Origin: a virus
IMG/VR virus record: IMGVR_UViG_3300028415_000003
Span: 1 to 64,000 of that record
Strand: one strand, 5' to 3'
Length of the DNA stretch: 64,000 nucleotides
Numbering within the stretch: position 1 is the stretch's first letter; each line of letters begins with the position of its first letter. Of this stretch, positions 1-64,000 are shown in pieces. The notes under the pieces were generated by a model. The model searched no databases, was not told the origin of the DNA, and saw nothing but the letters and a program-made list of their open reading frames with translations. Both the position numbers and the translations under genes were made by a program.

Positions 1-720
1 AATGGTTATCGTTCTCTCTACTCCAACACCACAGGAAGCTCAAACACCGCTAATGGTTATCAATCTCTCAACTCCAACACCACAGGATATAATAACACCG
101 CTAATGGTTATCGTTCGCTCTTCTACAACACCACAGGATATAATAACACCGCTAATGGTTATCAATCTCTCTTCTCCAACACCGAAGGAATCAGAAACAC
201 CGCTAATGGATATGCTTCTCTCTACTCCAACACCACAGGAAGCTATAACACCGCTAATGGTTATCAATCTCTCAACTCCAACACCACAGGAAGCTCAAAC
301 ACCGCTAATGGTTATCAATCTCTCTTCTCCAACACCGAAGGAATCAGAAACACCGCTAATGGATATGCTTCTCTCTACTACAACACCACAGGAAGCCGTA
401 ACACCGCTAATGGATATGCTTCTCTCTACTACAACACCACAGGAAGCTATAACACCGCTAATGGTTATCGTTCGCTCTTCTACAACACCACAGGAAGCTC
501 AAACACCGCTAATGGTTATCAATCTCTCCTCTCCAACACCGAAGGAATCAGAAACACCGCTAATGGATATGCTTCTCTCATCTCCAACACCACAGGAAGC
601 TATAACACCGCTAATGGTTATCGTTCTCTCTACTACAACACCACAGGATATAATAACACCGCTAATGGTTATCGTTCTCTCTTCTCCAACACCACAGGAA
701 ACAATAACACCGCTAATGGA
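1..720 (+). repeat. 51-nt tandem repeat array in the tail fibre
   Basis: The repeat starts at 1, 52, 103, 154 and so on to 664 (14 units), with a degenerate fifteenth at 715. Each unit encodes 17 residues. Variation sits at fixed places: residue 4 is R, Q or A; residues 7-8 are YS, NS, FY, FS, YY, LS or IS; residue 11 is T or E; residues 13-14 are SS, YN, IR, SY, SR or NN. The rest is nearly constant. The array may extend upstream of the window. Confidence 0.95.
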
Positions 721-3423
721 TATCAAGCAGGTAGATATATCGCAGACGGAACAACAGCTAATGAAATAGGCACATATAATACTTTTATAGGTTCAAATAC
801 AAAGGCTCTCGCAGATGGAGATACAAATGAAATGGTTATAGGGAATGGAGCTGTAGGTGTAGGCTCTAACTCGGTAGTTTTGGGAAATGATAGTATTACA
901 AAAACTATTTTGAAAGGCAACGTCGGCATAGGGACAACTAATCCTTCTGAGAAGCTAGATGTAGACGGAAATATAATTGCAACTAATTTGTCAGGAACTA
1001 ATACAGGCGATGTCACCCTCGCAGGAACAGGCACATATCTTTCACTATCAGGTCAAGCTATTACAGTAGATCCTATCACAGAGAGTGATATTTCAGACCT
1101 TGGTTCTTATCAGCCACTTGCTACAGTTCTAACAAATACAACAGCTTCATTTCTAACAGCACAGGAAACTAAACTAAGTAATATTTCAGTAACCCAAGCT
1201 GTAGACCTAGATACAATGGAATCAGATATAGCTGCTCTTGACCAAGCAGTAGTCTTAAAAGGAACTTGGGATGCTTCGGTAGGAACATTCCCTGGAGGTG
1301 GGACAGCACAATCTGGTTATTCATATATAGTTTCAGTAGGTGGCACAGTAGGTGGTGAAGTCTTTGTAGCTAACGATAGAATAGTAGCTATTTTAGATAA
1401 TGCCTCAACTACTGTATATGCTTCAAACTGGCACAAACTAGACTATACAGACCAAGTGCTATCAGTAGCAGGTAAAACTGGTGTAGTAACACTTGTAGAA
1501 GCTGATATAACAGATTTAGGCACTTATTCAACAGATATACATTCTAACATAACAGCTTTAAATGCTGTAAGTAATACTAATACAGGAGATGAAACAACAG
1601 CTTCAGTTAAAAGCTTATTAGGAATAACTACTTTATCTGGTAGTAACACAGGTGACCAAGACTTAAGTGGAAAACAAGATACTTTAGTAAACACTACAAA
1701 TATAAAATCAGTTAATGGAACTACTTTATTAGGTAGTGGAGATTTAGAAGTAGGTGGAGCAATAGATAGTGTAAATACTCAAACAGGAGTAGTAGTTTTA
1801 GACGCTGATGATATTAGTGATACTTCAACTACAAATAAATATGTTACAGTTGGAGATATAACTAAACTAGGAAACTTATCAGGAATTAATACAGGAGACC
1901 AGGATTTAAGTGGTTATGCAACTATTATTTGGGTAAGTAATAACTTCGCATCAGATAGTCACGGTCATAGTCAATTACACAATCATGTAAATAAGGCGGT
2001 ACTCGATGGAATTTCTTCTACGAATGTGAGTAATTGGAATACGGCATTTAACCAAAGAGGAAGTCAAATTGCAGGAGCCGGCTTAACGTGGACAGGAACT
2101 CAGCTAAAGGTTGATGAAGCCACAACAACACCATTTTACTACGATTCCGGATCAACGAAGATAACGAATTCAGTAGCAACGCATGATAGTTTATACTTAG
2201 GAACCGATCCTTACAACACGGATAATCCTTTTATTGATATTAATCCGGGATATCTTACTGTAGGAACAGGTATAAATGATTCTAATGGTTACGGTGGGGT
2301 TATACAAATAAATAATGAAAGCATTTCTCAATATTCGGCAAGAATGTTATTCCTTGGCGATGGATCGCAGAATACCAATCATTCTATTAGATTAGTAAAT
2401 CTAGGCCCGGTCGGATATGATGCTTTTACTGTTGATGTATACGGACATACAATGACGCAATCTGTTACTTTTGATACGACCCATGCCGTAAGCGGACCTG
2501 TTGCAGGGCAAATGTGGTATGATTCCGGAAGCCTGAAATATTATGACGGATCAAGTACCCAAACCCTGACTATAGGTGGTGGTAGCACACATAATCATGT
2601 TAACAAAATAACCTTAGACGGGATTTCATCAACTGAAGTAAGTGACTGGAATACAGCTTACGGGTGGGGAGACCACTCTACTCAGGGATATCTTACTTCT
2701 ACAGCTTTGTCAGGTTATGCAACTGAGACATGGGTAACAAATAATTTCTCAGGCAGCTCACATACACATAGCAATCTTCACTCTCATACAAACAAAATAA
2801 CCTTAGACGGGATTTCATCAACTGAAGTAAGTGACTGGAATACAGCTTACGGGTGGGGAGACCACTCTACTCAGGGATATCTCACTTCTACAGCTTTGTC
2901 AGGTTATGCAACCGAGACATGGGTAACAAATAATTTTACTTCAGGCGGAACAGTCGGATTGGATGATGGTACTGCTTTAAGTCCTTCTTTATATTTCAAC
3001 AATGATACAAATACAGGATTTTTTCTTGAAAGTGCTAATAATATTGGTGTAGCCACTGCAGGAACCTTTGAATTCAAATTTGCCCAATATGGTCATTTTC
3101 ACGCAGATGGAAATATCTTCTCTAAATCAACAAGTACTTCATCCGATATCAGGTTAAAGAAAAACATTGCCAATATTGAAAATGCACTTAATAAAACTAC
3201 CGCTTTAAGAGGCGTATATTTTGATTGGAAAGATGACAAAGATAATAACAGGAAGTTAGGGTTAATTGCCCAGGAAGTTGAAAAAGTCATTCCTGAAGTT
3301 GTTTCAGAGGATCGTCACGGATATAAATCAATGGACTATTCTAAACTTACAGGGATGCTAATCGAAGCTATAAAAGAGTTGAAAACCGAAATAAATGAAT
3401 TGAAAAATGGCACTTCAAACTAG
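1..3423 (+). CDS. Tail fibre, trimeric, with C-terminal S74 chaperone (5' partial)
   Basis: The frame is open from base 1 to a TAG at 3421, giving about 1,140 residues; the start lies outside the window. Parts in order: 14 tandem 17-residue repeats (core NGYxSLxxNTTG, bases 1-714), a GNVGIGTTNPSEKLDV segment common in trimeric fibres, a long shaft with GKTGVVTL-type units, a duplicated 63-residue module (2602-2936), and a C-terminal peptidase S74 intramolecular chaperone from the SDIRLKKNI motif at 3142 to the end. In this family the chaperone drives trimerisation and cuts itself off at the Ser-Asp of that motif. The likely role is host-surface recognition or adhesion. A second open frame over the repeats (2-769) is a by-product of the repeat composition. 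The last 17 nt overlap the next gene. Fibre identity is well supported; the receptor is unknown. Confidence 0.9.
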   Translation, partial: NGYRSLYSNTTGSSNTANGYQSLNSNTTGYNNTANGYRSLFYNTTGYNNTANGYQSLFSNTEGIRNTANGYASLYSNTTGSYNTANGYQSLNSNTTGSSNTANGYQSLFSNTEGIRNTANGYASLYYNTTGSRNTANGYASLYYNTTGSYNTANGYRSLFYNTTGSSNTANGYQSLLSNTEGIRNTANGYASLISNTTGSYNTANGYRSLYYNTTGYNNTANGYRSLFSNTTGNNNTANGYQAGRYIADGTTANEIGTYNTFIGSNTKALADGDTNEMVIGNGAVGVGSNSVVLGNDSITKTILKGNVGIGTTNPSEKLDVDGNIIATNLSGTNTGDVTLAGTGTYLSLSGQAITVDPITESDISDLGSYQPLATVLTNTTASFLTAQETKLSNISVTQAVDLDTMESDIAALDQAVVLKGTWDASVGTFPGGGTAQSGYSYIVSVGGTVGGEVFVANDRIVAILDNASTTVYASNWHKLDYTDQVLSVAGKTGVVTLVEADITDLGTYSTDIHSNITALNAVSNTNTGDETTASVKSLLGITTLSGSNTGDQDLSGKQDTLVNTTNIKSVNGTTLLGSGDLEVGGAIDSVNTQTGVVVLDADDISDTSTTNKYVTVGDITKLGNLSGINTGDQDLSGYATIIWVSNNFASDSHGHSQLHNHVNKAVLDGISSTNVSNWNTAFNQRGSQIAGAGLTWTGTQLKVDEATTTPFYYDSGSTKITNSVATHDSLYLGTDPYNTDNPFIDINPGYLTVGTGINDSNGYGGVIQINNESISQYSARMLFLGDGSQNTNHSIRLVNLGPVGYDAFTVDVYGHTMTQSVTFDTTHAVSGPVAGQMWYDSGSLKYYDGSSTQTLTIGGGSTHNHVNKITLDGISSTEVSDWNTAYGWGDHSTQGYLTSTALSGYATETWVTNNFSGSSHTHSNLHSHTNKITLDGISSTEVSDWNTAYGWGDHSTQGYLTSTALSGYATETWVTNNFTSGGTVGLDDGTALSPSLYFNNDTNTGFFLESANNIGVATAGTFEFKFAQYGHFHADGNIFSKSTSTSSDIRLKKNIANIENALNKTTALRGVYFDWKDDKDNNRKLGLIAQEVEKVIPEVVSEDRHGYKSMDYSKLTGMLIEAIKELKTEINELKNGTSN
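2602..2936 (+). repeat. 189-nt-period near-identical duplication in the fibre shaft
   Basis: Copies at about 2602-2747 and 2791-2936 differ at only two bases that I can see, both silent T/C changes. They encode the segment from NKITLDGISS through WVTNNF. Near identity in a fibre gene points to a recent duplication. A diverged relative of the same module lies near 1980-2040 (NKAVLDGISSTNVSNWNTA). Confidence 0.9.
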
Positions 3424-3877
3424 CGGTGAAATTACCTTTGAAGATATTTTTAATGAGCTTCAAGGCTCATTAACAATTCCGGATAATTTAACGCTTGAAA
3501 TGTTATGCACTGGCGTTATCGAACCGTTAAATCCTAATTCTGCAAACCAACCAACCACATCAGCCCCGTTCGATGTACAAAGTTGGTACGGCTATGATCA
3601 TGCAGCATCGAGTAATGTAGGGGTAATGACTTGTTATGCTGATAGTGACTCAAGTCGTGTATGCGCTGGAATCACAGGAACAGCAGATATATATTACGAC
3701 GATAGCGGTGTCAGTATAGCTTCTCTTGCTGATCTCGTGTCAAATGACATTTCAATATATCAGGATTCAGGATTAACAAGGCTTGCAGATCCTGCGTATT
3801 ATGGGGATTACCCAAGAGTGTCAGATGTATTTGGTTGGGATGGCGGTGCTTGGGCAGGCTCGGTAAATTGCAATTAA
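3407..3877 (+). CDS. Small fibre-associated structural protein
   Basis: 156 residues. The ATG overlaps the fibre gene by 17 nt, which suggests translational coupling. The N-terminus MALQTSGEITFEDIFNEL and the later SWYGYD resemble a short domain seen beside tail-fibre genes in many Bacteroidota phages, often written MALQSSGxISLxDI; this is recognised from memory of the family, not a search. The C-terminal half is rich in Asp, Ser and Tyr with Cys pairs and may be a small beta domain exposed at the fibre tip. No catalytic motif is visible. A virion role beside the fibre is inferred from position. Confidence 0.7.
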   Translation: MALQTSGEITFEDIFNELQGSLTIPDNLTLEMLCTGVIEPLNPNSANQPTTSAPFDVQSWYGYDHAASSNVGVMTCYADSDSSRVCAGITGTADIYYDDSGVSIASLADLVSNDISIYQDSGLTRLADPAYYGDYPRVSDVFGWDGGAWAGSVNCN

Positions 3878-3903
3878 CGTGTTAACTATTAAGAAGAAGA
3901 ACT

Positions 3904-4578
3904 ATGTACGATATTATTAAAGATTATTTTGGTTCAAATTTTTTATTGGTATTTGCTTTAATAGGAGTGGTTGCAGCACCCGTCACTGCTCTTATTCATG
4001 TATTACAGTATTATGAAAAAAAGGAAAGGCTAACAAAAAAAGAAATCTCATTGTATAATCTTAAAAATCATCACCTTTTTCAGTATTTCGAAAGGCTTAA
4101 ATTATATGACATTCAAACAATAAATTTTAATGACAAGACAAAAAGGTATATTTTTATTAAATTTGTAGAGATTAAAGTTTTGGCTTTTTCTCATAACCTT
4201 GAGGTATTTCTGAGAGGGTCATTAGATAAGCCAAACAACGAGTTAAAACGAGAGTTCTTAAACATTATTTATAACAGCATCAGGCAATACGAAGTTAATT
4301 TCTATAACCTTGCCCAAACTGAAGAGGAACTAAAAATACTGAAATACATTTACGACTCTTACCGGCAGGAAAATTTATCAAAAGGAAATTACAGTATTGA
4401 TATGATCAATGAGTTATTCAATGATGATAACATTGAAGATCCAATGATCAAGATTAATTATGCTATGTATGCACTCCAGATAAGATTCACTACGATTATT
4501 CCGGATATATCGAGGTCCATGCAAAATCTTAACAGCCAGTTGGTTGGAAAATCCATCCACGGTTATAAATTCAAATAA
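3904..4578 (+). CDS. Hypothetical protein with N-terminal membrane anchor
   Basis: 224 residues. One strong transmembrane helix at about residues 12-36 (FLLVFALIGVVAAPVTALI) is followed by a charged, mostly helical cytoplasmic-type domain with no motif I recognise. It sits between fibre genes and the lysis cassette, so a role in lysis or membrane interaction is possible but unproven. The sequence just before the ATG (AAGAAGAAGAAC) is purine-rich. I do not recognise the family. Confidence 0.6.
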   Translation: MYDIIKDYFGSNFLLVFALIGVVAAPVTALIHVLQYYEKKERLTKKEISLYNLKNHHLFQYFERLKLYDIQTINFNDKTKRYIFIKFVEIKVLAFSHNLEVFLRGSLDKPNNELKREFLNIIYNSIRQYEVNFYNLAQTEEELKILKYIYDSYRQENLSKGNYSIDMINELFNDDNIEDPMIKINYAMYALQIRFTTIIPDISRSMQNLNSQLVGKSIHGYKFK

Positions 4579-4595
4579 TAATTAAATATCGAGTT

Positions 4596-5636
4596 ATGAC
4601 GAAGAAAAAACGACCAATTATTGATCAAACACTTGAAATCGACCTGAAAGATTTGCAGTTGATTTATAGTGGAATCCAAACAGCCGACACGCTTGAAATA
4701 AGCAGTCCGGCATTCAACCATGCTCTAAACAGAGCGAAAGTGAAAATTGAATCCCAAATGAAGTCTCACAGCAAATCCATGGAACCAAATAAAAAATACA
4801 TGGAATATATAACTATACGCCGTGAGATTTGTGAGAAGTATAGCCTAAAAGAAAAAGGGAAAAAAGACAAGGATCAGTCTGTTGTAAAGCCTCCTATTGA
4901 GGGTGCCACTTCGGTTGATTATGTTATTGTAGAGGGTTATCAGGAAGACTTTAATAAGGAAATCGACTCCCTTGAGAAAAAATACGCCAAGGAAATCAAG
5001 GCACGAAAAGACTTCCTTGACCAAGAGGACGAACTTCTTTCTTCCAAAAGAAAAATTGATATCTATAAAGTAATTCCTGAAAATGTTCCCGAAACAATTA
5101 ATCTTGGGGTTATGGCTGCGCTTTATAAACTCATTGCCTTCAAAGCGCCAACCGCAAGAAACCTTAAACCAATCAAAATTAAGAAAGGAAAAATTCTTTC
5201 CATTTCGAAAATCATGCAGGATTTAGCTTCTGTAACAATGCCTCATGATTTTGTAGAAAAGATGGCTTTCAATTTATGGGCAATCAAAGAAACAGCAGAC
5301 AATCTATATCAGGAAAAAGCTTATGAAGATTATAAGCAAACAGAAAAATTACGGGAAGAACTTAGCACAAAACATTCGCTAAAATACAACCATAGTGGAG
5401 AGCTTGTTCTTTACAAAAGCAAAGAGGACGAGAAAAATTATTTTGCAATCAAAGATCAGGATGCTTTTAATAAAGAATTTAAAAAATTCAAGAAAGATCA
5501 CCAATCAACTTTTGATGCTTATGAAGAATGGTTAGAAGAAGAAATTACAATCAAAGGTTACACCTTTGACATTGAAGACGTTCCTGAGCTACCACGCGCT
5601 AAACTTGAATCAATTACAGAATTTATAGAAATTTAA
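4596..5636 (+). CDS. Hypothetical protein with an internal duplication
   Basis: 346 residues, highly charged and mostly helical. Two halves look related. Residues about 115-180 (DFNKEIDSLEKKYAKEI, then IDIYKVIPENVPETI) and about 290-340 (AFNKEFKKFKKDHQSTF, then FDIEDVPELPRAKLESI) share spacing and key residues, as if a domain had been doubled. No enzymatic motif is seen. The leader before the ATG reads ATCGAGTT, a pattern shared with several other genes here. The stop overlaps the next start (TAATG). Function unknown. Confidence 0.6.
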   Translation: MTKKKRPIIDQTLEIDLKDLQLIYSGIQTADTLEISSPAFNHALNRAKVKIESQMKSHSKSMEPNKKYMEYITIRREICEKYSLKEKGKKDKDQSVVKPPIEGATSVDYVIVEGYQEDFNKEIDSLEKKYAKEIKARKDFLDQEDELLSSKRKIDIYKVIPENVPETINLGVMAALYKLIAFKAPTARNLKPIKIKKGKILSISKIMQDLASVTMPHDFVEKMAFNLWAIKETADNLYQEKAYEDYKQTEKLREELSTKHSLKYNHSGELVLYKSKEDEKNYFAIKDQDAFNKEFKKFKKDHQSTFDAYEEWLEEEITIKGYTFDIEDVPELPRAKLESITEFIEI

Positions 5637-5833
5637 TGCTCAATATTATAACTAACATATTAGGAATCCTGATCATTCCATTTACAATGTATTCTTTCTA
5701 TACGCTTGATAAGATGGATGGTTGGGATTTTTTTTTGATGATGATAATTTCCCCTATTTTTCTTTATGTAAAAAGCAAGGGATTCAATACATTAATAAAT
5801 AAAATGGTAGATAATCAAATCTTAAAAAAATAA
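5636..5833 (+). CDS. Small two-helix membrane protein, candidate holin
   Basis: 65 residues with two hydrophobic helices (about 3-23 and 31-47) separated by a short polar turn (LDKMDGWD), and a lysine-containing C-terminus. Size, topology and position directly before the amidase gene match a class II-type holin, which would permeabilise the inner membrane so the amidase can reach the wall. The start overlaps the previous stop (TAATG), implying coupling. Holins share little sequence, so this is inferred from topology and context. Confidence 0.5.
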   Translation: MLNIITNILGILIIPFTMYSFYTLDKMDGWDFFLMMIISPIFLYVKSKGFNTLINKMVDNQILKK

Positions 5834-5879
5834 TCATTTGCTTTCTGATGAATAGTATGTAATTAAACAATAATGAGTT

Positions 5880-6602
5880 ATGGCGAAATTAAAATATTTA
5901 GTAATTCACTGCACGGACACACCAGAACACATGAATGTGACTCCGGAAATGATTAAGAGTTGGCACACCGATAAGAAACCCATTGGTCGCGGATGGTCGA
6001 GAGTTGGTTATTCTGATCTGATCATGCTTGACGGCACAATCAAAAACCTTCGTCCTTATGATGAAGATGATAAGGTGGAAGACTTTGAGGTAACCAACGG
6101 AGCAAGGGGCTACAACGGCGTATCACGTCACATTGCTTATTCAGGTGGCCGGGATGCAAATTCCCAGAAGCCAAAGAACACGCTTAATGAAGCGCAGCTT
6201 GAGTCTCTTGCAGAGTATGTCAAAGAGTTTATTCAGAATCATCCGGACGCAAAAGTAATCGGGCACAATCAAATCAATGACTATAAAAAATGTCCTTCAT
6301 TTAGCGTAGCTTTCGTTTTTGTAATTACACTTGGATTTCCGAAAGATTCTTTCATGCTTTCTGATTCAGAGGAAGAAATGTATCAGAAAGACAAGGCTCT
6401 AAAGAAGGAAGCTCCGGAAGGGTTAAATCCTGCAATTGGACAGGGAGTTGTCACAAGAGACGAAACAAGTCCTGATCAGAACCCTATAGGACCTAAAACA
6501 GAAGAACAGTGGTTCAAGAATGGACCGAAGGATTCCTATGGTAAATTTCACATGCCATTTAAATCTGGAAAAGGACAAATAGAATCTAGCGATGAAGAAT
6601 AA
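5880..6602 (+). CDS. N-acetylmuramoyl-L-alanine amidase endolysin (T7 lysozyme type)
   Basis: 240 residues. It should cut the amide bond between muramic acid and L-Ala in peptidoglycan. Residues about 3-145 form an Amidase_2 fold: His10 in VIHCT, Tyr44 in GYSDL, and the C-terminal set GHNQINDYKKCPSF with His129, Lys136/137 and Cys138, matching the zinc ligands and catalytic Tyr/Lys of T7 lysozyme. There is no signal peptide, so export would need a holin. An extra tail of about 95 residues, acidic and polar, is not part of the usual fold; it could bind wall or regulate activity. The last 11 nt overlap the next gene. Confidence 0.9.
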   Translation: MAKLKYLVIHCTDTPEHMNVTPEMIKSWHTDKKPIGRGWSRVGYSDLIMLDGTIKNLRPYDEDDKVEDFEVTNGARGYNGVSRHIAYSGGRDANSQKPKNTLNEAQLESLAEYVKEFIQNHPDAKVIGHNQINDYKKCPSFSVAFVFVITLGFPKDSFMLSDSEEEMYQKDKALKKEAPEGLNPAIGQGVVTRDETSPDQNPIGPKTEEQWFKNGPKDSYGKFHMPFKSGKGQIESSDEE

Positions 6603-7245
6603 TATTTTAATTTTTATATTAGTTGTAGCCTTATTTTATGTGGGGTGGAATTTTTTTGATAAAGAAGAAACTAAATTCGATATGGTAGAAGTTATTAAAA
6701 CTGACTCTGGGCTTATAGCTCGTGTAGAAATGTATGAGGATTCAATCAGTAAACTGGTTCAATCTAATAAAAAAATGAAAGAAATGATAGCACATGAAAA
6801 TGCTGCTATTAAAAATTTGCGCGACTCTCTTAAAGACAAGAAAACGCAAATACAAAGCGAAAGTGAACAGGAATCCATTGATCGTTTTTGCAAAAGCACA
6901 TTAGGAACTGTCATTCCTAAAATAAAATCAATTGACAGCATTCCTGTCATTGCGATAAAAAAAGCTAACGAACTTATTGCCGAAAGGCATCATTATAAAG
7001 AATTGTTTGAAAGACAAAAAGATAAAGTAACTTTGCTTGAAGGAATCGCTTCAAACAATGCTTTTATTATTAAGCAAAAAAACAAAATAATTAAAACTAT
7101 TGAACAGCGTAATTCCCATCTAAAATTCAATCTCGAAGCACAAGAAAAGCATTATAAAGAAAGGCTTCGCAAAGAAAATCTCAGAAATAAGATCAAGCTC
7201 GGAGTTGTGTCCGGATTAGCTGCGTTAATAATCATCTTTGGATAA
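6592..7245 (+). CDS. Coiled-coil membrane protein, spanin-like
   Basis: 217 residues. An N-terminal transmembrane helix (about 4-21) is followed by a long predicted coiled coil with periodic K/E (about 45-195) and a second hydrophobic helix at the C-terminus (about 200-217, LGVVSGLAALIIIFG). It overlaps the amidase gene by 11 nt. Position after the endolysin and a coiled coil between membrane segments suggest a spanin-like role in disrupting the outer membrane. A classic unimolecular spanin has an N-terminal lipoprotein signal, which is absent here, so the assignment is tentative. Alternative: a structural coiled-coil protein. Confidence 0.5.
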   Translation: MKNNILIFILVVALFYVGWNFFDKEETKFDMVEVIKTDSGLIARVEMYEDSISKLVQSNKKMKEMIAHENAAIKNLRDSLKDKKTQIQSESEQESIDRFCKSTLGTVIPKIKSIDSIPVIAIKKANELIAERHHYKELFERQKDKVTLLEGIASNNAFIIKQKNKIIKTIEQRNSHLKFNLEAQEKHYKERLRKENLRNKIKLGVVSGLAALIIIFG

Positions 7246-9183
7246 ATGTTTGTAAACGTCAACGAGTTTAGTCCTGTTCCAAAAAACGGTTACCCAGACA
7301 TTAATAGTGTCGAGTTTGAACAGTTTTGGCAAGAACAATTAGAGTATGTTAAAAATGGTTTTAGCGTAGGTGGGCAAACTATCTCTGGAGATCACTACTG
7401 GTATTTAAATTTTTGGAAGATACGTGGGTATGATTATAAGAAAGGCCGAAAATCCATTATAAGCCCACGATTTCTCGATATTGATTATGAATACTTTTCA
7501 TTGCTTGACCGTGCAAGGAGAGCAGGAAAAAATCTAATTGTACTTAAACCCCGTCAGCGCGGATTCTCATCAAAAAATGCGGCAATAATAGGCAAAGAAT
7601 TTAGCTTGTTTCCAGGTTCACAATCCATCATCGTTGCAGGATTGGAAACATATACCATAAATACAATGGGTTTTGTTCTTCGTGGATTGAACGACCTTGC
7701 CGAAACTGAGTTCTATAAGCGAAGAGATCCTAATCAGAGCGACTATATCAAAGCTTCTTATACCGATATTTATATTGATGAATATGGAAATAAGAAAAGC
7801 GTAGTAAAAGGGTATCAATCCGAAGTGGAAGCTATTACTGCTAAGAATAACCCACAGGCTGTATCAGGTAAATCACCTTCATTTATCTTATTCGAAGAGG
7901 CCGGTATATTTCAGCAGCTTAAAAAGGCATATGGATATGTCAAACCTTCCCTTGTTACTGAAAACCAAATAACTTCAGGTATAGCTATATTTCAGGGTAC
8001 TGGTGGAGAAATGTCACAAGGTGCTGAAGAGTTTGAATACATCTATTATAATCCAGACGAGTTTAATGCGCTTTCCTTTGACCTTACGGAGTTCGATTCT
8101 GAAGCAGAGCCAGGCGTTAAATGTGGTTATTTCTTCCCTGGTTGGAAGTATAAAATTATCGACACCAATGGCAATTCGCTTAAAGAAGAATCACTTAAGC
8201 AGATTGAGAAAGAACGTTTGCTTGTAAAAGGTGGCGACACTGAATTTGAAACGATTATTGCCGATCCATTAAATCCTGCTGATTCCTTTCTTCGCCGTTC
8301 AGGTGGCTTTTTCTCTAAAAGTCTTGTAGCAAGCATGAACGGCCTTAAAAACAACATTCAAAAAACAAAGAATCTTCAAGTTGCCCAAAAAGGAAGACTT
8401 GAATGGGTATATAAGAAAAAAGAACGTGACGGTCGTGAGATAAAAATTATTAACGGTGTTGAATTTGTTCCTGATGATGATGGCTTTTTTGAGCTAATAG
8501 AACGCCCTGCTATTGATCCGAATACAGGCAAAACCAAAGAAGGGTTGTATAAAATCGGTATTGACAGTTACGATAAGGACGAGGCAAACAGTAGTGATTC
8601 CAAGCTCTCTGTTTCCGTTTTTAAGGCTTATGAAAGTATCATGGTCGAAAACAACAATTCCTTCATTGCTCAATTATTTGTTCGTCCTGACGTAAATGAG
8701 GGGGGGGCTGAGAAGGCTTATGAAGAAGCAGCTAAAGTTTGCATGTATTTTAATAATAAAGCTCTTATTGAATGGTCGAATATCCGAATATTCAACTGGT
8801 TTAAAACTCATGGGTTTGAAAAATTCCTTCGTGAACGTCCTGACTTTGTGCTTTCCAATTGGATTCAAAACTCTACAGTTAACAACAGATACGGGGTAGA
8901 CCCTTCAACAAAAGAGGACTGGCTTTTTGAATTGAATGATTACCTGATTAAGAATTGGGAAAAACTCAGAATCTTAAGGCAGATAAACGCATTCATATTC
9001 TTCAAGCTTAATCCTAAATACAATTGCGATATCACAATATCATCTTCTCTTGCGATTGTACAAGCCAAGGAAGACATGCTTAACAGAATAAATGAAACTT
9101 CTGAATCCGATACGAAAACCGATGATTGGATTGAAAGTGGCAGATTGAAAGAGGACGTGCATGGTAACATCATTTTAAACTAA
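7246..9183 (+). CDS. terL: Terminase large subunit
   Basis: 645 residues. This is the packaging motor that translocates DNA into the prohead and cuts it. The ATPase domain has a Walker A-like KPRQRGFSSK (101-110) and a Walker B FILFEEAG with Glu217/Glu218. The C-terminal nuclease of the RNase H fold shows Asp440 in KIGIDSYDKDEA and further acidic residues downstream. Size and motif spacing fit crAss-like terminases. It starts one base after the previous stop (TAAATG). No small terminase is recognised nearby. Confidence 0.93.
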   Translation: MFVNVNEFSPVPKNGYPDINSVEFEQFWQEQLEYVKNGFSVGGQTISGDHYWYLNFWKIRGYDYKKGRKSIISPRFLDIDYEYFSLLDRARRAGKNLIVLKPRQRGFSSKNAAIIGKEFSLFPGSQSIIVAGLETYTINTMGFVLRGLNDLAETEFYKRRDPNQSDYIKASYTDIYIDEYGNKKSVVKGYQSEVEAITAKNNPQAVSGKSPSFILFEEAGIFQQLKKAYGYVKPSLVTENQITSGIAIFQGTGGEMSQGAEEFEYIYYNPDEFNALSFDLTEFDSEAEPGVKCGYFFPGWKYKIIDTNGNSLKEESLKQIEKERLLVKGGDTEFETIIADPLNPADSFLRRSGGFFSKSLVASMNGLKNNIQKTKNLQVAQKGRLEWVYKKKERDGREIKIINGVEFVPDDDGFFELIERPAIDPNTGKTKEGLYKIGIDSYDKDEANSSDSKLSVSVFKAYESIMVENNNSFIAQLFVRPDVNEGGAEKAYEEAAKVCMYFNNKALIEWSNIRIFNWFKTHGFEKFLRERPDFVLSNWIQNSTVNNRYGVDPSTKEDWLFELNDYLIKNWEKLRILRQINAFIFFKLNPKYNCDITISSSLAIVQAKEDMLNRINETSESDTKTDDWIESGRLKEDVHGNIILN

Positions 9184-9189
9184 CGAATT

Positions 9190-11727
9190 ATGAAAAATCA
9201 TTTTTTTAACGATTTGATCGCTCCTGAAAAAAAGAACCAAGAGTGGGTAAGAGGTAAAGCCTTGCAAATCATGAATGTAGCACAAAGTTCTTCACACCTT
9301 AAACAGAGAGACTATATTTGTTTTAAGTATTACAATGAAGAGTTTGCTGATGATGAGTCTTTTGATTACTTAAGAAAGTATGACAGCTATGTTATGCCTG
9401 CAAAAATCCGTTGGGTACCATTGGTTCGTCCAAGACTGCAAAGGCTGATATCTGAACTCTCACTTGTTCCTTTTAAGTATGATGTTCTACTTGCTGACAG
9501 CGAATCGCTTTTAAGAAAACATGACCGCATTATCAATGCTGTTCTCGATGAAATGGAGTTACAGATTCGTAATAATGCTCAGCAGATAACTACGCTTATT
9601 GGCGATATCAACAACAAAAAAGCACAGCTACAGCAAGCATTACAACAAAAAAACATGCCGCCTGAAAAAATGCAAGAATTGCGTATGGTAGTTGCCCAAA
9701 AGGAACAGGAGTACAGCGAAACCCTGCAGGGACTTAACTATCATCAAGGTATTAATTCAGAGCGATTAAATGCTGTTGAGAAAGCTCAGAAGTACGATTT
9801 TAAGGAAATGGAAGAAGTAGCAATGAAGAAGATTATCAAGGCCAACAATCAGAGATATAATCTTCATGCTGAAACAGTAAAAGCTTTCACAAACAAGCTT
9901 ATCAGCCAAGAGCTTTATTATGTCAATTATAGAGAAGGAGAGAAAGACCCCACCTTTAAAGCTGATAATCCTATGCAGGTATTTTGGGATAACAACAGCG
10001 ACAATGAATGGATTCAGCATGGCCGATGGGTAGCTCGTAAAGAATATTACTCACGAGAACAGATATATGACTTGTGGGGTGATCAAATGAATTCAGAGGA
10101 CATAAGAGAACTCACAAACCTTCCTTCCTCTCAGTATGAAAGTCCGAATGCTTTAATGGCTACCCCGAATGGAGCTATAGATACTGGCTACTTTGGAAGT
10201 AAAAGTAAAACGCAGGGAGTGCCTGTATGGTTTGTTTACTATCGCTCTCCAAGAAAGGTTAGGTTTAAGAAGTCACCTAATAAACACCTTCCTGAACGTC
10301 CGTTCACACATGTCATGAAGGACGAGGAAAAAGTAAAAACACAGAAAGGTGAAAAAGAAATAGTTCGTTATCCGGATGATATGTATCAGGCAACGATCAT
10401 CAATGGAAAAATCATTGTTGATGATGGCCTTTCTCCTTGTCAGGTAAGATCTCAGGATAATCCGGGGAGAGTGGAACTACCTATAATCGGAAAAAGCTTT
10501 AACGAAACGAATAAAGCTCCATATAGCATTATCTGGTCTACAAAAGATTTGCAGATTCAATATAATCTTGTCAATTATCACAAAGAATTGATGCTTGCCC
10601 TGGGCGGTGTTCGCGGTATTGTTATGGACTTGTCTCAAAAGCCCACAGCAATGTCAAAAGCAGAATGGTTTTATGACTTTAAGCGTGGCGTAGCATGGAT
10701 TCAGAGTAAGGATAAGAATGGCCGTTCAGCGCAGTTTAATCAATTCAAGACATTTGACAATAGCGTTTCTCCGGCCATCCAGTACCTTGATAATATCATG
10801 GAAAACATTCGAACAATTGTCGGTGATGTGACCGGTGTTACAAGGCAACGGATGGGTGACGTAGTGGATTCTGATCAAGTAGGCACTTCTAACATGGCTC
10901 TGCAGCAATCATCCATGACAACGCAAATTCTATATTATGAACATGAAGAAGTTACCGAAAAGGCATTAACCAGATATGCAAATATTGGTAAAGACAGCGC
11001 ATGGAAAGAAGGCCGGATTGATCACTTCATAAATACGGACACCAAGCAGCAGGAGATTATTCGTATTCCTAAGCAGATTGGCGAAGGGAAAGACTTCCTT
11101 ATTTCAATGGGTAATTTATCCAAAGAATACAAAAACCTTCAGGAGATAAAGCAATTGGCGTTTCGTTCCGGAGCGGCTAAGCACATGACCATGTCTCAAA
11201 TATCAAAGATGTACCGTATTGAAGACATTATTGAACTTGAAAAGACACTGGAAGAGTTTGAGGAAAAAGCCGCTGAACTTGCTCAACAAGCTAATATATC
11301 TGAAGAAGAAGCTAAGGCTGAAATGGCTATGCAGAAGATCAAATTCGAGAAGGAATACGATCTTAAGATTCAGCAGCAAGCGAATAATATGAAAGAGTAC
11401 CAGCTTAAGTTGAAAGAGAAAGAACTTGAAATCAAGAAAACTGAAATCATTGCTTCTATTGAGCAGAAACAACTTGAAATGCAAGTTAATGCAAATCTTA
11501 AGGTTGCTAAAATAGAAAGTGAAAGCGAAGTTGAGCAGGCGTACCTACAAGAGAAGAGCAGGGCAAATCAAGCCATGGAAGGTCTTAATAAGCTAAAACT
11601 GAAACTTGAAGCTATCCAAACAGAGATACAGGCTGTGAATGATGAAGAGAAAAGAGTCAGCAATGAAAAAGTAAAGTTTAGCTCAAACAAGCAAGGCGGT
11701 AGTAAAGAACATATAAATGACAACTAA
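9190..11727 (+). CDS. Portal protein
   Basis: 845 residues, directly after the terminase. The portal forms the dodecameric channel at the capsid vertex. The central part (about 240-610) has the mixed core typical of phage portals, including a helix-rich SPAIQYLDNIMENIRTIVGD segment before the presumed crown. Residues about 125-185 are a Gln-rich coiled coil, and residues about 690-845 are a long E/K/Q coiled coil. The length is close to crAss-like portals, which are unusually long. Assignment rests on order and overall pattern rather than an invariant motif. The leader is TAACGAATT before the ATG. Confidence 0.85.
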   Translation: MKNHFFNDLIAPEKKNQEWVRGKALQIMNVAQSSSHLKQRDYICFKYYNEEFADDESFDYLRKYDSYVMPAKIRWVPLVRPRLQRLISELSLVPFKYDVLLADSESLLRKHDRIINAVLDEMELQIRNNAQQITTLIGDINNKKAQLQQALQQKNMPPEKMQELRMVVAQKEQEYSETLQGLNYHQGINSERLNAVEKAQKYDFKEMEEVAMKKIIKANNQRYNLHAETVKAFTNKLISQELYYVNYREGEKDPTFKADNPMQVFWDNNSDNEWIQHGRWVARKEYYSREQIYDLWGDQMNSEDIRELTNLPSSQYESPNALMATPNGAIDTGYFGSKSKTQGVPVWFVYYRSPRKVRFKKSPNKHLPERPFTHVMKDEEKVKTQKGEKEIVRYPDDMYQATIINGKIIVDDGLSPCQVRSQDNPGRVELPIIGKSFNETNKAPYSIIWSTKDLQIQYNLVNYHKELMLALGGVRGIVMDLSQKPTAMSKAEWFYDFKRGVAWIQSKDKNGRSAQFNQFKTFDNSVSPAIQYLDNIMENIRTIVGDVTGVTRQRMGDVVDSDQVGTSNMALQQSSMTTQILYYEHEEVTEKALTRYANIGKDSAWKEGRIDHFINTDTKQQEIIRIPKQIGEGKDFLISMGNLSKEYKNLQEIKQLAFRSGAAKHMTMSQISKMYRIEDIIELEKTLEEFEEKAAELAQQANISEEEAKAEMAMQKIKFEKEYDLKIQQQANNMKEYQLKLKEKELEIKKTEIIASIEQKQLEMQVNANLKVAKIESESEVEQAYLQEKSRANQAMEGLNKLKLKLEAIQTEIQAVNDEEKRVSNEKVKFSSNKQGGSKEHINDN

Positions 11728-11774
11728 CTAAATGTACTTTTCAAAATATTTTAATCCGAGATAATTAGTGAGTT

Positions 11775-12830
11775 ATGACAACAAAAAGCACAGAGCAAAA
11801 TCCATCTGCATTCGCAAGCCCAGAGGGGCAGTACGAGTCTAGCACAACTAATCCACCGACTGATCCAGTGAACGATCCACCGGTAGACCCATCAGCAAGT
11901 GATCTGCCAGTAGACCCACAGGAAGGCGATCCTCCAACGGATGATACTCCTGTAGAAGATACACCGGAAGGATTAGATTATAATACGCTTTTCAATAAAG
12001 CAGCAGAAAAAATTGGCGTAAAAGCTCCCGAAAAAATTGAGAAGGATATCGATAAGTTTCTTGATTTTGTCACTACAAATGCAAAGCAGGGAAGTGACGA
12101 AAATCAGAACGACGATCTTCATCCGGAAGCCAAACGCTTTAACGAAGCTTTAAAGGCTGGTTCTAAACCGGAAGATTACTTTAAGGCATATCAAGAATCT
12201 TCAGCAGAATTAAACCTCCCTGATGATCAATTCATGTTTAACTATCTCAAAAATCAAAACGGTAAAACCGAAGAAAATGAGAATGGTTGGAGCGATGAAG
12301 ACATTGAGGAAAGGGTAAATCGAATGAAGGAAAGTGGCGTTCTCGAGACTCAATCTTACGACAAAAAACAAACTCGTAAGCAAGAGATTGAACAAGAACG
12401 CACCGCGCAACAAGAGGCGGCTGACAATGAAAAAACGACCAATGAGAATAATGTCAAAGCCGAGCAGAAAAAGGCTTATGACACGCTTATGGAGGAAGTT
12501 GATAAAATCGACACTATTGGCGGCATGAAAGTCGCTCCGGAAGACCATAAGGAATTCAAAAAGGTTTTTTCGAATTTGTTGGAGCCTGTGTCTGAAGAAA
12601 GCGATGTTCGCTCTTTAGATATGTTGCTACATAACAACAACGAGCTTTATAAGATGCTGTATATGTACTATAACGGTACAGACAAATTCAATAAGGCTCT
12701 TACAGAAGCTAAAGAAGATGTAAAAAACCAGTTTGTTAAAAAACTAAATCTTAATCCCGATGTAGGCTCCGGCCAATCTCAAAAACCAAATACAGTTGAT
12801 GTTTCAAAATTTGCTTCGCCAGAAAAATAA
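11775..12830 (+). CDS. Scaffold-like / head assembly protein
   Basis: 351 residues between portal and major capsid protein, the usual place of a scaffold. Residues about 1-75 are low-complexity and rich in Pro, Asp and Thr, with repeated DPP and PVDP units. The rest is acidic and strongly helical, with charged stretches such as EQERTAQQEAADNEK around 200-225. This composition is typical of capsid scaffolds, which line the prohead and are then removed. No enzymatic motif is visible. Scaffold is inferred from position and composition; a minor head protein is the alternative. Confidence 0.65.
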   Translation: MTTKSTEQNPSAFASPEGQYESSTTNPPTDPVNDPPVDPSASDLPVDPQEGDPPTDDTPVEDTPEGLDYNTLFNKAAEKIGVKAPEKIEKDIDKFLDFVTTNAKQGSDENQNDDLHPEAKRFNEALKAGSKPEDYFKAYQESSAELNLPDDQFMFNYLKNQNGKTEENENGWSDEDIEERVNRMKESGVLETQSYDKKQTRKQEIEQERTAQQEAADNEKTTNENNVKAEQKKAYDTLMEEVDKIDTIGGMKVAPEDHKEFKKVFSNLLEPVSEESDVRSLDMLLHNNNELYKMLYMYYNGTDKFNKALTEAKEDVKNQFVKKLNLNPDVGSGQSQKPNTVDVSKFASPEK

Positions 12831-12861
12831 ATAATTATTAATCATTTAAAAACAACTGTAA

Positions 12862-14283
12862 ATGAAACTTTTAACAGGTAATATGCAGGGGTGGGCAAAC
12901 GAATCTACCACCTCAAACCACTTATTGACATTAGGTATTTCTGAACCTGAAGTATTGAATCAGGCAGCCACACTTTTTCAGCAAGAATATACTCCTCTCT
13001 CTTCATTCCTTGCAAACAAAGGTTATACCGCTAAAGGGTTGACTCCAGGGTACGAGTCTAAAAACTACCGCGTAGTTGGTAACCGAAAAGTAATGTGGCC
13101 GGTAAAAGGATCGAGCAAGCGTAAAGGGCGTGTAACACGCTTTGAAGCTGATCACGAATCAACTCCCGGTATTCATGGCGAACTCGTTAAGATTTACACC
13201 GATACCGATTGGTTTTCTCCTTATGATACGCTTGAACTTGCAGACAACCGTACGATTGTAACGATTGTTGACGACAAGCTTCCTGACGAAGTAGAGCCTG
13301 GAGAATGGCTGTATTACTGCAAAATGAACCGTGATTCAGAAGCGGAATACGTTGATCCTGAACTTCTTGTTGATGGTGCCGAAATTGGCTTCGCTTATAC
13401 CAACTTTTATGAAGGTTCTGAGACAGCTTACGAGAAGTATACCGGTCATAATTGGGCTGCAAGTTACATGACTATTCAGCGTATGAAATGGTCTATAACT
13501 GGTACTGCTGCTGAAATGAAGACTGGTAAGTATTGGGTTGAGCACAATGGCGAAAAAGCCTGGGTAACTTATGCTGAAATGGAAATGCTTCAGCGTTGGG
13601 CTGCAGCTCGTGAATTCCAAATCACTCGCGGTAAAGGAACAGTTTCTGAAAAAGATACTGTAATGCTTCGTGACCTTAAAGGTCGTGACATTGTTGCCGG
13701 TTCAGGTATAACTAATATTGGTGACGGATCACTTCGTTACCCAATGAATGAGTTGACAATGAACGTGGTTGACAACACCATGTCAAACATGCACATCTTC
13801 AGCTCTAACGAGGGTAAACTTGAAATGACTGTCCTTGCTGGTAAACGTTATCTCGACACTTTCAGTCGCCTGATGCGTAAAGAGGCCGGTGTCGATCCTC
13901 ACGTTGTTGAGGGAACCGGATCTGAAAAAGGTATCAATGCCACTTATTCATTCTATGAATTTAACGGTATTCGTATCTATCCTATATACGCAAAGTATAT
14001 GGATGACAGTTCTCGTCCTTCTCGTTACAACCAAACGAAAGGCTACCGTAAAGCTTCCAATTCAGCTATTTGGATGTCTACTGGTAATTCCAATATCGGA
14101 GCCCCTAACATTGAGTTAATTGCACTTGGAGATCGTTCATTCAAGAAAGGTACTGTAAGTGGTATCGATGAAGGTGGCGATCAAATGAAAACATCTGTGG
14201 ATGGTAGTCACACTCACGTGCTGTCTGAAACGGGTATCATCTGCCGTGACATGTTCGGTATTTCTGAACACTATGAACGATAG
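12862..14283 (+). CDS. Major capsid protein
   Basis: 473 residues, ending in TAG. Position after portal and scaffold-like genes, size, and a balanced beta/alpha composition fit an HK97-fold capsid protein of the crAss-like type. The N-terminus MKLLTGNMQGWANESTT leads into a long arm. Aromatic-rich central segments and GHNWAASYMTIQRMKW around 195-210 are in keeping with crAss-like shells. There is no obvious N-terminal protease site. This is likely the most abundant virion protein. Identity is inferred from synteny and overall similarity. Confidence 0.85.
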   Translation: MKLLTGNMQGWANESTTSNHLLTLGISEPEVLNQAATLFQQEYTPLSSFLANKGYTAKGLTPGYESKNYRVVGNRKVMWPVKGSSKRKGRVTRFEADHESTPGIHGELVKIYTDTDWFSPYDTLELADNRTIVTIVDDKLPDEVEPGEWLYYCKMNRDSEAEYVDPELLVDGAEIGFAYTNFYEGSETAYEKYTGHNWAASYMTIQRMKWSITGTAAEMKTGKYWVEHNGEKAWVTYAEMEMLQRWAAAREFQITRGKGTVSEKDTVMLRDLKGRDIVAGSGITNIGDGSLRYPMNELTMNVVDNTMSNMHIFSSNEGKLEMTVLAGKRYLDTFSRLMRKEAGVDPHVVEGTGSEKGINATYSFYEFNGIRIYPIYAKYMDDSSRPSRYNQTKGYRKASNSAIWMSTGNSNIGAPNIELIALGDRSFKKGTVSGIDEGGDQMKTSVDGSHTHVLSETGIICRDMFGISEHYER

Positions 14284-14308
14284 TATTCACCAACAAAAAT
14301 AAAATTAA

Positions 14309-15007
14309 ATGTATATTTTAAAATCGTTAAGGGCTAAATACAAAACATCTCCATGGTTCACCGTGCCTTACATAGACAATAGCAGCAAAGCCCTGACAGG
14401 TCAACACGACATGTCAAAGCAGGAACTTAGTAAACAACCTTATTTGATTGAGGCAACTACGCAATACCCTTTAAGCCATAACGAATCTTTAGACGAAAAG
14501 ATTCCAGAGCAAAAACTAAAGCTTGAGATGATAAAACACTTGCCGGAAGTTGCACCGAGCCAATCAAAAGCAGATCCTGTAAAGCATCTTTTCTTTCTGT
14601 ACAATGCAGAAGAAGTAGCTGATGAAGTTGTGTCTTCATATGAAAAAAAGTCCAAAGCAATGAAAGTTGTAGAGGATAACAGTTCAAATGCAGGTTTCCG
14701 TGACCTTGGATTTTTCCTTGGTATCGATCCTCGCAGACACGTTACAAAAGTGCTTAAGAAGATGGTTTATCAGGAAGCTGACAATAACCCTGAACGGGTA
14801 TTGGCTTTCACCGATAAAGGTTCTGCAAAGTACCTTTTTGTCCGTAAGATTGTCAAAACAGGTATTGTTCGACACAGCAATAATGGATATTACTTCGGCG
14901 AAGTCCTTTTAGGATATGGAGAGTCTGAGGTAGTAGCCTATATTGAAAACGAGAAGAACACTGAAATAAAAGAGCGCCTTGGGGCACTTCTCAGGGAAGA
15001 AGAATAA
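14309..15007 (+). CDS. Hypothetical head-neck region protein
   Basis: 232 residues, directly after the capsid gene and one base before the next gene (TAAATG). The N-terminal third is polar and Lys/Pro-rich. The C-terminal two thirds (about 100-232) look folded, with alternating charged helices and short strands (KYLFVRKIVKTGIV). I do not recognise the family. Its place in the head block makes it a probable virion protein, perhaps an auxiliary capsid or head-completion protein. Confidence 0.6.
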   Translation: MYILKSLRAKYKTSPWFTVPYIDNSSKALTGQHDMSKQELSKQPYLIEATTQYPLSHNESLDEKIPEQKLKLEMIKHLPEVAPSQSKADPVKHLFFLYNAEEVADEVVSSYEKKSKAMKVVEDNSSNAGFRDLGFFLGIDPRRHVTKVLKKMVYQEADNNPERVLAFTDKGSAKYLFVRKIVKTGIVRHSNNGYYFGEVLLGYGESEVVAYIENEKNTEIKERLGALLREEE

Positions 15008-15709
15008 ATGACAACACAAGAAACATATCGATTATTTTTAGAGAGTATTAGAAAGGGAAGGACACGATCCTTTCCTCCTGATCTCTTTAATCCTTTTATC
15101 AATAAGGTGGCCCGTGAATGGCTGAAAGGAAAAGTAAATGAATTTCAGCAGAACGGAAAGCGTATTGATGATATCGATTTGCTTTATGTCAAAACAGATG
15201 GTGTCGATGGTTATCCGGCAATAGAGATTACTAGTTACATAAATAATGTTTCTGTTTTTGATTTCCCTGGCATACAAAGCCAATTGATCAATAAAATACC
15301 TCACGCAGAAATTGGCGGATCGTTATATCCTTTGTCTTTCCGACTAATTAAGGTTATTGCGAATTTAAACGGTAAGCCAGTTGAGTGCCAGTATTTAGAC
15401 AGTCACAAAACGCTTGAAAATAAATATCAGAAGCTTTCTGAAAATATTGTTTATTACGAGCTGAGCAAAAAGAAGATACGCATCTATGCGACGGATCGCG
15501 TACCTTCAATTGTTCTTAATTATGTCAGGCAGCCACGTCCTTATTTCTTTGATATTTCTAATGTAAATGATCATATAGCATTTGAGTACGGGGATGAACA
15601 GGTCGATGAAATCATTGATAATGCTGTTAGAGTATTTCTTGAACGAAACACAGATCAGCGCTATCAAACTTTCTTGAATGAAGAAAAAATTAAATCAGTA
15701 AATAATTAA
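15008..15709 (+). CDS. Probable head-tail connector / ring protein
   Basis: 233 residues. It begins with a helical region (about 1-50) and has a middle of alternating strands. The C-terminus (HIAFEYGDEQVDEIIDNAVR, then FLERNTDQRYQTFLNEE) resembles the C-terminal helix of crAss-like neck adaptor proteins. In these phages several ring proteins stack between portal and tail. No catalytic residues are seen. The connector role is inferred from synteny and general pattern. Confidence 0.55.
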   Translation: MTTQETYRLFLESIRKGRTRSFPPDLFNPFINKVAREWLKGKVNEFQQNGKRIDDIDLLYVKTDGVDGYPAIEITSYINNVSVFDFPGIQSQLINKIPHAEIGGSLYPLSFRLIKVIANLNGKPVECQYLDSHKTLENKYQKLSENIVYYELSKKKIRIYATDRVPSIVLNYVRQPRPYFFDISNVNDHIAFEYGDEQVDEIIDNAVRVFLERNTDQRYQTFLNEEKIKSVNN

Positions 15710-15721
15710 AAAAATAGTAAA

Positions 15722-16789
15722 ATGGGAAACTTAGTAAGAAACACAAATCGTCTGCTTATCAATAGTGATAAAGATCAGTTTGTTGCCGACACAACGAACA
15801 ATAAGCTTTTTATCAAAGATTATGCAGGCTCTATCGAAGCTAACAACGCTTCATATGCAGGGCAAGCAAAAACGGTCCTGAAAGCAGGAAAGAAAACTCC
15901 TGTACCTTCAATTGTTGTTTTGGAAACTGAACCAATGGTTGCTTCACAGCCCATAAGCTTCAGCAATGGAATCAATATTCGCAAGCAAGCAAAATTCAAA
16001 GGCTTCCAGGATGAGATTCCGGAAGTGGCAAAGTACTACGATGGTTATATCGAGCACTGCGCCCCTATCAATGGAGCCACTCTTGCTGACAGTGATCTTG
16101 TAAAACTTCGGGAGAGCATTAAAAGCCTTATCAATGGTGACGTTCATGGCTTTGGCTATGCAGGTATTCCATTGATTTTTGATGTTGGCGATGTGGCTAC
16201 AGCAACGACCGCAACTATCATTATCGGAAGTACCGAAAAAACGTACACAGGAGCGGACACGACGGCATTTGCAAAAGCTGTTAATGACGCTGGCCTTGCT
16301 TATGCCGTTGTTTCTGAAGAAAGCGGCTTAGTTATTATCACTGGTCTGAAAGGTGAAGATATTACTGAAGCTGCTATTCCTGGATACGAGAATCTAAGCT
16401 TGAATGCTAGTTACACTCGTCCGCTGTATGTCATTGCACGTGAGGAAACTCGTAGGCTGATGATTACACCTGACAATGTTGGGCCTGTTATTCATACTCA
16501 AGCAGGAGATTACGGATACCTTACCTCACTGGATATGTACCGTCTCTTCTCAATCAAGCCTTATGATTTCTTCTCTCGTCCAAAGGTTCCAATAGAAGAT
16601 GTGGACTATGTAAAGTATCGTTTTGAGATTGTCCATGAGGGATATGCACTCGATGGGTTTGGCCATGAAGACAAGGTTCGTGAAAAGATGGAAATCTATC
16701 TGGCCGACACCGGGACTCAGGTTTTCGACTTTGAAACAAAACTCGATACTATTGGTCTATCGCCTATTGGTGATAGTTTTGTAATATAA
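15722..16789 (+). CDS. Hypothetical virion protein of the head module
   Basis: 355 residues, ending before a probable terminator, so it is the last gene of the head transcription unit. The N-terminal 80 residues are polar with basic patches. The middle (about 155-225) is an Ala/Thr/Val-rich beta segment that could be an inserted Ig-like domain: it begins TATTATIIIGSTEKTYTG and ends near VIITGLKG. The C-terminal part is well folded (RFEIVHEGYALDGFGHED). It may be a shell-associated protein. I do not recognise a named family. Confidence 0.6.
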   Translation: MGNLVRNTNRLLINSDKDQFVADTTNNKLFIKDYAGSIEANNASYAGQAKTVLKAGKKTPVPSIVVLETEPMVASQPISFSNGINIRKQAKFKGFQDEIPEVAKYYDGYIEHCAPINGATLADSDLVKLRESIKSLINGDVHGFGYAGIPLIFDVGDVATATTATIIIGSTEKTYTGADTTAFAKAVNDAGLAYAVVSEESGLVIITGLKGEDITEAAIPGYENLSLNASYTRPLYVIAREETRRLMITPDNVGPVIHTQAGDYGYLTSLDMYRLFSIKPYDFFSRPKVPIEDVDYVKYRFEIVHEGYALDGFGHEDKVREKMEIYLADTGTQVFDFETKLDTIGLSPIGDSFVI

Positions 16790-16856
16790 TCAAAACTATT
16801 TGTGGGTGGGTAGTTCACAATTAGTTAGGATGATAGTTCAATAAATGATCAGAAGG

Positions 16857-16885
16857 GAGGGGTCGATTGATCTCTCTTTTTTTTT
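16857..16885 (+). terminator. Probable intrinsic terminator after the head genes
   Basis: GAGGGGTC (16857-16864) and GATCTCTC (16869-16876) form an 8-bp stem with two G-U pairs and a GATT loop, followed by nine T. It lies in the 111-bp gap after the head genes and would separate or attenuate head and neck/tail transcription. Confidence 0.7.
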
Positions 16886-16900
16886 AAATAACTCAGAAGC

Positions 16901-17548
16901 ATGGAAGAAGTCAAAACGCTTAATGATATAGTAGATTCGATTGAGTATTCTCTTTCAAACTATCAGGTAAATGGAGATTTCCGGATTACAAAAGAATTTA
17001 TACGTGATAAGGTTCTTGATGTTAGAACGGCAATAATCCGCGAACTCAAAAACAGAAAGCGAAGGATTCCTTCAGAATTTTATCAGGAAAACGTTTTCAA
17101 TGTATCTCTCGGTCCTGACATGAAATTTATACGGGAAAACATTGAAGCAACCGTTCAGCTTCATGAGATAGTACATAGTCTGGGCAATGAAAACATTGTT
17201 TATTTTGGCGCAAAAAACTTCAGAAGAAAATTTGACAGACACTCGATGGAAGGCCTTTTAACTTTAGAACATTCAGAATATGTTAATACGCGGCCAAGCT
17301 ATGCGACATTGGGCAGTAAAGCTTATATTAAAAATATGCCAACCGCAGGAATGAAGAGTGTTTCTGTCGTAGCTGTATGGGCTAATCCTGAGAAGGACAA
17401 ACCCTTTCCGATATCAAGAGACTATAAGATTGAAGTTATGGTCAAGAAAGATATCCTAAGCTCTTTTGGTATCCGAATAGATGAATCAAAAGATGAACTT
17501 GATCTGACAGGCCGAGGACAACAGCAGCAAAAAACTCAGCAACAATGA
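16901..17548 (+). CDS. Hypothetical neck/ring protein
   Basis: 215 residues. The first half is helical (DIVDSIEYSLSNYQVNGDFR, TAIIRELKNRKRR). The second half is stranded, and the C-terminus is Gln-rich (GRGQQQQKTQQQ), probably disordered. Gene order after the capsid module and before the gp4-like tail protein fits one of the stacked ring proteins of crAss-like phages. It ends in TGA overlapping the next ATG (ATGA). No motif proves the role. Confidence 0.55.
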   Translation: MEEVKTLNDIVDSIEYSLSNYQVNGDFRITKEFIRDKVLDVRTAIIRELKNRKRRIPSEFYQENVFNVSLGPDMKFIRENIEATVQLHEIVHSLGNENIVYFGAKNFRRKFDRHSMEGLLTLEHSEYVNTRPSYATLGSKAYIKNMPTAGMKSVSVVAVWANPEKDKPFPISRDYKIEVMVKKDILSSFGIRIDESKDELDLTGRGQQQQKTQQQ

Positions 17549-17925
17549 GAGAATACCTTTTAATTACAGAAACGATAAATACTATAGAAACTTATCTTCC
17601 GGTAAGAACTGTGATGAATGTGGTCTCAAAAGAGAATGGTGTTTACACAGCAAAAAGAGATGATGTTGAATTTCAGGTACCGGAAAAGAATTGTGTAGAG
17701 ATCAATGATATGGAAGCTGATATTATTAAAAAGCAGGAAGAAGCTAAATCTCGTGGAATTTATCTTTGGAAGAATTACAAGGAATTTTACAAAAAAGCAT
17801 ATGGAATTGATCTTGAAAGAAGCTACATGCCGGATTACGAATATATTCCCAAAAAAGTAAAAACGAAAAAACCAAAAAGAGAAGATGAAGGAGATTCGCG
17901 TGAAAACGAAATATGGGTACAGTAA
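17545..17925 (+). CDS. Hypothetical small virion-block protein
   Basis: 126 residues. The start overlaps the previous stop (ATGA) and the end overlaps the next gene by 41 nt. An N-terminal beta-rich part (about 1-55) is followed by a helical YLWKNYKEFYKKAYGIDLE segment and a Lys-rich tail (IPKKVKTKKPKRE). I do not recognise the family. Tight coupling to ring-like genes suggests a neck or tail accessory protein. Confidence 0.55.
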   Translation: MREYLLITETINTIETYLPVRTVMNVVSKENGVYTAKRDDVEFQVPEKNCVEINDMEADIIKKQEEAKSRGIYLWKNYKEFYKKAYGIDLERSYMPDYEYIPKKVKTKKPKREDEGDSRENEIWVQ

Positions 17926-18400
17926 GAATAACATTGTAGGTATTCATGACATAACAGATGATAGCTTTTCTTATTTTGAGCAAAACAAAACATTTGCCAA
18001 TTACAAAGAGCTTTATAAGGATATCAACACTTCGAAGGCACGTTACAAAATGACACATAAACGTATTGCCATAACCATATTTAGATTATTCCTTGAAGAG
18101 TTAATGAACGACTTGATTTACAATAATGTCGTTTTTGTTTTTCCTATCAGGGGAAGGCTTTGTTTAAGCGTAAACGAGCAGCAAAAAAAGGCAAAGTATA
18201 ACATTGAGACAAGAGGAATGAAGAGCCGATTCATGCTTAACATGAGCCAAATCCTTTTCAATAAAACAAGACAGGTTCGGTATTATGTTAAGGTAGCCAA
18301 AAGATATTATGAAAAGATTCAACTAAATCTATCTGAAGGGCACACTTATCCTTATCTTGAAAATTACCCAAAAACAGATCACTATGAAGAAAAACGCTAA
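17885..18400 (+). CDS. Small basic virion-block protein, possibly IHF-like
   Basis: 171 residues, strongly basic. The middle (about 55-100) reads MTHKRIAITIFRLFLEEL followed by NDLIYNNVVFVFPIRG. This resembles small crAss-like proteins encoded before the tail tubular gene that have been described as related to IHF subunits; I recall this from the family and cannot test it here. It may bind DNA or be a neck protein. A GTG at 17900 is an alternative start that would shorten the 41-nt overlap with the previous gene. Confidence 0.5.
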   Translation: MKEIRVKTKYGYSKNNIVGIHDITDDSFSYFEQNKTFANYKELYKDINTSKARYKMTHKRIAITIFRLFLEELMNDLIYNNVVFVFPIRGRLCLSVNEQQKKAKYNIETRGMKSRFMLNMSQILFNKTRQVRYYVKVAKRYYEKIQLNLSEGHTYPYLENYPKTDHYEEKR

Positions 18401-18986
18401 ATATATCAGCCCTGAAGTAATTTTTAACAGGCTGACAAAAATCATTAAGGGTAAAAGCTTTGAGATTGGCGACGTGATATCATGGTGTGCCCAGGTTGAA
18501 ACAGAATTTCTTGGTGACGATTATCAATTAATCAAACATGAAGACAAACCTTTTAAGATAGATAAAGAAAAAAGAGTAAGAGTGCCAAATAATCTTTACC
18601 GGTTATTTTCGGTCACAAACAAGTCCGGTACCAGACTTACTTATGAATATAATGGAGCATATATTTTTCTTCCTGACAGCTATACGGCCAAAGAAGTGCA
18701 TTTAAATTATACGGCCATTCCAATAGACCCTGATACCGGTTACCCCTTAATTCTTCGTGGCCATGAGCCTGTTTGTGAAGCGTATTGTCTTCGGAGCATG
18801 TATTATGAAAACTATTTGAACGGGGAAATAAATCAGTACCAGTGGAACGAACTTGTAAGAAGTTTTGAAGATAAGCTTGCAGGTGCTGCCACAGGAGTAA
18901 GATATATGGATGCTGACGAAAAAGAAACAATAACAAAAGTGATGTACAGCATCATAAAGCCTTTCAATTATCCAAACTCATTCTAA
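18384..18986 (+). CDS. Tail tubular / P22 gp4-like adaptor protein
   Basis: About 200 residues. Opening YISPEVIFNRLTKIIKGKSF, the WCAQVETEFLG segment and a helical C-terminus (GHEPVCEAYCLRSMYYENYL, YQWNELVRSFEDKLAGAA) fit the gp4-like adaptor conserved in crAss-like phages, which joins portal to tail. I chose the ATG at 18384 (MKKNAKYIS), which overlaps the previous gene by 17 nt. An ATG at 18357 would add nine residues and enlarge the overlap. The next gene follows immediately. Confidence 0.7.
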   Translation: MKKNAKYISPEVIFNRLTKIIKGKSFEIGDVISWCAQVETEFLGDDYQLIKHEDKPFKIDKEKRVRVPNNLYRLFSVTNKSGTRLTYEYNGAYIFLPDSYTAKEVHLNYTAIPIDPDTGYPLILRGHEPVCEAYCLRSMYYENYLNGEINQYQWNELVRSFEDKLAGAATGVRYMDADEKETITKVMYSIIKPFNYPNSF

Positions 18987-21900
18987 ATGGAACAGAAAAA
19001 CATTTTCATCAAAGGGCATAAGGCGGATCTCGATCCTTCTTATATGGATAATCAATCTTTCAGGAAAGCAAAGAATTTTCGTTTTATTAAGCGTGATGGT
19101 CGGGGCTTTGTAGCTTCACCATTGAACAGTAATGAATTGGAGTTTGAGATTAAAGAGGGCTATGTTCCTTTGAATGGAATTGAATACAAAGGCATTTATT
19201 ACATGGTATCTTATAATCCGGATACCAAAAATATTGAAGTTGGATCATTTCCTTCTCCTGGCGATGATGGATTTGTGACGAAGTATAAGGCTATTCAAAC
19301 CCTTGAGAAAGATAAAGAGGATAATGATTTCGACACAAATAAATTGGGAATAACCTGGGATAACACTCTCGATATAATTGCAAGGGAAAACTTTGACAAA
19401 ACTGTCAACCTTTACTTGTGTGATTATGTAAATCCTAATTATGTTATTAATACAGGCTTTGATCAGGATGGGAATTATAAGGAGGAAACAATTAAAGATG
19501 AAGAACTTCCTGAAAGGGTTTATCAGTTTAATGCTCCACAGTTTTATCCAAAATTAGAAAATTTTAATTTAGTAGACGGAGGTACCAATAAGCCAGGAGC
19601 TTACTATATTTATATTCGCTATGTAGACAGTTCTTTGACAGCAACGGTCTTTATTAACAGTTTCGGTCCGTTTATGATTGGCGAAAAAGATGCTGGTCTT
19701 ATTGACGATATGGGTAATTCAAGGAAAGGTATTAAATTAAAACTTGAAAAACTTGATGTGGCTTATCCTTATTTTCAAATAGGTATTTCACGAAAGTCAG
19801 AGAATGACAATGTGCCTGTTAGTGATACTTATTTAGTTGATGTTTTGTATAAAACGCAAGAGGAAAAAGAGATAACTATCTATGGATCGGAAAGCAACGC
19901 TCTTTTAACTAATGAAGAATTGCTTTTGAAAAACAGCTCTTTTGTATCATGCAAATCACACACTATCCATGAAGGGAAATACATTGGTGCTAATTGGAAA
20001 TCTGCTAAAAGAGATTACGACACCTTTTTTGAAATAGCACAATCAGTTGACGTTGAGGTTAAAACTGAGTATCAAAAATCTGATCATCTTTATAGTGATT
20101 ATATAGAATCGGAGGTTGAATCTGATGATATAGCCTATGACAATATAGGTTATATGCGTGGAGAGATTTATCCTTTTGCAATGGTGTTTATTTTTAAGGA
20201 TGGATCTGAATCGCAACCAGTACCAATCAAAGGAAAAAAATTTAATAACAATAATACAATCGATAATATAAACGATAAAGGCCTTGTGATGATGCCTAAT
20301 TTCGGAGACAGTGACGAAGTGAATAATCTAAATAATCTGATTTTTGTAAAATTTGATTTGACAGAGGCCCGTTCTGTTATTCAGGATTCTGAGGAAATGA
20401 AGAATGTCAAGTCCTTTTATTTTGTTAGGGGAGATCGAATTAAAAACAGAACTTATACCGGCCTTGCTCATGCTGCAAGTTTTGCGGTTTTAGGCAGAAG
20501 CCCTGATCATGACAACTATGCGGGAGAAATATTATTTCTTGGAAAAGAGAATTCTAATAATAATAATACGATCCCAACCTACTATTATAATGAAGATGAA
20601 CTTTCAGAGCGTTTAAAAATTTTATCTAACACTAGTGATTTTAAAGAATATAAAAAGAAATCGCTATACGTTCCTTATTTATCTGAAAAGGTTAAAGGTT
20701 TCATAAAATCGAATGATAATATCATAATTGATAATGTGATTACACATGAAGAGCTAATGTCAGATAAGTATTACTTTTTTTATTCTCCTGATCATCTTTT
20801 TTCTACTGAAAACGATATTCAGAATTTTTACTTTAAACCTTTGTTTGAAATAAATTTAGATGAATACAGAAAACAACAAGATTTACCTGTTGATGGGGAA
20901 GGAAATGATTCCTTGGATATTCAATACGGACGTGAGATTATTGATTGCAAAAACGATTTAAAAGTAATTAATGATGGGGGATACGATGTAGAAATTGTTA
21001 ATGTTAATGAGGGGGTAGGAAGAGATTCTTATGATTTTGGAACATTGCTGCATCATATTCATAATCGTGAGAGCGAGCCACTGCAAGGTGAGCCCGGATG
21101 GAATATGAGTACCGGATTTGTAATAAGAACAAATGCTAATATTAAATTTCGTGGATTCTTAGGTCTTAAATTCAATAATCCATTTAATCATAAAAAAGGA
21201 GTAATCGGATCTTTCGTAAAGTATAGCACTGATGTAGAATATTACGCTACTATCAAATCGTCTTTTTCGGTTAAAAACACACTTTACAAAAAGATATCTG
21301 ATATTTTTCCAATTGCTAGGTTGTCGGGCTTCTTAACTATTAAGAAGGGTGATATTTTTATAAATAAAGTCTTCTTCAGGCAGGCTCGATGGATTGGAAA
21401 TCCTACTTATTGGAAGGATAATAATTATGCTCATGGAACATTGCTTGGATTAGTAGTGGAGAGTGAGCTAAACACTTTCTTACGAAATGAAGTGCCGGCT
21501 ACAGACGAAGAAGGGACCAAAATTCGATACTCTTTCTTTCCGAAAATTTTGGAAGAAGAAAAAGAATTCAATGATTGGATGTTTTTCAGTAGAAAGGATG
21601 AAGATATCTATGAAGCCATGCAAATTAACAGGGGGTATAGTCACATGCTTCCTGACCGTGCTTTATTTGGATATGACGAGGCTTTACCTGAGAATGGTAT
21701 AATACGTCCAACGAGACTATATTTCTCAGGAGAACAAAAAATTAATGCCTTCGCGGATGCATTTTCTACAATCAATCCGGGAAGTTATATGGATTATCCA
21801 GTTGAAGATGGAGAGGTGATCTATGTGGATAGTATTAACGGCAATTTATTTTCAGCAAACAGGCTGGCACTCGTTCAATATTTTTCTGGACAAAATAAGA

Positions 21901-22847
21901 TTGAATCAAACCCATCGACAGGCAGTATCGTGGTGGGTTCTAACTATCAGTTTTTAAATCCAAAAAGCAGGAAATTTGCAGACTTCGGTGTGCAGCACCA
22001 TAAAGCAATCGTTAATACTGGAGAAATGATTTTCGGAGTAGATGCTTATAAGAAAAAGCTCTGGACTATCTCGCTTGGCTATACTAATTCAGGTTATGCC
22101 ATGCTTTCTGCAAAAGATATTGCGAAAGAACAGCTCGTATATAGTAAAGTTTTGTCACTGATCAATGATTACCTCGAGAATGAAACAAGGTACAGCGAGT
22201 ATATTGATTCGCCATCAAAAAATAAAGGGATTGTCTTAGGACATGATCCGGAATATAATGAAGTCTTGTTTAGTTTTCATAATAACGAAAAGGATTATTC
22301 TGGAAAAACATATGTTTTTAGTTTGGACTTGGGAGCTTTTAATGACGAGTACACTATTGTTTCTCCACACTATTTTAATCTTAACAATAAACTTTTGAGT
22401 GTCAATCCAAATGACAAGCACAATGTCTATTTGCATAACAAAAAAGATCAAGTACTTAGTTTTTACGACAAAAATCATATATCTTTGGTTGAAGTTATTG
22501 TGACAGGTGTTAATAGTGAATCCAATCTTAATTCATTAGAAAAAGAGTTTTTTAACTGTCAAATACGCTCACCTGAAACAGAACTGGAATCCATTATATT
22601 TAGGACAGAAACTCAAAAAAGCGTTCTTTCGCCTTTCATAGAAAATCCTTCAGAAATGTTTTTCAGGAATCCTGAGTATTATGAGGGAAAATGGCAGTTG
22701 CCTATTCCTTTACAATCCAGTTCAGAAAAATCTTATGAAGAACAATCAGAAATGAGAGGAGATTATTTATCGGTAACTTTAAAGTATAATAAGAACAAAA
22801 GCTTTTTCATCAAGCATGTAATAACAAATTATGAAATTTCTTACTAA
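18987..22847 (+). CDS. Tail hub / stabilization protein (P22 gp10-like)
   Basis: 1,286 residues. The N-terminus MEQKNIFIKGHKADLDPSYM followed by RKAKNFRFIKRDGRGF matches the start of the large tail stabilization proteins that follow the gp4-like gene in crAss-like phages. The rest is a long beta-rich protein without enzymatic motifs, as expected for a tail hub or muzzle component. TAATG couples it to the next gene. Assignment rests on the N-terminal pattern, size and synteny. Confidence 0.75.
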   Translation: MEQKNIFIKGHKADLDPSYMDNQSFRKAKNFRFIKRDGRGFVASPLNSNELEFEIKEGYVPLNGIEYKGIYYMVSYNPDTKNIEVGSFPSPGDDGFVTKYKAIQTLEKDKEDNDFDTNKLGITWDNTLDIIARENFDKTVNLYLCDYVNPNYVINTGFDQDGNYKEETIKDEELPERVYQFNAPQFYPKLENFNLVDGGTNKPGAYYIYIRYVDSSLTATVFINSFGPFMIGEKDAGLIDDMGNSRKGIKLKLEKLDVAYPYFQIGISRKSENDNVPVSDTYLVDVLYKTQEEKEITIYGSESNALLTNEELLLKNSSFVSCKSHTIHEGKYIGANWKSAKRDYDTFFEIAQSVDVEVKTEYQKSDHLYSDYIESEVESDDIAYDNIGYMRGEIYPFAMVFIFKDGSESQPVPIKGKKFNNNNTIDNINDKGLVMMPNFGDSDEVNNLNNLIFVKFDLTEARSVIQDSEEMKNVKSFYFVRGDRIKNRTYTGLAHAASFAVLGRSPDHDNYAGEILFLGKENSNNNNTIPTYYYNEDELSERLKILSNTSDFKEYKKKSLYVPYLSEKVKGFIKSNDNIIIDNVITHEELMSDKYYFFYSPDHLFSTENDIQNFYFKPLFEINLDEYRKQQDLPVDGEGNDSLDIQYGREIIDCKNDLKVINDGGYDVEIVNVNEGVGRDSYDFGTLLHHIHNRESEPLQGEPGWNMSTGFVIRTNANIKFRGFLGLKFNNPFNHKKGVIGSFVKYSTDVEYYATIKSSFSVKNTLYKKISDIFPIARLSGFLTIKKGDIFINKVFFRQARWIGNPTYWKDNNYAHGTLLGLVVESELNTFLRNEVPATDEEGTKIRYSFFPKILEEEKEFNDWMFFSRKDEDIYEAMQINRGYSHMLPDRALFGYDEALPENGIIRPTRLYFSGEQKINAFADAFSTINPGSYMDYPVEDGEVIYVDSINGNLFSANRLALVQYFSGQNKIESNPSTGSIVVGSNYQFLNPKSRKFADFGVQHHKAIVNTGEMIFGVDAYKKKLWTISLGYTNSGYAMLSAKDIAKEQLVYSKVLSLINDYLENETRYSEYIDSPSKNKGIVLGHDPEYNEVLFSFHNNEKDYSGKTYVFSLDLGAFNDEYTIVSPHYFNLNNKLLSVNPNDKHNVYLHNKKDQVLSFYDKNHISLVEVIVTGVNSESNLNSLEKEFFNCQIRSPETELESIIFRTETQKSVLSPFIENPSEMFFRNPEYYEGKWQLPIPLQSSSEKSYEEQSEMRGDYLSVTLKYNKNKSFFIKHVITNYEISY

Positions 22848-23269
22848 TGAATCCAAATCAAGCTTCACTTTTAGGGACAGGGATAAACGTTGCAGGACAA
22901 GCACTGGCCGGACCAACTGGAGGGCTTTCACTTGTCGCCTCCAGCCTTATTGGCGGCTTTATGAATGAGCTTGCTCAGCCTGAAATAAAAAAAGTCGTAA
23001 AGAAAGACGTTAACCGCGTGGATCCATTTGCCGGAAAACTTACAGGACAACATGGGGGTAATGCACAAGAAAGTCAGGTTATCGAAAAACAAGTGGGTGC
23101 TAGTGAACCGAGTGCAGCTTTAGGGGTGCTCAATCAAGTATCAGGAATGCCTGGACTTGCTCAGAAATTTGGGCTTGCTCAGACATCCAAAGGTAACACA
23201 GAAAAAGCTTTCTCAGAAATGACAGCAGAGGAGTTGAATGATCACGCAAAAGAAGGAGGATACTACTAA
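22847..23269 (+). CDS. Small Gly/Ala-rich virion protein
   Basis: 140 residues. Residues about 7-42 are a Gly/Ala-rich hydrophobic stretch (GINVAGQALAGPTGGLSLVA then SLIGGFMNEL) that could enter a membrane. The rest is polar, with Gln and Gly. It starts and ends in TAATG junctions, so it is tightly coupled to the tail hub and next genes. Small internal or ejection proteins of podoviruses often look like this, so an injected role is possible but unproven. Confidence 0.55.
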   Translation: MNPNQASLLGTGINVAGQALAGPTGGLSLVASSLIGGFMNELAQPEIKKVVKKDVNRVDPFAGKLTGQHGGNAQESQVIEKQVGASEPSAALGVLNQVSGMPGLAQKFGLAQTSKGNTEKAFSEMTAEELNDHAKEGGYY

Positions 23270-23901
23270 TGGATGTAAATAAATATATAAAGGATTATAA
23301 AAACACAAACCTTGCTACTTCTTTGCTTCAAGGAGGTAATGCAATTGTAAGTAAGTTTGGCAATAATCGAAAAGGAATTGGCGACATACCTTCAATTGCT
23401 GTCGATTATAAAGCTCCCAGAATCAATAAAGATGAATCGGTCTTTAGAGAACAACAGGAGAACCTTGACGAAATAACCAACCGTACTATTTCTGAAATCA
23501 GATTGTCAGGGAAAAGCGAAGTACTTCCGGCAATCTATGAGAATTACCGTAAGAGTATTGAGAAGATAGGGCAAGAAAGAAGTCGGTATAGTAATCGAGT
23601 GGATAATCAAAATGCTGTCACTGCTGTTGAAGCTGCAAACAAAACAGCCAAAAGTGAAGCTAATGATAAGCAATATCGAGAAAAGATAGCTTCTCAAAGA
23701 AATATGATGCTTGCCCAGGCAAATGCTCAAAACGATCAAGTAATAAATCAATCCATTGCAGGATACATAAACAACAATCTGAAAGCAAATGAAATGGCTA
23801 TGATGGCAGATTATTTCAAAAATAATCCTGCGTCTCTCTTTAATTATTCTAGAATAAAAACACCAGAAGAAGATGTAGAAACAAACACAAACGGTTATTA
23901 A
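23269..23901 (+). CDS. Hypothetical coiled-coil virion protein
   Basis: 210 residues, mostly helical and polar. A likely coiled coil spans about 55-175 (QQENLDEITNRTISEIRLSG, then EKIASQRNMMLAQANAQNDQ), with Asn/Gln-rich segments after it. It has no motif of known function. Location between the tail hub and the giant polymerase-type protein suggests an internal or cargo protein packaged with it. Confidence 0.55.
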   Translation: MDVNKYIKDYKNTNLATSLLQGGNAIVSKFGNNRKGIGDIPSIAVDYKAPRINKDESVFREQQENLDEITNRTISEIRLSGKSEVLPAIYENYRKSIEKIGQERSRYSNRVDNQNAVTAVEAANKTAKSEANDKQYREKIASQRNMMLAQANAQNDQVINQSIAGYINNNLKANEMAMMADYFKNNPASLFNYSRIKTPEEDVETNTNGY

Positions 23902-23903
23902 TC

Positions 23904-26147
23904 ATGGCATCAGTATACAACTTCAGAACACCTAATTATAAAGTAGCTCCAACCTTTGCTCCTTTGGTTGCTCCAAAGCAAGAATTGGTTAACGCCGGTC
24001 TTGGAGGTAGCTCCAAGCAAGGCTCAAGGAGTGAATTCACAGTCAATTACGGAATGAAAGACCAGATTCAACGGGAGATTCAAGCGCACAGAGTAAAGGT
24101 CAGATCACATATGAAAGAGTACGACTCAGTTGAAGACTATAAGAAAAGCGATGATTTTAATGATGATGCAAAAGGATTTCATAGATTAAATGCTATGGCA
24201 GGAGAAATGCAAGCTAGAACAAATTCTCGTGAAGAGTATTCTTCAAAGCTTTCGGGAGAGCAACTAAGCGCTATAGCAACTTCAGAGGGGTGGGCTCAAG
24301 ACGAATTTGGGAGGACCATTTCTGATGAAGATTTAAATAAGGGTAGAACTATGACAGTTGCTGAAGTTTTTAATGCACAAAAAGGGCAGCCTTTGATTGA
24401 TGGAAACGGGGATTTAATACCGTTCTCTGTTCCTGATGCCGCACAGATAGATAAAGAACTGTCTGATCTTATAAAGGCTGCAACGACAAACCTTGGTTCT
24501 GACAAGTTCGAAAATAGCAGGTGGAGCCAAGACGGAAAATCCTTTACTCTTAGTGAGATTTTGGCACGAGAACAAAATTTTAAGCTTGGCAATGGTGATC
24601 TCGTTTCAATTTTAAGCACATACAGTTCTGAAACAGAAGATAATACAGCCCAATTAAGAAACGCTCTTAATAGTGCAATGGGGGATTTGAGCAGAGAAGA
24701 TTATGCTCAGTTGTTTTATGATCAAAAACGCCAAGGATTAATGTACGAGCTTCCTAAAATTAAAAAACAAGATGGGTCAATTGATTATGATAAGAATGGG
24801 AATGTTCAGTATGTAAAAAAAGATAATGGAGAACTGGAATTCGAAGAAAGGGCTATTAAAAGCAATAACGATTTTAACTATTGGGCAGGATCAATATTGA
24901 AATCAGGAGTAAGTAGTAAGCGCGTTAATGAAAAGAGCTATATTCCTAACAGCACAACTGTTAAAAAAAATGAAGAAGAACCCGGGGAATTAAATAAATA
25001 TGATCTTATACAACTTAATGGTAATGGCGTATTTGAAACTGGAATCGAAACCGATGGGATCACTGAAGTTGTTGATAAAGTTATATCTATTAGTGGAGAA
25101 ACCAGAAGGAAAAGAGTCAAAAATAGAGTTGAACTCTTCGAGGAGTTGGGAAATGGCCTTGAAGAAACTTTAAAAGGAGAAATAAAAGAAGGTTATAAGA
25201 TAGATGATGTGTTATTATATTATGATACTCCTTCTAAAATCAAAGGTATTTTAACTGACGAAGGCCACAAGAGAATGAAAGAGGTTTTAAATAAAACATT
25301 GATGAAACAAGTAGATCAATATGTTAAAAATGGTACTATCACAAAAAGAAAAGCCAGAGATATGTTTGCATTGATGTTGGAAGGGGAGGGGTCTAATTTT
25401 GACCCTTCCGAATGGAGACGTCTCAAACTCGGAGAGGAGACAATATCAGAAGAAGAATCAGAAAATTCAGTCAAAAGAATGTATGACGTGAAGTTTTTTG
25501 AGTTTAATAAATATACAAACGGCGAGGAAATAATATCAGAAGAAGAATACGAAAAAAAGGTTTTGTTAAATAAAATACAGAATCCATTATCTCAGGTGTC
25601 TTATGAGGTTTTAAAAGAAAATGAAATGAAAATAGTAAAGTATAACCAAAGTTATTACCATGATACAGAATTTAATTTTACAAATCTTCAGACCATTGGA
25701 TCCCCGATTCGATATCTAGGAAATAGCTTTAACTCTGATAATTTTACTTCTCCGGCTTATGCTGTTTCGTCTACAAAAGCATATAAAGGTTTGAGACCTA
25801 AAGGGAAGATTTCATTAGGAGTAAATATGCTTGTACATAAACATGATTTGAAAAATTTTAACGGGTCTATAGATGGAGCTAATGGAAAAATCAACTTTGA
25901 TTTAAGTGATAAAAAGGATAGGGAAAGACTTGAAGTTCATTCAATGCAATCCACGGAGGGTCGTGCTAATGTTGCAGCAGCAAAAGTATGGGATAATTCA
26001 GATATTAAAAAAGAAAATCGGGTAAATTATTTTATTATTCCTGGAGCGATTATGGATCACGATCCTTACCGGTTAGCCTCTGTTGCTAAAGATGGTTTTA
26101 TCGCGTCAGAAGACAGCAACAAAAACGCACACAAGCTTTTAAAATAA
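23904..26147 (+). CDS. Large hypothetical virion protein, possible cargo protein
   Basis: 747 residues, highly charged and mostly helical, with no transmembrane segment and no enzymatic motif that I recognise. It begins MASVYNFRTPNYKVAPTFAP with a Pro-rich start, then a charged body with many E/K/D stretches, and ends NKNAHKLLK. It lies just before the 6,605-residue protein and is likely co-expressed with it. crAss-like phages carry several large cargo proteins in the capsid at this genome position, so that role is plausible by synteny alone. Confidence 0.6.
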   Translation: MASVYNFRTPNYKVAPTFAPLVAPKQELVNAGLGGSSKQGSRSEFTVNYGMKDQIQREIQAHRVKVRSHMKEYDSVEDYKKSDDFNDDAKGFHRLNAMAGEMQARTNSREEYSSKLSGEQLSAIATSEGWAQDEFGRTISDEDLNKGRTMTVAEVFNAQKGQPLIDGNGDLIPFSVPDAAQIDKELSDLIKAATTNLGSDKFENSRWSQDGKSFTLSEILAREQNFKLGNGDLVSILSTYSSETEDNTAQLRNALNSAMGDLSREDYAQLFYDQKRQGLMYELPKIKKQDGSIDYDKNGNVQYVKKDNGELEFEERAIKSNNDFNYWAGSILKSGVSSKRVNEKSYIPNSTTVKKNEEEPGELNKYDLIQLNGNGVFETGIETDGITEVVDKVISISGETRRKRVKNRVELFEELGNGLEETLKGEIKEGYKIDDVLLYYDTPSKIKGILTDEGHKRMKEVLNKTLMKQVDQYVKNGTITKRKARDMFALMLEGEGSNFDPSEWRRLKLGEETISEEESENSVKRMYDVKFFEFNKYTNGEEIISEEEYEKKVLLNKIQNPLSQVSYEVLKENEMKIVKYNQSYYHDTEFNFTNLQTIGSPIRYLGNSFNSDNFTSPAYAVSSTKAYKGLRPKGKISLGVNMLVHKHDLKNFNGSIDGANGKINFDLSDKKDRERLEVHSMQSTEGRANVAAAKVWDNSDIKKENRVNYFIIPGAIMDHDPYRLASVAKDGFIASEDSNKNAHKLLK

Positions 26148-26155
26148 AAAGAGTT

Positions 26156-29100
26156 ATGCAAAGTAAAACAGAACAAACGCAAATAAATATACCTGAAAAA
26201 GAGTCTCTTGAACCACCAGAGCAAAAGGTTAAATCAAAGGATAAAGACATTAATTCTCAAAATAGCTTTCTGCAAGAGCAAAATGATGAGCCCCCTTTAA
26301 TGGATTTTTCGTATGCGCTGAGGGTATATGATTACAATATTGCTGATGTAAAGCAAGACGAACTTCGCACAAAGGTTACGTATGCAATGCCTTCTCCTAA
26401 GCAATTTGCAGAGAATAATCCCAGGCTCGCTAATGATGAAGAAGCCTTTAATACCATGTATTCTATAATAGAGGATAAATGGAGGCTTTATAAAGATGGC
26501 GATTTTTCTCAATGGTCAACAGAGGATATTTATGTTCCTGATAATAAGTATGGCGATTATTTAAAAAGAAAAACAGGCCAGAATTATCCTTCATTCATCC
26601 AGTATGATGATCCAAAACCTGTGTCACAAACAAGCCGACGCTTCCCTGGTATTGGTACTGTAGAAATTGCCACTGCGGATGAGGTAGCAGATAAGACTCC
26701 TTTTATAAAAGATAAAGAAGGAAGGGTTCTCCCTGTTGATTATGAAAACCTCGAAACACAATATTTCAATGATTTTAAGCGTGTGCAAAACCTTGAGAAA
26801 GGCATCGATTTTTTTTGGCAAGAAGCGAAAGATGGAGAACGCATTGCCGGAGACAAAATAAGAAGTGCATTAGGTCCACGACATCTTGAGAGTTCATGGT
26901 ATAAAGCTATACCGCGTGGATTGTGGTCAGGAACAGCACCAATGATGGTTAGAGGTAGCGGTCAGTTTATTGAGGTTATTGGCGATCTTATCGATCCTTC
27001 TGATCAGGATAAGTGGTCAGACCGTGTTGGCACAAACAGTTTAAATTGGGCAAATAAATACTCTAAACAGAATTACGATGAAATGGAAGGAGCTTTTAAT
27101 AACTGGAGTTCTTTCAGGTATCAGGTAATGAATGGTATAGGCCAAATTTCGTCTACAGTACTTCTGAACTATGCTACCGGTGGCATGTTCAGTTCTTTAG
27201 GATTATCCACTCAGCTTTCAGGAAAAATAGCGAAGCATTTTGGAATGTCTTTTATGGCGGCAGAAGCTGCAGGAGCCTTCAGGGAAGAGGCGAAAAATCT
27301 TGGAATTGGAGAGTTTGATTCTGCTCTATTGTTTCCGCTTATCATGGCAGCAACTTACGCTTCTGAAAGAGTAATACCCGCAGACTGGGAGCATCAAGGA
27401 TTCAGTCGTTACACAAAACGCAATCTTAGAAAGACTATTAATAATGAATTTAAAGAATACGCGAAAACGACAGGGATTCCTATTACTTCTATAGGGAAAA
27501 ATGGAAAAGAAACGCTTATCAAAAGATCTTTAAATAAATGGAAGGAAGGCTTTAAAAATTGGGGTCCAAAAAGTGGCGTTTCAAGAAGTTTTCTTGGTGC
27601 TTTTGATGAAAGTCTTGAGGAAATTGGAGAAGGGTACATGCATTCAGGAATTAAAGACCTGTATAACTTATATGCAGATGCAGAAGCATCAGAAACTCTT
27701 AACAGGTATAATGAGTCTTCATGGAAAGAGTCAGATAATCCTGATAAAATGATTGAAATATTATCCGATGGATCTGAAGTTGAAATTCCTAAAAAAGAAT
27801 ATGAGGCTATTCAAAAAGATATAGAGCTTTCCACAAAAATTAAGAATAAAGAAGGCGGGATGTTTGACGACACTTCGGTTAACTTTGAAGAAGGGGCGAT
27901 AGCTGGAATATCTTCACTGCTAACGGGATTACCAATCAATTTAATGCAACAAAGGAAGGAAGATAATTCTGAGAATAAATTTATTGAACTTGCTTTGGCG
28001 CTTGAAAACGGAGATATTAAAGATAAGGATCTTGACGCTGCAATTAAAGAGGCAAAAAAAGATGGGGTATTGGGCTCTAAAGTAGCAACTGAAAACGGCG
28101 ATGTCGTTAATGTTAAAGGAACAACTAAAGATGGGCAACCAGCCGAAACTCAAGCCAATCAATCCAAAAGAATTGTCAGGGAATCAATTGGGGTATTCCG
28201 TGATATTATTAAGCGTTACGGTATTAACTCAGCCGAAGTACTGAAAGCAACCATGGGCGATAAATCTGTTATCAAGGAAGCAACAAAAATAGCCCGTAAA
28301 CTTGATGAAGCTAAGAAAGCTCTTGAAGCTTTAGAAGTAGACCCTTCTATTTTCACAGAAGAAGACAGTCAAAAATATAATTCAGTTGAAGAAAAAACAA
28401 AGAAACTTGAAGCGGATGTTGAAAGGTATTCTAAAAAGTTTGCAGATGCTACACAGCCTAAGGAAGGTGGCAAATATTCCAAGACTTATTCGTCATTATA
28501 TTTTGAATCAGCACAGGTATTTTATGGAGCAGAAAAAAAACTCAAAAAGAAAATACTTGACAAAGATTTTGATGGGAAAAAATATGAAAATCTTACTCTT
28601 GAAGAGAGGGATAAATACAAAAAGAAACTGAATAAACAACGTAAGGATCTAGTAGAAACGCAACGTCCTCAAATTCTTCAGGATATTTATCAATTTCAAG
28701 CTTTAAGATCTGCTTCTGGAGAAGAGGTTCATAAACAAACCCAAGCGCTTTTTGATGAAGTAGCGGAGAATTATTTAAAAGAAGAAGAGCGAGTTCTTAA
28801 ATCAACTCAAGATCGTTTTGACAAATCTATATTGTCCGATGAAAAAAGGGAAAGTGTAGATAAAGCGATAACTGATTTAGAAAAACAAGTCGGAGAAATA
28901 GCCAATTATAAAGAGGGTAGCGAAGTATCGCTTTCTGAAAAGTTTGAAAATACCAAAAAAAGTTATCGGAAAATTCAAAACTTCATTGCAGATGTTGAAA
29001 TCGGTGCTCTTCATGGTGATGCAAAAGCACAGCAATGGTTAGGTGAACTCGAAGGAATGAGGGCTCAAAGTGAAGCAGCTGTTGATCAAGCTCTCGGCAA

Positions 29101-32100
29101 TCTTAACGATATGTTTGGCGAAGTCAATGAAGCGAATAAAGTTGATCCTGAATTATTAGATGCTGATAGAGAAGTTGCTAGTGGGAATACTGAATTATTT
29201 AATCGTTTAAGGAATAAGCGTGGCAAAAGCATAGAAAATTTAACAGTGGAAGAACAGCTTGAGGTGCTTAATCAAATAATAGAAAAGCATCCTGTTTTTC
29301 TTGATGAGAAGAAAGAAGATCCAAGTACGCTTGAAAGCGTATTTAGAAAATACAAGGAAATGATGGATAACAAGGTTGCAGTTATGAATCCTGCATCTAT
29401 GGAAAAACATCTTGAACAGATTAAAGCGGTCCTTACTACTTTGCGCAATCAGTTTGAAATGAATGTTGAACTGATGCAAAATGATATTGAAGCAAATGAA
29501 AATACAGCAGAGCACTCACCGCTTCGTGATAAACCATATCAAAGGATAGATCAAGGAACCAGACCGGTCCTAAACAAAGAAGAATCAATTTCGGAAGGCG
29601 AATCTAACTATACTCAGATTATAGAAAAAATTGATAACTATCTTAATACCGTAAAAGACGTAAAAGAATATGTAGCGCAAACAAAATCTTCTCGTGATTC
29701 TTACAAAGTAAAAGCTAAGTCTTTACACCTCGGGGCAAGAGTATTTGCTCTTAATGGATTTATGGAGATTGATTCAAAACTGAACATTAAAGAGCTTGAT
29801 GATATTGAGAAAGTGCTTAACGAGCACAATGTCAAAACGATAAACGAACTTCTTTACCTTTTCTCTAAAAGCAAAAAAGAAAAGCAAGAAGAAATACAAG
29901 GAGCAATAACAAAAATTGAAAGACTTATTGTTCAGGCTGAAACTTTTCTTGAAGGAAAGATGGATAATGTGCTGAAAGAATTAGCGGAAGGCGCAACCAC
30001 TTTTACTGCGCTTAAAGATTTTGTTTACGGATCGGCTATTTCGCCAAATGAAAACTCAGGGCTTTTAAGTGAATCAAATTTAGAAGTTGGAAAGAAAGAC
30101 TTTAATTCAGAGAATAAGAACACAGACCTTGGAGAGCTTTATCAATACATAATGATAAGCAAAGCATTGCAGATTAATCGCTTTGGAGGAAAAGATTTCT
30201 CAAAGGAGGATCTTTATGCTATATATCGTGACATGCTTTCAGAGAAAGAGCAAAAAGGATCTGATGAATTTGTTCCAAACTACGAGCAAGAGCAGGCCTT
30301 AATGGAAATCGTTTCTTTCTTGTTTGATCCGAAGTTTGATTCTTTTAAGAATTTCCTTAGTGAAGATGAACATGATACAATGATTAGAAACGGGCTTTAT
30401 GTCCGTGGCTTTGCTGGCACGGGGAAGACAACTATTGTACTTAAAAATTCTATTCAACTTCTTAGTAAGTTAAAAGGCCGGGGAGTTAAAGTAACAATAG
30501 TATCTCCTAATCGTAACCTTCAATCAAATATCGATAAAGATCTTCAAGATGTTTCAGAGATTGAAACGTCGAATAACATTCTTCTTAGTGAATTTCTTGA
30601 AGGAAAGGCAAGTATTGATCCAGATTCTGATATCGTTATTTTTGATGAAATAAGCGTTATTACAAGAGATCAATCTAATATCATCAAAGATAAACTTAAC
30701 AATTCTCAAATACCTTCATTATTTCTTGGGGATGATAACCAGGTTTCTGACTTATCATATACTGACGATCAAGGAGCTGTACTTACTCCAAAGATGCCAA
30801 TCATGGAGAAAACACAGCGCACTATTCCAATGACTGAGGTTTATCGTTCAGGAGTTAGTGATCTTCATTATATACAGGATTATTATCGTAACCTTAGAAC
30901 CACCGCTTCTGAAGGCGATCGCACCGATCTTCCAATAACTTCTTTTTCCGGAGAAGGAGCATCTATGAAAGGCGTTCGCTACATGGAAACTACTCAAGAA
31001 ATTGAAGAGGCATTCATGGATTACATGAAAAATAATCCAAATGCTCCTGTAACAGAAGTTATGCTAATTGTAAAAAATAAAGCTGAGCGTGACGAGTTTT
31101 TGAGGAAACATCCTGAATATGAAAACCATGTAAGAACAGTTGAATTTATTATTGGGAATGAAGAAAATGCGATATCAGGAATAGCTTCTAGGCATGTTTT
31201 CTTTGCTACCAATCCAGTTGTTACAAGTACTCCAAATGGAATTGTCACAGAGTCTCGGATAGGGCTGACAGGGGTTAGTCGTGCGTCTGAATCTCTTGTC
31301 ATGATAGGGAAAGTTTCAAAGTCTAAAAAAACTGATAAAGTTCCTGAAAGTGAGAGTATAAATACAGAAGAAATTTCAGAGATAAGACAGGAAGAAATCA
31401 GAAGACTTCATGAAATTACTTCTAAAAAAGCTCCCGGAAATAAAACGGACAACGAGGATAATGAAATAGATTCTAAATCAGACTTCCGATCAATTAATTT
31501 AACTGAAGATGGGAAGAATCAGGTAATCGTTGAATCGGAAGAAAAAATTAATGAGTTAAAAAACAAAGGAGTCAGTGCTTTAAAAGATCTTAATTCCGAA
31601 GATCCAACACTTACTCATATTACTGAATCATTATTTGAAAAAACAGGTAATGAAAATGCCAATACCCGTTCGAGAAATTCTATGGTTAAGGCTGCATTGC
31701 TTTATAATTTCAACTCAAGTGAAACAAACGAAAAAGCTTTCAGGGAAAGGATTCAAGAATACTTTGAAGCCACTGAAACAAAATATACAGAGGACGAACT
31801 TTTCAGTATTCTCTCTAATTCACTTTTTGCTTCTAAGGAAATTTTAGATATTCTTGATGAAGACCTAACATTGGTTAATCTTCCTTTTGTTTCCGGAGAT
31901 AAAATTGCTATGCCGGCTATAGTTAAAATTGTAGGTTACAGCAACGGGCAGCCGGTGGTTGACGTGTACGATTTTAGAATAACAAGTGGAAAATCTATCA
32001 CTAAACTGTCTGAATACGATAAGAAAAAACTTGCTGCTTATGCAGATATTTTAAGAGCGAATGGCCTTAAAATAAATAACCTTAAAATATCAAATATTGT

Positions 32101-35100
32101 AGAGACATTTGAAAAGAAGGGTGATTCTGTTTCGCTTGAATATTTTTACGGTAAAACATTGAAGCTCGATTCGGAAGAAGCTATTAGCCTCATGTCATTT
32201 GAGAATGAAAATGAAGCGAATGAAACGTTTGTTGGGCAAGAAGAGTTTTTTGAAAACGAAAGATCTTTAACAGAGAACAAAGGATTTAAGCTTGGACAAC
32301 TCATTCAGGATAAAGATTCTCTTATATTTCATAAACTTCACGGTATTACTTCAAAAAGAATTGAAGGAAAGATTGTTACTCAATACCATATTGAGACAGA
32401 GAATGGAAATATTAAGGCTGTCAACCAATCAGAATTTGAGAGTCAATATCAGGTTCCAAATACCGAAGATCCTGTAACGCGTTTTAAAACCACTGCTGAA
32501 GACTTTGAAAATGGAGTGGACACAAATACCACAAATACCTTTTTCGTTACTGATGCTGAAGCTGTGAAGATTCTCGGGGAGAATTCGAGCTCAGTTCCAG
32601 TAGAAGATTTTTATAACCCTGATAAGAATGTTGTCTATGCAAGGAAAATGTTACTTGTTAAATACTTTTACCCTGGAGTTAGAGTAACAAAAGAATACCG
32701 TGATGGTGGCAAGGTGTTCGGAATGAAGAATGGTCAAATGGTACGATTTGAATATGACGGCAAAATAGCCATTAATCGTATGTCTGAAAAAGACATTGAT
32801 AAAGCTTTAGATTTATTAAATTCTTATGGAGAAGAAATAACAAAGCAGGAATTCATTGATCAGGGATTGGATATTGTTTCGGCAGATTTTGAGCCTGAGT
32901 TTAATTTTGGTGCTGTTGATAAAACCAATACTGAAGGAAAGGTACGATCAATTCAGCCTAAAGCATACAACACTTACATGGAAGAAACAGACGATTCAAA
33001 GGCAGAAGCCCTTTTGGATAAAATGTTTGAAAATGCTTTTGACAATGATGATAATTTGGCAACCAGAGAAGCACTGATTGAAATGAATAAAGAGCGTATG
33101 CGAAGACTACGTTCAGAAGAAAAGGTTGAATCTGTTGTTAATTCTGTTGAGCCCGGAAAAATAATTCGTGTATTTGATGATTTTATTCCTATTAAGAACC
33201 TGATTGATAAACTTGTCAAAAAAAGGCAGGTTATTGAAGCGAAAGATCAAGATAATATGTATGTCATTTCTGAATCTAAAAGACAGAAAAACGGCAAATG
33301 GCGTAATACAATTACAATTAAGCTTGATGGTGTTGGGGAGTTAACTTTTCTTATTGATCGGAAAATTGTTAAAAACAATAAAGACCTTGATTATTTCCTT
33401 CAGGATTTATCTGAGGTAGAAGATTTGATTAAAGCATATGAAGAAAATTTTAAGGATCTTTCTAATAAAGAAAAGGCTGATTTATTCAAAGAGGTTGAAG
33501 AATCCGTTTTATTCCGTTTTGTGAAAACCAATGCTAATATACTGAATAATTATAAAGATCAGTTACCATTAAGGTTTAACGATAAAGGAGTTAGCATAAA
33601 AGGAAGTACTCCACTTCAAAAGATTAAATCTCTTAAAAGTATTGCGAAATTTATTTCTTCAGCAATAGCTAATAACAGTATTGATCAGTATTTCCGTTAT
33701 CCTGCAAAAAATAAGAGTGGTAAAATTGATATAGCACATTTTGAATCTATTGTTCATGATGTTACGCAACCAAACTTAAATCTTGAGTTTAATCGTATAA
33801 GCAAAAGTGCTCCAAAAGAACAAGAAACAAAAAAGCATGAGCCCGTTAAGCCAGAAAGCATATCATCATTAGATCTTAGTAGCAGAACAAGTCTTACGAT
33901 TGATGATATTAATAACAATTCTGTTGAAGATATTGTAAGTGCTTTTGAAACTATTGGAGCCACAATAGATGAATTCGAAGCTGAAATTCTTTCTGAGGCC
34001 AAAAAGGGTGATGCAGATATGAATGAGATTCTTGAAGCATTAAATCAAAAACTAAGCGATGATGAAGAGTATCCTAAGTTAGTATCAACAGAGAATAAGC
34101 TTTCTTTTGTTTCTCTTGAAAAAGCCAGGGAAACACTCAGAAGTATTATTGGTGATTTAACCGATACAAATGTCTTTTTCCATAATGGATATTTGTATAC
34201 TAAAGATGGTCAGCGTGCACTTGGCCTTACCCGTGATGCATTAATAAAGCTTGCTATGCTGGATGGGAAAACATCTTCTCAAACAGTTCGACATGAAGCA
34301 ATGCACTTCATCATTAATAATATGGTGAAGCCCGGACAACGTAAAAAAATATTAGAAACAGCACGTAAAGAAATGGAGGATAACGGAGAAAAAATAAATT
34401 CCGAAAGCGATATCCATGAATATATTTCAAAGCTTTATGAGAACTCCGAAAACATAAAATTTAAAAATCTACTTCAAAGATTCATTATGTGGTTAAAGAA
34501 AGTAGCTAATCAATTCGGAGCATATCATTACACTTTTGACGAAATTTTATATCTCGCAGATCAGGGATATTTTAAAGATCGTCATGCATTATCATCTAAC
34601 GAAAACACCTTTTACAAAGTTGAAAATGAGCATAATAGCGAGGAAAGTATTAAGTATCTTGAATCAAGAATAGGTGATGTTCAGCTTGTGGATTGGGTGA
34701 AGAACAATATTTTTATACCTGAATTTATTGAGCAATCACCATTTGGCAGAGGCTTAAACGAAAACAAAACAGTTGGAGAAGCTCTTCTTGCTCTTTATAA
34801 CAAGTACGATAGTATTGATGAGAAAACTCGTGAAAAACTTAGCAGGGTACTGGATAGAGACGGAAGCTTAAACTTTGAGAAAATCAAGAGAATGTTTAAT
34901 ACTCCATTAGGAAGGAAATATTTGAAAAGAGATATTTACCCTGTATTACTCAGTGACAAAAAGATTTTTGCTTCAATGACACAAATTGCTTTAGGTCGCG
35001 TAAACTTAAATGCGCTTGTGGATTTCAAGAGAAAAAAAGCCTTGGATAGTGAAAGTGTTAGTGGAGCTTCAGGACAAAAACTTGTAGAAGCTGAAAGCTT

Positions 35101-38100
35101 TGATCCTAACCTTTCACGTTCTGAGTTTCAGAAAATGTTACTGCAATCTATTCCTATATACGATGAAGGCAAAAAGGCTAAAGTTGAATACAATGGGAAT
35201 ATAGTTTATTATGCAAATCCAAATACAATGGATCATATCCTTATCGATGCAGCTAATAGATTGAAGCAGATGGGTAAACGGCATTTTACAGATCAGGAGT
35301 TTTTTGATATGCTTGAAAAGATGAAGAATGAAACAGATAAATCAAAATATAAAACACTGATTTATTCTTTCATGTCGACATTTGGAAATAAAAAATTTGC
35401 AGACTCAGAAGGGAATGCAGACCTTAATTTCAGAATGCAGAATAACGGATATCAAGCCTTGGCAGAAGACGAGCAAGTTTCATTAGAAAAAAGAAAGCGT
35501 TACAGGGATATTGTTTCCGGATTCATATCATATTATAGTTCACTCGGTAATGTGTCTTTAGCTTTAGTTAACCTAACAGAAAAACAATCCTGGGAAGTTA
35601 AATCTTCAGCTGATGACAAAGTGATGAAAGCATATATTCGGGAATCCATGAAAACACATTTCATTGGACAAGGAGGATTCCTTAATAAGGATGTTTCTGA
35701 AGTATTTGATTCAGCAAACCAAAAAAATTTAAGTGTCACAAAAGAAGGAATTTTCTTTAACGGAAAGCTGTACATCAAAGGAGATATAAAAAAGCAATCT
35801 CCAATGGCCATTTCAATAATTCTTAACAACCTTAAGCTTAATAAGAAGGGGATTTTTACTCAAAGAATCATTGAAGAATTAAACAAAGAAGTTATAGGCC
35901 AATCCAGTGAGAAAGGTAATAAGAATTGGTCTATGTCTCTTGGGCAATACCTTCATGCTATTACTGCAGGATTACAAGCAAGAGTCATTGTGGACAAAGA
36001 ATACACAAAGCATTTTGATAATGGTGGTAAAGCACGCGATTTGAAATTTTCAAAAGAAACAAAAGCCGCTCTTGATTTAGCAAAAAGCCTTTATCAAAAA
36101 GCAAGTATTCAGTGGGATAGTGTTGAACAAAACACTAACCGGACGAGTGAACGTTCTGGTGTTCCTGATCTTCCAAGTCCTGCAGATTTCTATATGTATT
36201 ATGAGTATATAGGCAACTTGATGAAGCAATACAATGCTGATATTGGTACGCGTATGATTGTTAACTCAGAAGGGAATTTTGAGTATTCACATCCACTTTC
36301 AAGCAATCTTTATGATGCAGCTATGGGCGGTTCTAGAAGCTTAATAGCTCATGTGTCGGATCTCAGTAAAAAAGATTATGTGTCGAATCTCCCTAGAAAA
36401 ATTAAGAATGAAAATATAGATCCTGTTTCTCCGATAATCGGAAATAATGGGTATAACAATCCTATTCTTGCGAATGTAATTTCGGTTGATCCAATTCAAA
36501 AGTTTGATGGAATTAAAACCTTCCTTCGTTCAGGTGGCATAGATAAAATGACAGATAAAGATTTTGCTAAAGTAATTATTGAAGAACTTACTTATAAGCA
36601 AATCATTAAAGGCGGTAATGAAAGCGTACTTCCTTCGCTGTATGGCACGCTTGCAGACAAAAAGAATAGGTCAGTATTTAACGTTGTTAGCGAAAGAAAC
36701 CCTATCTTCTTTAAGTCGTTTGCTGAAGGATATGATTTCCTTGAAGAGCTTGGTGTAAATTACACTGGCCTTGCAAATTCAATCGATCTCTTTGTAAACT
36801 ATTACGAGAAAACAAACAATCTTGCCTTGGGCAGATGGAACAATGTTCTAGGTAAAAATTTCAAATCAACAGAATCATTACAGAAATATATCGAGGAAGG
36901 ATTGTCAGCAGCAGAGACAAAAGTAATTATCAATCAACTCACAGAAAAAAAGGATTATTTTGAAAAATTTAATCCTGAAACTCGAACTATTAAGATTACA
37001 GGCCTTGGCAACTCTATAATTACAGAGGATTCCAATATTATTTATAAGCCTTCTTTTATTGCTGAATGGAGAAAAACTAATACAATAAAAGATCTAATCA
37101 AACGAGGTAGGAAGCAACAGGAACTTCTTGAAAAAGCTACGCTTGAAAGTCGTCAGCAATTTGCAGAATGGATTGCTGATTCAGGTTATAAAATGACTTC
37201 TAAAATGACCGATCTTTTTAAGCAGTTTGGTTATAATATGGAGTCAGGAGAACAAATTTCTGATATGATTGAAAAACATATTGAGGAACTTAGAGAAAAG
37301 GAGAAAAAACGAAAAGAAATTGGCTATAAAATAGGAGAGCGTAAAAAGATTGAAGCAGAGATTGACAAACTTAGAGGAACCGAAAAGAAAGAGGCCTTAA
37401 AAGAAGCAGAAGAAAATCTTGAACAATTTGATCAGCAATTTAAGAATCTTAACGAAATGTATGGAACGCTTAAAAAGGAAATAAAAGCTATCCAGCAAAA
37501 GCATACTAAAGAATCACGCAAGATTCGCAAACAAATAATTGAGAACAAATACCAATCTGAAGGTAATCAGATACACCCATTGATTGATATTGCTTTTTGG
37601 AATTTCCATGTATTAAATGAATCAATGGATCAAATTGTGCGTGGTTCTCAAACAAATTATGCAAATTTAACAGATTTTATTAAGAGAGGTTCTAGTCTTA
37701 CTGGTCCTGGTACCCATGTCGACACTTCAAGAAAAGATGGTGTTGGTAAAACAGCAAACACGCTTATTCTACGTGATATTCCTGGATTGCAAAAGCAATT
37801 CAGTGAAAAATTTGAAGAGGAACTGCATACAGATGGCCTTTCTATTGTCAACCCTATTTGGGCTGAAATGCTAAAACGAAGTGCCGGGCAAGAATTTGGT
37901 AATGTCCATAACGGAATGCTTAAGCCAATGATTTTTGATTACAATCCTGTTACAGATGATTTGATATATGCTAAGCTTTCTCAAATGCCTATCAATAACC
38001 GTCAATTCAGAAACAATAAGATATTCAAACAAATGTTTGAAATGATGGTTGGCGAAGAGTTAATGCCTTACTTCATGGAAGAATACGAGAATAACGGGCA

Positions 38101-41100
38101 AGATATCCGGAAAGCTTCAACAGCATTAATTGACAGGGCAGCCAATGATACAGATATAAGAAAGTTAATTGATGATCAGATGGTTGGTTATATTTTGTTT
38201 GAATCTGCTGTAAAATCAGGGAAAAGAAAAATAATAGATTTTGATGTGCCTATAGGAGAAATGCTAACACTTCAAAATGTATCAATAAATAAAAGCTTAA
38301 ACAATGAAAAGAACAGGATTAAGATAAATAATGACGCTTATAAAATTCAGACTGTTACAAAGCAAGATGTGATTGAAGCTGAAAAAGTTATCCCTACTCA
38401 GATTCTTAGTGTTATCGGTGGCTTAGATAACGAAACAAATGAGACAATTGTAAAGGAAGTAAACCATGGATTAGCCGGTACTGCAAATATTATTCGAGAG
38501 AAACTTGTTTCTATGAGTTCAGGCAAAAGCATAGAGTACATGAAAGAGTTGTTGCATTATACTGCAATGAAGCGTGGAGATACAGGAAAAGCAGGGCGGG
38601 TATCTGCATGGGCAAGTCCTGATGTTTCAAGAAATAAAGCTATTGCTGCTTTTCTTACCGCAGTGAATAAATATATAAAACCAAATATGGCCGGACAGTC
38701 TTTTGTTCAAGCTCCGGACCTTGGTAATATGTATTTTGATAAAGACGGGAATGCATACTTGCCTTCTGATCTTGATCTTGATGATGATTCTCAAAATGTT
38801 GATGGTAAAGTAAGGCGGCCATTAAAGCCAATACTTTTTATAGTAGAAGGCAAAGAAACAAAAACTGACGGCACTTTATTCACAAAAGAAGAGCTTATTG
38901 AAGCTCAAAAGGCAGGGAAAAAAGTTGAGATTAAACCTGCTGAAGTGATTGCTCCTTTTGGCTACATGAAAGTATTCGGAATTACTCGTAACACTACGCT
39001 TCGTGATGTTATGAGTGTAGTCATAAATGGCAAGGAAGTGAAATTTGATAATGCAAATCCTGAATATAAAGACGTTCAGAATAAAGTCAATAAAGCTTTT
39101 GAAGGAATGGAACTGGACGGCATACTTGATTCCTTCCATCCTGATATCAGAACAGAAATTATCAGAAGGTTTACACAGTCTATTCGTGTTAATGATAAAT
39201 ATGATCTGCTTGATACTATTCAAGAAAGCAATCCGAAACTATACAAAGAAATCGATAAGCAATTAAAAACTCTTGATGAAGAAGGAATTCCTGGAGAAGG
39301 TAGCAAGGCTTTTGGTTTAATGATGAACGTGATATCCAATTATTATTATAACCTGAATAAAGCTTTAAACGTATTTGGGGTCCGTATTCCTACGACCAAC
39401 GCATCTTCAGGGTGGGTCGGTCGTATTGTAGCTTTTGACTATGAAAGCGAAAATACAGTATATACTTCTGCAGAAAAGAACATTCTTGACGGTTCTGATT
39501 ACGATATTGACCAAGTTTCTATGTATTTCCTTTCTCTTGATGAATGGGGAAATGAAATAACTCCTGATTCAGTCATTAAAGAAAGAATGAAGGCTGAGAA
39601 AAAAGCACATAAAGAAACAGGTAAACTAAAAGAGAAAGCAGAAGATCCGAATTCAATTGATGAAATAGATGCAGATTATTCAAAGGCAGAAAAATTTGAT
39701 ACTAAATATAATGGGAATATGATATTCACTGCTTTGCAAAAGTTTTATCGTGAGTCCGGAAATATCGAAATGATTCTTGAAGAAATTAATCTTGATAGTT
39801 TCCGTGATAAAGCGGACCTTGTTCCTCAGGAATGGCAGGAATTTGTTTCTGATATTAGTTCTAACATGAAAGCTTCAGAGATTAATCTCTCAGGGCAAAA
39901 GCTTGTAGGGCACTTTCAAAACCTTGAAAAGTTTACGCTTAAATTGTTAGCAATTCCAAAAGCCACAAGGGATCAAATATTGCCTCCTGAAAAGTTTAAA
40001 ATGTTTTCAGGTAATAAGGCTATTTCTGAGCAGATCGCTTTTGTTGCAAAGCTTATTAATGCCGCTACCGATAACGCCAAAGAAGGTGGACTTCTCGGTA
40101 GACTGAATATTACAGAATCAACTTCACCTATTGTGAATGGAATGGTGATGGCCGGTCTTTCAGAAAAAGAAATACTAGATATTTTACAGAATGAAACAAT
40201 TTTAAATGCTTCTAAAAAGAGCATGACATCTAAGTCTATTACCGGGTATAATGATAATGGAGTTCCTGAAAACGCACAATATAAAATAATTCCTATATGG
40301 GAAGCCATAAGTGAATATATATCAGGAGATTATTTTGATACTCCCACACACCAAATAAAAGATGAAAAAGATCGCTTTCTCGTTCAAATTCGTGAGTATG
40401 CATATATGGGAGAGCAATTGCGGAGATTTGGAAACATTACTAATATTCAACAGGAGATTAGTATTGAAAATTCTAAGCGAAATAATGTAATCAATAGTAT
40501 TAATGAAGCCATTGGAACCACTGATGCAGATGAATATATTCAGCGCAGGCTTGCAGGAGAATCTACAACTGGAATTATGAATATTCCTACTGACGGGCAT
40601 GAGTCAAATATTAGAAAACAATTTAATATTGGTGATGCAATGATGGAAAACGAAATGCTTTATACACATGTAAGAACACTTGCTCAGGTACAAAAAACAA
40701 TTAATGAATCTATTACTACAGATAAGGTTATTAATAAAGCCAAAGGAACAATTGAAAAACGTCTTGGGCAAAGCATTAATATTCCTGTTGTTTATGAAAC
40801 GATAGAACGTGGTATTGAAGATTATATTGTCGGCCAGTTTATTGCTGATAATTTTAAAGAAGTAACGGTTGGAGATCAGGCTTATGACTTATCGTTAGCA
40901 AAAAATAGGGTAAGATTTAGTATGGATTTCCCTTTATTTATTGAGGAATATACTTTTAACTGGTATAAAAATGCACCAAAAGGGAAGAAGAATAATACTT
41001 TCTTGAGAAGGGTTAAGCAGCGTAGTACAAAGTCCGGCTACCTTTATCTTGATTTTTCTTCATCTAATGATGTGAACGATACCCATAAAAAACTGTACCG

Positions 41101-44100
41101 AGATCATTTTGAGATAATTGATGAAAGTGTTAAAAATGCTTTTAGAGCGTATCAGTTATTAATGAATGGGTTCCGTTATAAGAATGGGTCTATGATTGAT
41201 TTTACGGATGAAAAAGCAGAACGCCAATACACAAATTGGATTCAATCTTTTGATCCGGAAAAGATAAATGAAAACGATCTTGCTGAGCAGGTTATTCTTC
41301 GCAATAAGGAACTTGTTCATTATGCAGCGGACACCGAAAAACTTATGAAAAAGTTGAAAAAGAATGATATCATTACGTCATTGATTTATTATACGCCAAA
41401 AAAGGCATCTTTCAACCCACACATTTATAAGTTTGATATTAAAAAAGGAACTAAAGAGTATCTTAACAGTCCTTATCCTACATTGATAAACACGTATTCT
41501 GCTAAATCTGAAACAACAAATCTGCCTGTTATTGACGCTCTTTCCAGCAAGGAAATGAGAACGTTTAAGAATAATGATTCTGTTATAATCAAATCATATT
41601 TTCCTATAGTTGTATGGCACCAAAAAAACAACGACTACCCTTACTCATTATCAAACAAGGATCAAGCTGTGCTTCAAGATGGAACTGTTGGAAATGTGGA
41701 AATTGTCGGTCCTAAACATAAAAAAGACAATCTAACAAATACAAGTATAATAAAATTCACTAAGGCAAATAAGCCTCAAGCTTCAAGGATATCTAAAAAT
41801 CAAAGTAAAGCTTCATACTATGTTTTAAAGTCATTCATGGATAAGTTACAAAAAGCTTTTCCAAATATCCGCATTAATTATGTGAATAACATTACGAGCA
41901 AACATCCTGAATTGATAGGGTATTTTGAGAACGGACAGGTCTTTTTCAATACAGATAAATTGCAGCTTGACACGCCTATTCACGAGATTACTCACGTGTT
42001 CATTGACATACTTGAAAGTGCAAATCATGAACTGTATCGTGCTCTTGAAAATGAAGCTATAACTTTAATTGAAAGTAATCATGAGGTCGTTCAGGAAATC
42101 CTTAAAGAATATGCAGATATTTCAAAAGTGGATCTTGTTAAGGAAGTTATTGCAACTATGGCCGGATGGAATAGCCAGGAAGCCGTCAGAAATCTTTTAG
42201 ACAAGACTCCGGGCATGAACTCTGATCAAAAAGCAAGTACGCTATATGGCAAAATTTCGGCCCTTGTCAATCGTTTTTATACATGGTTGAAGAATGCGGT
42301 TTATGGCGCGTTAGGTGTTCAGCAAATAAACAGTAGAACATTAAAGGATTTCGATTTTAAAAATGCTACTATTAAATCATTCGCTGAAATGATGGTTAAT
42401 GCTGTTAATAACGGACAGGTTCTATCGTATGTGTCCTCAAAGCAAATGAGTAATATAGCCAAGGCTGACGTTTATGCTTCAAAAATTAAAACGATTTATG
42501 ATGTAAAGAAGATGGCCAAGGTGCTTACGAACCCAAGTGACAGGTTTGATTTCGAGGAAATGTCAACTGATGCTAAGGTCGATTATGTTTACAATCTTAT
42601 TGATACTAATACAGGTAAAATCGGGGCTGGTCTAACTGGAACAGAATATAATTTCAAAGGAATGACAGTAGATGAAATCAAATCTACTATTCGTAAAAAG
42701 GTTATTACTGAATACGAAACTCGTGATAATAAATTTAAAGCGAAAATAAGTAACTGGATTAATGAACATGAAGCTTCTGTGCATGATTCTATAGAAACTT
42801 TTGGAAAAACTAGTAACGATATTCCTATTTATAAGGTTCCTATTCTCAAAAAGTTTAAAAAGCAGATTGAATATGCTTCATTTAAAGAGTTTGGAAGAGT
42901 TTCTGAGCTTGAAAAAATGGAAGGTGGAGAAGAGATTGCGAAGCATTTGTCAAAAAGTATCCGAAGTTTCGATCCCCATATTTCAATAGAGAAAACGTCT
43001 GACGGTTCAATTTACGTGTCGCTTTATGATATTACCATGGACAATATCGACAGGCCGGATATAGAAAATGAGCTTGGCAATATTGCTTCTCGATTTTTAA
43101 CGGATAGAGAAGCTAAAAAAATGGGTCTGTCTATGACAAATAACCCAGGTGATGTTCGTCAGCTAATGCTTGTTTTAATGGCAAACAAACTAATGAATGC
43201 TAATCCTAATATTAAGATTAAGGAGGCAGGAGTTATCAGTCTTAAGCCTTCAGGTAGCCAAATGAAAATGATTGATTTTTTAAAGGTTAATAAGAACATT
43301 AGTGTATTGTCTCAAATAGATGATTTTATAAATAGTTTGAGTCCGGAATTAAAAGAATTGTTTAAGCAGGAATTAAAAATTCCAAAAGTAGATTATGAAA
43401 AGCTTCTAAATAATTTTTATGAAAATGCAGCCGATAACTCGTTCCCTAAATATATAAAAATGCTATTTCAGAATCCTGAAAATTATACTGTTATACAGAA
43501 AAAGAACCTGTTAATGGCAAGACTCAGATATGCGCTTGAAAATAATGACGAAACAAATAATTATCGTCAGGAAATTAATCTGCTTACGCAGACGTTACTT
43601 GATCTTAAGACGGTAAATGTGGTTGACACTGAAATGAATAGTGAGGATATGTCACTGCTTAGTGATATTGATAAATTCATTCAACCCGGACAATATATTG
43701 CCAATGATATCATTCAGGCTTTACGTGAAATAACCCTGGACACTTCCAATAAAATTGTTGAAGAAGTTCAGGAATTTCAATCTGAATTTAAGCCTATTCA
43801 AAAATGGTTTGAGAGTAGAAATAGTGGTATTTCAATAGGTTTTGGAGATAAGTCTCACAGGTTTTTCAAAGATTTATTTGTAAAACGTGACATTGACGGT
43901 TCTGGAAACGAAGTTTTTACTGGTGAAATATTCTGGACTACTGATGAAACAAAAGATCCTGTTAACGCAAAAAAAGCAAAAGAACTTGGTCTTTCTGCAG
44001 AACTATTGGAACAGGGAGAAAAACTTGTGAATATGATTACGGATCAATATATCGACCTTGTTTATCATTATCATGAAATGCAAGGATATATGAAAAATCT

Positions 44101-45973
44101 TAAAACTGGTAAGCCTAATTATAATTTTACAAAGAAAGACGCTTATGAGTCGTTAATGCAAAATTCTTCATATCAGAAAGGGATGCTTCCTTTAATGACA
44201 AAAACTTCTGAACAATTATTTAATGAAGGAGAATTAGGGAAGTCTAGTAAAAAACGGCTGAGTCAGATTACTAACAACATGAACATGTTTGATGATGCAA
44301 ATGATCTTTCAAAAACTGACGTGAAAGAAATAAATAAGCTTTCTGATCAATTCTTTAATCAAATTGGGTACATGCGTGAAGGCAGTAACACAAAGTTTGG
44401 TAGCCATGCAAGAACTTTTGATATTCTTGGAATTGGGAAAAATTCAAAAGGAGAAATTGTTCTTGACAGTCAGGAGAAAAACAACAATATCACTACTGAT
44501 ATTGAAACAATTATGAATTATTTTGCCATGAGTTCTAAGCGAAAGATTCATTATGAAAACGATGTGCTACCTATAATCAATGGAGCAAAAGTTTTTATGA
44601 CAGATATGAAAAATCATAAAGATAAAAATCTGAGTAATGAAATTGATTATGTGGAAATGTTTACGGAAATGTCTATTCGCGGACAACGCCGTAACCTTGG
44701 TGGTGATATTGGAGGAGTAGAGCTACAACCAACAATTAGTACACTTTCAACTGTTGGTGGTACAATTGCGCTTTTCGGTAATGTGAATGTTGGTGTTGTA
44801 TCATCATTAATTAATGGAATGCACTCGTTCGTGGAAGGAATAGCGAACCAGTTTGTTGAACGTGGGATATTTAACTTTTCGGATCTTATCAAAGCAAACA
44901 GGTTAATATTCAGCGAATGGGGGAAGATGTCTGAGCTTTGTAAGATGTATCAGAATATTTCAATGAGTGAATGGGAATTAATTTCACATCCTCAAAATAT
45001 GAGCAAAACGAAAAAAGGACAGATTCTTTCAAGGTATTGGGGTCATATGTTTAACTATGCTTCTGACTATTATGGTCGTAATCTGGTAATGATTGCTCAA
45101 ATGGTGCATGATGGAACCTGGGATGCTCATGAATTTGATAGCGAAACAGGGAAGATTAATTACAATCGGAAAAAAGACAAGCGTTTTTATGATGAAAACG
45201 GACAAATGACTGAAGACGGAAATGTACTGTATGAAACAATTCGTAATCAAGTTTATAAAGATGGATTCAAAGGACAGAAAAAAGAAGGAGAACTTGTAAG
45301 GGCTTATACCCGTAAAGAATCGAGGAAGTTTAAAAATATTTCTGATATGTTTGTTGTGGGAGCTTATACGGATAAAGAAAAAGTCATGTTGACTCACTAT
45401 ACACTTGGCCGCTTCTTCGCTGTATTCCGTAATTACTTATTTACACACGTCCAAAATGCAGTAATGAAAGGTCATTATATTGGTGATGTTGGAAGGTACA
45501 AAGTGAAAAAGGATGCTCATGGCAAGCCTATGGCTGAATGGGAAAGACTTTACATGGAAGGATGGGTCAGAACAGCAACACGAATGATTGGCGATGTGGT
45601 TAAAACAAGAAGTCTTGACAACTTTAAGAATATGAGCGAATCTGAGAAATACAACTGGTTAAGAATTGCATCAAAAACATTGATGGTTCTTGGTGTTTCT
45701 ATGCTTTACAACATGTCTGTGAAAGACGATGATGATGATAAAACAGGTTTCGTTCCGGATTGGAGAATCCTTCGAAACATAAAATATTCTTATGCCGGTG
45801 TGTTTGCCTTGTTTGATAGTGGAATTATCTCAAGTCCTTTTGCAATTATTTCTGTATTTAAACGAATACTTACTAATCCTATAGGAGAATTTGAAGTTGA
45901 AAATATTCAAAGATTTGCTCCGGGATATACAACAATAGAAACACTTTATGAACCAATTAAAAATGAAGAATAA
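26156..45973 (+). CDS. Giant 6,605-residue virion RNA polymerase-type protein with SF1 helicase and two zincin domains
   Basis: One unbroken frame of 19.8 kb. Order: disordered Q/E-rich start (1-60); Gly/Ala-rich hydrophobic segments (about 255-420, 580-600); charged coiled-coil region (640-1380); SF1 helicase (about 1380-1700) with FAGTGKTT (Lys1424), IFDE (Asp1497/Glu1498), GDDNQ and a VSRA motif; first HExxH zincin at His2713; an RNA-polymerase core with RIPTTNASSGWVG and GSDYDIDQ (Asp4448, 4450, 4452), the metal-binding DxDxD of crAss-like virion polymerases; second HExxH at His5276 with a downstream EVIA glutamate; hydrophobic C-terminal helices (about 6180-6220, 6508-6520). By analogy with phage phi14:2 gp66 it is probably packaged, injected and used for early transcription. 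Domain limits are approximate. The start follows AAAGAGTT; the end overlaps the next start (TAATG). Confidence 0.9.
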   Translation: MQSKTEQTQINIPEKESLEPPEQKVKSKDKDINSQNSFLQEQNDEPPLMDFSYALRVYDYNIADVKQDELRTKVTYAMPSPKQFAENNPRLANDEEAFNTMYSIIEDKWRLYKDGDFSQWSTEDIYVPDNKYGDYLKRKTGQNYPSFIQYDDPKPVSQTSRRFPGIGTVEIATADEVADKTPFIKDKEGRVLPVDYENLETQYFNDFKRVQNLEKGIDFFWQEAKDGERIAGDKIRSALGPRHLESSWYKAIPRGLWSGTAPMMVRGSGQFIEVIGDLIDPSDQDKWSDRVGTNSLNWANKYSKQNYDEMEGAFNNWSSFRYQVMNGIGQISSTVLLNYATGGMFSSLGLSTQLSGKIAKHFGMSFMAAEAAGAFREEAKNLGIGEFDSALLFPLIMAATYASERVIPADWEHQGFSRYTKRNLRKTINNEFKEYAKTTGIPITSIGKNGKETLIKRSLNKWKEGFKNWGPKSGVSRSFLGAFDESLEEIGEGYMHSGIKDLYNLYADAEASETLNRYNESSWKESDNPDKMIEILSDGSEVEIPKKEYEAIQKDIELSTKIKNKEGGMFDDTSVNFEEGAIAGISSLLTGLPINLMQQRKEDNSENKFIELALALENGDIKDKDLDAAIKEAKKDGVLGSKVATENGDVVNVKGTTKDGQPAETQANQSKRIVRESIGVFRDIIKRYGINSAEVLKATMGDKSVIKEATKIARKLDEAKKALEALEVDPSIFTEEDSQKYNSVEEKTKKLEADVERYSKKFADATQPKEGGKYSKTYSSLYFESAQVFYGAEKKLKKKILDKDFDGKKYENLTLEERDKYKKKLNKQRKDLVETQRPQILQDIYQFQALRSASGEEVHKQTQALFDEVAENYLKEEERVLKSTQDRFDKSILSDEKRESVDKAITDLEKQVGEIANYKEGSEVSLSEKFENTKKSYRKIQNFIADVEIGALHGDAKAQQWLGELEGMRAQSEAAVDQALGNLNDMFGEVNEANKVDPELLDADREVASGNTELFNRLRNKRGKSIENLTVEEQLEVLNQIIEKHPVFLDEKKEDPSTLESVFRKYKEMMDNKVAVMNPASMEKHLEQIKAVLTTLRNQFEMNVELMQNDIEANENTAEHSPLRDKPYQRIDQGTRPVLNKEESISEGESNYTQIIEKIDNYLNTVKDVKEYVAQTKSSRDSYKVKAKSLHLGARVFALNGFMEIDSKLNIKELDDIEKVLNEHNVKTINELLYLFSKSKKEKQEEIQGAITKIERLIVQAETFLEGKMDNVLKELAEGATTFTALKDFVYGSAISPNENSGLLSESNLEVGKKDFNSENKNTDLGELYQYIMISKALQINRFGGKDFSKEDLYAIYRDMLSEKEQKGSDEFVPNYEQEQALMEIVSFLFDPKFDSFKNFLSEDEHDTMIRNGLYVRGFAGTGKTTIVLKNSIQLLSKLKGRGVKVTIVSPNRNLQSNIDKDLQDVSEIETSNNILLSEFLEGKASIDPDSDIVIFDEISVITRDQSNIIKDKLNNSQIPSLFLGDDNQVSDLSYTDDQGAVLTPKMPIMEKTQRTIPMTEVYRSGVSDLHYIQDYYRNLRTTASEGDRTDLPITSFSGEGASMKGVRYMETTQEIEEAFMDYMKNNPNAPVTEVMLIVKNKAERDEFLRKHPEYENHVRTVEFIIGNEENAISGIASRHVFFATNPVVTSTPNGIVTESRIGLTGVSRASESLVMIGKVSKSKKTDKVPESESINTEEISEIRQEEIRRLHEITSKKAPGNKTDNEDNEIDSKSDFRSINLTEDGKNQVIVESEEKINELKNKGVSALKDLNSEDPTLTHITESLFEKTGNENANTRSRNSMVKAALLYNFNSSETNEKAFRERIQEYFEATETKYTEDELFSILSNSLFASKEILDILDEDLTLVNLPFVSGDKIAMPAIVKIVGYSNGQPVVDVYDFRITSGKSITKLSEYDKKKLAAYADILRANGLKINNLKISNIVETFEKKGDSVSLEYFYGKTLKLDSEEAISLMSFENENEANETFVGQEEFFENERSLTENKGFKLGQLIQDKDSLIFHKLHGITSKRIEGKIVTQYHIETENGNIKAVNQSEFESQYQVPNTEDPVTRFKTTAEDFENGVDTNTTNTFFVTDAEAVKILGENSSSVPVEDFYNPDKNVVYARKMLLVKYFYPGVRVTKEYRDGGKVFGMKNGQMVRFEYDGKIAINRMSEKDIDKALDLLNSYGEEITKQEFIDQGLDIVSADFEPEFNFGAVDKTNTEGKVRSIQPKAYNTYMEETDDSKAEALLDKMFENAFDNDDNLATREALIEMNKERMRRLRSEEKVESVVNSVEPGKIIRVFDDFIPIKNLIDKLVKKRQVIEAKDQDNMYVISESKRQKNGKWRNTITIKLDGVGELTFLIDRKIVKNNKDLDYFLQDLSEVEDLIKAYEENFKDLSNKEKADLFKEVEESVLFRFVKTNANILNNYKDQLPLRFNDKGVSIKGSTPLQKIKSLKSIAKFISSAIANNSIDQYFRYPAKNKSGKIDIAHFESIVHDVTQPNLNLEFNRISKSAPKEQETKKHEPVKPESISSLDLSSRTSLTIDDINNNSVEDIVSAFETIGATIDEFEAEILSEAKKGDADMNEILEALNQKLSDDEEYPKLVSTENKLSFVSLEKARETLRSIIGDLTDTNVFFHNGYLYTKDGQRALGLTRDALIKLAMLDGKTSSQTVRHEAMHFIINNMVKPGQRKKILETARKEMEDNGEKINSESDIHEYISKLYENSENIKFKNLLQRFIMWLKKVANQFGAYHYTFDEILYLADQGYFKDRHALSSNENTFYKVENEHNSEESIKYLESRIGDVQLVDWVKNNIFIPEFIEQSPFGRGLNENKTVGEALLALYNKYDSIDEKTREKLSRVLDRDGSLNFEKIKRMFNTPLGRKYLKRDIYPVLLSDKKIFASMTQIALGRVNLNALVDFKRKKALDSESVSGASGQKLVEAESFDPNLSRSEFQKMLLQSIPIYDEGKKAKVEYNGNIVYYANPNTMDHILIDAANRLKQMGKRHFTDQEFFDMLEKMKNETDKSKYKTLIYSFMSTFGNKKFADSEGNADLNFRMQNNGYQALAEDEQVSLEKRKRYRDIVSGFISYYSSLGNVSLALVNLTEKQSWEVKSSADDKVMKAYIRESMKTHFIGQGGFLNKDVSEVFDSANQKNLSVTKEGIFFNGKLYIKGDIKKQSPMAISIILNNLKLNKKGIFTQRIIEELNKEVIGQSSEKGNKNWSMSLGQYLHAITAGLQARVIVDKEYTKHFDNGGKARDLKFSKETKAALDLAKSLYQKASIQWDSVEQNTNRTSERSGVPDLPSPADFYMYYEYIGNLMKQYNADIGTRMIVNSEGNFEYSHPLSSNLYDAAMGGSRSLIAHVSDLSKKDYVSNLPRKIKNENIDPVSPIIGNNGYNNPILANVISVDPIQKFDGIKTFLRSGGIDKMTDKDFAKVIIEELTYKQIIKGGNESVLPSLYGTLADKKNRSVFNVVSERNPIFFKSFAEGYDFLEELGVNYTGLANSIDLFVNYYEKTNNLALGRWNNVLGKNFKSTESLQKYIEEGLSAAETKVIINQLTEKKDYFEKFNPETRTIKITGLGNSIITEDSNIIYKPSFIAEWRKTNTIKDLIKRGRKQQELLEKATLESRQQFAEWIADSGYKMTSKMTDLFKQFGYNMESGEQISDMIEKHIEELREKEKKRKEIGYKIGERKKIEAEIDKLRGTEKKEALKEAEENLEQFDQQFKNLNEMYGTLKKEIKAIQQKHTKESRKIRKQIIENKYQSEGNQIHPLIDIAFWNFHVLNESMDQIVRGSQTNYANLTDFIKRGSSLTGPGTHVDTSRKDGVGKTANTLILRDIPGLQKQFSEKFEEELHTDGLSIVNPIWAEMLKRSAGQEFGNVHNGMLKPMIFDYNPVTDDLIYAKLSQMPINNRQFRNNKIFKQMFEMMVGEELMPYFMEEYENNGQDIRKASTALIDRAANDTDIRKLIDDQMVGYILFESAVKSGKRKIIDFDVPIGEMLTLQNVSINKSLNNEKNRIKINNDAYKIQTVTKQDVIEAEKVIPTQILSVIGGLDNETNETIVKEVNHGLAGTANIIREKLVSMSSGKSIEYMKELLHYTAMKRGDTGKAGRVSAWASPDVSRNKAIAAFLTAVNKYIKPNMAGQSFVQAPDLGNMYFDKDGNAYLPSDLDLDDDSQNVDGKVRRPLKPILFIVEGKETKTDGTLFTKEELIEAQKAGKKVEIKPAEVIAPFGYMKVFGITRNTTLRDVMSVVINGKEVKFDNANPEYKDVQNKVNKAFEGMELDGILDSFHPDIRTEIIRRFTQSIRVNDKYDLLDTIQESNPKLYKEIDKQLKTLDEEGIPGEGSKAFGLMMNVISNYYYNLNKALNVFGVRIPTTNASSGWVGRIVAFDYESENTVYTSAEKNILDGSDYDIDQVSMYFLSLDEWGNEITPDSVIKERMKAEKKAHKETGKLKEKAEDPNSIDEIDADYSKAEKFDTKYNGNMIFTALQKFYRESGNIEMILEEINLDSFRDKADLVPQEWQEFVSDISSNMKASEINLSGQKLVGHFQNLEKFTLKLLAIPKATRDQILPPEKFKMFSGNKAISEQIAFVAKLINAATDNAKEGGLLGRLNITESTSPIVNGMVMAGLSEKEILDILQNETILNASKKSMTSKSITGYNDNGVPENAQYKIIPIWEAISEYISGDYFDTPTHQIKDEKDRFLVQIREYAYMGEQLRRFGNITNIQQEISIENSKRNNVINSINEAIGTTDADEYIQRRLAGESTTGIMNIPTDGHESNIRKQFNIGDAMMENEMLYTHVRTLAQVQKTINESITTDKVINKAKGTIEKRLGQSINIPVVYETIERGIEDYIVGQFIADNFKEVTVGDQAYDLSLAKNRVRFSMDFPLFIEEYTFNWYKNAPKGKKNNTFLRRVKQRSTKSGYLYLDFSSSNDVNDTHKKLYRDHFEIIDESVKNAFRAYQLLMNGFRYKNGSMIDFTDEKAERQYTNWIQSFDPEKINENDLAEQVILRNKELVHYAADTEKLMKKLKKNDIITSLIYYTPKKASFNPHIYKFDIKKGTKEYLNSPYPTLINTYSAKSETTNLPVIDALSSKEMRTFKNNDSVIIKSYFPIVVWHQKNNDYPYSLSNKDQAVLQDGTVGNVEIVGPKHKKDNLTNTSIIKFTKANKPQASRISKNQSKASYYVLKSFMDKLQKAFPNIRINYVNNITSKHPELIGYFENGQVFFNTDKLQLDTPIHEITHVFIDILESANHELYRALENEAITLIESNHEVVQEILKEYADISKVDLVKEVIATMAGWNSQEAVRNLLDKTPGMNSDQKASTLYGKISALVNRFYTWLKNAVYGALGVQQINSRTLKDFDFKNATIKSFAEMMVNAVNNGQVLSYVSSKQMSNIAKADVYASKIKTIYDVKKMAKVLTNPSDRFDFEEMSTDAKVDYVYNLIDTNTGKIGAGLTGTEYNFKGMTVDEIKSTIRKKVITEYETRDNKFKAKISNWINEHEASVHDSIETFGKTSNDIPIYKVPILKKFKKQIEYASFKEFGRVSELEKMEGGEEIAKHLSKSIRSFDPHISIEKTSDGSIYVSLYDITMDNIDRPDIENELGNIASRFLTDREAKKMGLSMTNNPGDVRQLMLVLMANKLMNANPNIKIKEAGVISLKPSGSQMKMIDFLKVNKNISVLSQIDDFINSLSPELKELFKQELKIPKVDYEKLLNNFYENAADNSFPKYIKMLFQNPENYTVIQKKNLLMARLRYALENNDETNNYRQEINLLTQTLLDLKTVNVVDTEMNSEDMSLLSDIDKFIQPGQYIANDIIQALREITLDTSNKIVEEVQEFQSEFKPIQKWFESRNSGISIGFGDKSHRFFKDLFVKRDIDGSGNEVFTGEIFWTTDETKDPVNAKKAKELGLSAELLEQGEKLVNMITDQYIDLVYHYHEMQGYMKNLKTGKPNYNFTKKDAYESLMQNSSYQKGMLPLMTKTSEQLFNEGELGKSSKKRLSQITNNMNMFDDANDLSKTDVKEINKLSDQFFNQIGYMREGSNTKFGSHARTFDILGIGKNSKGEIVLDSQEKNNNITTDIETIMNYFAMSSKRKIHYENDVLPIINGAKVFMTDMKNHKDKNLSNEIDYVEMFTEMSIRGQRRNLGGDIGGVELQPTISTLSTVGGTIALFGNVNVGVVSSLINGMHSFVEGIANQFVERGIFNFSDLIKANRLIFSEWGKMSELCKMYQNISMSEWELISHPQNMSKTKKGQILSRYWGHMFNYASDYYGRNLVMIAQMVHDGTWDAHEFDSETGKINYNRKKDKRFYDENGQMTEDGNVLYETIRNQVYKDGFKGQKKEGELVRAYTRKESRKFKNISDMFVVGAYTDKEKVMLTHYTLGRFFAVFRNYLFTHVQNAVMKGHYIGDVGRYKVKKDAHGKPMAEWERLYMEGWVRTATRMIGDVVKTRSLDNFKNMSESEKYNWLRIASKTLMVLGVSMLYNMSVKDDDDDKTGFVPDWRILRNIKYSYAGVFALFDSGIISSPFAIISVFKRILTNPIGEFEVENIQRFAPGYTTIETLYEPIKNEE

Positions 45974-47112
45974 TGGCACATATTGATCCTACATTTATCA
46001 TAGGCACAGAAGTCGAAAAAGAGAGCAAACATATTTTTGTAAGAGATCAAACTCTTAATTATGCAGAAACGCTTAATGAAGAAGATACAGGATATGCTTC
46101 AACAGAGTTTATCCGGGCAATATTTGTATTTGAAAACAACACGATAAAGCCGTCTCTTTCTCAACTAACAGGGTTTGGTATGGAGTATCAATATCCTGTA
46201 CTCAATAACAGAAGGTATAAAACCTTCATGTATTTCATTCCAGTATATGATGATGCCCAGGAGTACCCTGTTGGAGTCATTGTATATAAAGACGGCGGTT
46301 TTTATAAGAAAATAAACAATGATGCGATTTCTTATGAACCAGGTGAGGAGCCTGAAATAAGAGCGAGTGTCACCGACCAACCGTTATATGATGATGCCCA
46401 AATAGAGTTATGGCAGCGATTAACTATAGATGATTTCGCTGAATTTGATGCGTGCTATACAAATGCTCAAGCAGGAAGCCTTGTTTATCCTGTTCAGTCT
46501 ATTCAACAAGCAGTGTCATTTAGTAATACTGATTGGCAAGATTACAGCTTAAAAAAGATTGCTCCATACAGGTGGCAAATTTCAGACGATAGCAACGTTC
46601 CAGGTGCAAGAGGAATAAGAGTGCTTGATGTTGAACAAAACGAGTTAGAGCCTGCGATTTCATTTTCTATTGAAAGTGGAGAAACCAAAGAGATAAACCT
46701 TGGAAATAATTCGGATGGAGTTTATTTAGTAAAGATATACAATGGGTCTATAGAAGAAATGAGAGACGCCGATCCGAATTCTGAAATCTTAATCGAAGAA
46801 TCAACCAAGTGGCTTGTGATATATGAGTATTCAAAAGTAAATGATTATGTTCATCAAGCCATGAAAGAAGTGTATACTAAAAAGCATGAAAGCTATCAAG
46901 GTGTAATGGAGCAATACAAAAGAAGCCGTAATGTTATGAGTTCTTTCAAAATCTACTCGTTTTTTCTGACCGCAATGAGTACCATAAATTTTGAAAGGTT
47001 TGAATACATAGAGCATTACATGCTTACTAACGACAGATATTCTGTTATTAAATTAGCAGATAAGTATATAAGAAAATCGCTTGAAATGGCGACTAACTAC
47101 AAAGACGATTAA
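45973..47112 (+). CDS. Hypothetical tail/appendage protein
   Basis: 379 residues, coupled to the giant gene by TAATG. An N-terminal beta-rich half with repeated YDDAQ segments (about residues 93 and 137) is followed by a sandwich-like middle (about 200-260) and a helical C-terminus (KVNDYVHQAMKEVYTKKHES). No enzyme motif is seen. Position between the giant protein and the next appendage genes suggests a baseplate or tail component. I do not recognise the family. Confidence 0.55.
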   Translation: MAHIDPTFIIGTEVEKESKHIFVRDQTLNYAETLNEEDTGYASTEFIRAIFVFENNTIKPSLSQLTGFGMEYQYPVLNNRRYKTFMYFIPVYDDAQEYPVGVIVYKDGGFYKKINNDAISYEPGEEPEIRASVTDQPLYDDAQIELWQRLTIDDFAEFDACYTNAQAGSLVYPVQSIQQAVSFSNTDWQDYSLKKIAPYRWQISDDSNVPGARGIRVLDVEQNELEPAISFSIESGETKEINLGNNSDGVYLVKIYNGSIEEMRDADPNSEILIEESTKWLVIYEYSKVNDYVHQAMKEVYTKKHESYQGVMEQYKRSRNVMSSFKIYSFFLTAMSTINFERFEYIEHYMLTNDRYSVIKLADKYIRKSLEMATNYKDD

Positions 47113-47113
47113 T

Positions 47114-47527
47114 ATGTTGAATGTATTAGCTTTCGAAACCATTCCTGATTATTTAGCAAAAAAAGGGTCTGATTTTTCTCAGTATTGGGCAGAGTTCTAT
47201 AGTCTGGCTGATGATTTTTTAAGAGGAAACACAGAAAAATTATTGATTGTTGAAGAAGAAGGAGCCCAGGATGAAGCCGATGAATTATCGCTTCGGATTA
47301 TGGAAATGCATATGCTGTTTATTTACTTCTTTATTATGAGGGAAGAATACGATCAGGAGGAAATAACAATTAAAGAGCTTTGGGAAGAATACGAAGTTCA
47401 AAAGATTGTGGATTACTTTTTATCAATGAATATTAGTATATATCAATTGCTTGATATTTTTGAGCTTACCACCTATGAGCTTGGAATTGGAACAATGAAG
47501 ATAGGTGATAATTTTCATGTTTTATAA
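47114..47527 (+). CDS. Hypothetical acidic helical protein
   Basis: 137 residues from the ATG at 47114, one base after the previous stop. A longer frame from a TTG at 47081 would overlap the previous gene and is less likely. The protein is acidic and strongly helical (FYSLADDFLRGNTEKLLIVE, LWEEYEVQKIVDYFLSMN). Probably a small tail-assembly or structural protein, judged only by context. Confidence 0.55.
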   Translation: MLNVLAFETIPDYLAKKGSDFSQYWAEFYSLADDFLRGNTEKLLIVEEEGAQDEADELSLRIMEMHMLFIYFFIMREEYDQEEITIKELWEEYEVQKIVDYFLSMNISIYQLLDIFELTTYELGIGTMKIGDNFHVL

Positions 47528-47541
47528 AACCATTTACTACT

Positions 47542-48945
47542 ATGAATAATATTATAAGAAAAAAACGCGAATTCTTCTTTGGTCCTGCCGGAAGTTCTTA
47601 CAATAAGTTCTCTTCTATGAACAGGCCAAATGAGGCTACTTTCAGAAGGTTATTTTATTCCATTCCATTTTTTATGGAATCGGAAAGCACTGCTAAAGAA
47701 ACCTCTCAAGGTTTGGTTAGATTAAGCAAAGATGATGATGCTTTTAATAGAAATACTATTAGTTCAGACGGCTTTGCAAGAGCAGTACAACCGCACCAGT
47801 TACCATCCATTAAGCGAAAGGATTCAGTAAAAAATATTTTGAAGATTACTGAAGCCAATAGTGCAGATAACAGAACAGGAGGAACTGGTTCTAATATTTT
47901 ACTTTCTTCATATGAATTTGTTGGGGATGGAGTTGGTATTGACGTTGATCATGTAAATGAAAAAATTACGTTTTCATATGTACCAATCAACCAGGATGAT
48001 ATCAGTGTATATATTGATGATGCATTGCAAATTTACAGGACAAATAGTGAAATTGGTAATGCTTTTGTTAGTACATCAATATTTAATAATTCCATTGCAA
48101 ATATTAATAGTAACATTACATCCATTAAGGATTTGCAAGGAAACTTTACCGATGTACCTATTGCTCTTGGTAATACAATTTCAAAAGCATTAATCAATCT
48201 TAATACCGCTGTTGGTTCTGCCAGTTCTGAAGCAAATCAGAACACACAAGCCATTACCGGATTGAATCAATTCATAGGACAGATAAACACTTCTATTAAT
48301 CAATTATTAGTAAATCAGGCCGATGTTTCTAATTTTGAATCACGACTTAATGACGTTGAAGCAACAGCTATCCCTATTTCTTTATGGCTAACAACCGCTG
48401 GCAAAGTTGAGGATATGCATAGAAGTTATAATGAACATTATTTTACTCATTATGAAGAAATAAGTACGAATATAAACAATAGACTTGTTAAATCCGCATC
48501 TATACCAAGCAATGTTGCTAACAACATGGATATGATTTCTATTGTTTCAGATTTCACATTTAGTCCTTCTTCAGGAGTCAATAAAATAAAACTGATAATT
48601 CAACAAGGATCAGAAAAAATAGAAATTGAGGTTACTGATAATGATACGGGTAACAAACAAATTTTAGAATCTTATTTTGAATTTGATGATGAGGGTAATG
48701 TTTTGTATTATGCTTACGAACATGGGCTTAATATAGACAGTAAAATGATTAAAGAAGGTAAATCTGAAATGATTAATTTATCTGAGGAATTTAATATTCA
48801 TTTAATTGCTCTTATTTCTGATTCAACGAAACAAATTACGTTTGGAAAACTTCTCGGTTCTGTTCAGCATAGACCAATAACTTCAGGAGCAAATATTACA
48901 GTTCAATCCACAACAATAGAATACGATCCTGTTATGTATCAATAA
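47542..48945 (+). CDS. Tail fibre/appendage protein with central coiled coil
   Basis: 467 residues. The N-terminus has RLFYSIPFFMESESTAKETS followed by QGLVRLSKDDDAFNR, a pattern I associate with tail-attachment domains of crAss-like appendages. Residues about 175-270 are a heptad-like coiled coil rich in Asn, Ile, Leu and Gln (NNSIANINSNITSIKDLQ, ITGLNQFIGQINTSINQLL), as in trimeric fibres. The C-terminus is beta-rich and could be a tip. It is the last late gene and ends at a strong terminator. A role in host contact is inferred. Confidence 0.65.
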   Translation: MNNIIRKKREFFFGPAGSSYNKFSSMNRPNEATFRRLFYSIPFFMESESTAKETSQGLVRLSKDDDAFNRNTISSDGFARAVQPHQLPSIKRKDSVKNILKITEANSADNRTGGTGSNILLSSYEFVGDGVGIDVDHVNEKITFSYVPINQDDISVYIDDALQIYRTNSEIGNAFVSTSIFNNSIANINSNITSIKDLQGNFTDVPIALGNTISKALINLNTAVGSASSEANQNTQAITGLNQFIGQINTSINQLLVNQADVSNFESRLNDVEATAIPISLWLTTAGKVEDMHRSYNEHYFTHYEEISTNINNRLVKSASIPSNVANNMDMISIVSDFTFSPSSGVNKIKLIIQQGSEKIEIEVTDNDTGNKQILESYFEFDDEGNVLYYAYEHGLNIDSKMIKEGKSEMINLSEEFNIHLIALISDSTKQITFGKLLGSVQHRPITSGANITVQSTTIEYDPVMYQ

Positions 48946-48947
48946 AA

Positions 48948-48975
48948 AAAGGCCGCTCATGGTTGGGCGGCCTTT
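48948..48975. terminator. Bidirectional intrinsic terminator between convergent operons
   Basis: AAAGGCCGC (48948-48956) and GCGGCCTTT (48967-48975) form a perfect 9-bp GC-rich stem with a 10-nt loop and A/T tracts on both sides. It ends the plus-strand virion block and the minus-strand operon. The HNH gene's TGA stop lies in the loop. Confidence 0.9.
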
Positions 48976-49313
48976 AAATTTCTCAGTTTTCTTCTCATTA
49001 ATTTTACTTTCACTTCAGGAGGTTCCTCAAGATATTCAAACTTATATCTTGGTTTCATAGTTCTTATAAAAGTAGCATGTGAAGTCTTAAGGAAAGAAAG
49101 ATATTTTTTCTTGTCTCCGTATTCATCATGCTCTTTTCTGTTTACGGCCATAATATTTTCGATATGATTAATTTCCGGATTATTTGTTCCTCCCATTCCT
49201 TTATTTTTGATATGGTGTATTTCAGTGGCTAAACGAAAGTTTAGTTCACTTGGAACAAAATCTCCTGGTGCATACCCAAAAAAGACGAAATATATTTTAG
49301 TATGTCTTTGCAT
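48957..49313 (-). CDS. HNH endonuclease
   Basis: 118 residues. The core EIHHIKNKGMGG (His33/His34), then NHIENIMAVNRKEHDEYG with Asn/His residues ending at His62, is a clear HNH fold; the second His of the pair is the likely general base. Phage HNH proteins act in packaging, homing or host-DNA attack, and this one is not beside an intron or the terminase, so its role is open. Its TGA stop lies inside the terminator loop, an unusually compact arrangement. It follows the GH16 gene by 18 nt. Confidence 0.85.
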   Translation of the reverse strand: MQRHTKIYFVFFGYAPGDFVPSELNFRLATEIHHIKNKGMGGTNNPEINHIENIMAVNRKEHDEYGDKKKYLSFLKTSHATFIRTMKPRYKFEYLEEPPEVKVKLMRRKLRNLKAAQP

Positions 49314-49331
49314 GATACATCATATTAATTT

Positions 49332-50045
49332 TTAATATTTTGTGTATGTAAAATATTTGATATTAAAATCAGAGTATTCAGTATGACCTTTTGGTGCTAC
49401 ATTTCTAATCATGTTGTTAATCACAAGATTCATAGAGTATTCGTTTAAATAATCCATGGTAGATTTATTCGTAACGGTTCTAACAAGCTTATCATTATAA
49501 AAAAATTTTAGGCTGTCTTTTCTCCATTCCAAAGCATATATCATATGCGTTTTATTCGGTGATTTAAAGCCAATCCAATGATCTCGTGCCGGTGGTGTAT
49601 GTACGTAGTTTCCTCTGGTGTGAACATTTGATTCAATGTTGTAAAGCGAGGGATTGTTAATGCTTGGCCTAAAGTACCCAAAATGTTTAGAAGAATAGGC
49701 TTCGAATATATCAATTTCAGGAGGCCAATCCCCCCACGCCCACAACCAAAATGCCGGCCATAACCAACGGCCTTCAGGGAGCCTTGCTTTTATTTCAAAC
49801 CTTCCCCACGTAAAGTGTTTTAAACAAGAAATAAGACCAACAGCATTAATAGATTTTACTTTCTTCCCATCTATCTCAAATATTTTAGGTTTCCATTGAG
49901 TTAATAGGCTTATAGAACCATCTGGCCTGAGTATAACAGAATTCTTATCATAATACGCCTGTCTTTTTTCTTTGTGTATCTGACCCCAACGTTCTTGTGT
50001 CAACCATTCATATCCACACCACTGAAATGTTTTTCTTAATGACAT
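49332..50045 (-). CDS. Glycoside hydrolase family 16 enzyme
   Basis: 237 residues, the size of a single GH16 catalytic domain. The active-site signature ExDxxE appears as EIDIFE with Glu110 (nucleophile), Asp112 and Glu115 (acid/base), after the typical GRWLWPAFWLWAWGDWPPE run. GH16 enzymes cut beta-1,4 or beta-1,3 bonds in polysaccharides such as laminarin, agar, carrageenan or mixed-linkage glucan. No signal peptide or binding module is present, so it would act after lysis, during infection, or on a cytoplasmic substrate. It is in an operon with KilA-N and HNH genes and overlaps the upstream gene by 10 nt. The substrate cannot be told from sequence alone. Confidence 0.88.
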   Translation of the reverse strand: MSLRKTFQWCGYEWLTQERWGQIHKEKRQAYYDKNSVILRPDGSISLLTQWKPKIFEIDGKKVKSINAVGLISCLKHFTWGRFEIKARLPEGRWLWPAFWLWAWGDWPPEIDIFEAYSSKHFGYFRPSINNPSLYNIESNVHTRGNYVHTPPARDHWIGFKSPNKTHMIYALEWRKDSLKFFYNDKLVRTVTNKSTMDYLNEYSMNLVINNMIRNVAPKGHTEYSDFNIKYFTYTKY

Positions 50046-50389
50046 TTTTTAATTTCGTTATCTATGATTGTTAATATTTCATTTCCTCCTTTGTCATAAA
50101 CTCCAATTTCACCAATGAACAATCCGCTATCTGAAAACTTGGTTTCGGATGGTAATTCATAAGTTCGTGTAGTGTGGGATATTATTTCGTAAACAATATC
50201 GCCAAACAACACTACGTTAATATATGTACCTTCTATTTCAAATTCTTCATTAATATTTACTGAAACGCTGCCTTCAAAGTCTTCATAGTTTATTAATTCA
50301 ATGATGCCTGAATAGTTGAAGCTTAATATTTCTTCAATCTTTTTAATTACCAATTCTTTAAGATTGTCTGGTAAATTCATGTTTTTCAT
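50036..50389 (-). CDS. Hypothetical small acidic protein
   Basis: 117 residues. It starts in an ATGA overlap with the KilA-N gene and ends 10 nt inside the GH16 gene. The N-terminal helix (LPDNLKELVIKKIEEILS) is followed by a beta-rich, acidic region (FEGSVSVNINEEFEIEGTYI). No motif of known function is seen. Its fixed place between antirepressor and GH16 suggests co-expression; the role is unknown. Confidence 0.55.
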   Translation of the reverse strand: MKNMNLPDNLKELVIKKIEEILSFNYSGIIELINYEDFEGSVSVNINEEFEIEGTYINVVLFGDIVYEIISHTTRTYELPSETKFSDSGLFIGEIGVYDKGGNEILTIIDNEIKKCH

Positions 50390-51159
50390 AATAATGCTTT
50401 TTTTTCGTTAATAAATAATCGTCCTTTTTCAGTCCATACGGTTTGCATCCTGGTTCTTTCATTCCCTTCGGTATCTGTAAAAACAAACGTTTTAGTTTTT
50501 GTCAGACTCTTATTTTGATACTTGTGGTACAGTAACCAAGTTTTGTTTTGTTTGTATTGAACGCCTAATTTGTTAAGTTTTTTGTTAAGTGTAACAGCAC
50601 TCATCCCTAACTCCTTTGCAATCTGGTTTGTGTTATAAGTGCTATTACTCTGAAGAACGTTTTCATAATATTTGACTTTTGGAGCAGCTATTTGAAGCTC
50701 TTTTTGTTGTAGTTTGGTTTGAGTTTCAATCTGTTGTTTTTGCTCGTAAACATCAGCCCATGCTCGAGCAGCTTCAACAGGATTTTTAAAATCCGGCAAT
50801 CCTTGGAAAGTTGTAGCGCCTGTTGTCATTAACTCTTTGATTCTTTGATTGCACCAAATTGCAAAAGTTGGGGAGAGCCAACGTGCAAATTCTAAAGCTA
50901 CGTCTTCATGAAACCAAGTTCCGCCACCATTTTCAGGGCCTCCCATCACTGTCCTAACTAACTGGTTATCAGGTGTGTCCGGAAATCGGATACTACTCAA
51001 ACTCTCTAAGAATGAGGTAGTTGAGGATAATTCTAACCATTTACTTGGACGCTTACCAAAAATTTCTGCCATTTGCGTAGCGTTTACCATTGTGTCACCA
51101 TTCCCTAATTGGAAGGTAATTTCATTTTCATTGTATTCAAATTTTTTAATGTCTTTCAT
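50386..51159 (-). CDS. KilA-N / KilAC antirepressor-like DNA-binding protein
   Basis: 257 residues. The N-terminal KilA-N domain (about 15-115) includes DTMVNATQMAEIFGKRPSKW and the later ALEFARWLSPTFAIWCNQRI, both typical of the family. A short coiled coil (about 130-155, EQKQQIETQTKLQQKEL) leads to a KilAC (ANT) domain with a helix-turn-helix (about 158-220: PKVKYYENVLQ, TNQIAKELGMSAVTLNKKL, NKTWLLYHKYQNK). In other phages such proteins are antirepressors or DNA-binding regulators. It heads an operon with GH16 and HNH and has a structured upstream region, so autoregulation is plausible. Confidence 0.88.
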   Translation of the reverse strand: MKDIKKFEYNENEITFQLGNGDTMVNATQMAEIFGKRPSKWLELSSTTSFLESLSSIRFPDTPDNQLVRTVMGGPENGGGTWFHEDVALEFARWLSPTFAIWCNQRIKELMTTGATTFQGLPDFKNPVEAARAWADVYEQKQQIETQTKLQQKELQIAAPKVKYYENVLQSNSTYNTNQIAKELGMSAVTLNKKLNKLGVQYKQNKTWLLYHKYQNKSLTKTKTFVFTDTEGNERTRMQTVWTEKGRLFINEKKALL

Positions 51160-51200
51160 TTCATTCTATTTAAGTTTTATTTGTTAATTAAAATAAACAA

Positions 51201-51289
51201 GTGGGCTTTCAGTAGCGATTTTCTTCCTTCGGATGTGCATCCTTTTCAGAGTCTTTCTACCTACTATATATCTGCACAGATACGCCCAC
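51201..51289. promoter_or_regulatory. Structured leader/operator candidate upstream of the KilA-N gene
   Basis: GTGGGC (51201-51206) and GCCCAC (51284-51289) can pair and enclose two tight dyads: GGATGTGCATCC (51231-51242) and TATCTGCACAGATA (51269-51282). It sits 42 bp or more before the KilA-N start on the minus strand. It could be a three-way RNA leader or paired protein-binding operators; sequence alone does not decide. Confidence 0.45.
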
Positions 51290-51338
51290 CAGTATATAAT
51301 TTAGTTAGCAGAAATAGGGGTGATGCTCTTTGATTAAA

Positions 51339-51430
51339 CATTCGTGATGAAAAAAATAAAAGAAAAACATCACCTGCATTTTTAGTAAATCAAATCAACA
51401 TCTTTTTCATTTTCGGAAAAATACTTCTGC
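51339..51430. repeat. Duplicated segment, copy A
   Basis: About 90 nt shared with copy B at 54654-54740: CATTCGTGATGAAAAAA, then GCATTTTTAGTAAATCAAAT and most of the following 40 nt. It covers the 3' end of the gene at 51382 and its downstream flank. Differences are few base changes and small indels. Confidence 0.85.
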
Positions 51431-51687
51431 AAGTAATCCTTACCATACAAATTCAATGTTTGTGGACTTACTTTAAATTTCCATTTCTTACCGCTTGGTG
51501 TCGATTGTGGATATTCTTCCCATTTACCACCTATGAAAGTTTTACCATCGCTATATTTACTTTCATTGCTGAATGTAATATGGTTTGGCTTCTTGTAGGT
51601 ATCAGGCAAATGTCCTGTTTGTGGGTCAAATTTAAGCTTTCCAGCCTTGATGTCTTTCCAAGCACCTTGTAAGTCGTAAGAACCCAT
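51382..51687 (-). CDS. C-terminal half of a split phage protein
   Basis: 101 residues. Starts MGSYDLQGAWKDIKAG, then DTYKKPNHITFSNESKY, a conserved module often seen in phage virion-associated proteins (YDLRGAWK ... KPNHPTFSxESKY). It is in the same frame as the gene at 51709-51963 and is separated from it by a single TGA plus seven codons. Together they would make one normal protein of about 193 residues. The last 14 residues are identical to a remnant encoded at 54.7 kb. Either a recent nonsense mutation or reinitiation explains the split. Confidence 0.6.
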   Translation of the reverse strand: MGSYDLQGAWKDIKAGKLKFDPQTGHLPDTYKKPNHITFSNESKYSDGKTFIGGKWEEYPQSTPSGKKWKFKVSPQTLNLYGKDYLQKYFSENEKDVDLIY

Positions 51688-51708
51688 TTCATAAAGAACA
51701 TTATCTTG

Positions 51709-51963
51709 TCATTTATATTTGTCGTTAGCCCATTTGTAGTATTCATCAAATTCAGGCTGTGTTAATCCTGTATTATAATTTGACACATACTTTAATGATG
51801 GGTCTTTAGCCCTTTCATTTCTGATTTTATCAGTCAAAGAAAGTTGTAGAAGTTTAGCAGGTTCTTTTCTCAATTGGGTAGTATATTGTTTACCGTTAAA
51901 AGCAAATTGTGCTAATCCTTGTTTTCTTGCATTCGCAAATGCAATTTCAAATTCTGTTGGCAT
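51709..51963 (-). CDS. N-terminal half of the split phage protein
   Basis: 84 residues. Starts MPTEFEIAFANARKQGLAQF followed by AFNGKQYTT, a motif I know from phage structural or internal proteins that continue into the module found in the next frame. It ends KWANDKYK with TGA at 51709-51711. Reading through that TGA continues in frame with QDNVLYE into the gene at 51687. The clean alignment of halves suggests an original single gene interrupted by one stop codon. Confidence 0.55.
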   Translation of the reverse strand: MPTEFEIAFANARKQGLAQFAFNGKQYTTQLRKEPAKLLQLSLTDKIRNERAKDPSLKYVSNYNTGLTQPEFDEYYKWANDKYK

Positions 51964-52074
51964 TATTTTTTATTTTTAAATTGTTTAATTAAGTCCCACG
52001 CTTCTTTTTTTTTTATTTTTTCTTTAGTGCTTCGATTGAAGTTAGATGGTGGGAATACCCTACTTCTGTTAACA

Positions 52075-52185
52075 GCACCTAACAAAAAGCGGGGGCGACC
52101 TGCCTCGTAGAAACATTTGTGGTTTATTAAATTTCATATCTTCGTATTTAATTTTGTAGTTAATTCCCCGCCTTCTGTTAGCCGC
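52075..52185. repeat. attC-like large inverted repeat
   Basis: GCACCTAAC (52075-52083), AAAAA, GCGGGG (52089-52094), a 71-nt centre, CCCCGC (52166-52171), CTTCT, GTTAGCCGC (52177-52185). Outer arms pair at TAAC/GTTA plus flanks; inner arms pair at 6 bp; each side has a 5-nt unpaired spacer. A direct repeat CTTCTGTTA occurs at 52063 and 52172. The layout resembles an integron attC site, but no integrase is seen. Confidence 0.4.
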
Positions 52186-52226
52186 AAACCGTTGTAAAAA
52201 ACAACCGAAATCAGATATAATTCGTT

Positions 52227-52349
52227 TTAATTAATGTGCCCTCGCCTTCTCACCAGTTTCATTTCAGCGTGTAAAGTTTCGTTTAATTTTAGGTTATAAA
52301 TTGTTTTTTCCATTTCGGTATATTTATTAAATACTATTTTGTTATCCAT
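52227..52349 (-). CDS. Small 40-residue protein
   Basis: ATG at 52349 to TAA at 52227. The product starts MDNKIVFNKYTEMEKTIYNL and ends AEMKLVRRRGHIN. It has well-formed codon usage, ordinary amino acid composition and a basic C-terminus, and lies in an otherwise empty 480-bp gap. No family is recognised. Could be a short regulatory or host-takeover protein, or chance. Confidence 0.4.
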   Translation of the reverse strand: MDNKIVFNKYTEMEKTIYNLKLNETLHAEMKLVRRRGHIN

Positions 52350-52439
52350 AATTTTAAGTGTTAAATTGTGAATGATTTAAATATTGATCTTTTTTTAATT
52401 TACATGATTATTTTATTTTAAGTTTGTAATTCTAATTCG

Positions 52440-52934
52440 TTAGCTGCAACTACTATCATACCGTTCTAGACTAGCTATTGTGTCGTGAATTGCCCCTCCG
52501 TGAGAAAACAATCCTATTTTTTCAACGTGAAAACCTCTATTTTTGCCCATCGTATTTGAATGATACCCGAATGTAATAACTATTCCCCCTTTATTTAATA
52601 CATTATGTATTTCATCTTTTAGTTGTTTGAATGGACTGCATCGGATACCTTTATACATCTCGATACTTTTCCGGTATGCATAAGGTGGGTCAAGCAATAT
52701 AGTATCAAACTTTTCCCTTTTCCAAGTTCTTAACAATTTTAAAGCATCCATTCTATAATCAGCCAATGCTTCTGGGTCTAAATCATTTCTTACTTCATCA
52801 ATGTTCAGCTTTGTTCTACCAGCAAAAAGGTTTAAAGTTCTTCCTTCGCAATTAAGCTCAACCCATTCCCTAATGTTTTTTACCGAAAAAGTATATCGGT
52901 GCAATGGGCATTTTATGTAATCAAATTTTATCAT
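52440..52934 (-). CDS. DNA adenine methyltransferase-like protein
   Basis: 164 residues. LNLFAGRT (34-41) is a motif-I-like AdoMet site and LLDPPYAYR with Asp82-Pro-Pro-Tyr85 is the catalytic DPPY motif of N6-adenine or N4-cytosine methyltransferases. It is short for a stand-alone enzyme, with no clear target-recognition domain, like small phage orphan methyltransferases that protect DNA from restriction. The start overlaps the upstream stop (ATGA). Confidence 0.82.
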   Translation of the reverse strand: MIKFDYIKCPLHRYTFSVKNIREWVELNCEGRTLNLFAGRTKLNIDEVRNDLDPEALADYRMDALKLLRTWKREKFDTILLDPPYAYRKSIEMYKGIRCSPFKQLKDEIHNVLNKGGIVITFGYHSNTMGKNRGFHVEKIGLFSHGGAIHDTIASLERYDSSCS

Positions 52935-53476
52935 TTCATTTTTTTGTTTCCAAATAAATTTTTTGATATTAATTTGTAATAAACATATTTTGCACCGAGG
53001 TATTCCGATAATGTTTTAATGTCTTTTTTGTATACTGGAATCTCGATATATTTCCTTACTTTTTTTATTGAATACCGGACAGAAGTTTCTTTGATCGAAA
53101 AAATATCGGCAATTTGTTTTCGTGATAATCCATTGTGATAGTAGAGAAAGAATATTACTATTTGTTTAGAATACCCACAAATGCCTTTATTCTTTAATTG
53201 GAAAATATTTTCTCGCTTTATATTAAAATAGTAAACAATAATGTCAATCGTCAGGTCTTTTCCTGATTTTCTGCTGAACTCTTGTAATAGTATTTCCTTT
53301 AAATCCGAAGGTGAGTGGATAGTATGGCCGTTAACAATGTAATTGGATATCATCGTCAATACGTTGTTCACAGGCACTTCATATGCTTTTGAGATAGCGT
53401 TAATAATATCATCCCAATTATTTACAGGAAGTGCTATTATTTTTTCGATAAATTCAATACTTTCTTTCTTTGACAT
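52931..53476 (-). CDS. DnaA domain IV-like DNA-binding protein
   Basis: 181 residues. Residues about 82-150 have the layout of the DnaA C-terminal DNA-binding domain: LTIDIIVYYFNIKRENIFQL, a basic turn, SKQIVIFFLYYHNGLSRKQI and ADIFSIKETSVRYSIKKV, where DnaA has the DHTTVxHA helix. The AAA+ part of DnaA is absent. Such proteins could mark the phage origin or act as regulators. It starts inside the upstream nuclease gene (40-nt overlap) and ends ATGA with the methyltransferase. Confidence 0.6.
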   Translation of the reverse strand: MSKKESIEFIEKIIALPVNNWDDIINAISKAYEVPVNNVLTMISNYIVNGHTIHSPSDLKEILLQEFSRKSGKDLTIDIIVYYFNIKRENIFQLKNKGICGYSKQIVIFFLYYHNGLSRKQIADIFSIKETSVRYSIKKVRKYIEIPVYKKDIKTLSEYLGAKYVYYKLISKNLFGNKKMK

Positions 53477-54024
53477 AGGTATTCTTTTAGTAGTTTGATT
53501 TTAAAATTAATCTTACGGCGTCTTGTGCCATTGTTCGTCCAGATATATCGTGTCGGAATAAAAGTTTTTTTAAACAATTCAACAGGTTTAATCAATTGGA
53601 CATAAATATCGTGTTTATTATATATCCATTTTTGATTAAGCGTAAATGCTCTTGTCATGTTGTGCTGATCAAAGGAAGGTTTAATCTCAATAATACTTCT
53701 TGGTTTATCTACAAATTTAAACGCAGAGTTTGCAAGTATAAATGGAGTATTTTTTTCATTGAACCCTCCAATATAAGAAGTAAATATATCAGCAGCTATT
53801 TCATTCCAAACAATTGTGAAATCCGGAGTATAAATGTGTTTATGCAGCAGCGTGTGCGATAAAGGTTTTTGTTTTGTCTTAAGCTGTTCAAACATTTTTA
53901 TTTCTTTTTTATCGGAAAGAGAAATAACAGGGTGTTGAGGAATAATTTCTTCAACAAACCCTATTTTTTTTAAATCCTCTAAATACCAGTAAAAATATTT
54001 TTCTTCGTCGCTATCAAATGTCAT
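53437..54024 (-). CDS. PD-(D/E)XK nuclease, TnsA/DUF1064-like
   Basis: 195 residues. N-terminal FDSDEEKYFYWYLEDL (Glu7/Glu8), YTPDFTIVWNE with Asp68, and IIEIKPS with Glu113 and Lys115 make the PD-(D/E)XK active site. The early Glu plus D...ExK layout is typical of TnsA-like and DUF1064 nucleases; in phages these often act as Holliday-junction or replication endonucleases. A basic C-terminus (RRRKINFKIKLLKEYL) could bind DNA. It overlaps the next gene by 40 nt. Confidence 0.75.
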   Translation of the reverse strand: MTFDSDEEKYFYWYLEDLKKIGFVEEIIPQHPVISLSDKKEIKMFEQLKTKQKPLSHTLLHKHIYTPDFTIVWNEIAADIFTSYIGGFNEKNTPFILANSAFKFVDKPRSIIEIKPSFDQHNMTRAFTLNQKWIYNKHDIYVQLIKPVELFKKTFIPTRYIWTNNGTRRRKINFKIKLLKEYLCQRKKVLNLSKK

Positions 54025-54076
54025 GGCTTATGATTCAAGTGTTCTAAGAATACCTTGGAAAGGTATCTGTTTTACT

Positions 54077-54385
54077 TTAAAATAATTTTCCTTGCTCATA
54101 CACTATTTCTTTTTCGTTAGTTATATCTTCTCTTCTTGGCTCTCGTTTATTTTTAAAGATAAAACGAATAAAACTTTCATACCCATATTTAGCTTGATAG
54201 GCAGCAACCCATTTGTTTGGATGATTTTGGCTCATGCCTATTACCCGTTGCCACATATGATATTGAAAAATTTTTTTTTTGCCATTAACAAGTACTGTGT
54301 ATTCAGCATTGGCGATTGTGTTTCCTTTTACAGAAACAAGCTCAATATTTTGTCCGTCTTCAAGTTTAAATGATGTTATTACCAT
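54077..54385 (-). CDS. Hypothetical protein
   Basis: 102 residues, basic and aromatic-rich. A beta-rich N-terminus (FKLEDGQNIELVSVKGN) leads to a region with many aromatics (YHMWQRVIGMSQNHPNKWVA) and basic residues (FKNKREPRRED). No known motif. It starts 7 nt inside the upstream membrane-protein gene, so the two are probably coupled. Confidence 0.5.
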   Translation of the reverse strand: MVITSFKLEDGQNIELVSVKGNTIANAEYTVLVNGKKKIFQYHMWQRVIGMSQNHPNKWVAAYQAKYGYESFIRFIFKNKREPRREDITNEKEIVYEQGKLF

Positions 54386-54627
54386 AAGATTATCAGATAA
54401 ATTATAAGGTTCAATAATGCAATTACGATGCTTAAAAGCACAAATTGTTTTAGCTTAATAACATGTCTTGCTTTTGATATACGATAAATTATTTTTTCAT
54501 GTCCATTTATATACCTTCCTCGACGATCTCTTTTTGGAACTATTTTAATAGTGAAATCATTATTAAATACAATAGCAAAAACAAAAAAAATAAATATTAC
54601 AGTCGGTAAAAAACTAATTATCTCCAT
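54379..54627 (-). CDS. Small two-helix membrane protein
   Basis: 82 residues. Hydrophobic helices at about 3-22 and 61-82 flank a basic middle (KRDRRGRYINGHEKIIYR). No known motif. It may be an inner-membrane accessory protein coupled to the gene at 54385. The stretch before its start, AACGAAATAAG, resembles other leaders here. Confidence 0.5.
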   Translation of the reverse strand: MEIISFLPTVIFIFFVFAIVFNNDFTIKIVPKRDRRGRYINGHEKIIYRISKARHVIKLKQFVLLSIVIALLNLIIYLIILW

Positions 54628-54653
54628 GATTTTTTCTTATTTCGTTAAACAAT

Positions 54654-54740
54654 CATTCGTGATGAAAAAATAAAAAACCCCACCCGCATTTTTAGTAAAT
54701 CAAATCAACATCTTTTTCGTTTTCAGAGAAATACTTTTTC
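54654..54740. repeat. Duplicated segment, copy B
   Basis: Matches copy A at 51339-51430, including GCATTTTTAGTAAATCAAAT and the region encoding SENEKDVDLIY on the minus strand. This copy lacks an intact gene upstream of the shared part. Confidence 0.85.
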
Positions 54741-54860
54741 AGGTAGTCAGCACCGTATCTATCCAAAACTTGTTTGCTTGGTTTATAAAAAGACCTTTTT
54801 GTGTCAGCGTTTTGCCCCCATTCGCCTTCGCCAAGCCCGAAAACGTTGCCTACAATTAAA
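54692..54860 (-). pseudogene. Remnant C-terminus of a paralogue of the gene at 51382
   Basis: The minus strand encodes GEWGQNADTKRSFYKPS, then YGADYLKKYFSENEKDVDLI ending at TAA 54692. This aligns with YGKDYLQKYFSENEKDVDLI of the split gene. There is no start codon in this frame; it meets a TGA upstream. Part of it overlaps, in another frame, the 3' end of the gene at 54804-55196, which suggests a frameshift or a fusion of two pieces. Confidence 0.6.
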
Positions 54861-55196
54861 GAAAAACGGAATAAACAAAAATCTGTTTTTAGGTGTATCG
54901 CTAGTTTTTCTACTTCCGTATTTCACTCTCATTTCTAATTCAATCAACTCTTTTGGTTTCGCTAACTCTCTATCAAGCTCACACCTTAATTCAATCATTT
55001 TTAATTCAAATTGTATCATATATGGTGGTTTTTCCCAATAAGGAAGGGATAGGTAGTGCATAGCAAAAGCATCTTCTTTTTCTTGTGCTTTATAGAAAGC
55101 ATCGCACTGTTTGGGGTGTACTCTTTTTAATATTCGGTGGCTATTGCCGTTACTATCTACATACTCACCGTAAGATTTCTTATTTTCTCTTTTCAT
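54804..55196 (-). CDS. Hypothetical charged helical protein, possibly frameshifted at its 3' end
   Basis: 130 residues. Residues about 1-105 are well formed, with a helical core (FYKAQEKEDAFAMHYLSL, ELDRELAKPKELIELEMRV). The last 25 residues are Phe/Arg-rich (FFFNCRQRFRAWRRR) and look like the wrong frame, because an alternative frame over the same bases encodes the paralogous C-terminus described at 54692. The gene may have gained a new 3' end by recombination just after codon 105. Function unknown. Confidence 0.5.
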   Translation of the reverse strand: MKRENKKSYGEYVDSNGNSHRILKRVHPKQCDAFYKAQEKEDAFAMHYLSLPYWEKPPYMIQFELKMIELRCELDRELAKPKELIELEMRVKYGSRKTSDTPKNRFLFIPFFFNCRQRFRAWRRRMGAKR

Positions 55197-55223
55197 TTTT
55201 AATATAAATTATCGTTAATAACT

Positions 55224-55300
55224 GTGGGTAACACTGTGTGAACTACCCACACACTAAAAAGATGTGTGGGCTTCCTGTACAACGCATAGCCTAATGGCTT
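55224..55300 (-). ncRNA. Candidate reRNA/omega-RNA and right-end structure of the TnpB element
   Basis: Just past tnpB on its own strand are CCCACACA (55246-55253) with TGTGTGGG (55263-55270), a perfect 8-bp stem, and an overlapping alternative stem GTGGGTA (55224-55230) with TACCCAC (55244-55250). A further small hairpin, AGCC-TAAT-GGCT, lies at 55288-55299. TnpB guide RNAs are known to span the gene's 3' end and the right end. Boundaries and guide are inferred. Confidence 0.45.
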
Positions 55301-56409
55301 ACGTTAGCGTACAAAGGGTTGTCCCTAACCCCGAAATTTTTTATATTATACGCAGCGTTAAGGTCTCTATCTATTGAATTATTACACTTATCACAATTAT
55401 ATGTCCTATCTGAAAGTTTTAAATCTTTCTTGTGGTTTCCACAATTAGAACATACCTTACTGCTCGGTCCAAATCTACCAATTACAACAAGGTTTTTACC
55501 TTGCCAATCAGTCTTATATTCAAGCATTGTTCTTAATTGTCGCCAACCCATATCAGATATTGCTTTAGCTAAATTATGGTTCTTAACCATATTACTAACA
55601 GCTAAATCTTCCAAAACAATCGTATCATACGTGTTTACTAATTCAGTAGATATTTTATGCAAGTAATCAGTCCTTTGGTTACGGATTTTTTCTTGCAATA
55701 ATGCTACTTTTAATTTTTGTTTTTCTCTATTTATCGAACCCTTTTGTTTTCTTGAAAGGCTTCTTTGTTCAACTCTTAATCTTCTTTGTTGTAATTTAAA
55801 GAAGTTTTTGTTTTCATATACTACGCCATCAGAAGTAATTGCTAAATCTTTAATACCAAAATCAATACCAACAGACGTTTCTGTTTTTATACTTTTTTGT
55901 TTTGGTTTTTCAGTTTGAGTATCAACCAATATTGAAACAAAGTATTTACCAGTTACCGTTTTCGTTAGTGTAACTCTTTTTGGTAAGCCTTTAAATTCTC
56001 TATGGTAGCCAATAGCAACTTCTTTAAGTTTAGGTAATTTTAAAATATTATCCTTAAATGATATTTCAAATCCTTGTGGAAATGTAATTGACTGTTTAGA
56101 GTACTTATTTTTAAATTTAGGGAATTGACCCCTACCTTTAAAAAAGTTTTGGTATGCAGTATCTAAATTAATTATACTATGTTGTAAAACTTGGCTTGGA
56201 CACTCTTTAATGTAATCAAACTCTTTTTTTAATTCTGGCAGTTGTTTAATTAAATCATACTTAGATATTGATGTTTTATTTGAAGCATACGCAACACTCT
56301 TAGTTTCTAAACCAAGGTTATACACCAATCTATTAACTCCAAAGTACCTTTGTAATTGGGCTTTTTGAGTTTCCGTTGGAAATATTCTGTATTTGTATCC
56401 TTTTAGCAT
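55291..56409 (-). CDS. tnpB: TnpB RNA-guided nuclease
   Basis: 372 residues, full length. The N-terminus KGYKYRIFPTETQKAQLQ is the typical OrfB/TnpB start. RuvC residues are visible: Asp183 in GIDFGIKDLA, Glu267 in IVLEDLA, and the DRDLNAAYN motif (Asp347/Asp349). Zinc-ribbon cysteines are C320, C323, C339 and C342. TnpB uses a transposon-end RNA to cut DNA and helps the element persist. All active residues are present, so it may be functional. Its presence in a phage accessory region points to horizontal arrival. Confidence 0.93.
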   Translation of the reverse strand: MLKGYKYRIFPTETQKAQLQRYFGVNRLVYNLGLETKSVAYASNKTSISKYDLIKQLPELKKEFDYIKECPSQVLQHSIINLDTAYQNFFKGRGQFPKFKNKYSKQSITFPQGFEISFKDNILKLPKLKEVAIGYHREFKGLPKRVTLTKTVTGKYFVSILVDTQTEKPKQKSIKTETSVGIDFGIKDLAITSDGVVYENKNFFKLQQRRLRVEQRSLSRKQKGSINREKQKLKVALLQEKIRNQRTDYLHKISTELVNTYDTIVLEDLAVSNMVKNHNLAKAISDMGWRQLRTMLEYKTDWQGKNLVVIGRFGPSSKVCSNCGNHKKDLKLSDRTYNCDKCNNSIDRDLNAAYNIKNFGVRDNPLYANVSH

Positions 56410-56539
56410 ATATTATTAAATAGTCTAAACTTTTGTAAAAGTACAATATTTTTTATCTAAAATCAAGTTCTGGTTAAAATTTGTTTAATTGATACCATTA
56501 AACAATACATATTATCACAAGGCTAATAGTCGCTTACAT

Positions 56540-56566
56540 CCCATCCACGCTAAAGCGATGAATGGG
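56540..56566. other. Left-end hairpin of the TnpB element
   Basis: CCCAT (56540-56544) pairs with ATGGG (56562-56566), and CGCT (56548-56551) with AGCG (56554-56557), with an internal loop between. Position upstream of tnpB and hairpin form suit an IS605-type left end. Confidence 0.5.
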
Positions 56567-56828
56567 TTTTACGCTCCAACGTATAAAGTAATGCCGAAAT
56601 GATTGGTAAATCTTAATAATTGTATTTGCATGATCTCTCGCTTTAATAATTCAATAACTATAGACAAAAGTAAAAAAAATGATAACATAATCAAAATAAT
56701 GACAACTAAATAAATAAAAAGTAAGTAAAACCGTTGCTATTGATTGGTATATTTGCCGTGAGTTTATTTTAAAAAAATCATTTGTTTATATTTTTCAATG
56801 TCTTACCATCAATTCTTGCATACTACTG
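56567..56828. other. Intergenic, no gene seen
   Basis: Between the left-end hairpin and the terminator at 56829. AT-rich, with stops in all frames at short distance. A TATATTTG at about 56748 matches the Bacteroidota -7 box TANNTTTG, but there is no clear upstream box or downstream gene on that strand. Confidence 0.5.
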
Positions 56829-56859
56829 AAAAAAGCCGGATTCGTAGTCCGGCTTTTTT
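56829..56859. terminator. Strong bidirectional intrinsic terminator
   Basis: AAAAAAGCCGGA (56829-56840) and TCCGGCTTTTTT (56848-56859) make a perfect 12-bp stem with a 7-nt loop, with flanking A and T tracts. It lies 57 bp after the helicase stop on the minus strand and ends the replication operon. Confidence 0.92.
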
Positions 56860-56915
56860 TTATGAATGCCCATGCCCTTGGGTCTTGTTAAGGCTTCTGG
56901 CACGCCTGATTCGTA

Positions 56916-58169
56916 TTATGCTTTTGTAGTATTTTCAGCCTTTTTTAAGGCTTTTTCAGATTTTAATTTGAATTTTGTTAGTGGCACTCCGGATATTTGC
57001 CCAACATTAGTCATAATAATGTCTTTAAACCCTCCTTTTTCTTTCATGATACGGATGGATTCAATCATTCCCATTCGGGTAACATTGTCCATAATATCGA
57101 GTACACGGCATAGTTTTTTAGGGTTGTTAGGATCTTTCCTGAGCCCTCGTCCAACCATTTGATAATACAAAGCAAGTGACATTGTTGCTCTTGCCAGTGT
57201 AATTCCGTCAAGTGAAGGAAAGTCAAATCCAACAGTAAGCACACCCATATTAAACATATGCTTTATCTTTCCTTCCCGGAAAGCGTCAATCTTTTCTGTT
57301 CGTATGTTCATAGGTGTTTTCCCATGGATATAGTCGGCACTCATTCCCATCTCGCGTAGCATTTCAGCACTACGTCTTGCTTGTCTTACTGAACTGCAGA
57401 ATATAAGGTTGTGATTCACTTTCTTATCAAACCAAGCAATATTCGCAGCGAGTTTTTTTAGTCTTGCATCACTCCAAAATCTTTCGAGCTCAGCTTCATC
57501 AAAGTCTCCACCTATAGTGTTGGTTTTAATTTTGCTTACATCAAAATGATTGCTGATGTGATATTTTATTGGTGACAAATACCCTTGTTTGAAAAGCGTA
57601 TAATTGTCAATCTTGAAGGCTATTTTCTTGAAGAAAAACGGATAAATTCTGTTTACCATTTGAAGAGATTGGCTGTAAAATTTATCATCACCTTGGCTAA
57701 AATATTTTCCAACCATACGGTATGGGGAAGCTGTCAATCCGCAAACATTTTTTGGCTGTATAGCTTCAAAAAATTGATTATACATGCCATTGAAGTTTTT
57801 AGGATTCAGCAGGTGGCATTCGTCAAGAATGATGTACTTGAACCTTTTAAAAAGTTCAGGGTTTTTATAGATACTCCCTATTGTAGCGTACGTGAATGTT
57901 GATATTTCCTTTTGACCAAAGCTGGCTGAATAAATAGAAACATCTAATATTCCATATGACAATAGTTTCTGAAAATTTTGTTCTAATATTTCCTTTGTTG
58001 GTTGCAGAATAAGAACAGGCTCTTTTATTTTTTGGACAATATCCGCTATTATAAGAGACTTTCCGCTACCAGTGGGTAATACTAACATGAAAGGCTTCTC
58101 GTAATTCATTAAATGATATACAGCAGATTCAGAAGCTTGTTTTTGATATGGTCTTAGTGTAAATTTCAT
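56916..58169 (-). CDS. SF2 DEAD/DEAH-type helicase
   Basis: 417 residues. Motifs in order: LRPYQKQASESAV (Q-like), LPTGSGKS (Walker A, 32-38), LDECH (115-119), GLTASP (144-149), a second RecA lobe, and QMVGRGLR (motif VI). The layout matches UvsW/RecG-like or RAD25-like phage helicases with a minimal two-lobe core. It probably remodels forks or recombination intermediates. The start overlaps the upstream stop (ATGA). It is the last gene before the terminator. Confidence 0.9.
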   Translation of the reverse strand: MKFTLRPYQKQASESAVYHLMNYEKPFMLVLPTGSGKSLIIADIVQKIKEPVLILQPTKEILEQNFQKLLSYGILDVSIYSASFGQKEISTFTYATIGSIYKNPELFKRFKYIILDECHLLNPKNFNGMYNQFFEAIQPKNVCGLTASPYRMVGKYFSQGDDKFYSQSLQMVNRIYPFFFKKIAFKIDNYTLFKQGYLSPIKYHISNHFDVSKIKTNTIGGDFDEAELERFWSDARLKKLAANIAWFDKKVNHNLIFCSSVRQARRSAEMLREMGMSADYIHGKTPMNIRTEKIDAFREGKIKHMFNMGVLTVGFDFPSLDGITLARATMSLALYYQMVGRGLRKDPNNPKKLCRVLDIMDNVTRMGMIESIRIMKEKGGFKDIIMTNVGQISGVPLTKFKLKSEKALKKAENTTKA

Positions 58170-58678
58170 ATGAAATGTTTTATCGTTGTAAGTGTTAATA
58201 GCCCATAATATTTAGTGATCAAACTATCAAAATTTTCGTCATTAATATCATGAAGTTCTTCTGTTGATTCATAATTAAAGTATAAGATTAATTTTTTGAT
58301 ATTAATTGATATTTTGCCCATTAATAACATGTTAAAATCAATAATCTTTACAAGATCAAAAGGCTTATTAAATATCCTTAAAAGATTCTTTATCATTTTG
58401 AGTTCATCAGGATCGGGTATTACAGCAATTCCAAGAATTGCATCAGCTACCTGTGGATCGTATTGGTTTAAATAGGTTCCTTTAACTATTTCCTTTCCGT
58501 ATTTGTAAAAGGCATCCTTTATTGTTTTAAAGTCGAAATCTAAAGGTTTTGGTAGAAAAATGGGCGTTACTTCAGAATAATTCAAACCCCTGAGAGGAAT
58601 TTTGTCTTTAATCCTCTCAAGAGTTGTGAATGAGTTTGCAGAATAGTATTTGTTATTAATTTTGAAAATAGCTCGCAT
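58166..58678 (-). CDS. Hypothetical protein
   Basis: 170 residues. A beta-rich N-terminus (FKINNKYYSANSFTTLERI) is followed by a helical middle with acidic and basic patches (LKMIKNLLRIFNKPFDLVKI). No known motif. It ends in TGA overlapping the helicase ATG, so the two are likely co-translated, and a helicase accessory role is possible but unproven. Confidence 0.55.
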   Translation of the reverse strand: MRAIFKINNKYYSANSFTTLERIKDKIPLRGLNYSEVTPIFLPKPLDFDFKTIKDAFYKYGKEIVKGTYLNQYDPQVADAILGIAVIPDPDELKMIKNLLRIFNKPFDLVKIIDFNMLLMGKISINIKKLILYFNYESTEELHDINDENFDSLITKYYGLLTLTTIKHFI

Positions 58679-58704
58679 ATGTTCTTTGTCTTTCTTTTGT
58701 GAAT

Positions 58705-59376
58705 CTATTCTGAAGTTTCGTTTAAGATTTCTCTTGATATAAATATTTTTCTTGTTCTAATGCTTATGTAACCATTTTCGGATTTAAACCCAAAAAATAT
58801 TTTAGATCTTCTCTCAAGTGCTCTAATAGTGACAGGGGTTTTGTTATCCATTAAAGCTTTAATCTTAGTTACTTCTGAATTTTCTTTTGAGGAGCTTAAT
58901 AGAAAGAATTTGGTGATTTCATTATTGTAAAATACTGAAATGTAATCATTATCAAAGATTACTAAGCCATCATGATTTGTTTCGGATGGTTCTTCAGATT
59001 CTGAATTATCGTACAATTCTAATTTTTCAATTTTTAAAACTGCATCCTGTGAGAATGAGATAAATGGAATTAATAATAGTATAAATATTAGTTTTTTCAT
59101 TGGTTTAAAGTTTAAATGATAATATTGTGAATTTTTTTTTAAATCTTTATTATAAGTGTTTATGGCAAGAAACCAATATTTTACTTTGTCATAATCAGTG
59201 ATTATTCTGTAATCTCTATAAAATGACATTACAGATTTTCCGTATTTGAGAATGGAATCAATTGGTGAATCCACAAATGCTGAATAAACTAAAATTTCAC
59301 ATTGATCAAATACTCTTTTTGACAGTTTAAAATATTTTTTTGCTGCTTTTTTCATAAAAATGCTACGGAAACACAC
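58705..59376 (-). CDS. Composite protein: cytoplasmic-type N-terminus fused to a signal-peptide-bearing domain
   Basis: 223 residues in one frame. At residue 93 an internal MKKLIFILLLIPFISFSQ is a textbook Bacteroidota signal peptide, followed by a beta-rich exported-type domain. The likely functional gene for that part begins at the ATG at 59100 (131 residues). The preceding 92 residues (AAKKYFKLSKRVFDQCEILV, YRDYRIITDYDKVKYWFLAI) look like a real coding sequence too, so either two genes have lost a stop between them or the protein has an internal membrane anchor. Function unknown. Confidence 0.55.
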   Translation of the reverse strand: MCFRSIFMKKAAKKYFKLSKRVFDQCEILVYSAFVDSPIDSILKYGKSVMSFYRDYRIITDYDKVKYWFLAINTYNKDLKKNSQYYHLNFKPMKKLIFILLLIPFISFSQDAVLKIEKLELYDNSESEEPSETNHDGLVIFDNDYISVFYNNEITKFFLLSSSKENSEVTKIKALMDNKTPVTIRALERRSKIFFGFKSENGYISIRTRKIFISREILNETSE

Positions 59377-59399
59377 TCATCAGCTTTGCTGTGGGTGTG
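59372..59399. other. Intergenic hairpin
   Basis: CACACTCATCAGC, loop TTT, GCTGTGGGTGTG: 12 pairs with one G-U and one bulge. It lies at the start of the gene ending at 59376 and the 120-bp gap beside it. It has no T-tract, so it is not a standard terminator. Confidence 0.4.
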
Positions 59400-59469
59400 A
59401 GGAAAGTAGCTACCCCTTTGTTAAAATTAATTATTTCCTTCAAATAATGTTCTAAGTTCTAAAACCTAA

Positions 59470-59488
59470 CCTATCGCTTTTGCGTAGG
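59470..59488. other. Hairpin resembling the TnpB left end
   Basis: CCTA-t-CGC, loop TTTT, GCG-TAGG. With its flank, ATCGCTTTTGCGTAGGTGGG matches ATCGCTTTAGCGTGGATGGG on the minus strand at the TnpB left end at 17 of 20 positions. May be a trace of a related element. Confidence 0.4.
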
Positions 59489-59496
59489 TGGGTAGT

Positions 59497-59898
59497 TTAT
59501 GTTTTTTTCCATTTGAATAATCCTTTTGGTTTTTTTCCTGAATATTCAAAGTGTTTGGTTGCGCAGCGTATGCATAGTTGTTTGGTGATTGATATCCGAA
59601 TTTTTTTTACATTGTAAAATATAGATCGGTATCCACATTTTTTGCAATTGTATGCTACAAAATAGCCTTTAAGGTATTCTTGTAGTAAATTTTGTAACCT
59701 ATCTCTTCCTATAGTTCTGTTCAGAATCTCTTTATGAGGAATAGAAACATCTAAATTTCTCAGCTTAACAGCTTCTCCAATTTCATTTATGATCTCGGTA
59801 TTAGATTGTTCATTCAGGAACATTAAAAGGTCACGCTTTACACTTTCAGGCAATTCATGGAAATCGTTTTCAATTTCTATATGCTTATAATAGTACAT
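59497..59898 (-). CDS. Zinc-ribbon protein
   Basis: 133 residues. An acidic helical N-terminus (HELPESVKRDLLMFLNEQ) leads to a four-cysteine zinc site: C85 and C88 (NCKKCGY), C109 and C112 (LCIRC), spaced CxxC-x20-CxxC. The C-terminus is basic (SGKKPKGLFKWKKT), suggesting nucleic-acid binding. It lies in the replication block; possible roles are regulator or replication accessory. Confidence 0.65.
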   Translation of the reverse strand: MYYYKHIEIENDFHELPESVKRDLLMFLNEQSNTEIINEIGEAVKLRNLDVSIPHKEILNRTIGRDRLQNLLQEYLKGYFVAYNCKKCGYRSIFYNVKKIRISITKQLCIRCATKHFEYSGKKPKGLFKWKKT

Positions 59899-59952
59899 GA
59901 TTGTAAGTTTTAAAAAAAAAGCTATAACATTACACTATAGCCTTTTTTAGGT

Positions 59953-60846
59953 TTATGACAAGAAAGATTTTGAAATAAAGTGGCCTAAGCTGTGATTAGC
60001 TTGGAATATTTCATTCATGGTAGTAATTCCAGGTTTGTAAAGCTCTGTTCCCAAATTGTAAATCTGATACAGGTTAGAAACTTGCTCAGGATTTTCATCG
60101 TATTTTTCAATGTAGGATCCGACTACCTTATTCACCTGTGATGAATTCAACGGTGGTACGCCATCATACTTGAGACTGGCATTGTTTTTCTTCACCGCAT
60201 ACATGGTAAGCCATCCGGCCAGTTCTGCCATGTCACGCTGCGTGAATGGCGTGTTGATCATCTTTTGAAGCATTTCCTGATAATACAAGCGCTTTTGCTC
60301 AAAGTCCTTAATCCATCCAGAAAGGGTATCGAACATATTCTTCAGTGGGGTCTTATTTGGTCCGTAAGACATAAGCAAATCACCACCCATGAGGCACATA
60401 TTTTGGCATATGTGGACGTTTGCGCCAAAGGCTATCTCTACACCGTTCTGGTGGAAGTTAAGCCCTACAGCCGTATTTGTGAGCTCGTCACTCATGTCGT
60501 TAATGACAAAGCGGGTAAGTACTCTCCGGAAAAGAATATTCTCAATAGGATATTCTTTATCCTGATAGATTTCTTTGTTTTTCATGATGGAAATACCGGG
60601 CATGATTTTGCTTCTGTTGTTGGCTGCATAAATCGGATCTAATTGAAAGTTCATGTTGTGCTTATCCAGCACTTCGGATGCCTGGTCAATCAACTCAAAA
60701 TGGCGGATACCATGAATAGGGCGTGATCCGTCAAATGTTTCGTTGATACTGTTTTTCAAATCATTAAAGCTAATAGTATGTAAACTGTTTTGCTTTACCT
60801 CTAAGCTTTTGTTTTTTGTTTGTTGTGCTATTTGAATATCTTGCAT
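59953..60846 (-). CDS. DUF932-like phage protein
   Basis: 297 residues. The central NFHQNGVEIAFGANVHICQN with CLMGGDLLMSYG resembles the LGLRNSHDKSxxxxLAFGxxVFVCDNLxFSG block of DUF932-related phage proteins. The flanking regions are helical. The family is common beside recombination genes but its function is not established. The leader ATGAGTTATT before the ATG resembles other genes here. It is followed by a 50-nt gap and the zinc-ribbon gene. Confidence 0.6.
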   Translation of the reverse strand: MQDIQIAQQTKNKSLEVKQNSLHTISFNDLKNSINETFDGSRPIHGIRHFELIDQASEVLDKHNMNFQLDPIYAANNRSKIMPGISIMKNKEIYQDKEYPIENILFRRVLTRFVINDMSDELTNTAVGLNFHQNGVEIAFGANVHICQNMCLMGGDLLMSYGPNKTPLKNMFDTLSGWIKDFEQKRLYYQEMLQKMINTPFTQRDMAELAGWLTMYAVKKNNASLKYDGVPPLNSSQVNKVVGSYIEKYDENPEQVSNLYQIYNLGTELYKPGITTMNEIFQANHSLGHFISKSFLS

Positions 60847-60866
60847 AATAACTCATTTTTAAGATT

Positions 60867-61688
60867 TTAATAAATAATTTTTGCTGTTTGTTTTTCCATG
60901 GCCTTCGTGCATGACCCGTCTGTTTTAAGAGGGCATTTGCTACAGTTTTCAGCTGATGGCTTTTCAGTCCATTCCTGAAGTGATTCATGGAAATAAAATT
61001 CTTCAATGACTTTTCTTGTAGTCTCTTTAAATTCTGCTATGTCAGCAGAATTTATTTGCTTTAAGAAAAGTTGATTTTCTTGTTCAGAAGGTTTGTAATC
61101 GAATACCCAATAGAAGAAAGGGATTTGCTTGCCGTAATTTTGCATGAATAACCATGTGTACACATAGGCTTGCAGGTGATCCATGTTCTGTGGATATGCC
61201 CAGGCAAAATCGCCATATGTGGTATACAGGTTTTCAGTAAGTTTTATATCAATCATAGCGAGTGGAACCTTTACGATCTCACCGGACTCACTATCTACAT
61301 AAGAAATACCGCTAAACAAGTCCACCGTTCCTTCAATAATCACATTTTCATCATCCGGCCATTTAGCCGAAAGTTTGACTTGTGTCTGCTCAGGTTTTAC
61401 TTCGATTTCATGAAGGTCTTTTAGCCTGTCAAAACGGAATATCTGATCATCAATACGCTTGTGATGTGCCGAACGGCTGCCATTCTTTAAGCGTGGTAAA
61501 TCTGTTACTGCCTCTCCATGCGCTACACCTCCAATAGTGTTCGTTTCAAAATACTGTCCTCTCAGCATGGCTTCAGAAGTGATATCATATTTCTTGTCAA
61601 TGTAGACTTCTTTGACTTTACGAGGACAGTAGTTAAGAAGGTCGCCCTTCTTAACTACTTGTTTGATTAATGATTGTGATAGTTTCAT
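60867..61688 (-). CDS. RecB/Cas4-like PD-(D/E)XK exonuclease with Fe-S cluster signature
   Basis: 273 residues. Nuclease residues: Asp123 in EGTVDLF, Asp147 and Lys149 in MIDIKLT, and QAYVYTWL (Gln173-Tyr177). Cys21 near the N-terminus plus Cys249, Cys252 and Cys260 form the C-xn-CxxC-x7-C layout of the 4Fe-4S cluster in AddB and Cas4. It probably resects DNA ends to make single strands for annealing by the neighbouring Sak4-like protein. The start overlaps the Sak4-like gene's stop (ATGA). Confidence 0.88.
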   Translation of the reverse strand: MKLSQSLIKQVVKKGDLLNYCPRKVKEVYIDKKYDITSEAMLRGQYFETNTIGGVAHGEAVTDLPRLKNGSRSAHHKRIDDQIFRFDRLKDLHEIEVKPEQTQVKLSAKWPDDENVIIEGTVDLFSGISYVDSESGEIVKVPLAMIDIKLTENLYTTYGDFAWAYPQNMDHLQAYVYTWLFMQNYGKQIPFFYWVFDYKPSEQENQLFLKQINSADIAEFKETTRKVIEEFYFHESLQEWTEKPSAENCSKCPLKTDGSCTKAMEKQTAKIIY

Positions 61689-62482
61689 ATGAATAGATTT
61701 TCATCTGATTCTTCGTTTGATTTTGCTATTGTTTCGGTTTCCTGTTTAGTACCGCCTTGCACATCAGTAAAATTTAATTTTGGATCGATTTCTCGATCCT
61801 CTTCAAAAGCTTTGACGTGTTCAATAACTTTAGCAAGGTCATTCTCTACTATCTTGCCTGGAAACATATCTTTTGGTGATTTCACGGTATTGTCTCCACT
61901 GTTCTCAGTCAAGAAGTAATATTTGTTGAAGCCATTTTCTGAATATTCAACATAGGTTTGGATCACTGTTGTAAAGTTGGATTCCATTTTTATCTTTTCT
62001 TTCAGGAGCTTTCCACCAGGAACAAAGAAACTTGTTTCGTAATTTTCTGTCTCGATATGTGCCATAAACACTACAGTCAGATCTTCTCTTAGACCGTCTA
62101 TCATTTTCACGATTTGATAGGTTGTGTTAGCTTGATTGCTGTATTTATCATACCCTTTGATACTGATTTGAGACATGAACATGTCTGTCATCATCAGGGT
62201 AAGTGTATCAACAATGATAAATTTTATTTCGGGACGCTTGCTGCTGATTGCTTTGATAAGTTTCCAAATGGTATTTGGATCACTGGTCATTGTGTAATTG
62301 CTTTGCATGAAATCCGGTTCTCCGGCTTCATTTTTCACAATATGAAACTTCTTTCTCCATCCTTTAAAAGGCATGGATTTGCGGTCTACATTGATATAGA
62401 AAGATGTTTTCGGATCAATGTTTCGTAAACTGAATGTTTTGCCTGTGCCTGATCTGCCCAAGACTAAAATTTTGTCTGCCAT
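61685..62482 (-). CDS. Sak4-like RecA-fold ATPase
   Basis: 265 residues. Walker A GRSGTGKT (9-16, Lys15) and Walker B KFIIVDT (Asp92) frame a RecA-like core of the size of phage Sak4 single-strand annealing proteins. The C-terminal 50 residues are acidic and likely disordered, as expected of single-strand binding partners. Next to a RecB-like nuclease it forms a recombination pair. The leader TAAACGAATT precedes the ATG. Confidence 0.85.
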   Translation of the reverse strand: MADKILVLGRSGTGKTFSLRNIDPKTSFYINVDRKSMPFKGWRKKFHIVKNEAGEPDFMQSNYTMTSDPNTIWKLIKAISSKRPEIKFIIVDTLTLMMTDMFMSQISIKGYDKYSNQANTTYQIVKMIDGLREDLTVVFMAHIETENYETSFFVPGGKLLKEKIKMESNFTTVIQTYVEYSENGFNKYYFLTENSGDNTVKSPKDMFPGKIVENDLAKVIEHVKAFEEDREIDPKLNFTDVQGGTKQETETIAKSNEESDENLFI

Positions 62483-62494
62483 AATTCGTTTAAT

Positions 62495-64000
62495 TTAAAA
62501 GTTAAAATTTGAAAAATCGTCCTCTTTACCGGTGTTTCCGGTGTCGGGTGATTCCATTTGATTTAGTTGATTAGAAAAGTCGGGTAGTTTCCGTTCTTTT
62601 TCTTCTTTAGATTTTGGAGGAGCCTCTACTTTTTGAATATCTGTGCTTTTTTTTGGCTTAGAATCGTAATTTATACGTTCCTCAAATTCAAGCTGAAAGT
62701 CACCTTTCTCTACTTTATCGATAAAGATTTGGCAATTATTTTTCGTGGCTTGTTCTACTATTTTTTCAAGGCTTTCCGGATCAAGTGATTCAGCACGGCC
62801 TACCACAATGATTGGAGCCTTCTGATTCATTTCAATAAGAACACTAATCGCTATTTCCATAATTTTGGAAGTGCTTATTTGATTCTTATTGAAAGGGAGG
62901 CCGTTAATTGATAATCCATCACTAGTAATCTCAAGACCTTCAACCGGAAGCTTATTCTTCTGTACCAGTAGTTCTTTTTCTTCCCTGGTATTTCGTAGCT
63001 TTGTATCTTCCTTTTTGATTAAGCTGGTATACTTATCAAGTTCATTTTTTTTCTTTGTGAAACTATCTACTCTTTTTAAAGCTTCATTAATTTTGTTGAA
63101 CTTTATTCGGGTTGCTTCAACAGCTTTTTCAGCAGTGTCGAATTTCTCTTTATTGAATTTACCTAAAGCATGAAGATCTTCTTCTTTCTTTTTTTTATAA
63201 GTGCCGTAATCTTTTTCGAGTTTTGTAAGACCGGCTTCTTGTTCATCACGTCTTTTTTCCAATGCTTTGATTTGATCGTTAATTTGATCAATCATATCGC
63301 TATGTTGTCTTTTCCGTGATTCATAAGATGTTTGAGCTTTATCAAGCTCACCCTCAATAGTTTCCATATTTTTTTTGTGGATTTTTTGAGCATCCAATTC
63401 TTCTTCAGCTTTATGCCACTTTTTTTCGTACTTATCGACTTCATTAGCCATCTGTTTTTCTTCCTCAGAAGGTTTTTCGCTTTGAATCATTTTCTCGTAT
63501 GCATCGGCATTACGCTTTAATTCTCTGCGTTGATCGAAAGCTTCCTTTTCTTCTTCCATTGCTTTTCTGAAGCTTTTTTGTATTTCATCAGGTAATAACT
63601 TAAGAACTTGATCTCTTTGCCATCTTCTTCCTTCAGCTGTTTCTGATTTTGCCACAAATTCTTCTGGAGAAAAAGCGTTGTAATTGAAAATATCACGAAT
63701 CTCGGTAACTTTCCTGCTGATCTTGCCATTCGGGTAGGCAATTTTGATTTTAGATTTGTCATTTTCGAATTCGATTTTTACGGTATACTTGTCACCGTTG
63801 GGAGCTTCAAATACGCCTTCTAATGAACCTTCTTTTTCCCCGGTTGTTACAGGAGTGTCTACACTTATTTTGGCTTCCAGTAAAGAAATAATGGCATTAG
63901 TAAAGGTTGTTTTCGCTTTGTTATTACCACCTTTTACATAGATAATGTTGCCGTTAATGGGTGTATTGAGCTCTGTTAACTTTTTGAAGTTTTCTATTTT
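62495..64000 (-). CDS. SMC/Rad50-like ATPase (5' partial)
   Basis: The frame is open from the window's last base to 62495, about 501 residues, so the start lies outside. N-terminal part: GGNNKAKTTFTNAI, a P-loop in which Ala replaces the Gly before Lys. Residues about 125-355 are a long K/E coiled coil. The C-terminal part has LPFNKNQISTSKIMEIAISV, a signature I know from phage SbcC-like ATPases, then IIVVGRAESLD where a Walker B Asp would usually be. The C-terminal 60 residues are disordered. Likely a DNA-repair or recombination ATPase. Confidence 0.8.
   Translation of the reverse strand, partial: KIENFKKLTELNTPINGNIIYVKGGNNKAKTTFTNAIISLLEAKISVDTPVTTGEKEGSLEGVFEAPNGDKYTVKIEFENDKSKIKIAYPNGKISRKVTEIRDIFNYNAFSPEEFVAKSETAEGRRWQRDQVLKLLPDEIQKSFRKAMEEEKEAFDQRRELKRNADAYEKMIQSEKPSEEEKQMANEVDKYEKKWHKAEEELDAQKIHKKNMETIEGELDKAQTSYESRKRQHSDMIDQINDQIKALEKRRDEQEAGLTKLEKDYGTYKKKKEEDLHALGKFNKEKFDTAEKAVEATRIKFNKINEALKRVDSFTKKKNELDKYTSLIKKEDTKLRNTREEKELLVQKNKLPVEGLEITSDGLSINGLPFNKNQISTSKIMEIAISVLIEMNQKAPIIVVGRAESLDPESLEKIVEQATKNNCQIFIDKVEKGDFQLEFEERINYDSKPKKSTDIQKVEAPPKSKEEKERKLPDFSNQLNQMESPDTGNTGKEDDFSNFNF

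Follow-up and report, generated by a model that had tools for sequence, protein, structure and literature searches.

The viral record IMGVR_UViG_3300028415_000003 opens inside a gene for a repetitive fibre whose 17-residue units are nearly identical except at a few residues, and the question that this locus raises is by what process such an array is held constant at most of its codons and kept diverse at the others. The stretch of DNA analysed here (hereafter, the window) comprises the first 64 kb of this 70,813-bp 'linear' IMG/VR entry, and the array begins at its base 1. The last 12.8 kb of the record contain neither an array nor an exact terminal overlap, so that the two ends could not be linked and the far end was rejected as the other half of the fibre gene. 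A gene for an N6/N4 DNA methylase-like protein (PF01555, 4.8e-10) lies near the right end of the record (L007:11966-12781, minus strand).

The fibre gene and its phage

The following features of the window are relevant to the fibre and to the identity of the phage.

1-714, plus strand: array of 14 copies of a 51-bp (17-residue) unit, truncated where the record begins
715-765, plus strand: degenerate closing unit (NGYQAGRYIADG... / NGYQAGRYIADGTTANE), directly after the 14 regular units
1-3423, plus strand: tail-fibre-like gene, 1140 codons in the record, truncated at the 5' end; open frame with matches to PHROG tail families
3142-3303, plus strand: Peptidase_S74 (chaperone of endosialidase) domain, residues 1048-1101 (PF13884, 7.4e-18)
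7246-9183, plus strand: terminase large subunit, which places the phage near the crAss-like phages
61685-62482, minus strand: Sak4-like single-strand annealing protein (phrog_2872, 2.1e-53; AAA_24, 4.8e-9)

Since the record starts inside the array, the 14 units are a lower bound and the N-terminus of the fibre gene is missing. The gene has many PHROG tail matches and ends C-terminally in the Peptidase_S74 domain, the mark of an S74-chaperoned tail fibre, so that the preliminary description, which was made from the sequence alone, had good reason to speak of a tail fibre. On the 3' side of the array the gene also contains two near-identical 146-bp segments (window positions 2602-2747 and 2791-2936, plus strand), a pair deduced from crossed matches to contig L008 (98.6%).

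A tblastn search with the terminase matched 144 phage records, all at less than 60% identity; the matches listed are mostly cr-series gut phages, and the tally includes 29 Flavobacterium and 29 Bacteroides phages. The capsid protein matches phrog_11589 (6.5e-29), and from the relatedness of the terminase and the capsid protein we read the phage as crAss-like. Giant proteins are usual in crAss-like phages, and the window contains a single open frame of 6,605 codons (26156-45973, plus strand). An IS605-type OrfB/TnpB-like gene (55291-56409, minus strand; PF01385, 1.2e-27; phrog_506, 4.6e-126) is found inside the phage, as is a Glycosyl hydrolase family 16 domain (49332-50045, minus strand; PF00722, 8.3e-13).

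Constant and variable codons of the array

Positions 1-714 consist of 14 consecutive 51-bp units that are open in frame 1 and have the consensus NGY[RQA]SL[YNFLI][SY]NT[TE]G[SYIN][SNRY]NTA; the TRF score of 884 (14.2 copies) excludes chance, and 13 of the 14 units are distinct. The preliminary description had listed residues 4, 7-8, 11 and 13-14 as the variable ones among 14 near-constant 17-residue repeats, and this list is exact at the codon level. Residues 1, 3, 6, 9, 10, 12, 15, 16 and 17 are each encoded by a single codon in 14 of 14 units, residues 2 and 5 show silent variation only (GGT/GGA, 10/4; TCT/TCG, 12/2), and the amino-acid variation is found at residues 4, 7, 8, 11, 13 and 14. 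Among the nucleotide columns, 14 of the 18 in variable codons vary, compared with 2 of the 33 in scaffold codons (Fisher p = 2.3e-7) and with 2 of the 11 scaffold third positions (p 0.0027). The corresponding pN/pS values are 0.436/0.231 for the variable codons and 0.000/0.084 for the scaffold.

When two units of the window have the same residue at a variable position, they almost always use the same codon: only 3 of 196 such pairs are mismatched, compared with a mean of 129 of 196 (minimum 104 in 500 draws) expected from the phage's own codon usage. Such a near one-to-one relation of codon and residue is expected if variants have been copied between units, and it rules out independent random codon mutagenesis.

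A homogeneous scaffold is found in other arrays as well. L116 has 11 units with a silent scaffold divergence of 0.000 and differences in 71.8% of the variable-residue comparisons; L154, L158, L226 (a bacterial MAG contig), L157, L102 and L100 resemble it, with silent scaffold divergence of 0.076 or less, and variable-residue differences among such homogeneous arrays are 47-78%. The arrays surveyed for this comparison include near-duplicate records and, on the viral side, a few loci fetched by a DNA pattern. The scaffold codons agree within homogeneous arrays and differ from array to array (e.g. GGG/GCG in L116 and GGA/GCA in L154). In the window array, silent scaffold divergence is 0.073 within the array and 0.165 to the nearest other array. 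Among 73 distinct viral arrays with at least seven units each, a set from which exact duplicates only were removed, the median silent scaffold divergence is 0.314 within arrays and 0.641 between them; in 29 arrays the internal divergence is lower than that to any other viral array, and in 12 it is less than 0.1. The medians for 89 prokaryote-genome arrays, likewise freed of exact duplicates only, are 0.503 within and 0.660 between. Thus, the homogeneous scaffold recurs but is not general.

Distribution of the repeat and its predicted fold

With the array as the query, relatives were found encoded in 133 viral-contig stretches and in 125 prokaryote-genome stretches, the best 80 of each being kept; most of the best 80 of 125 prokaryote-genome titles name Bacteroidota, and relatives of the array also occur in cultured marine phages. 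With the window terminase as the query, a match was found in only two of 16 other array-bearing records, several of which are fragments. The 2,477 distinct units share the plan xGxx[A/S]LxxNTTGxxNTA, in which positions 1, 3, 4, 7, 8, 13 and 14 are highly varied and position 11 moderately so; the constancy is partly imposed by our unit finder, which requires G at position 2, restricts positions 5, 6, 9, 10, 12, 15, 16 and 17 and leaves positions 1, 3, 4, 7, 8, 11, 13 and 14 free. The commonest residues at positions 3, 4, 7, 8, 13 and 14 are Tyr, Gln, Tyr, Ser, Ser and Asn, respectively.

An AlphaFold2 monomer model of the 14 units, built with 29 relatives, takes the form of a regular solenoid from approximately residue 57, although the model is weak (mean pLDDT 68.9, pTM 0.69, the first 56 residues mostly below 50). 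Searches of solved structures by sequence, with the single array or a profile, gave no match up to E 1, and Foldseek gave none in the PDB at E 0.001 or better. When Foldseek's list was realigned with VIA-align, the rows shown were of general parallel beta-helices, with no head of a trimeric autotransporter among them; the best Z score was 14.4 (rmsd 3.0, 211 residues), with the weak monomer model as the query. The seven BFVD matches at E 0.001 or better include two pieces of the Bodo saltans virus 'FhaB-like adhesion protein' and a Caudovirales protein. None of 30 array sequences matched the Pfam YadA families at E 0.1, and matches of some arrays to the Pfam families MgpC, DUF1720 and YopE were judged to be composition artefacts. 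The motif itself suggests a kinship with the trimeric autotransporter head.

Arrays in related genomes

The window differs from its relative L008 in the array and in two further features.

766-1008, plus strand: post-array segment, approximately 77-80% identical to its L008 counterpart
1009-1653, plus strand: 645 bp missing from L008, flanked by short repeats of the SGTNTGD and SGSNTGDQ types

Over 9.6 kb (window positions 1626-11244), contig L008 and the window are 99.55% identical; beyond position 1671 the identity is approximately 99.6%, with 35 differing alignment columns in 9.57 kb. Besides a cap-like unit, the L008 array has four regular units, compared with at least 14 in the window, and is trailed by NGYQAGRYIASG at the place of the window's closing unit. 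None of its four regular units is found in the window, and 4 of its 10 codon-pair variants are common to both arrays; because L008 begins just before its own array, this comparison covers the 3' side only. L096-L099 are 99.3-99.5% identical to the window, and none of them extends into the array.

L120 and L126, which are 94.2% identical over 6.9 kb with flanks of 94.6% and 99.8%, have 32 and 25 units, respectively. In the alignment of L126 with the second block of L120, which comprises 18 of the 32 L120 units, units are common in order and are interrupted by whole-unit gaps and variable-codon changes; on visual inspection, L126 begins with units like those of the first L120 block, which makes it possible that two blocks have fused. 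In L116 and L265, with flank identities of 93.4% and 89.4%, there are 11 and 7 units, and L116 and L270 have 11 and 5 in the block comparison. None of the four whole units of L270 compared, and six of its nine codon-pair variants, are found in L116. The 3' flanks of this pair are 99.4% identical, whereas the 5' side is 94.2% identical over only 189 bp, with a protein identity of 58% over 165 residues, which suggests a junction at the array or close to it.

The cultured pelagiphages HTVC111P and HTVC112P have fibres of 811 and 756 residues with arrays that are unlike in length. Of the first 120 residues of these fibres, 106 are identical, parts of the C-terminal end agree well, and 40-column blocks of the array agree in approximately one-third to two-thirds of their residues; the DNA is 89.3% identical upstream and 85.4% downstream of the gap. 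Both phages are recorded on Pelagibacter HTCC7211 despite their unlike arrays, and their single recorded host would count against the claim that the array alters host range.

In 35 block pairs, one flank or both reached 88% identity over 200 bp (a rule that excludes window/L008), and 30 of these pairs, which are not independent of each other, had both flanks so conserved. The arrays are identical in 22 of the 30, many of which seem to come from a single phage present in more than one sample, and the other eight pairs range from point changes (L131/L132/L133, L164/L165/L166 and the second block of L207/L211) to a changed unit number (L116/L265 and L120/L126). Since 22 of 30 flank-conserved pairs keep their arrays, shuffling is not fast.

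A comparison of repeat number and order across related genomes had been proposed as the check on modular shuffling of repeat units, and unit number and content are unlike in L008/window, L116/L270, L116/L265, L120/L126 and HTVC111P/HTVC112P; unit number is polymorphic between close relatives (at least 14 vs 4, 11 vs 5 and 11 vs 7). The notion of a modular surface stands in part and on indirect support: number and content differ between relatives, and there is one codon per residue, but the process is not fast and exchange often involves less than a whole unit, as the comparison of L270 with L116 illustrates. Our results support a variation that is modular and not made by a diversity-generating retroelement (DGR), whereas quick shuffling of whole units goes too far.

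Two side observations concern other array-bearing records. L124 (IMGVR_UViG_3300050015_000053) has arrays of 14 and 6 units at positions 6021 and 7386 whose surroundings match each other at approximately 89% over 827 bp, apparently as a duplicated fibre segment. L154 and L158 (IMGVR_UViG_3300028283_000005 and _000030), which come from one sample, each end inside an array of the same scaffold and may be the two parts of a single phage that was split there.

Linkage within the unit and probable exchange between phages

In 11 pooled arrays, linkage was strong within positions 3-4 and 13-14 (p 0.0005 each), borderline for 7-8 (p 0.057) and absent for 8-13 (p 0.44); positions 4-7 (p 0.001) and 4-13 (p 0.007) were also linked. 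Linkage shows no clean decay along the unit, which counts against the explanation that we favour below. In the window, 13-14 (p 0.0005), 11-13 (p 0.01) and 4-7 (p 0.03) were linked, 7-8, 8-13 and 7-13 were not, and four-gamete squares were few (0-3 per cassette pair, 0 for codons 2-4 vs 7). This mixed pattern indicates that reassortment is partial and that some blocks, such as NTEGIRNTANGYASL, which is present three times in the window array, move together.

Our first test for exchange between phages used loci fetched by a DNA pattern and was therefore rerun on codons 9-12, which lie outside the search pattern. In the ten records with the L116 scaffold, N/T/G silent differences were on average 0.346 in the flanks and 0.128 in array codons 9-12, and the array codons were silently closer than the flanks in 41 of 45 pairs. 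These ten were taken from 18 pattern-fetched records, the others being L263, L264, L269, L275 and L278 (without a run of three units), L261 and L266 (runs of three) and L271 (8 units, dropped by hand).

The scaffold codons are also atypical of the phages that carry them. In 77 viral arrays, again a set with near-duplicate records and a few pattern-fetched loci, CTC encodes 43% of Leu6 compared with 9% of the leucines of neighbouring genes (higher in 47 of 77), AAC encodes 72% of Asn9 compared with a background of 44% (61 of 77), and ACC encodes 49% of Thr10 compared with 19% (56 of 77). The contrast is weaker in 82 prokaryote-genome arrays, which include near-duplicates too (CTC, 0.23/0.13; AAC, 0.55/0.41; ACC, 0.35/0.33; above background in 37, 52 and 35 arrays, respectively). 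With such codons, the array DNA looks partly foreign to its phages. We prefer the view that the scaffold has spread by exchange between phages to the alternative of a constraint on the scaffold codons.

A proposed explanation and its alternatives

The explanation that we favour, with a probability of roughly 0.55, is that the tail-fibre shaft array of a crAss-like phage undergoes homogenization and reshuffling under diversifying selection. The array would form a repetitive fibre shaft, probably a beta-solenoid and probably trimeric, with its variable residues facing outward and an S74 chaperone at the C-terminus. Units would recombine with one another and with the arrays of other phages, and this recombination would homogenize the scaffold codons of each array, alter the number of units and bring short codon-pair variants (positions 3-4, 7-8 and 13-14) into new combinations. 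Diversifying selection on the binding target of the fibre, perhaps a receptor, would keep the variable positions unlike. The resulting surface would be changeable in small steps without a reverse transcriptase, possibly with an effect on the host. A phage annealing recombinase probably helps, and the Sak4-like protein is a candidate that may act on the array: recombination of diverged DNA is ascribed to single-strand annealing proteins (PMC5499656) and to Rad52-like recombinases (PMC3945230).

An alternative that we consider possible but rather unlikely is that the array and its neighbourhood are only ever swapped en bloc, the inner pattern being old and no reshuffling taking place at present. 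It is favoured by the difference between the window and L008, which runs approximately 940 bp past the array (to approximately 1653) as a diverged segment and the 645-bp absence, by the identical arrays in 22 of 30 flank-conserved pairs, and by L116/L270, whose agreement on the 3' side and divergence on the 5' side slightly lower the standing of homogenization and reshuffling and slightly raise that of en bloc exchange. However, the second block of L120 and L126 have their units common in order, with whole-unit gaps, inside conserved flanks, and a homogeneous scaffold with one codon per residue needs copying within the array at some time.

A bolder proposal, which we regard as unlikely, is that one 51-bp repeat forms a pool common to unrelated tailed phages, in which the scaffold DNA stays nearly identical because it serves as a recombination register and annealing recombinases pass codon-pair cassettes from phage to phage, so that the array would be a self-maintaining generator free of reverse transcriptase.

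It is quite improbable that the array is a structural spacer with neutral variation, its scaffold being maintained by the requirements of the fold together with a constraint on codons that acts at the DNA level or in translation. The recurrence of CTC, AAC and ACC as scaffold codons in other phages, against their own codon usage, and the stability of arrays in near-identical genomes agree with this view. However, drift would leave silent differences in the scaffold, of which the window has two columns, and would give several codons per residue, contrary to the three mismatches among 196 pairs; moreover, scaffold codons are unlike between arrays and alike within homogeneous ones.

We see very little likelihood that the pattern is an artefact of assembly, in which short reads joined inside repeats would give a wrong order or number of units. 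Unit order in short-read assemblies may indeed be wrong, the record has its first base inside the array, L008 begins shortly ahead of its own, and the L154 and L158 records each end inside arrays of one scaffold; but the unit sequences, the scaffold and the variable positions are independent of order, and deposited genomes of cultured phages hold whole arrays that are also unlike.

Least probable of all is a DGR located outside the record, which we rejected on the codon pattern and a reverse transcriptase search of the viral records: codon 7 is NNC in all window units and all regular L008 units, as adenine editing of AAC would give, and the record is a fragment, but the adenines of the constant AAT1, AAC9, ACC10, AAC15 and ACC16 are unchanged across 14 units, codons 4, 13 and 14 vary at all three bases, there is one codon per residue, and the variation is not confined to template adenines as it would be in a DGR target. 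PF00078 had no match in this record (a fragment) or in ten other array-bearing viral records, several of them fragments, whereas 3 of 14 control genomes were matched; the codon pattern and this search bear out the initial remark that no reverse transcriptase is visible and a DGR is not indicated. The single reverse transcriptase match among the queried records was in the bacterial genome of L226.

Similar systems and implications

Near-identical repeats that differ at two residues are known from TAL effectors, which are DNA-binding activators of plant genes and, as proteins, unrelated to the phage array. The heads of YadA and UspA1 consist of a short glycine/alanine-rich repeat and are thought to be trimeric left-handed beta-rolls. 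The head repeat of trimeric autotransporter adhesins has approximately 14 residues; the phage array has a 17-residue repeat, no Pfam YadA match and an S74 end in place of the membrane anchor. In the gp38 adhesins of T-even phages, recombination takes place at glycine-rich motifs. The S16-type gp38 adhesins are described as having glycine-rich constant motifs that alternate with hypervariable distal loops (PMC6851490), and in this interspersion of constant motifs with short hypervariable segments they are like the array, although gp38 is a single tip adhesin and the array a long tandem.

A marine phage fibre described in 2014 has a C-terminal YadA-like part with low metagenomic recruitment (PMC3909814). 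The likeness lies in a YadA-like region that is reported to be more variable than the rest of the gene, which was read as host recognition, and the S74 domain is named in the same figure legend as this region. That report concerns different phages, and among the fibres compared here the codon-level analysis of scaffold and variable positions applies to our arrays only. We recognized no account of concerted evolution of phage tail-fibre repeats in the open-access papers searched, which is weak evidence of novelty as subscription papers are mostly outside this set; the apparent novelty lies in the codon-level signature, which recurs in several phages.

Another similar system is that of the WD40 repeats of the hnwd genes (HET-D/HET-E) of Podospora anserina, in which, by the published accounts, unequal crossing-over or conversion keeps the repeats alike and fit for exchange while selection holds a few positions diverse (PMC1805685; PMC2873952). 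As described there, these genes have in common with the phage array repeats that are homogenized at the DNA level, a few diversifying codon positions, polymorphism of repeat number and redistribution between units and genes. The units of the window array are likewise silently closer to each other than to those of other genomes. The hnwd repeats differ in forming the beta-propeller of a fungal intracellular receptor, and their role in specificity and their instability are reported as proven experimentally, whereas the phage array is known from sequence alone.

If the proposed explanation is right, the silent-site identity between units, combined with saturated variable codons, would provide a simple search signature, and the tendency of some contigs to end in such fibre genes would be partly explained. 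The link between array content and host would be testable in the cultured pelagiphages that carry relatives of the array. Many environmental phages would then vary the surface of their fibres by the logic of fungal recognition genes and not by that of a retroelement.
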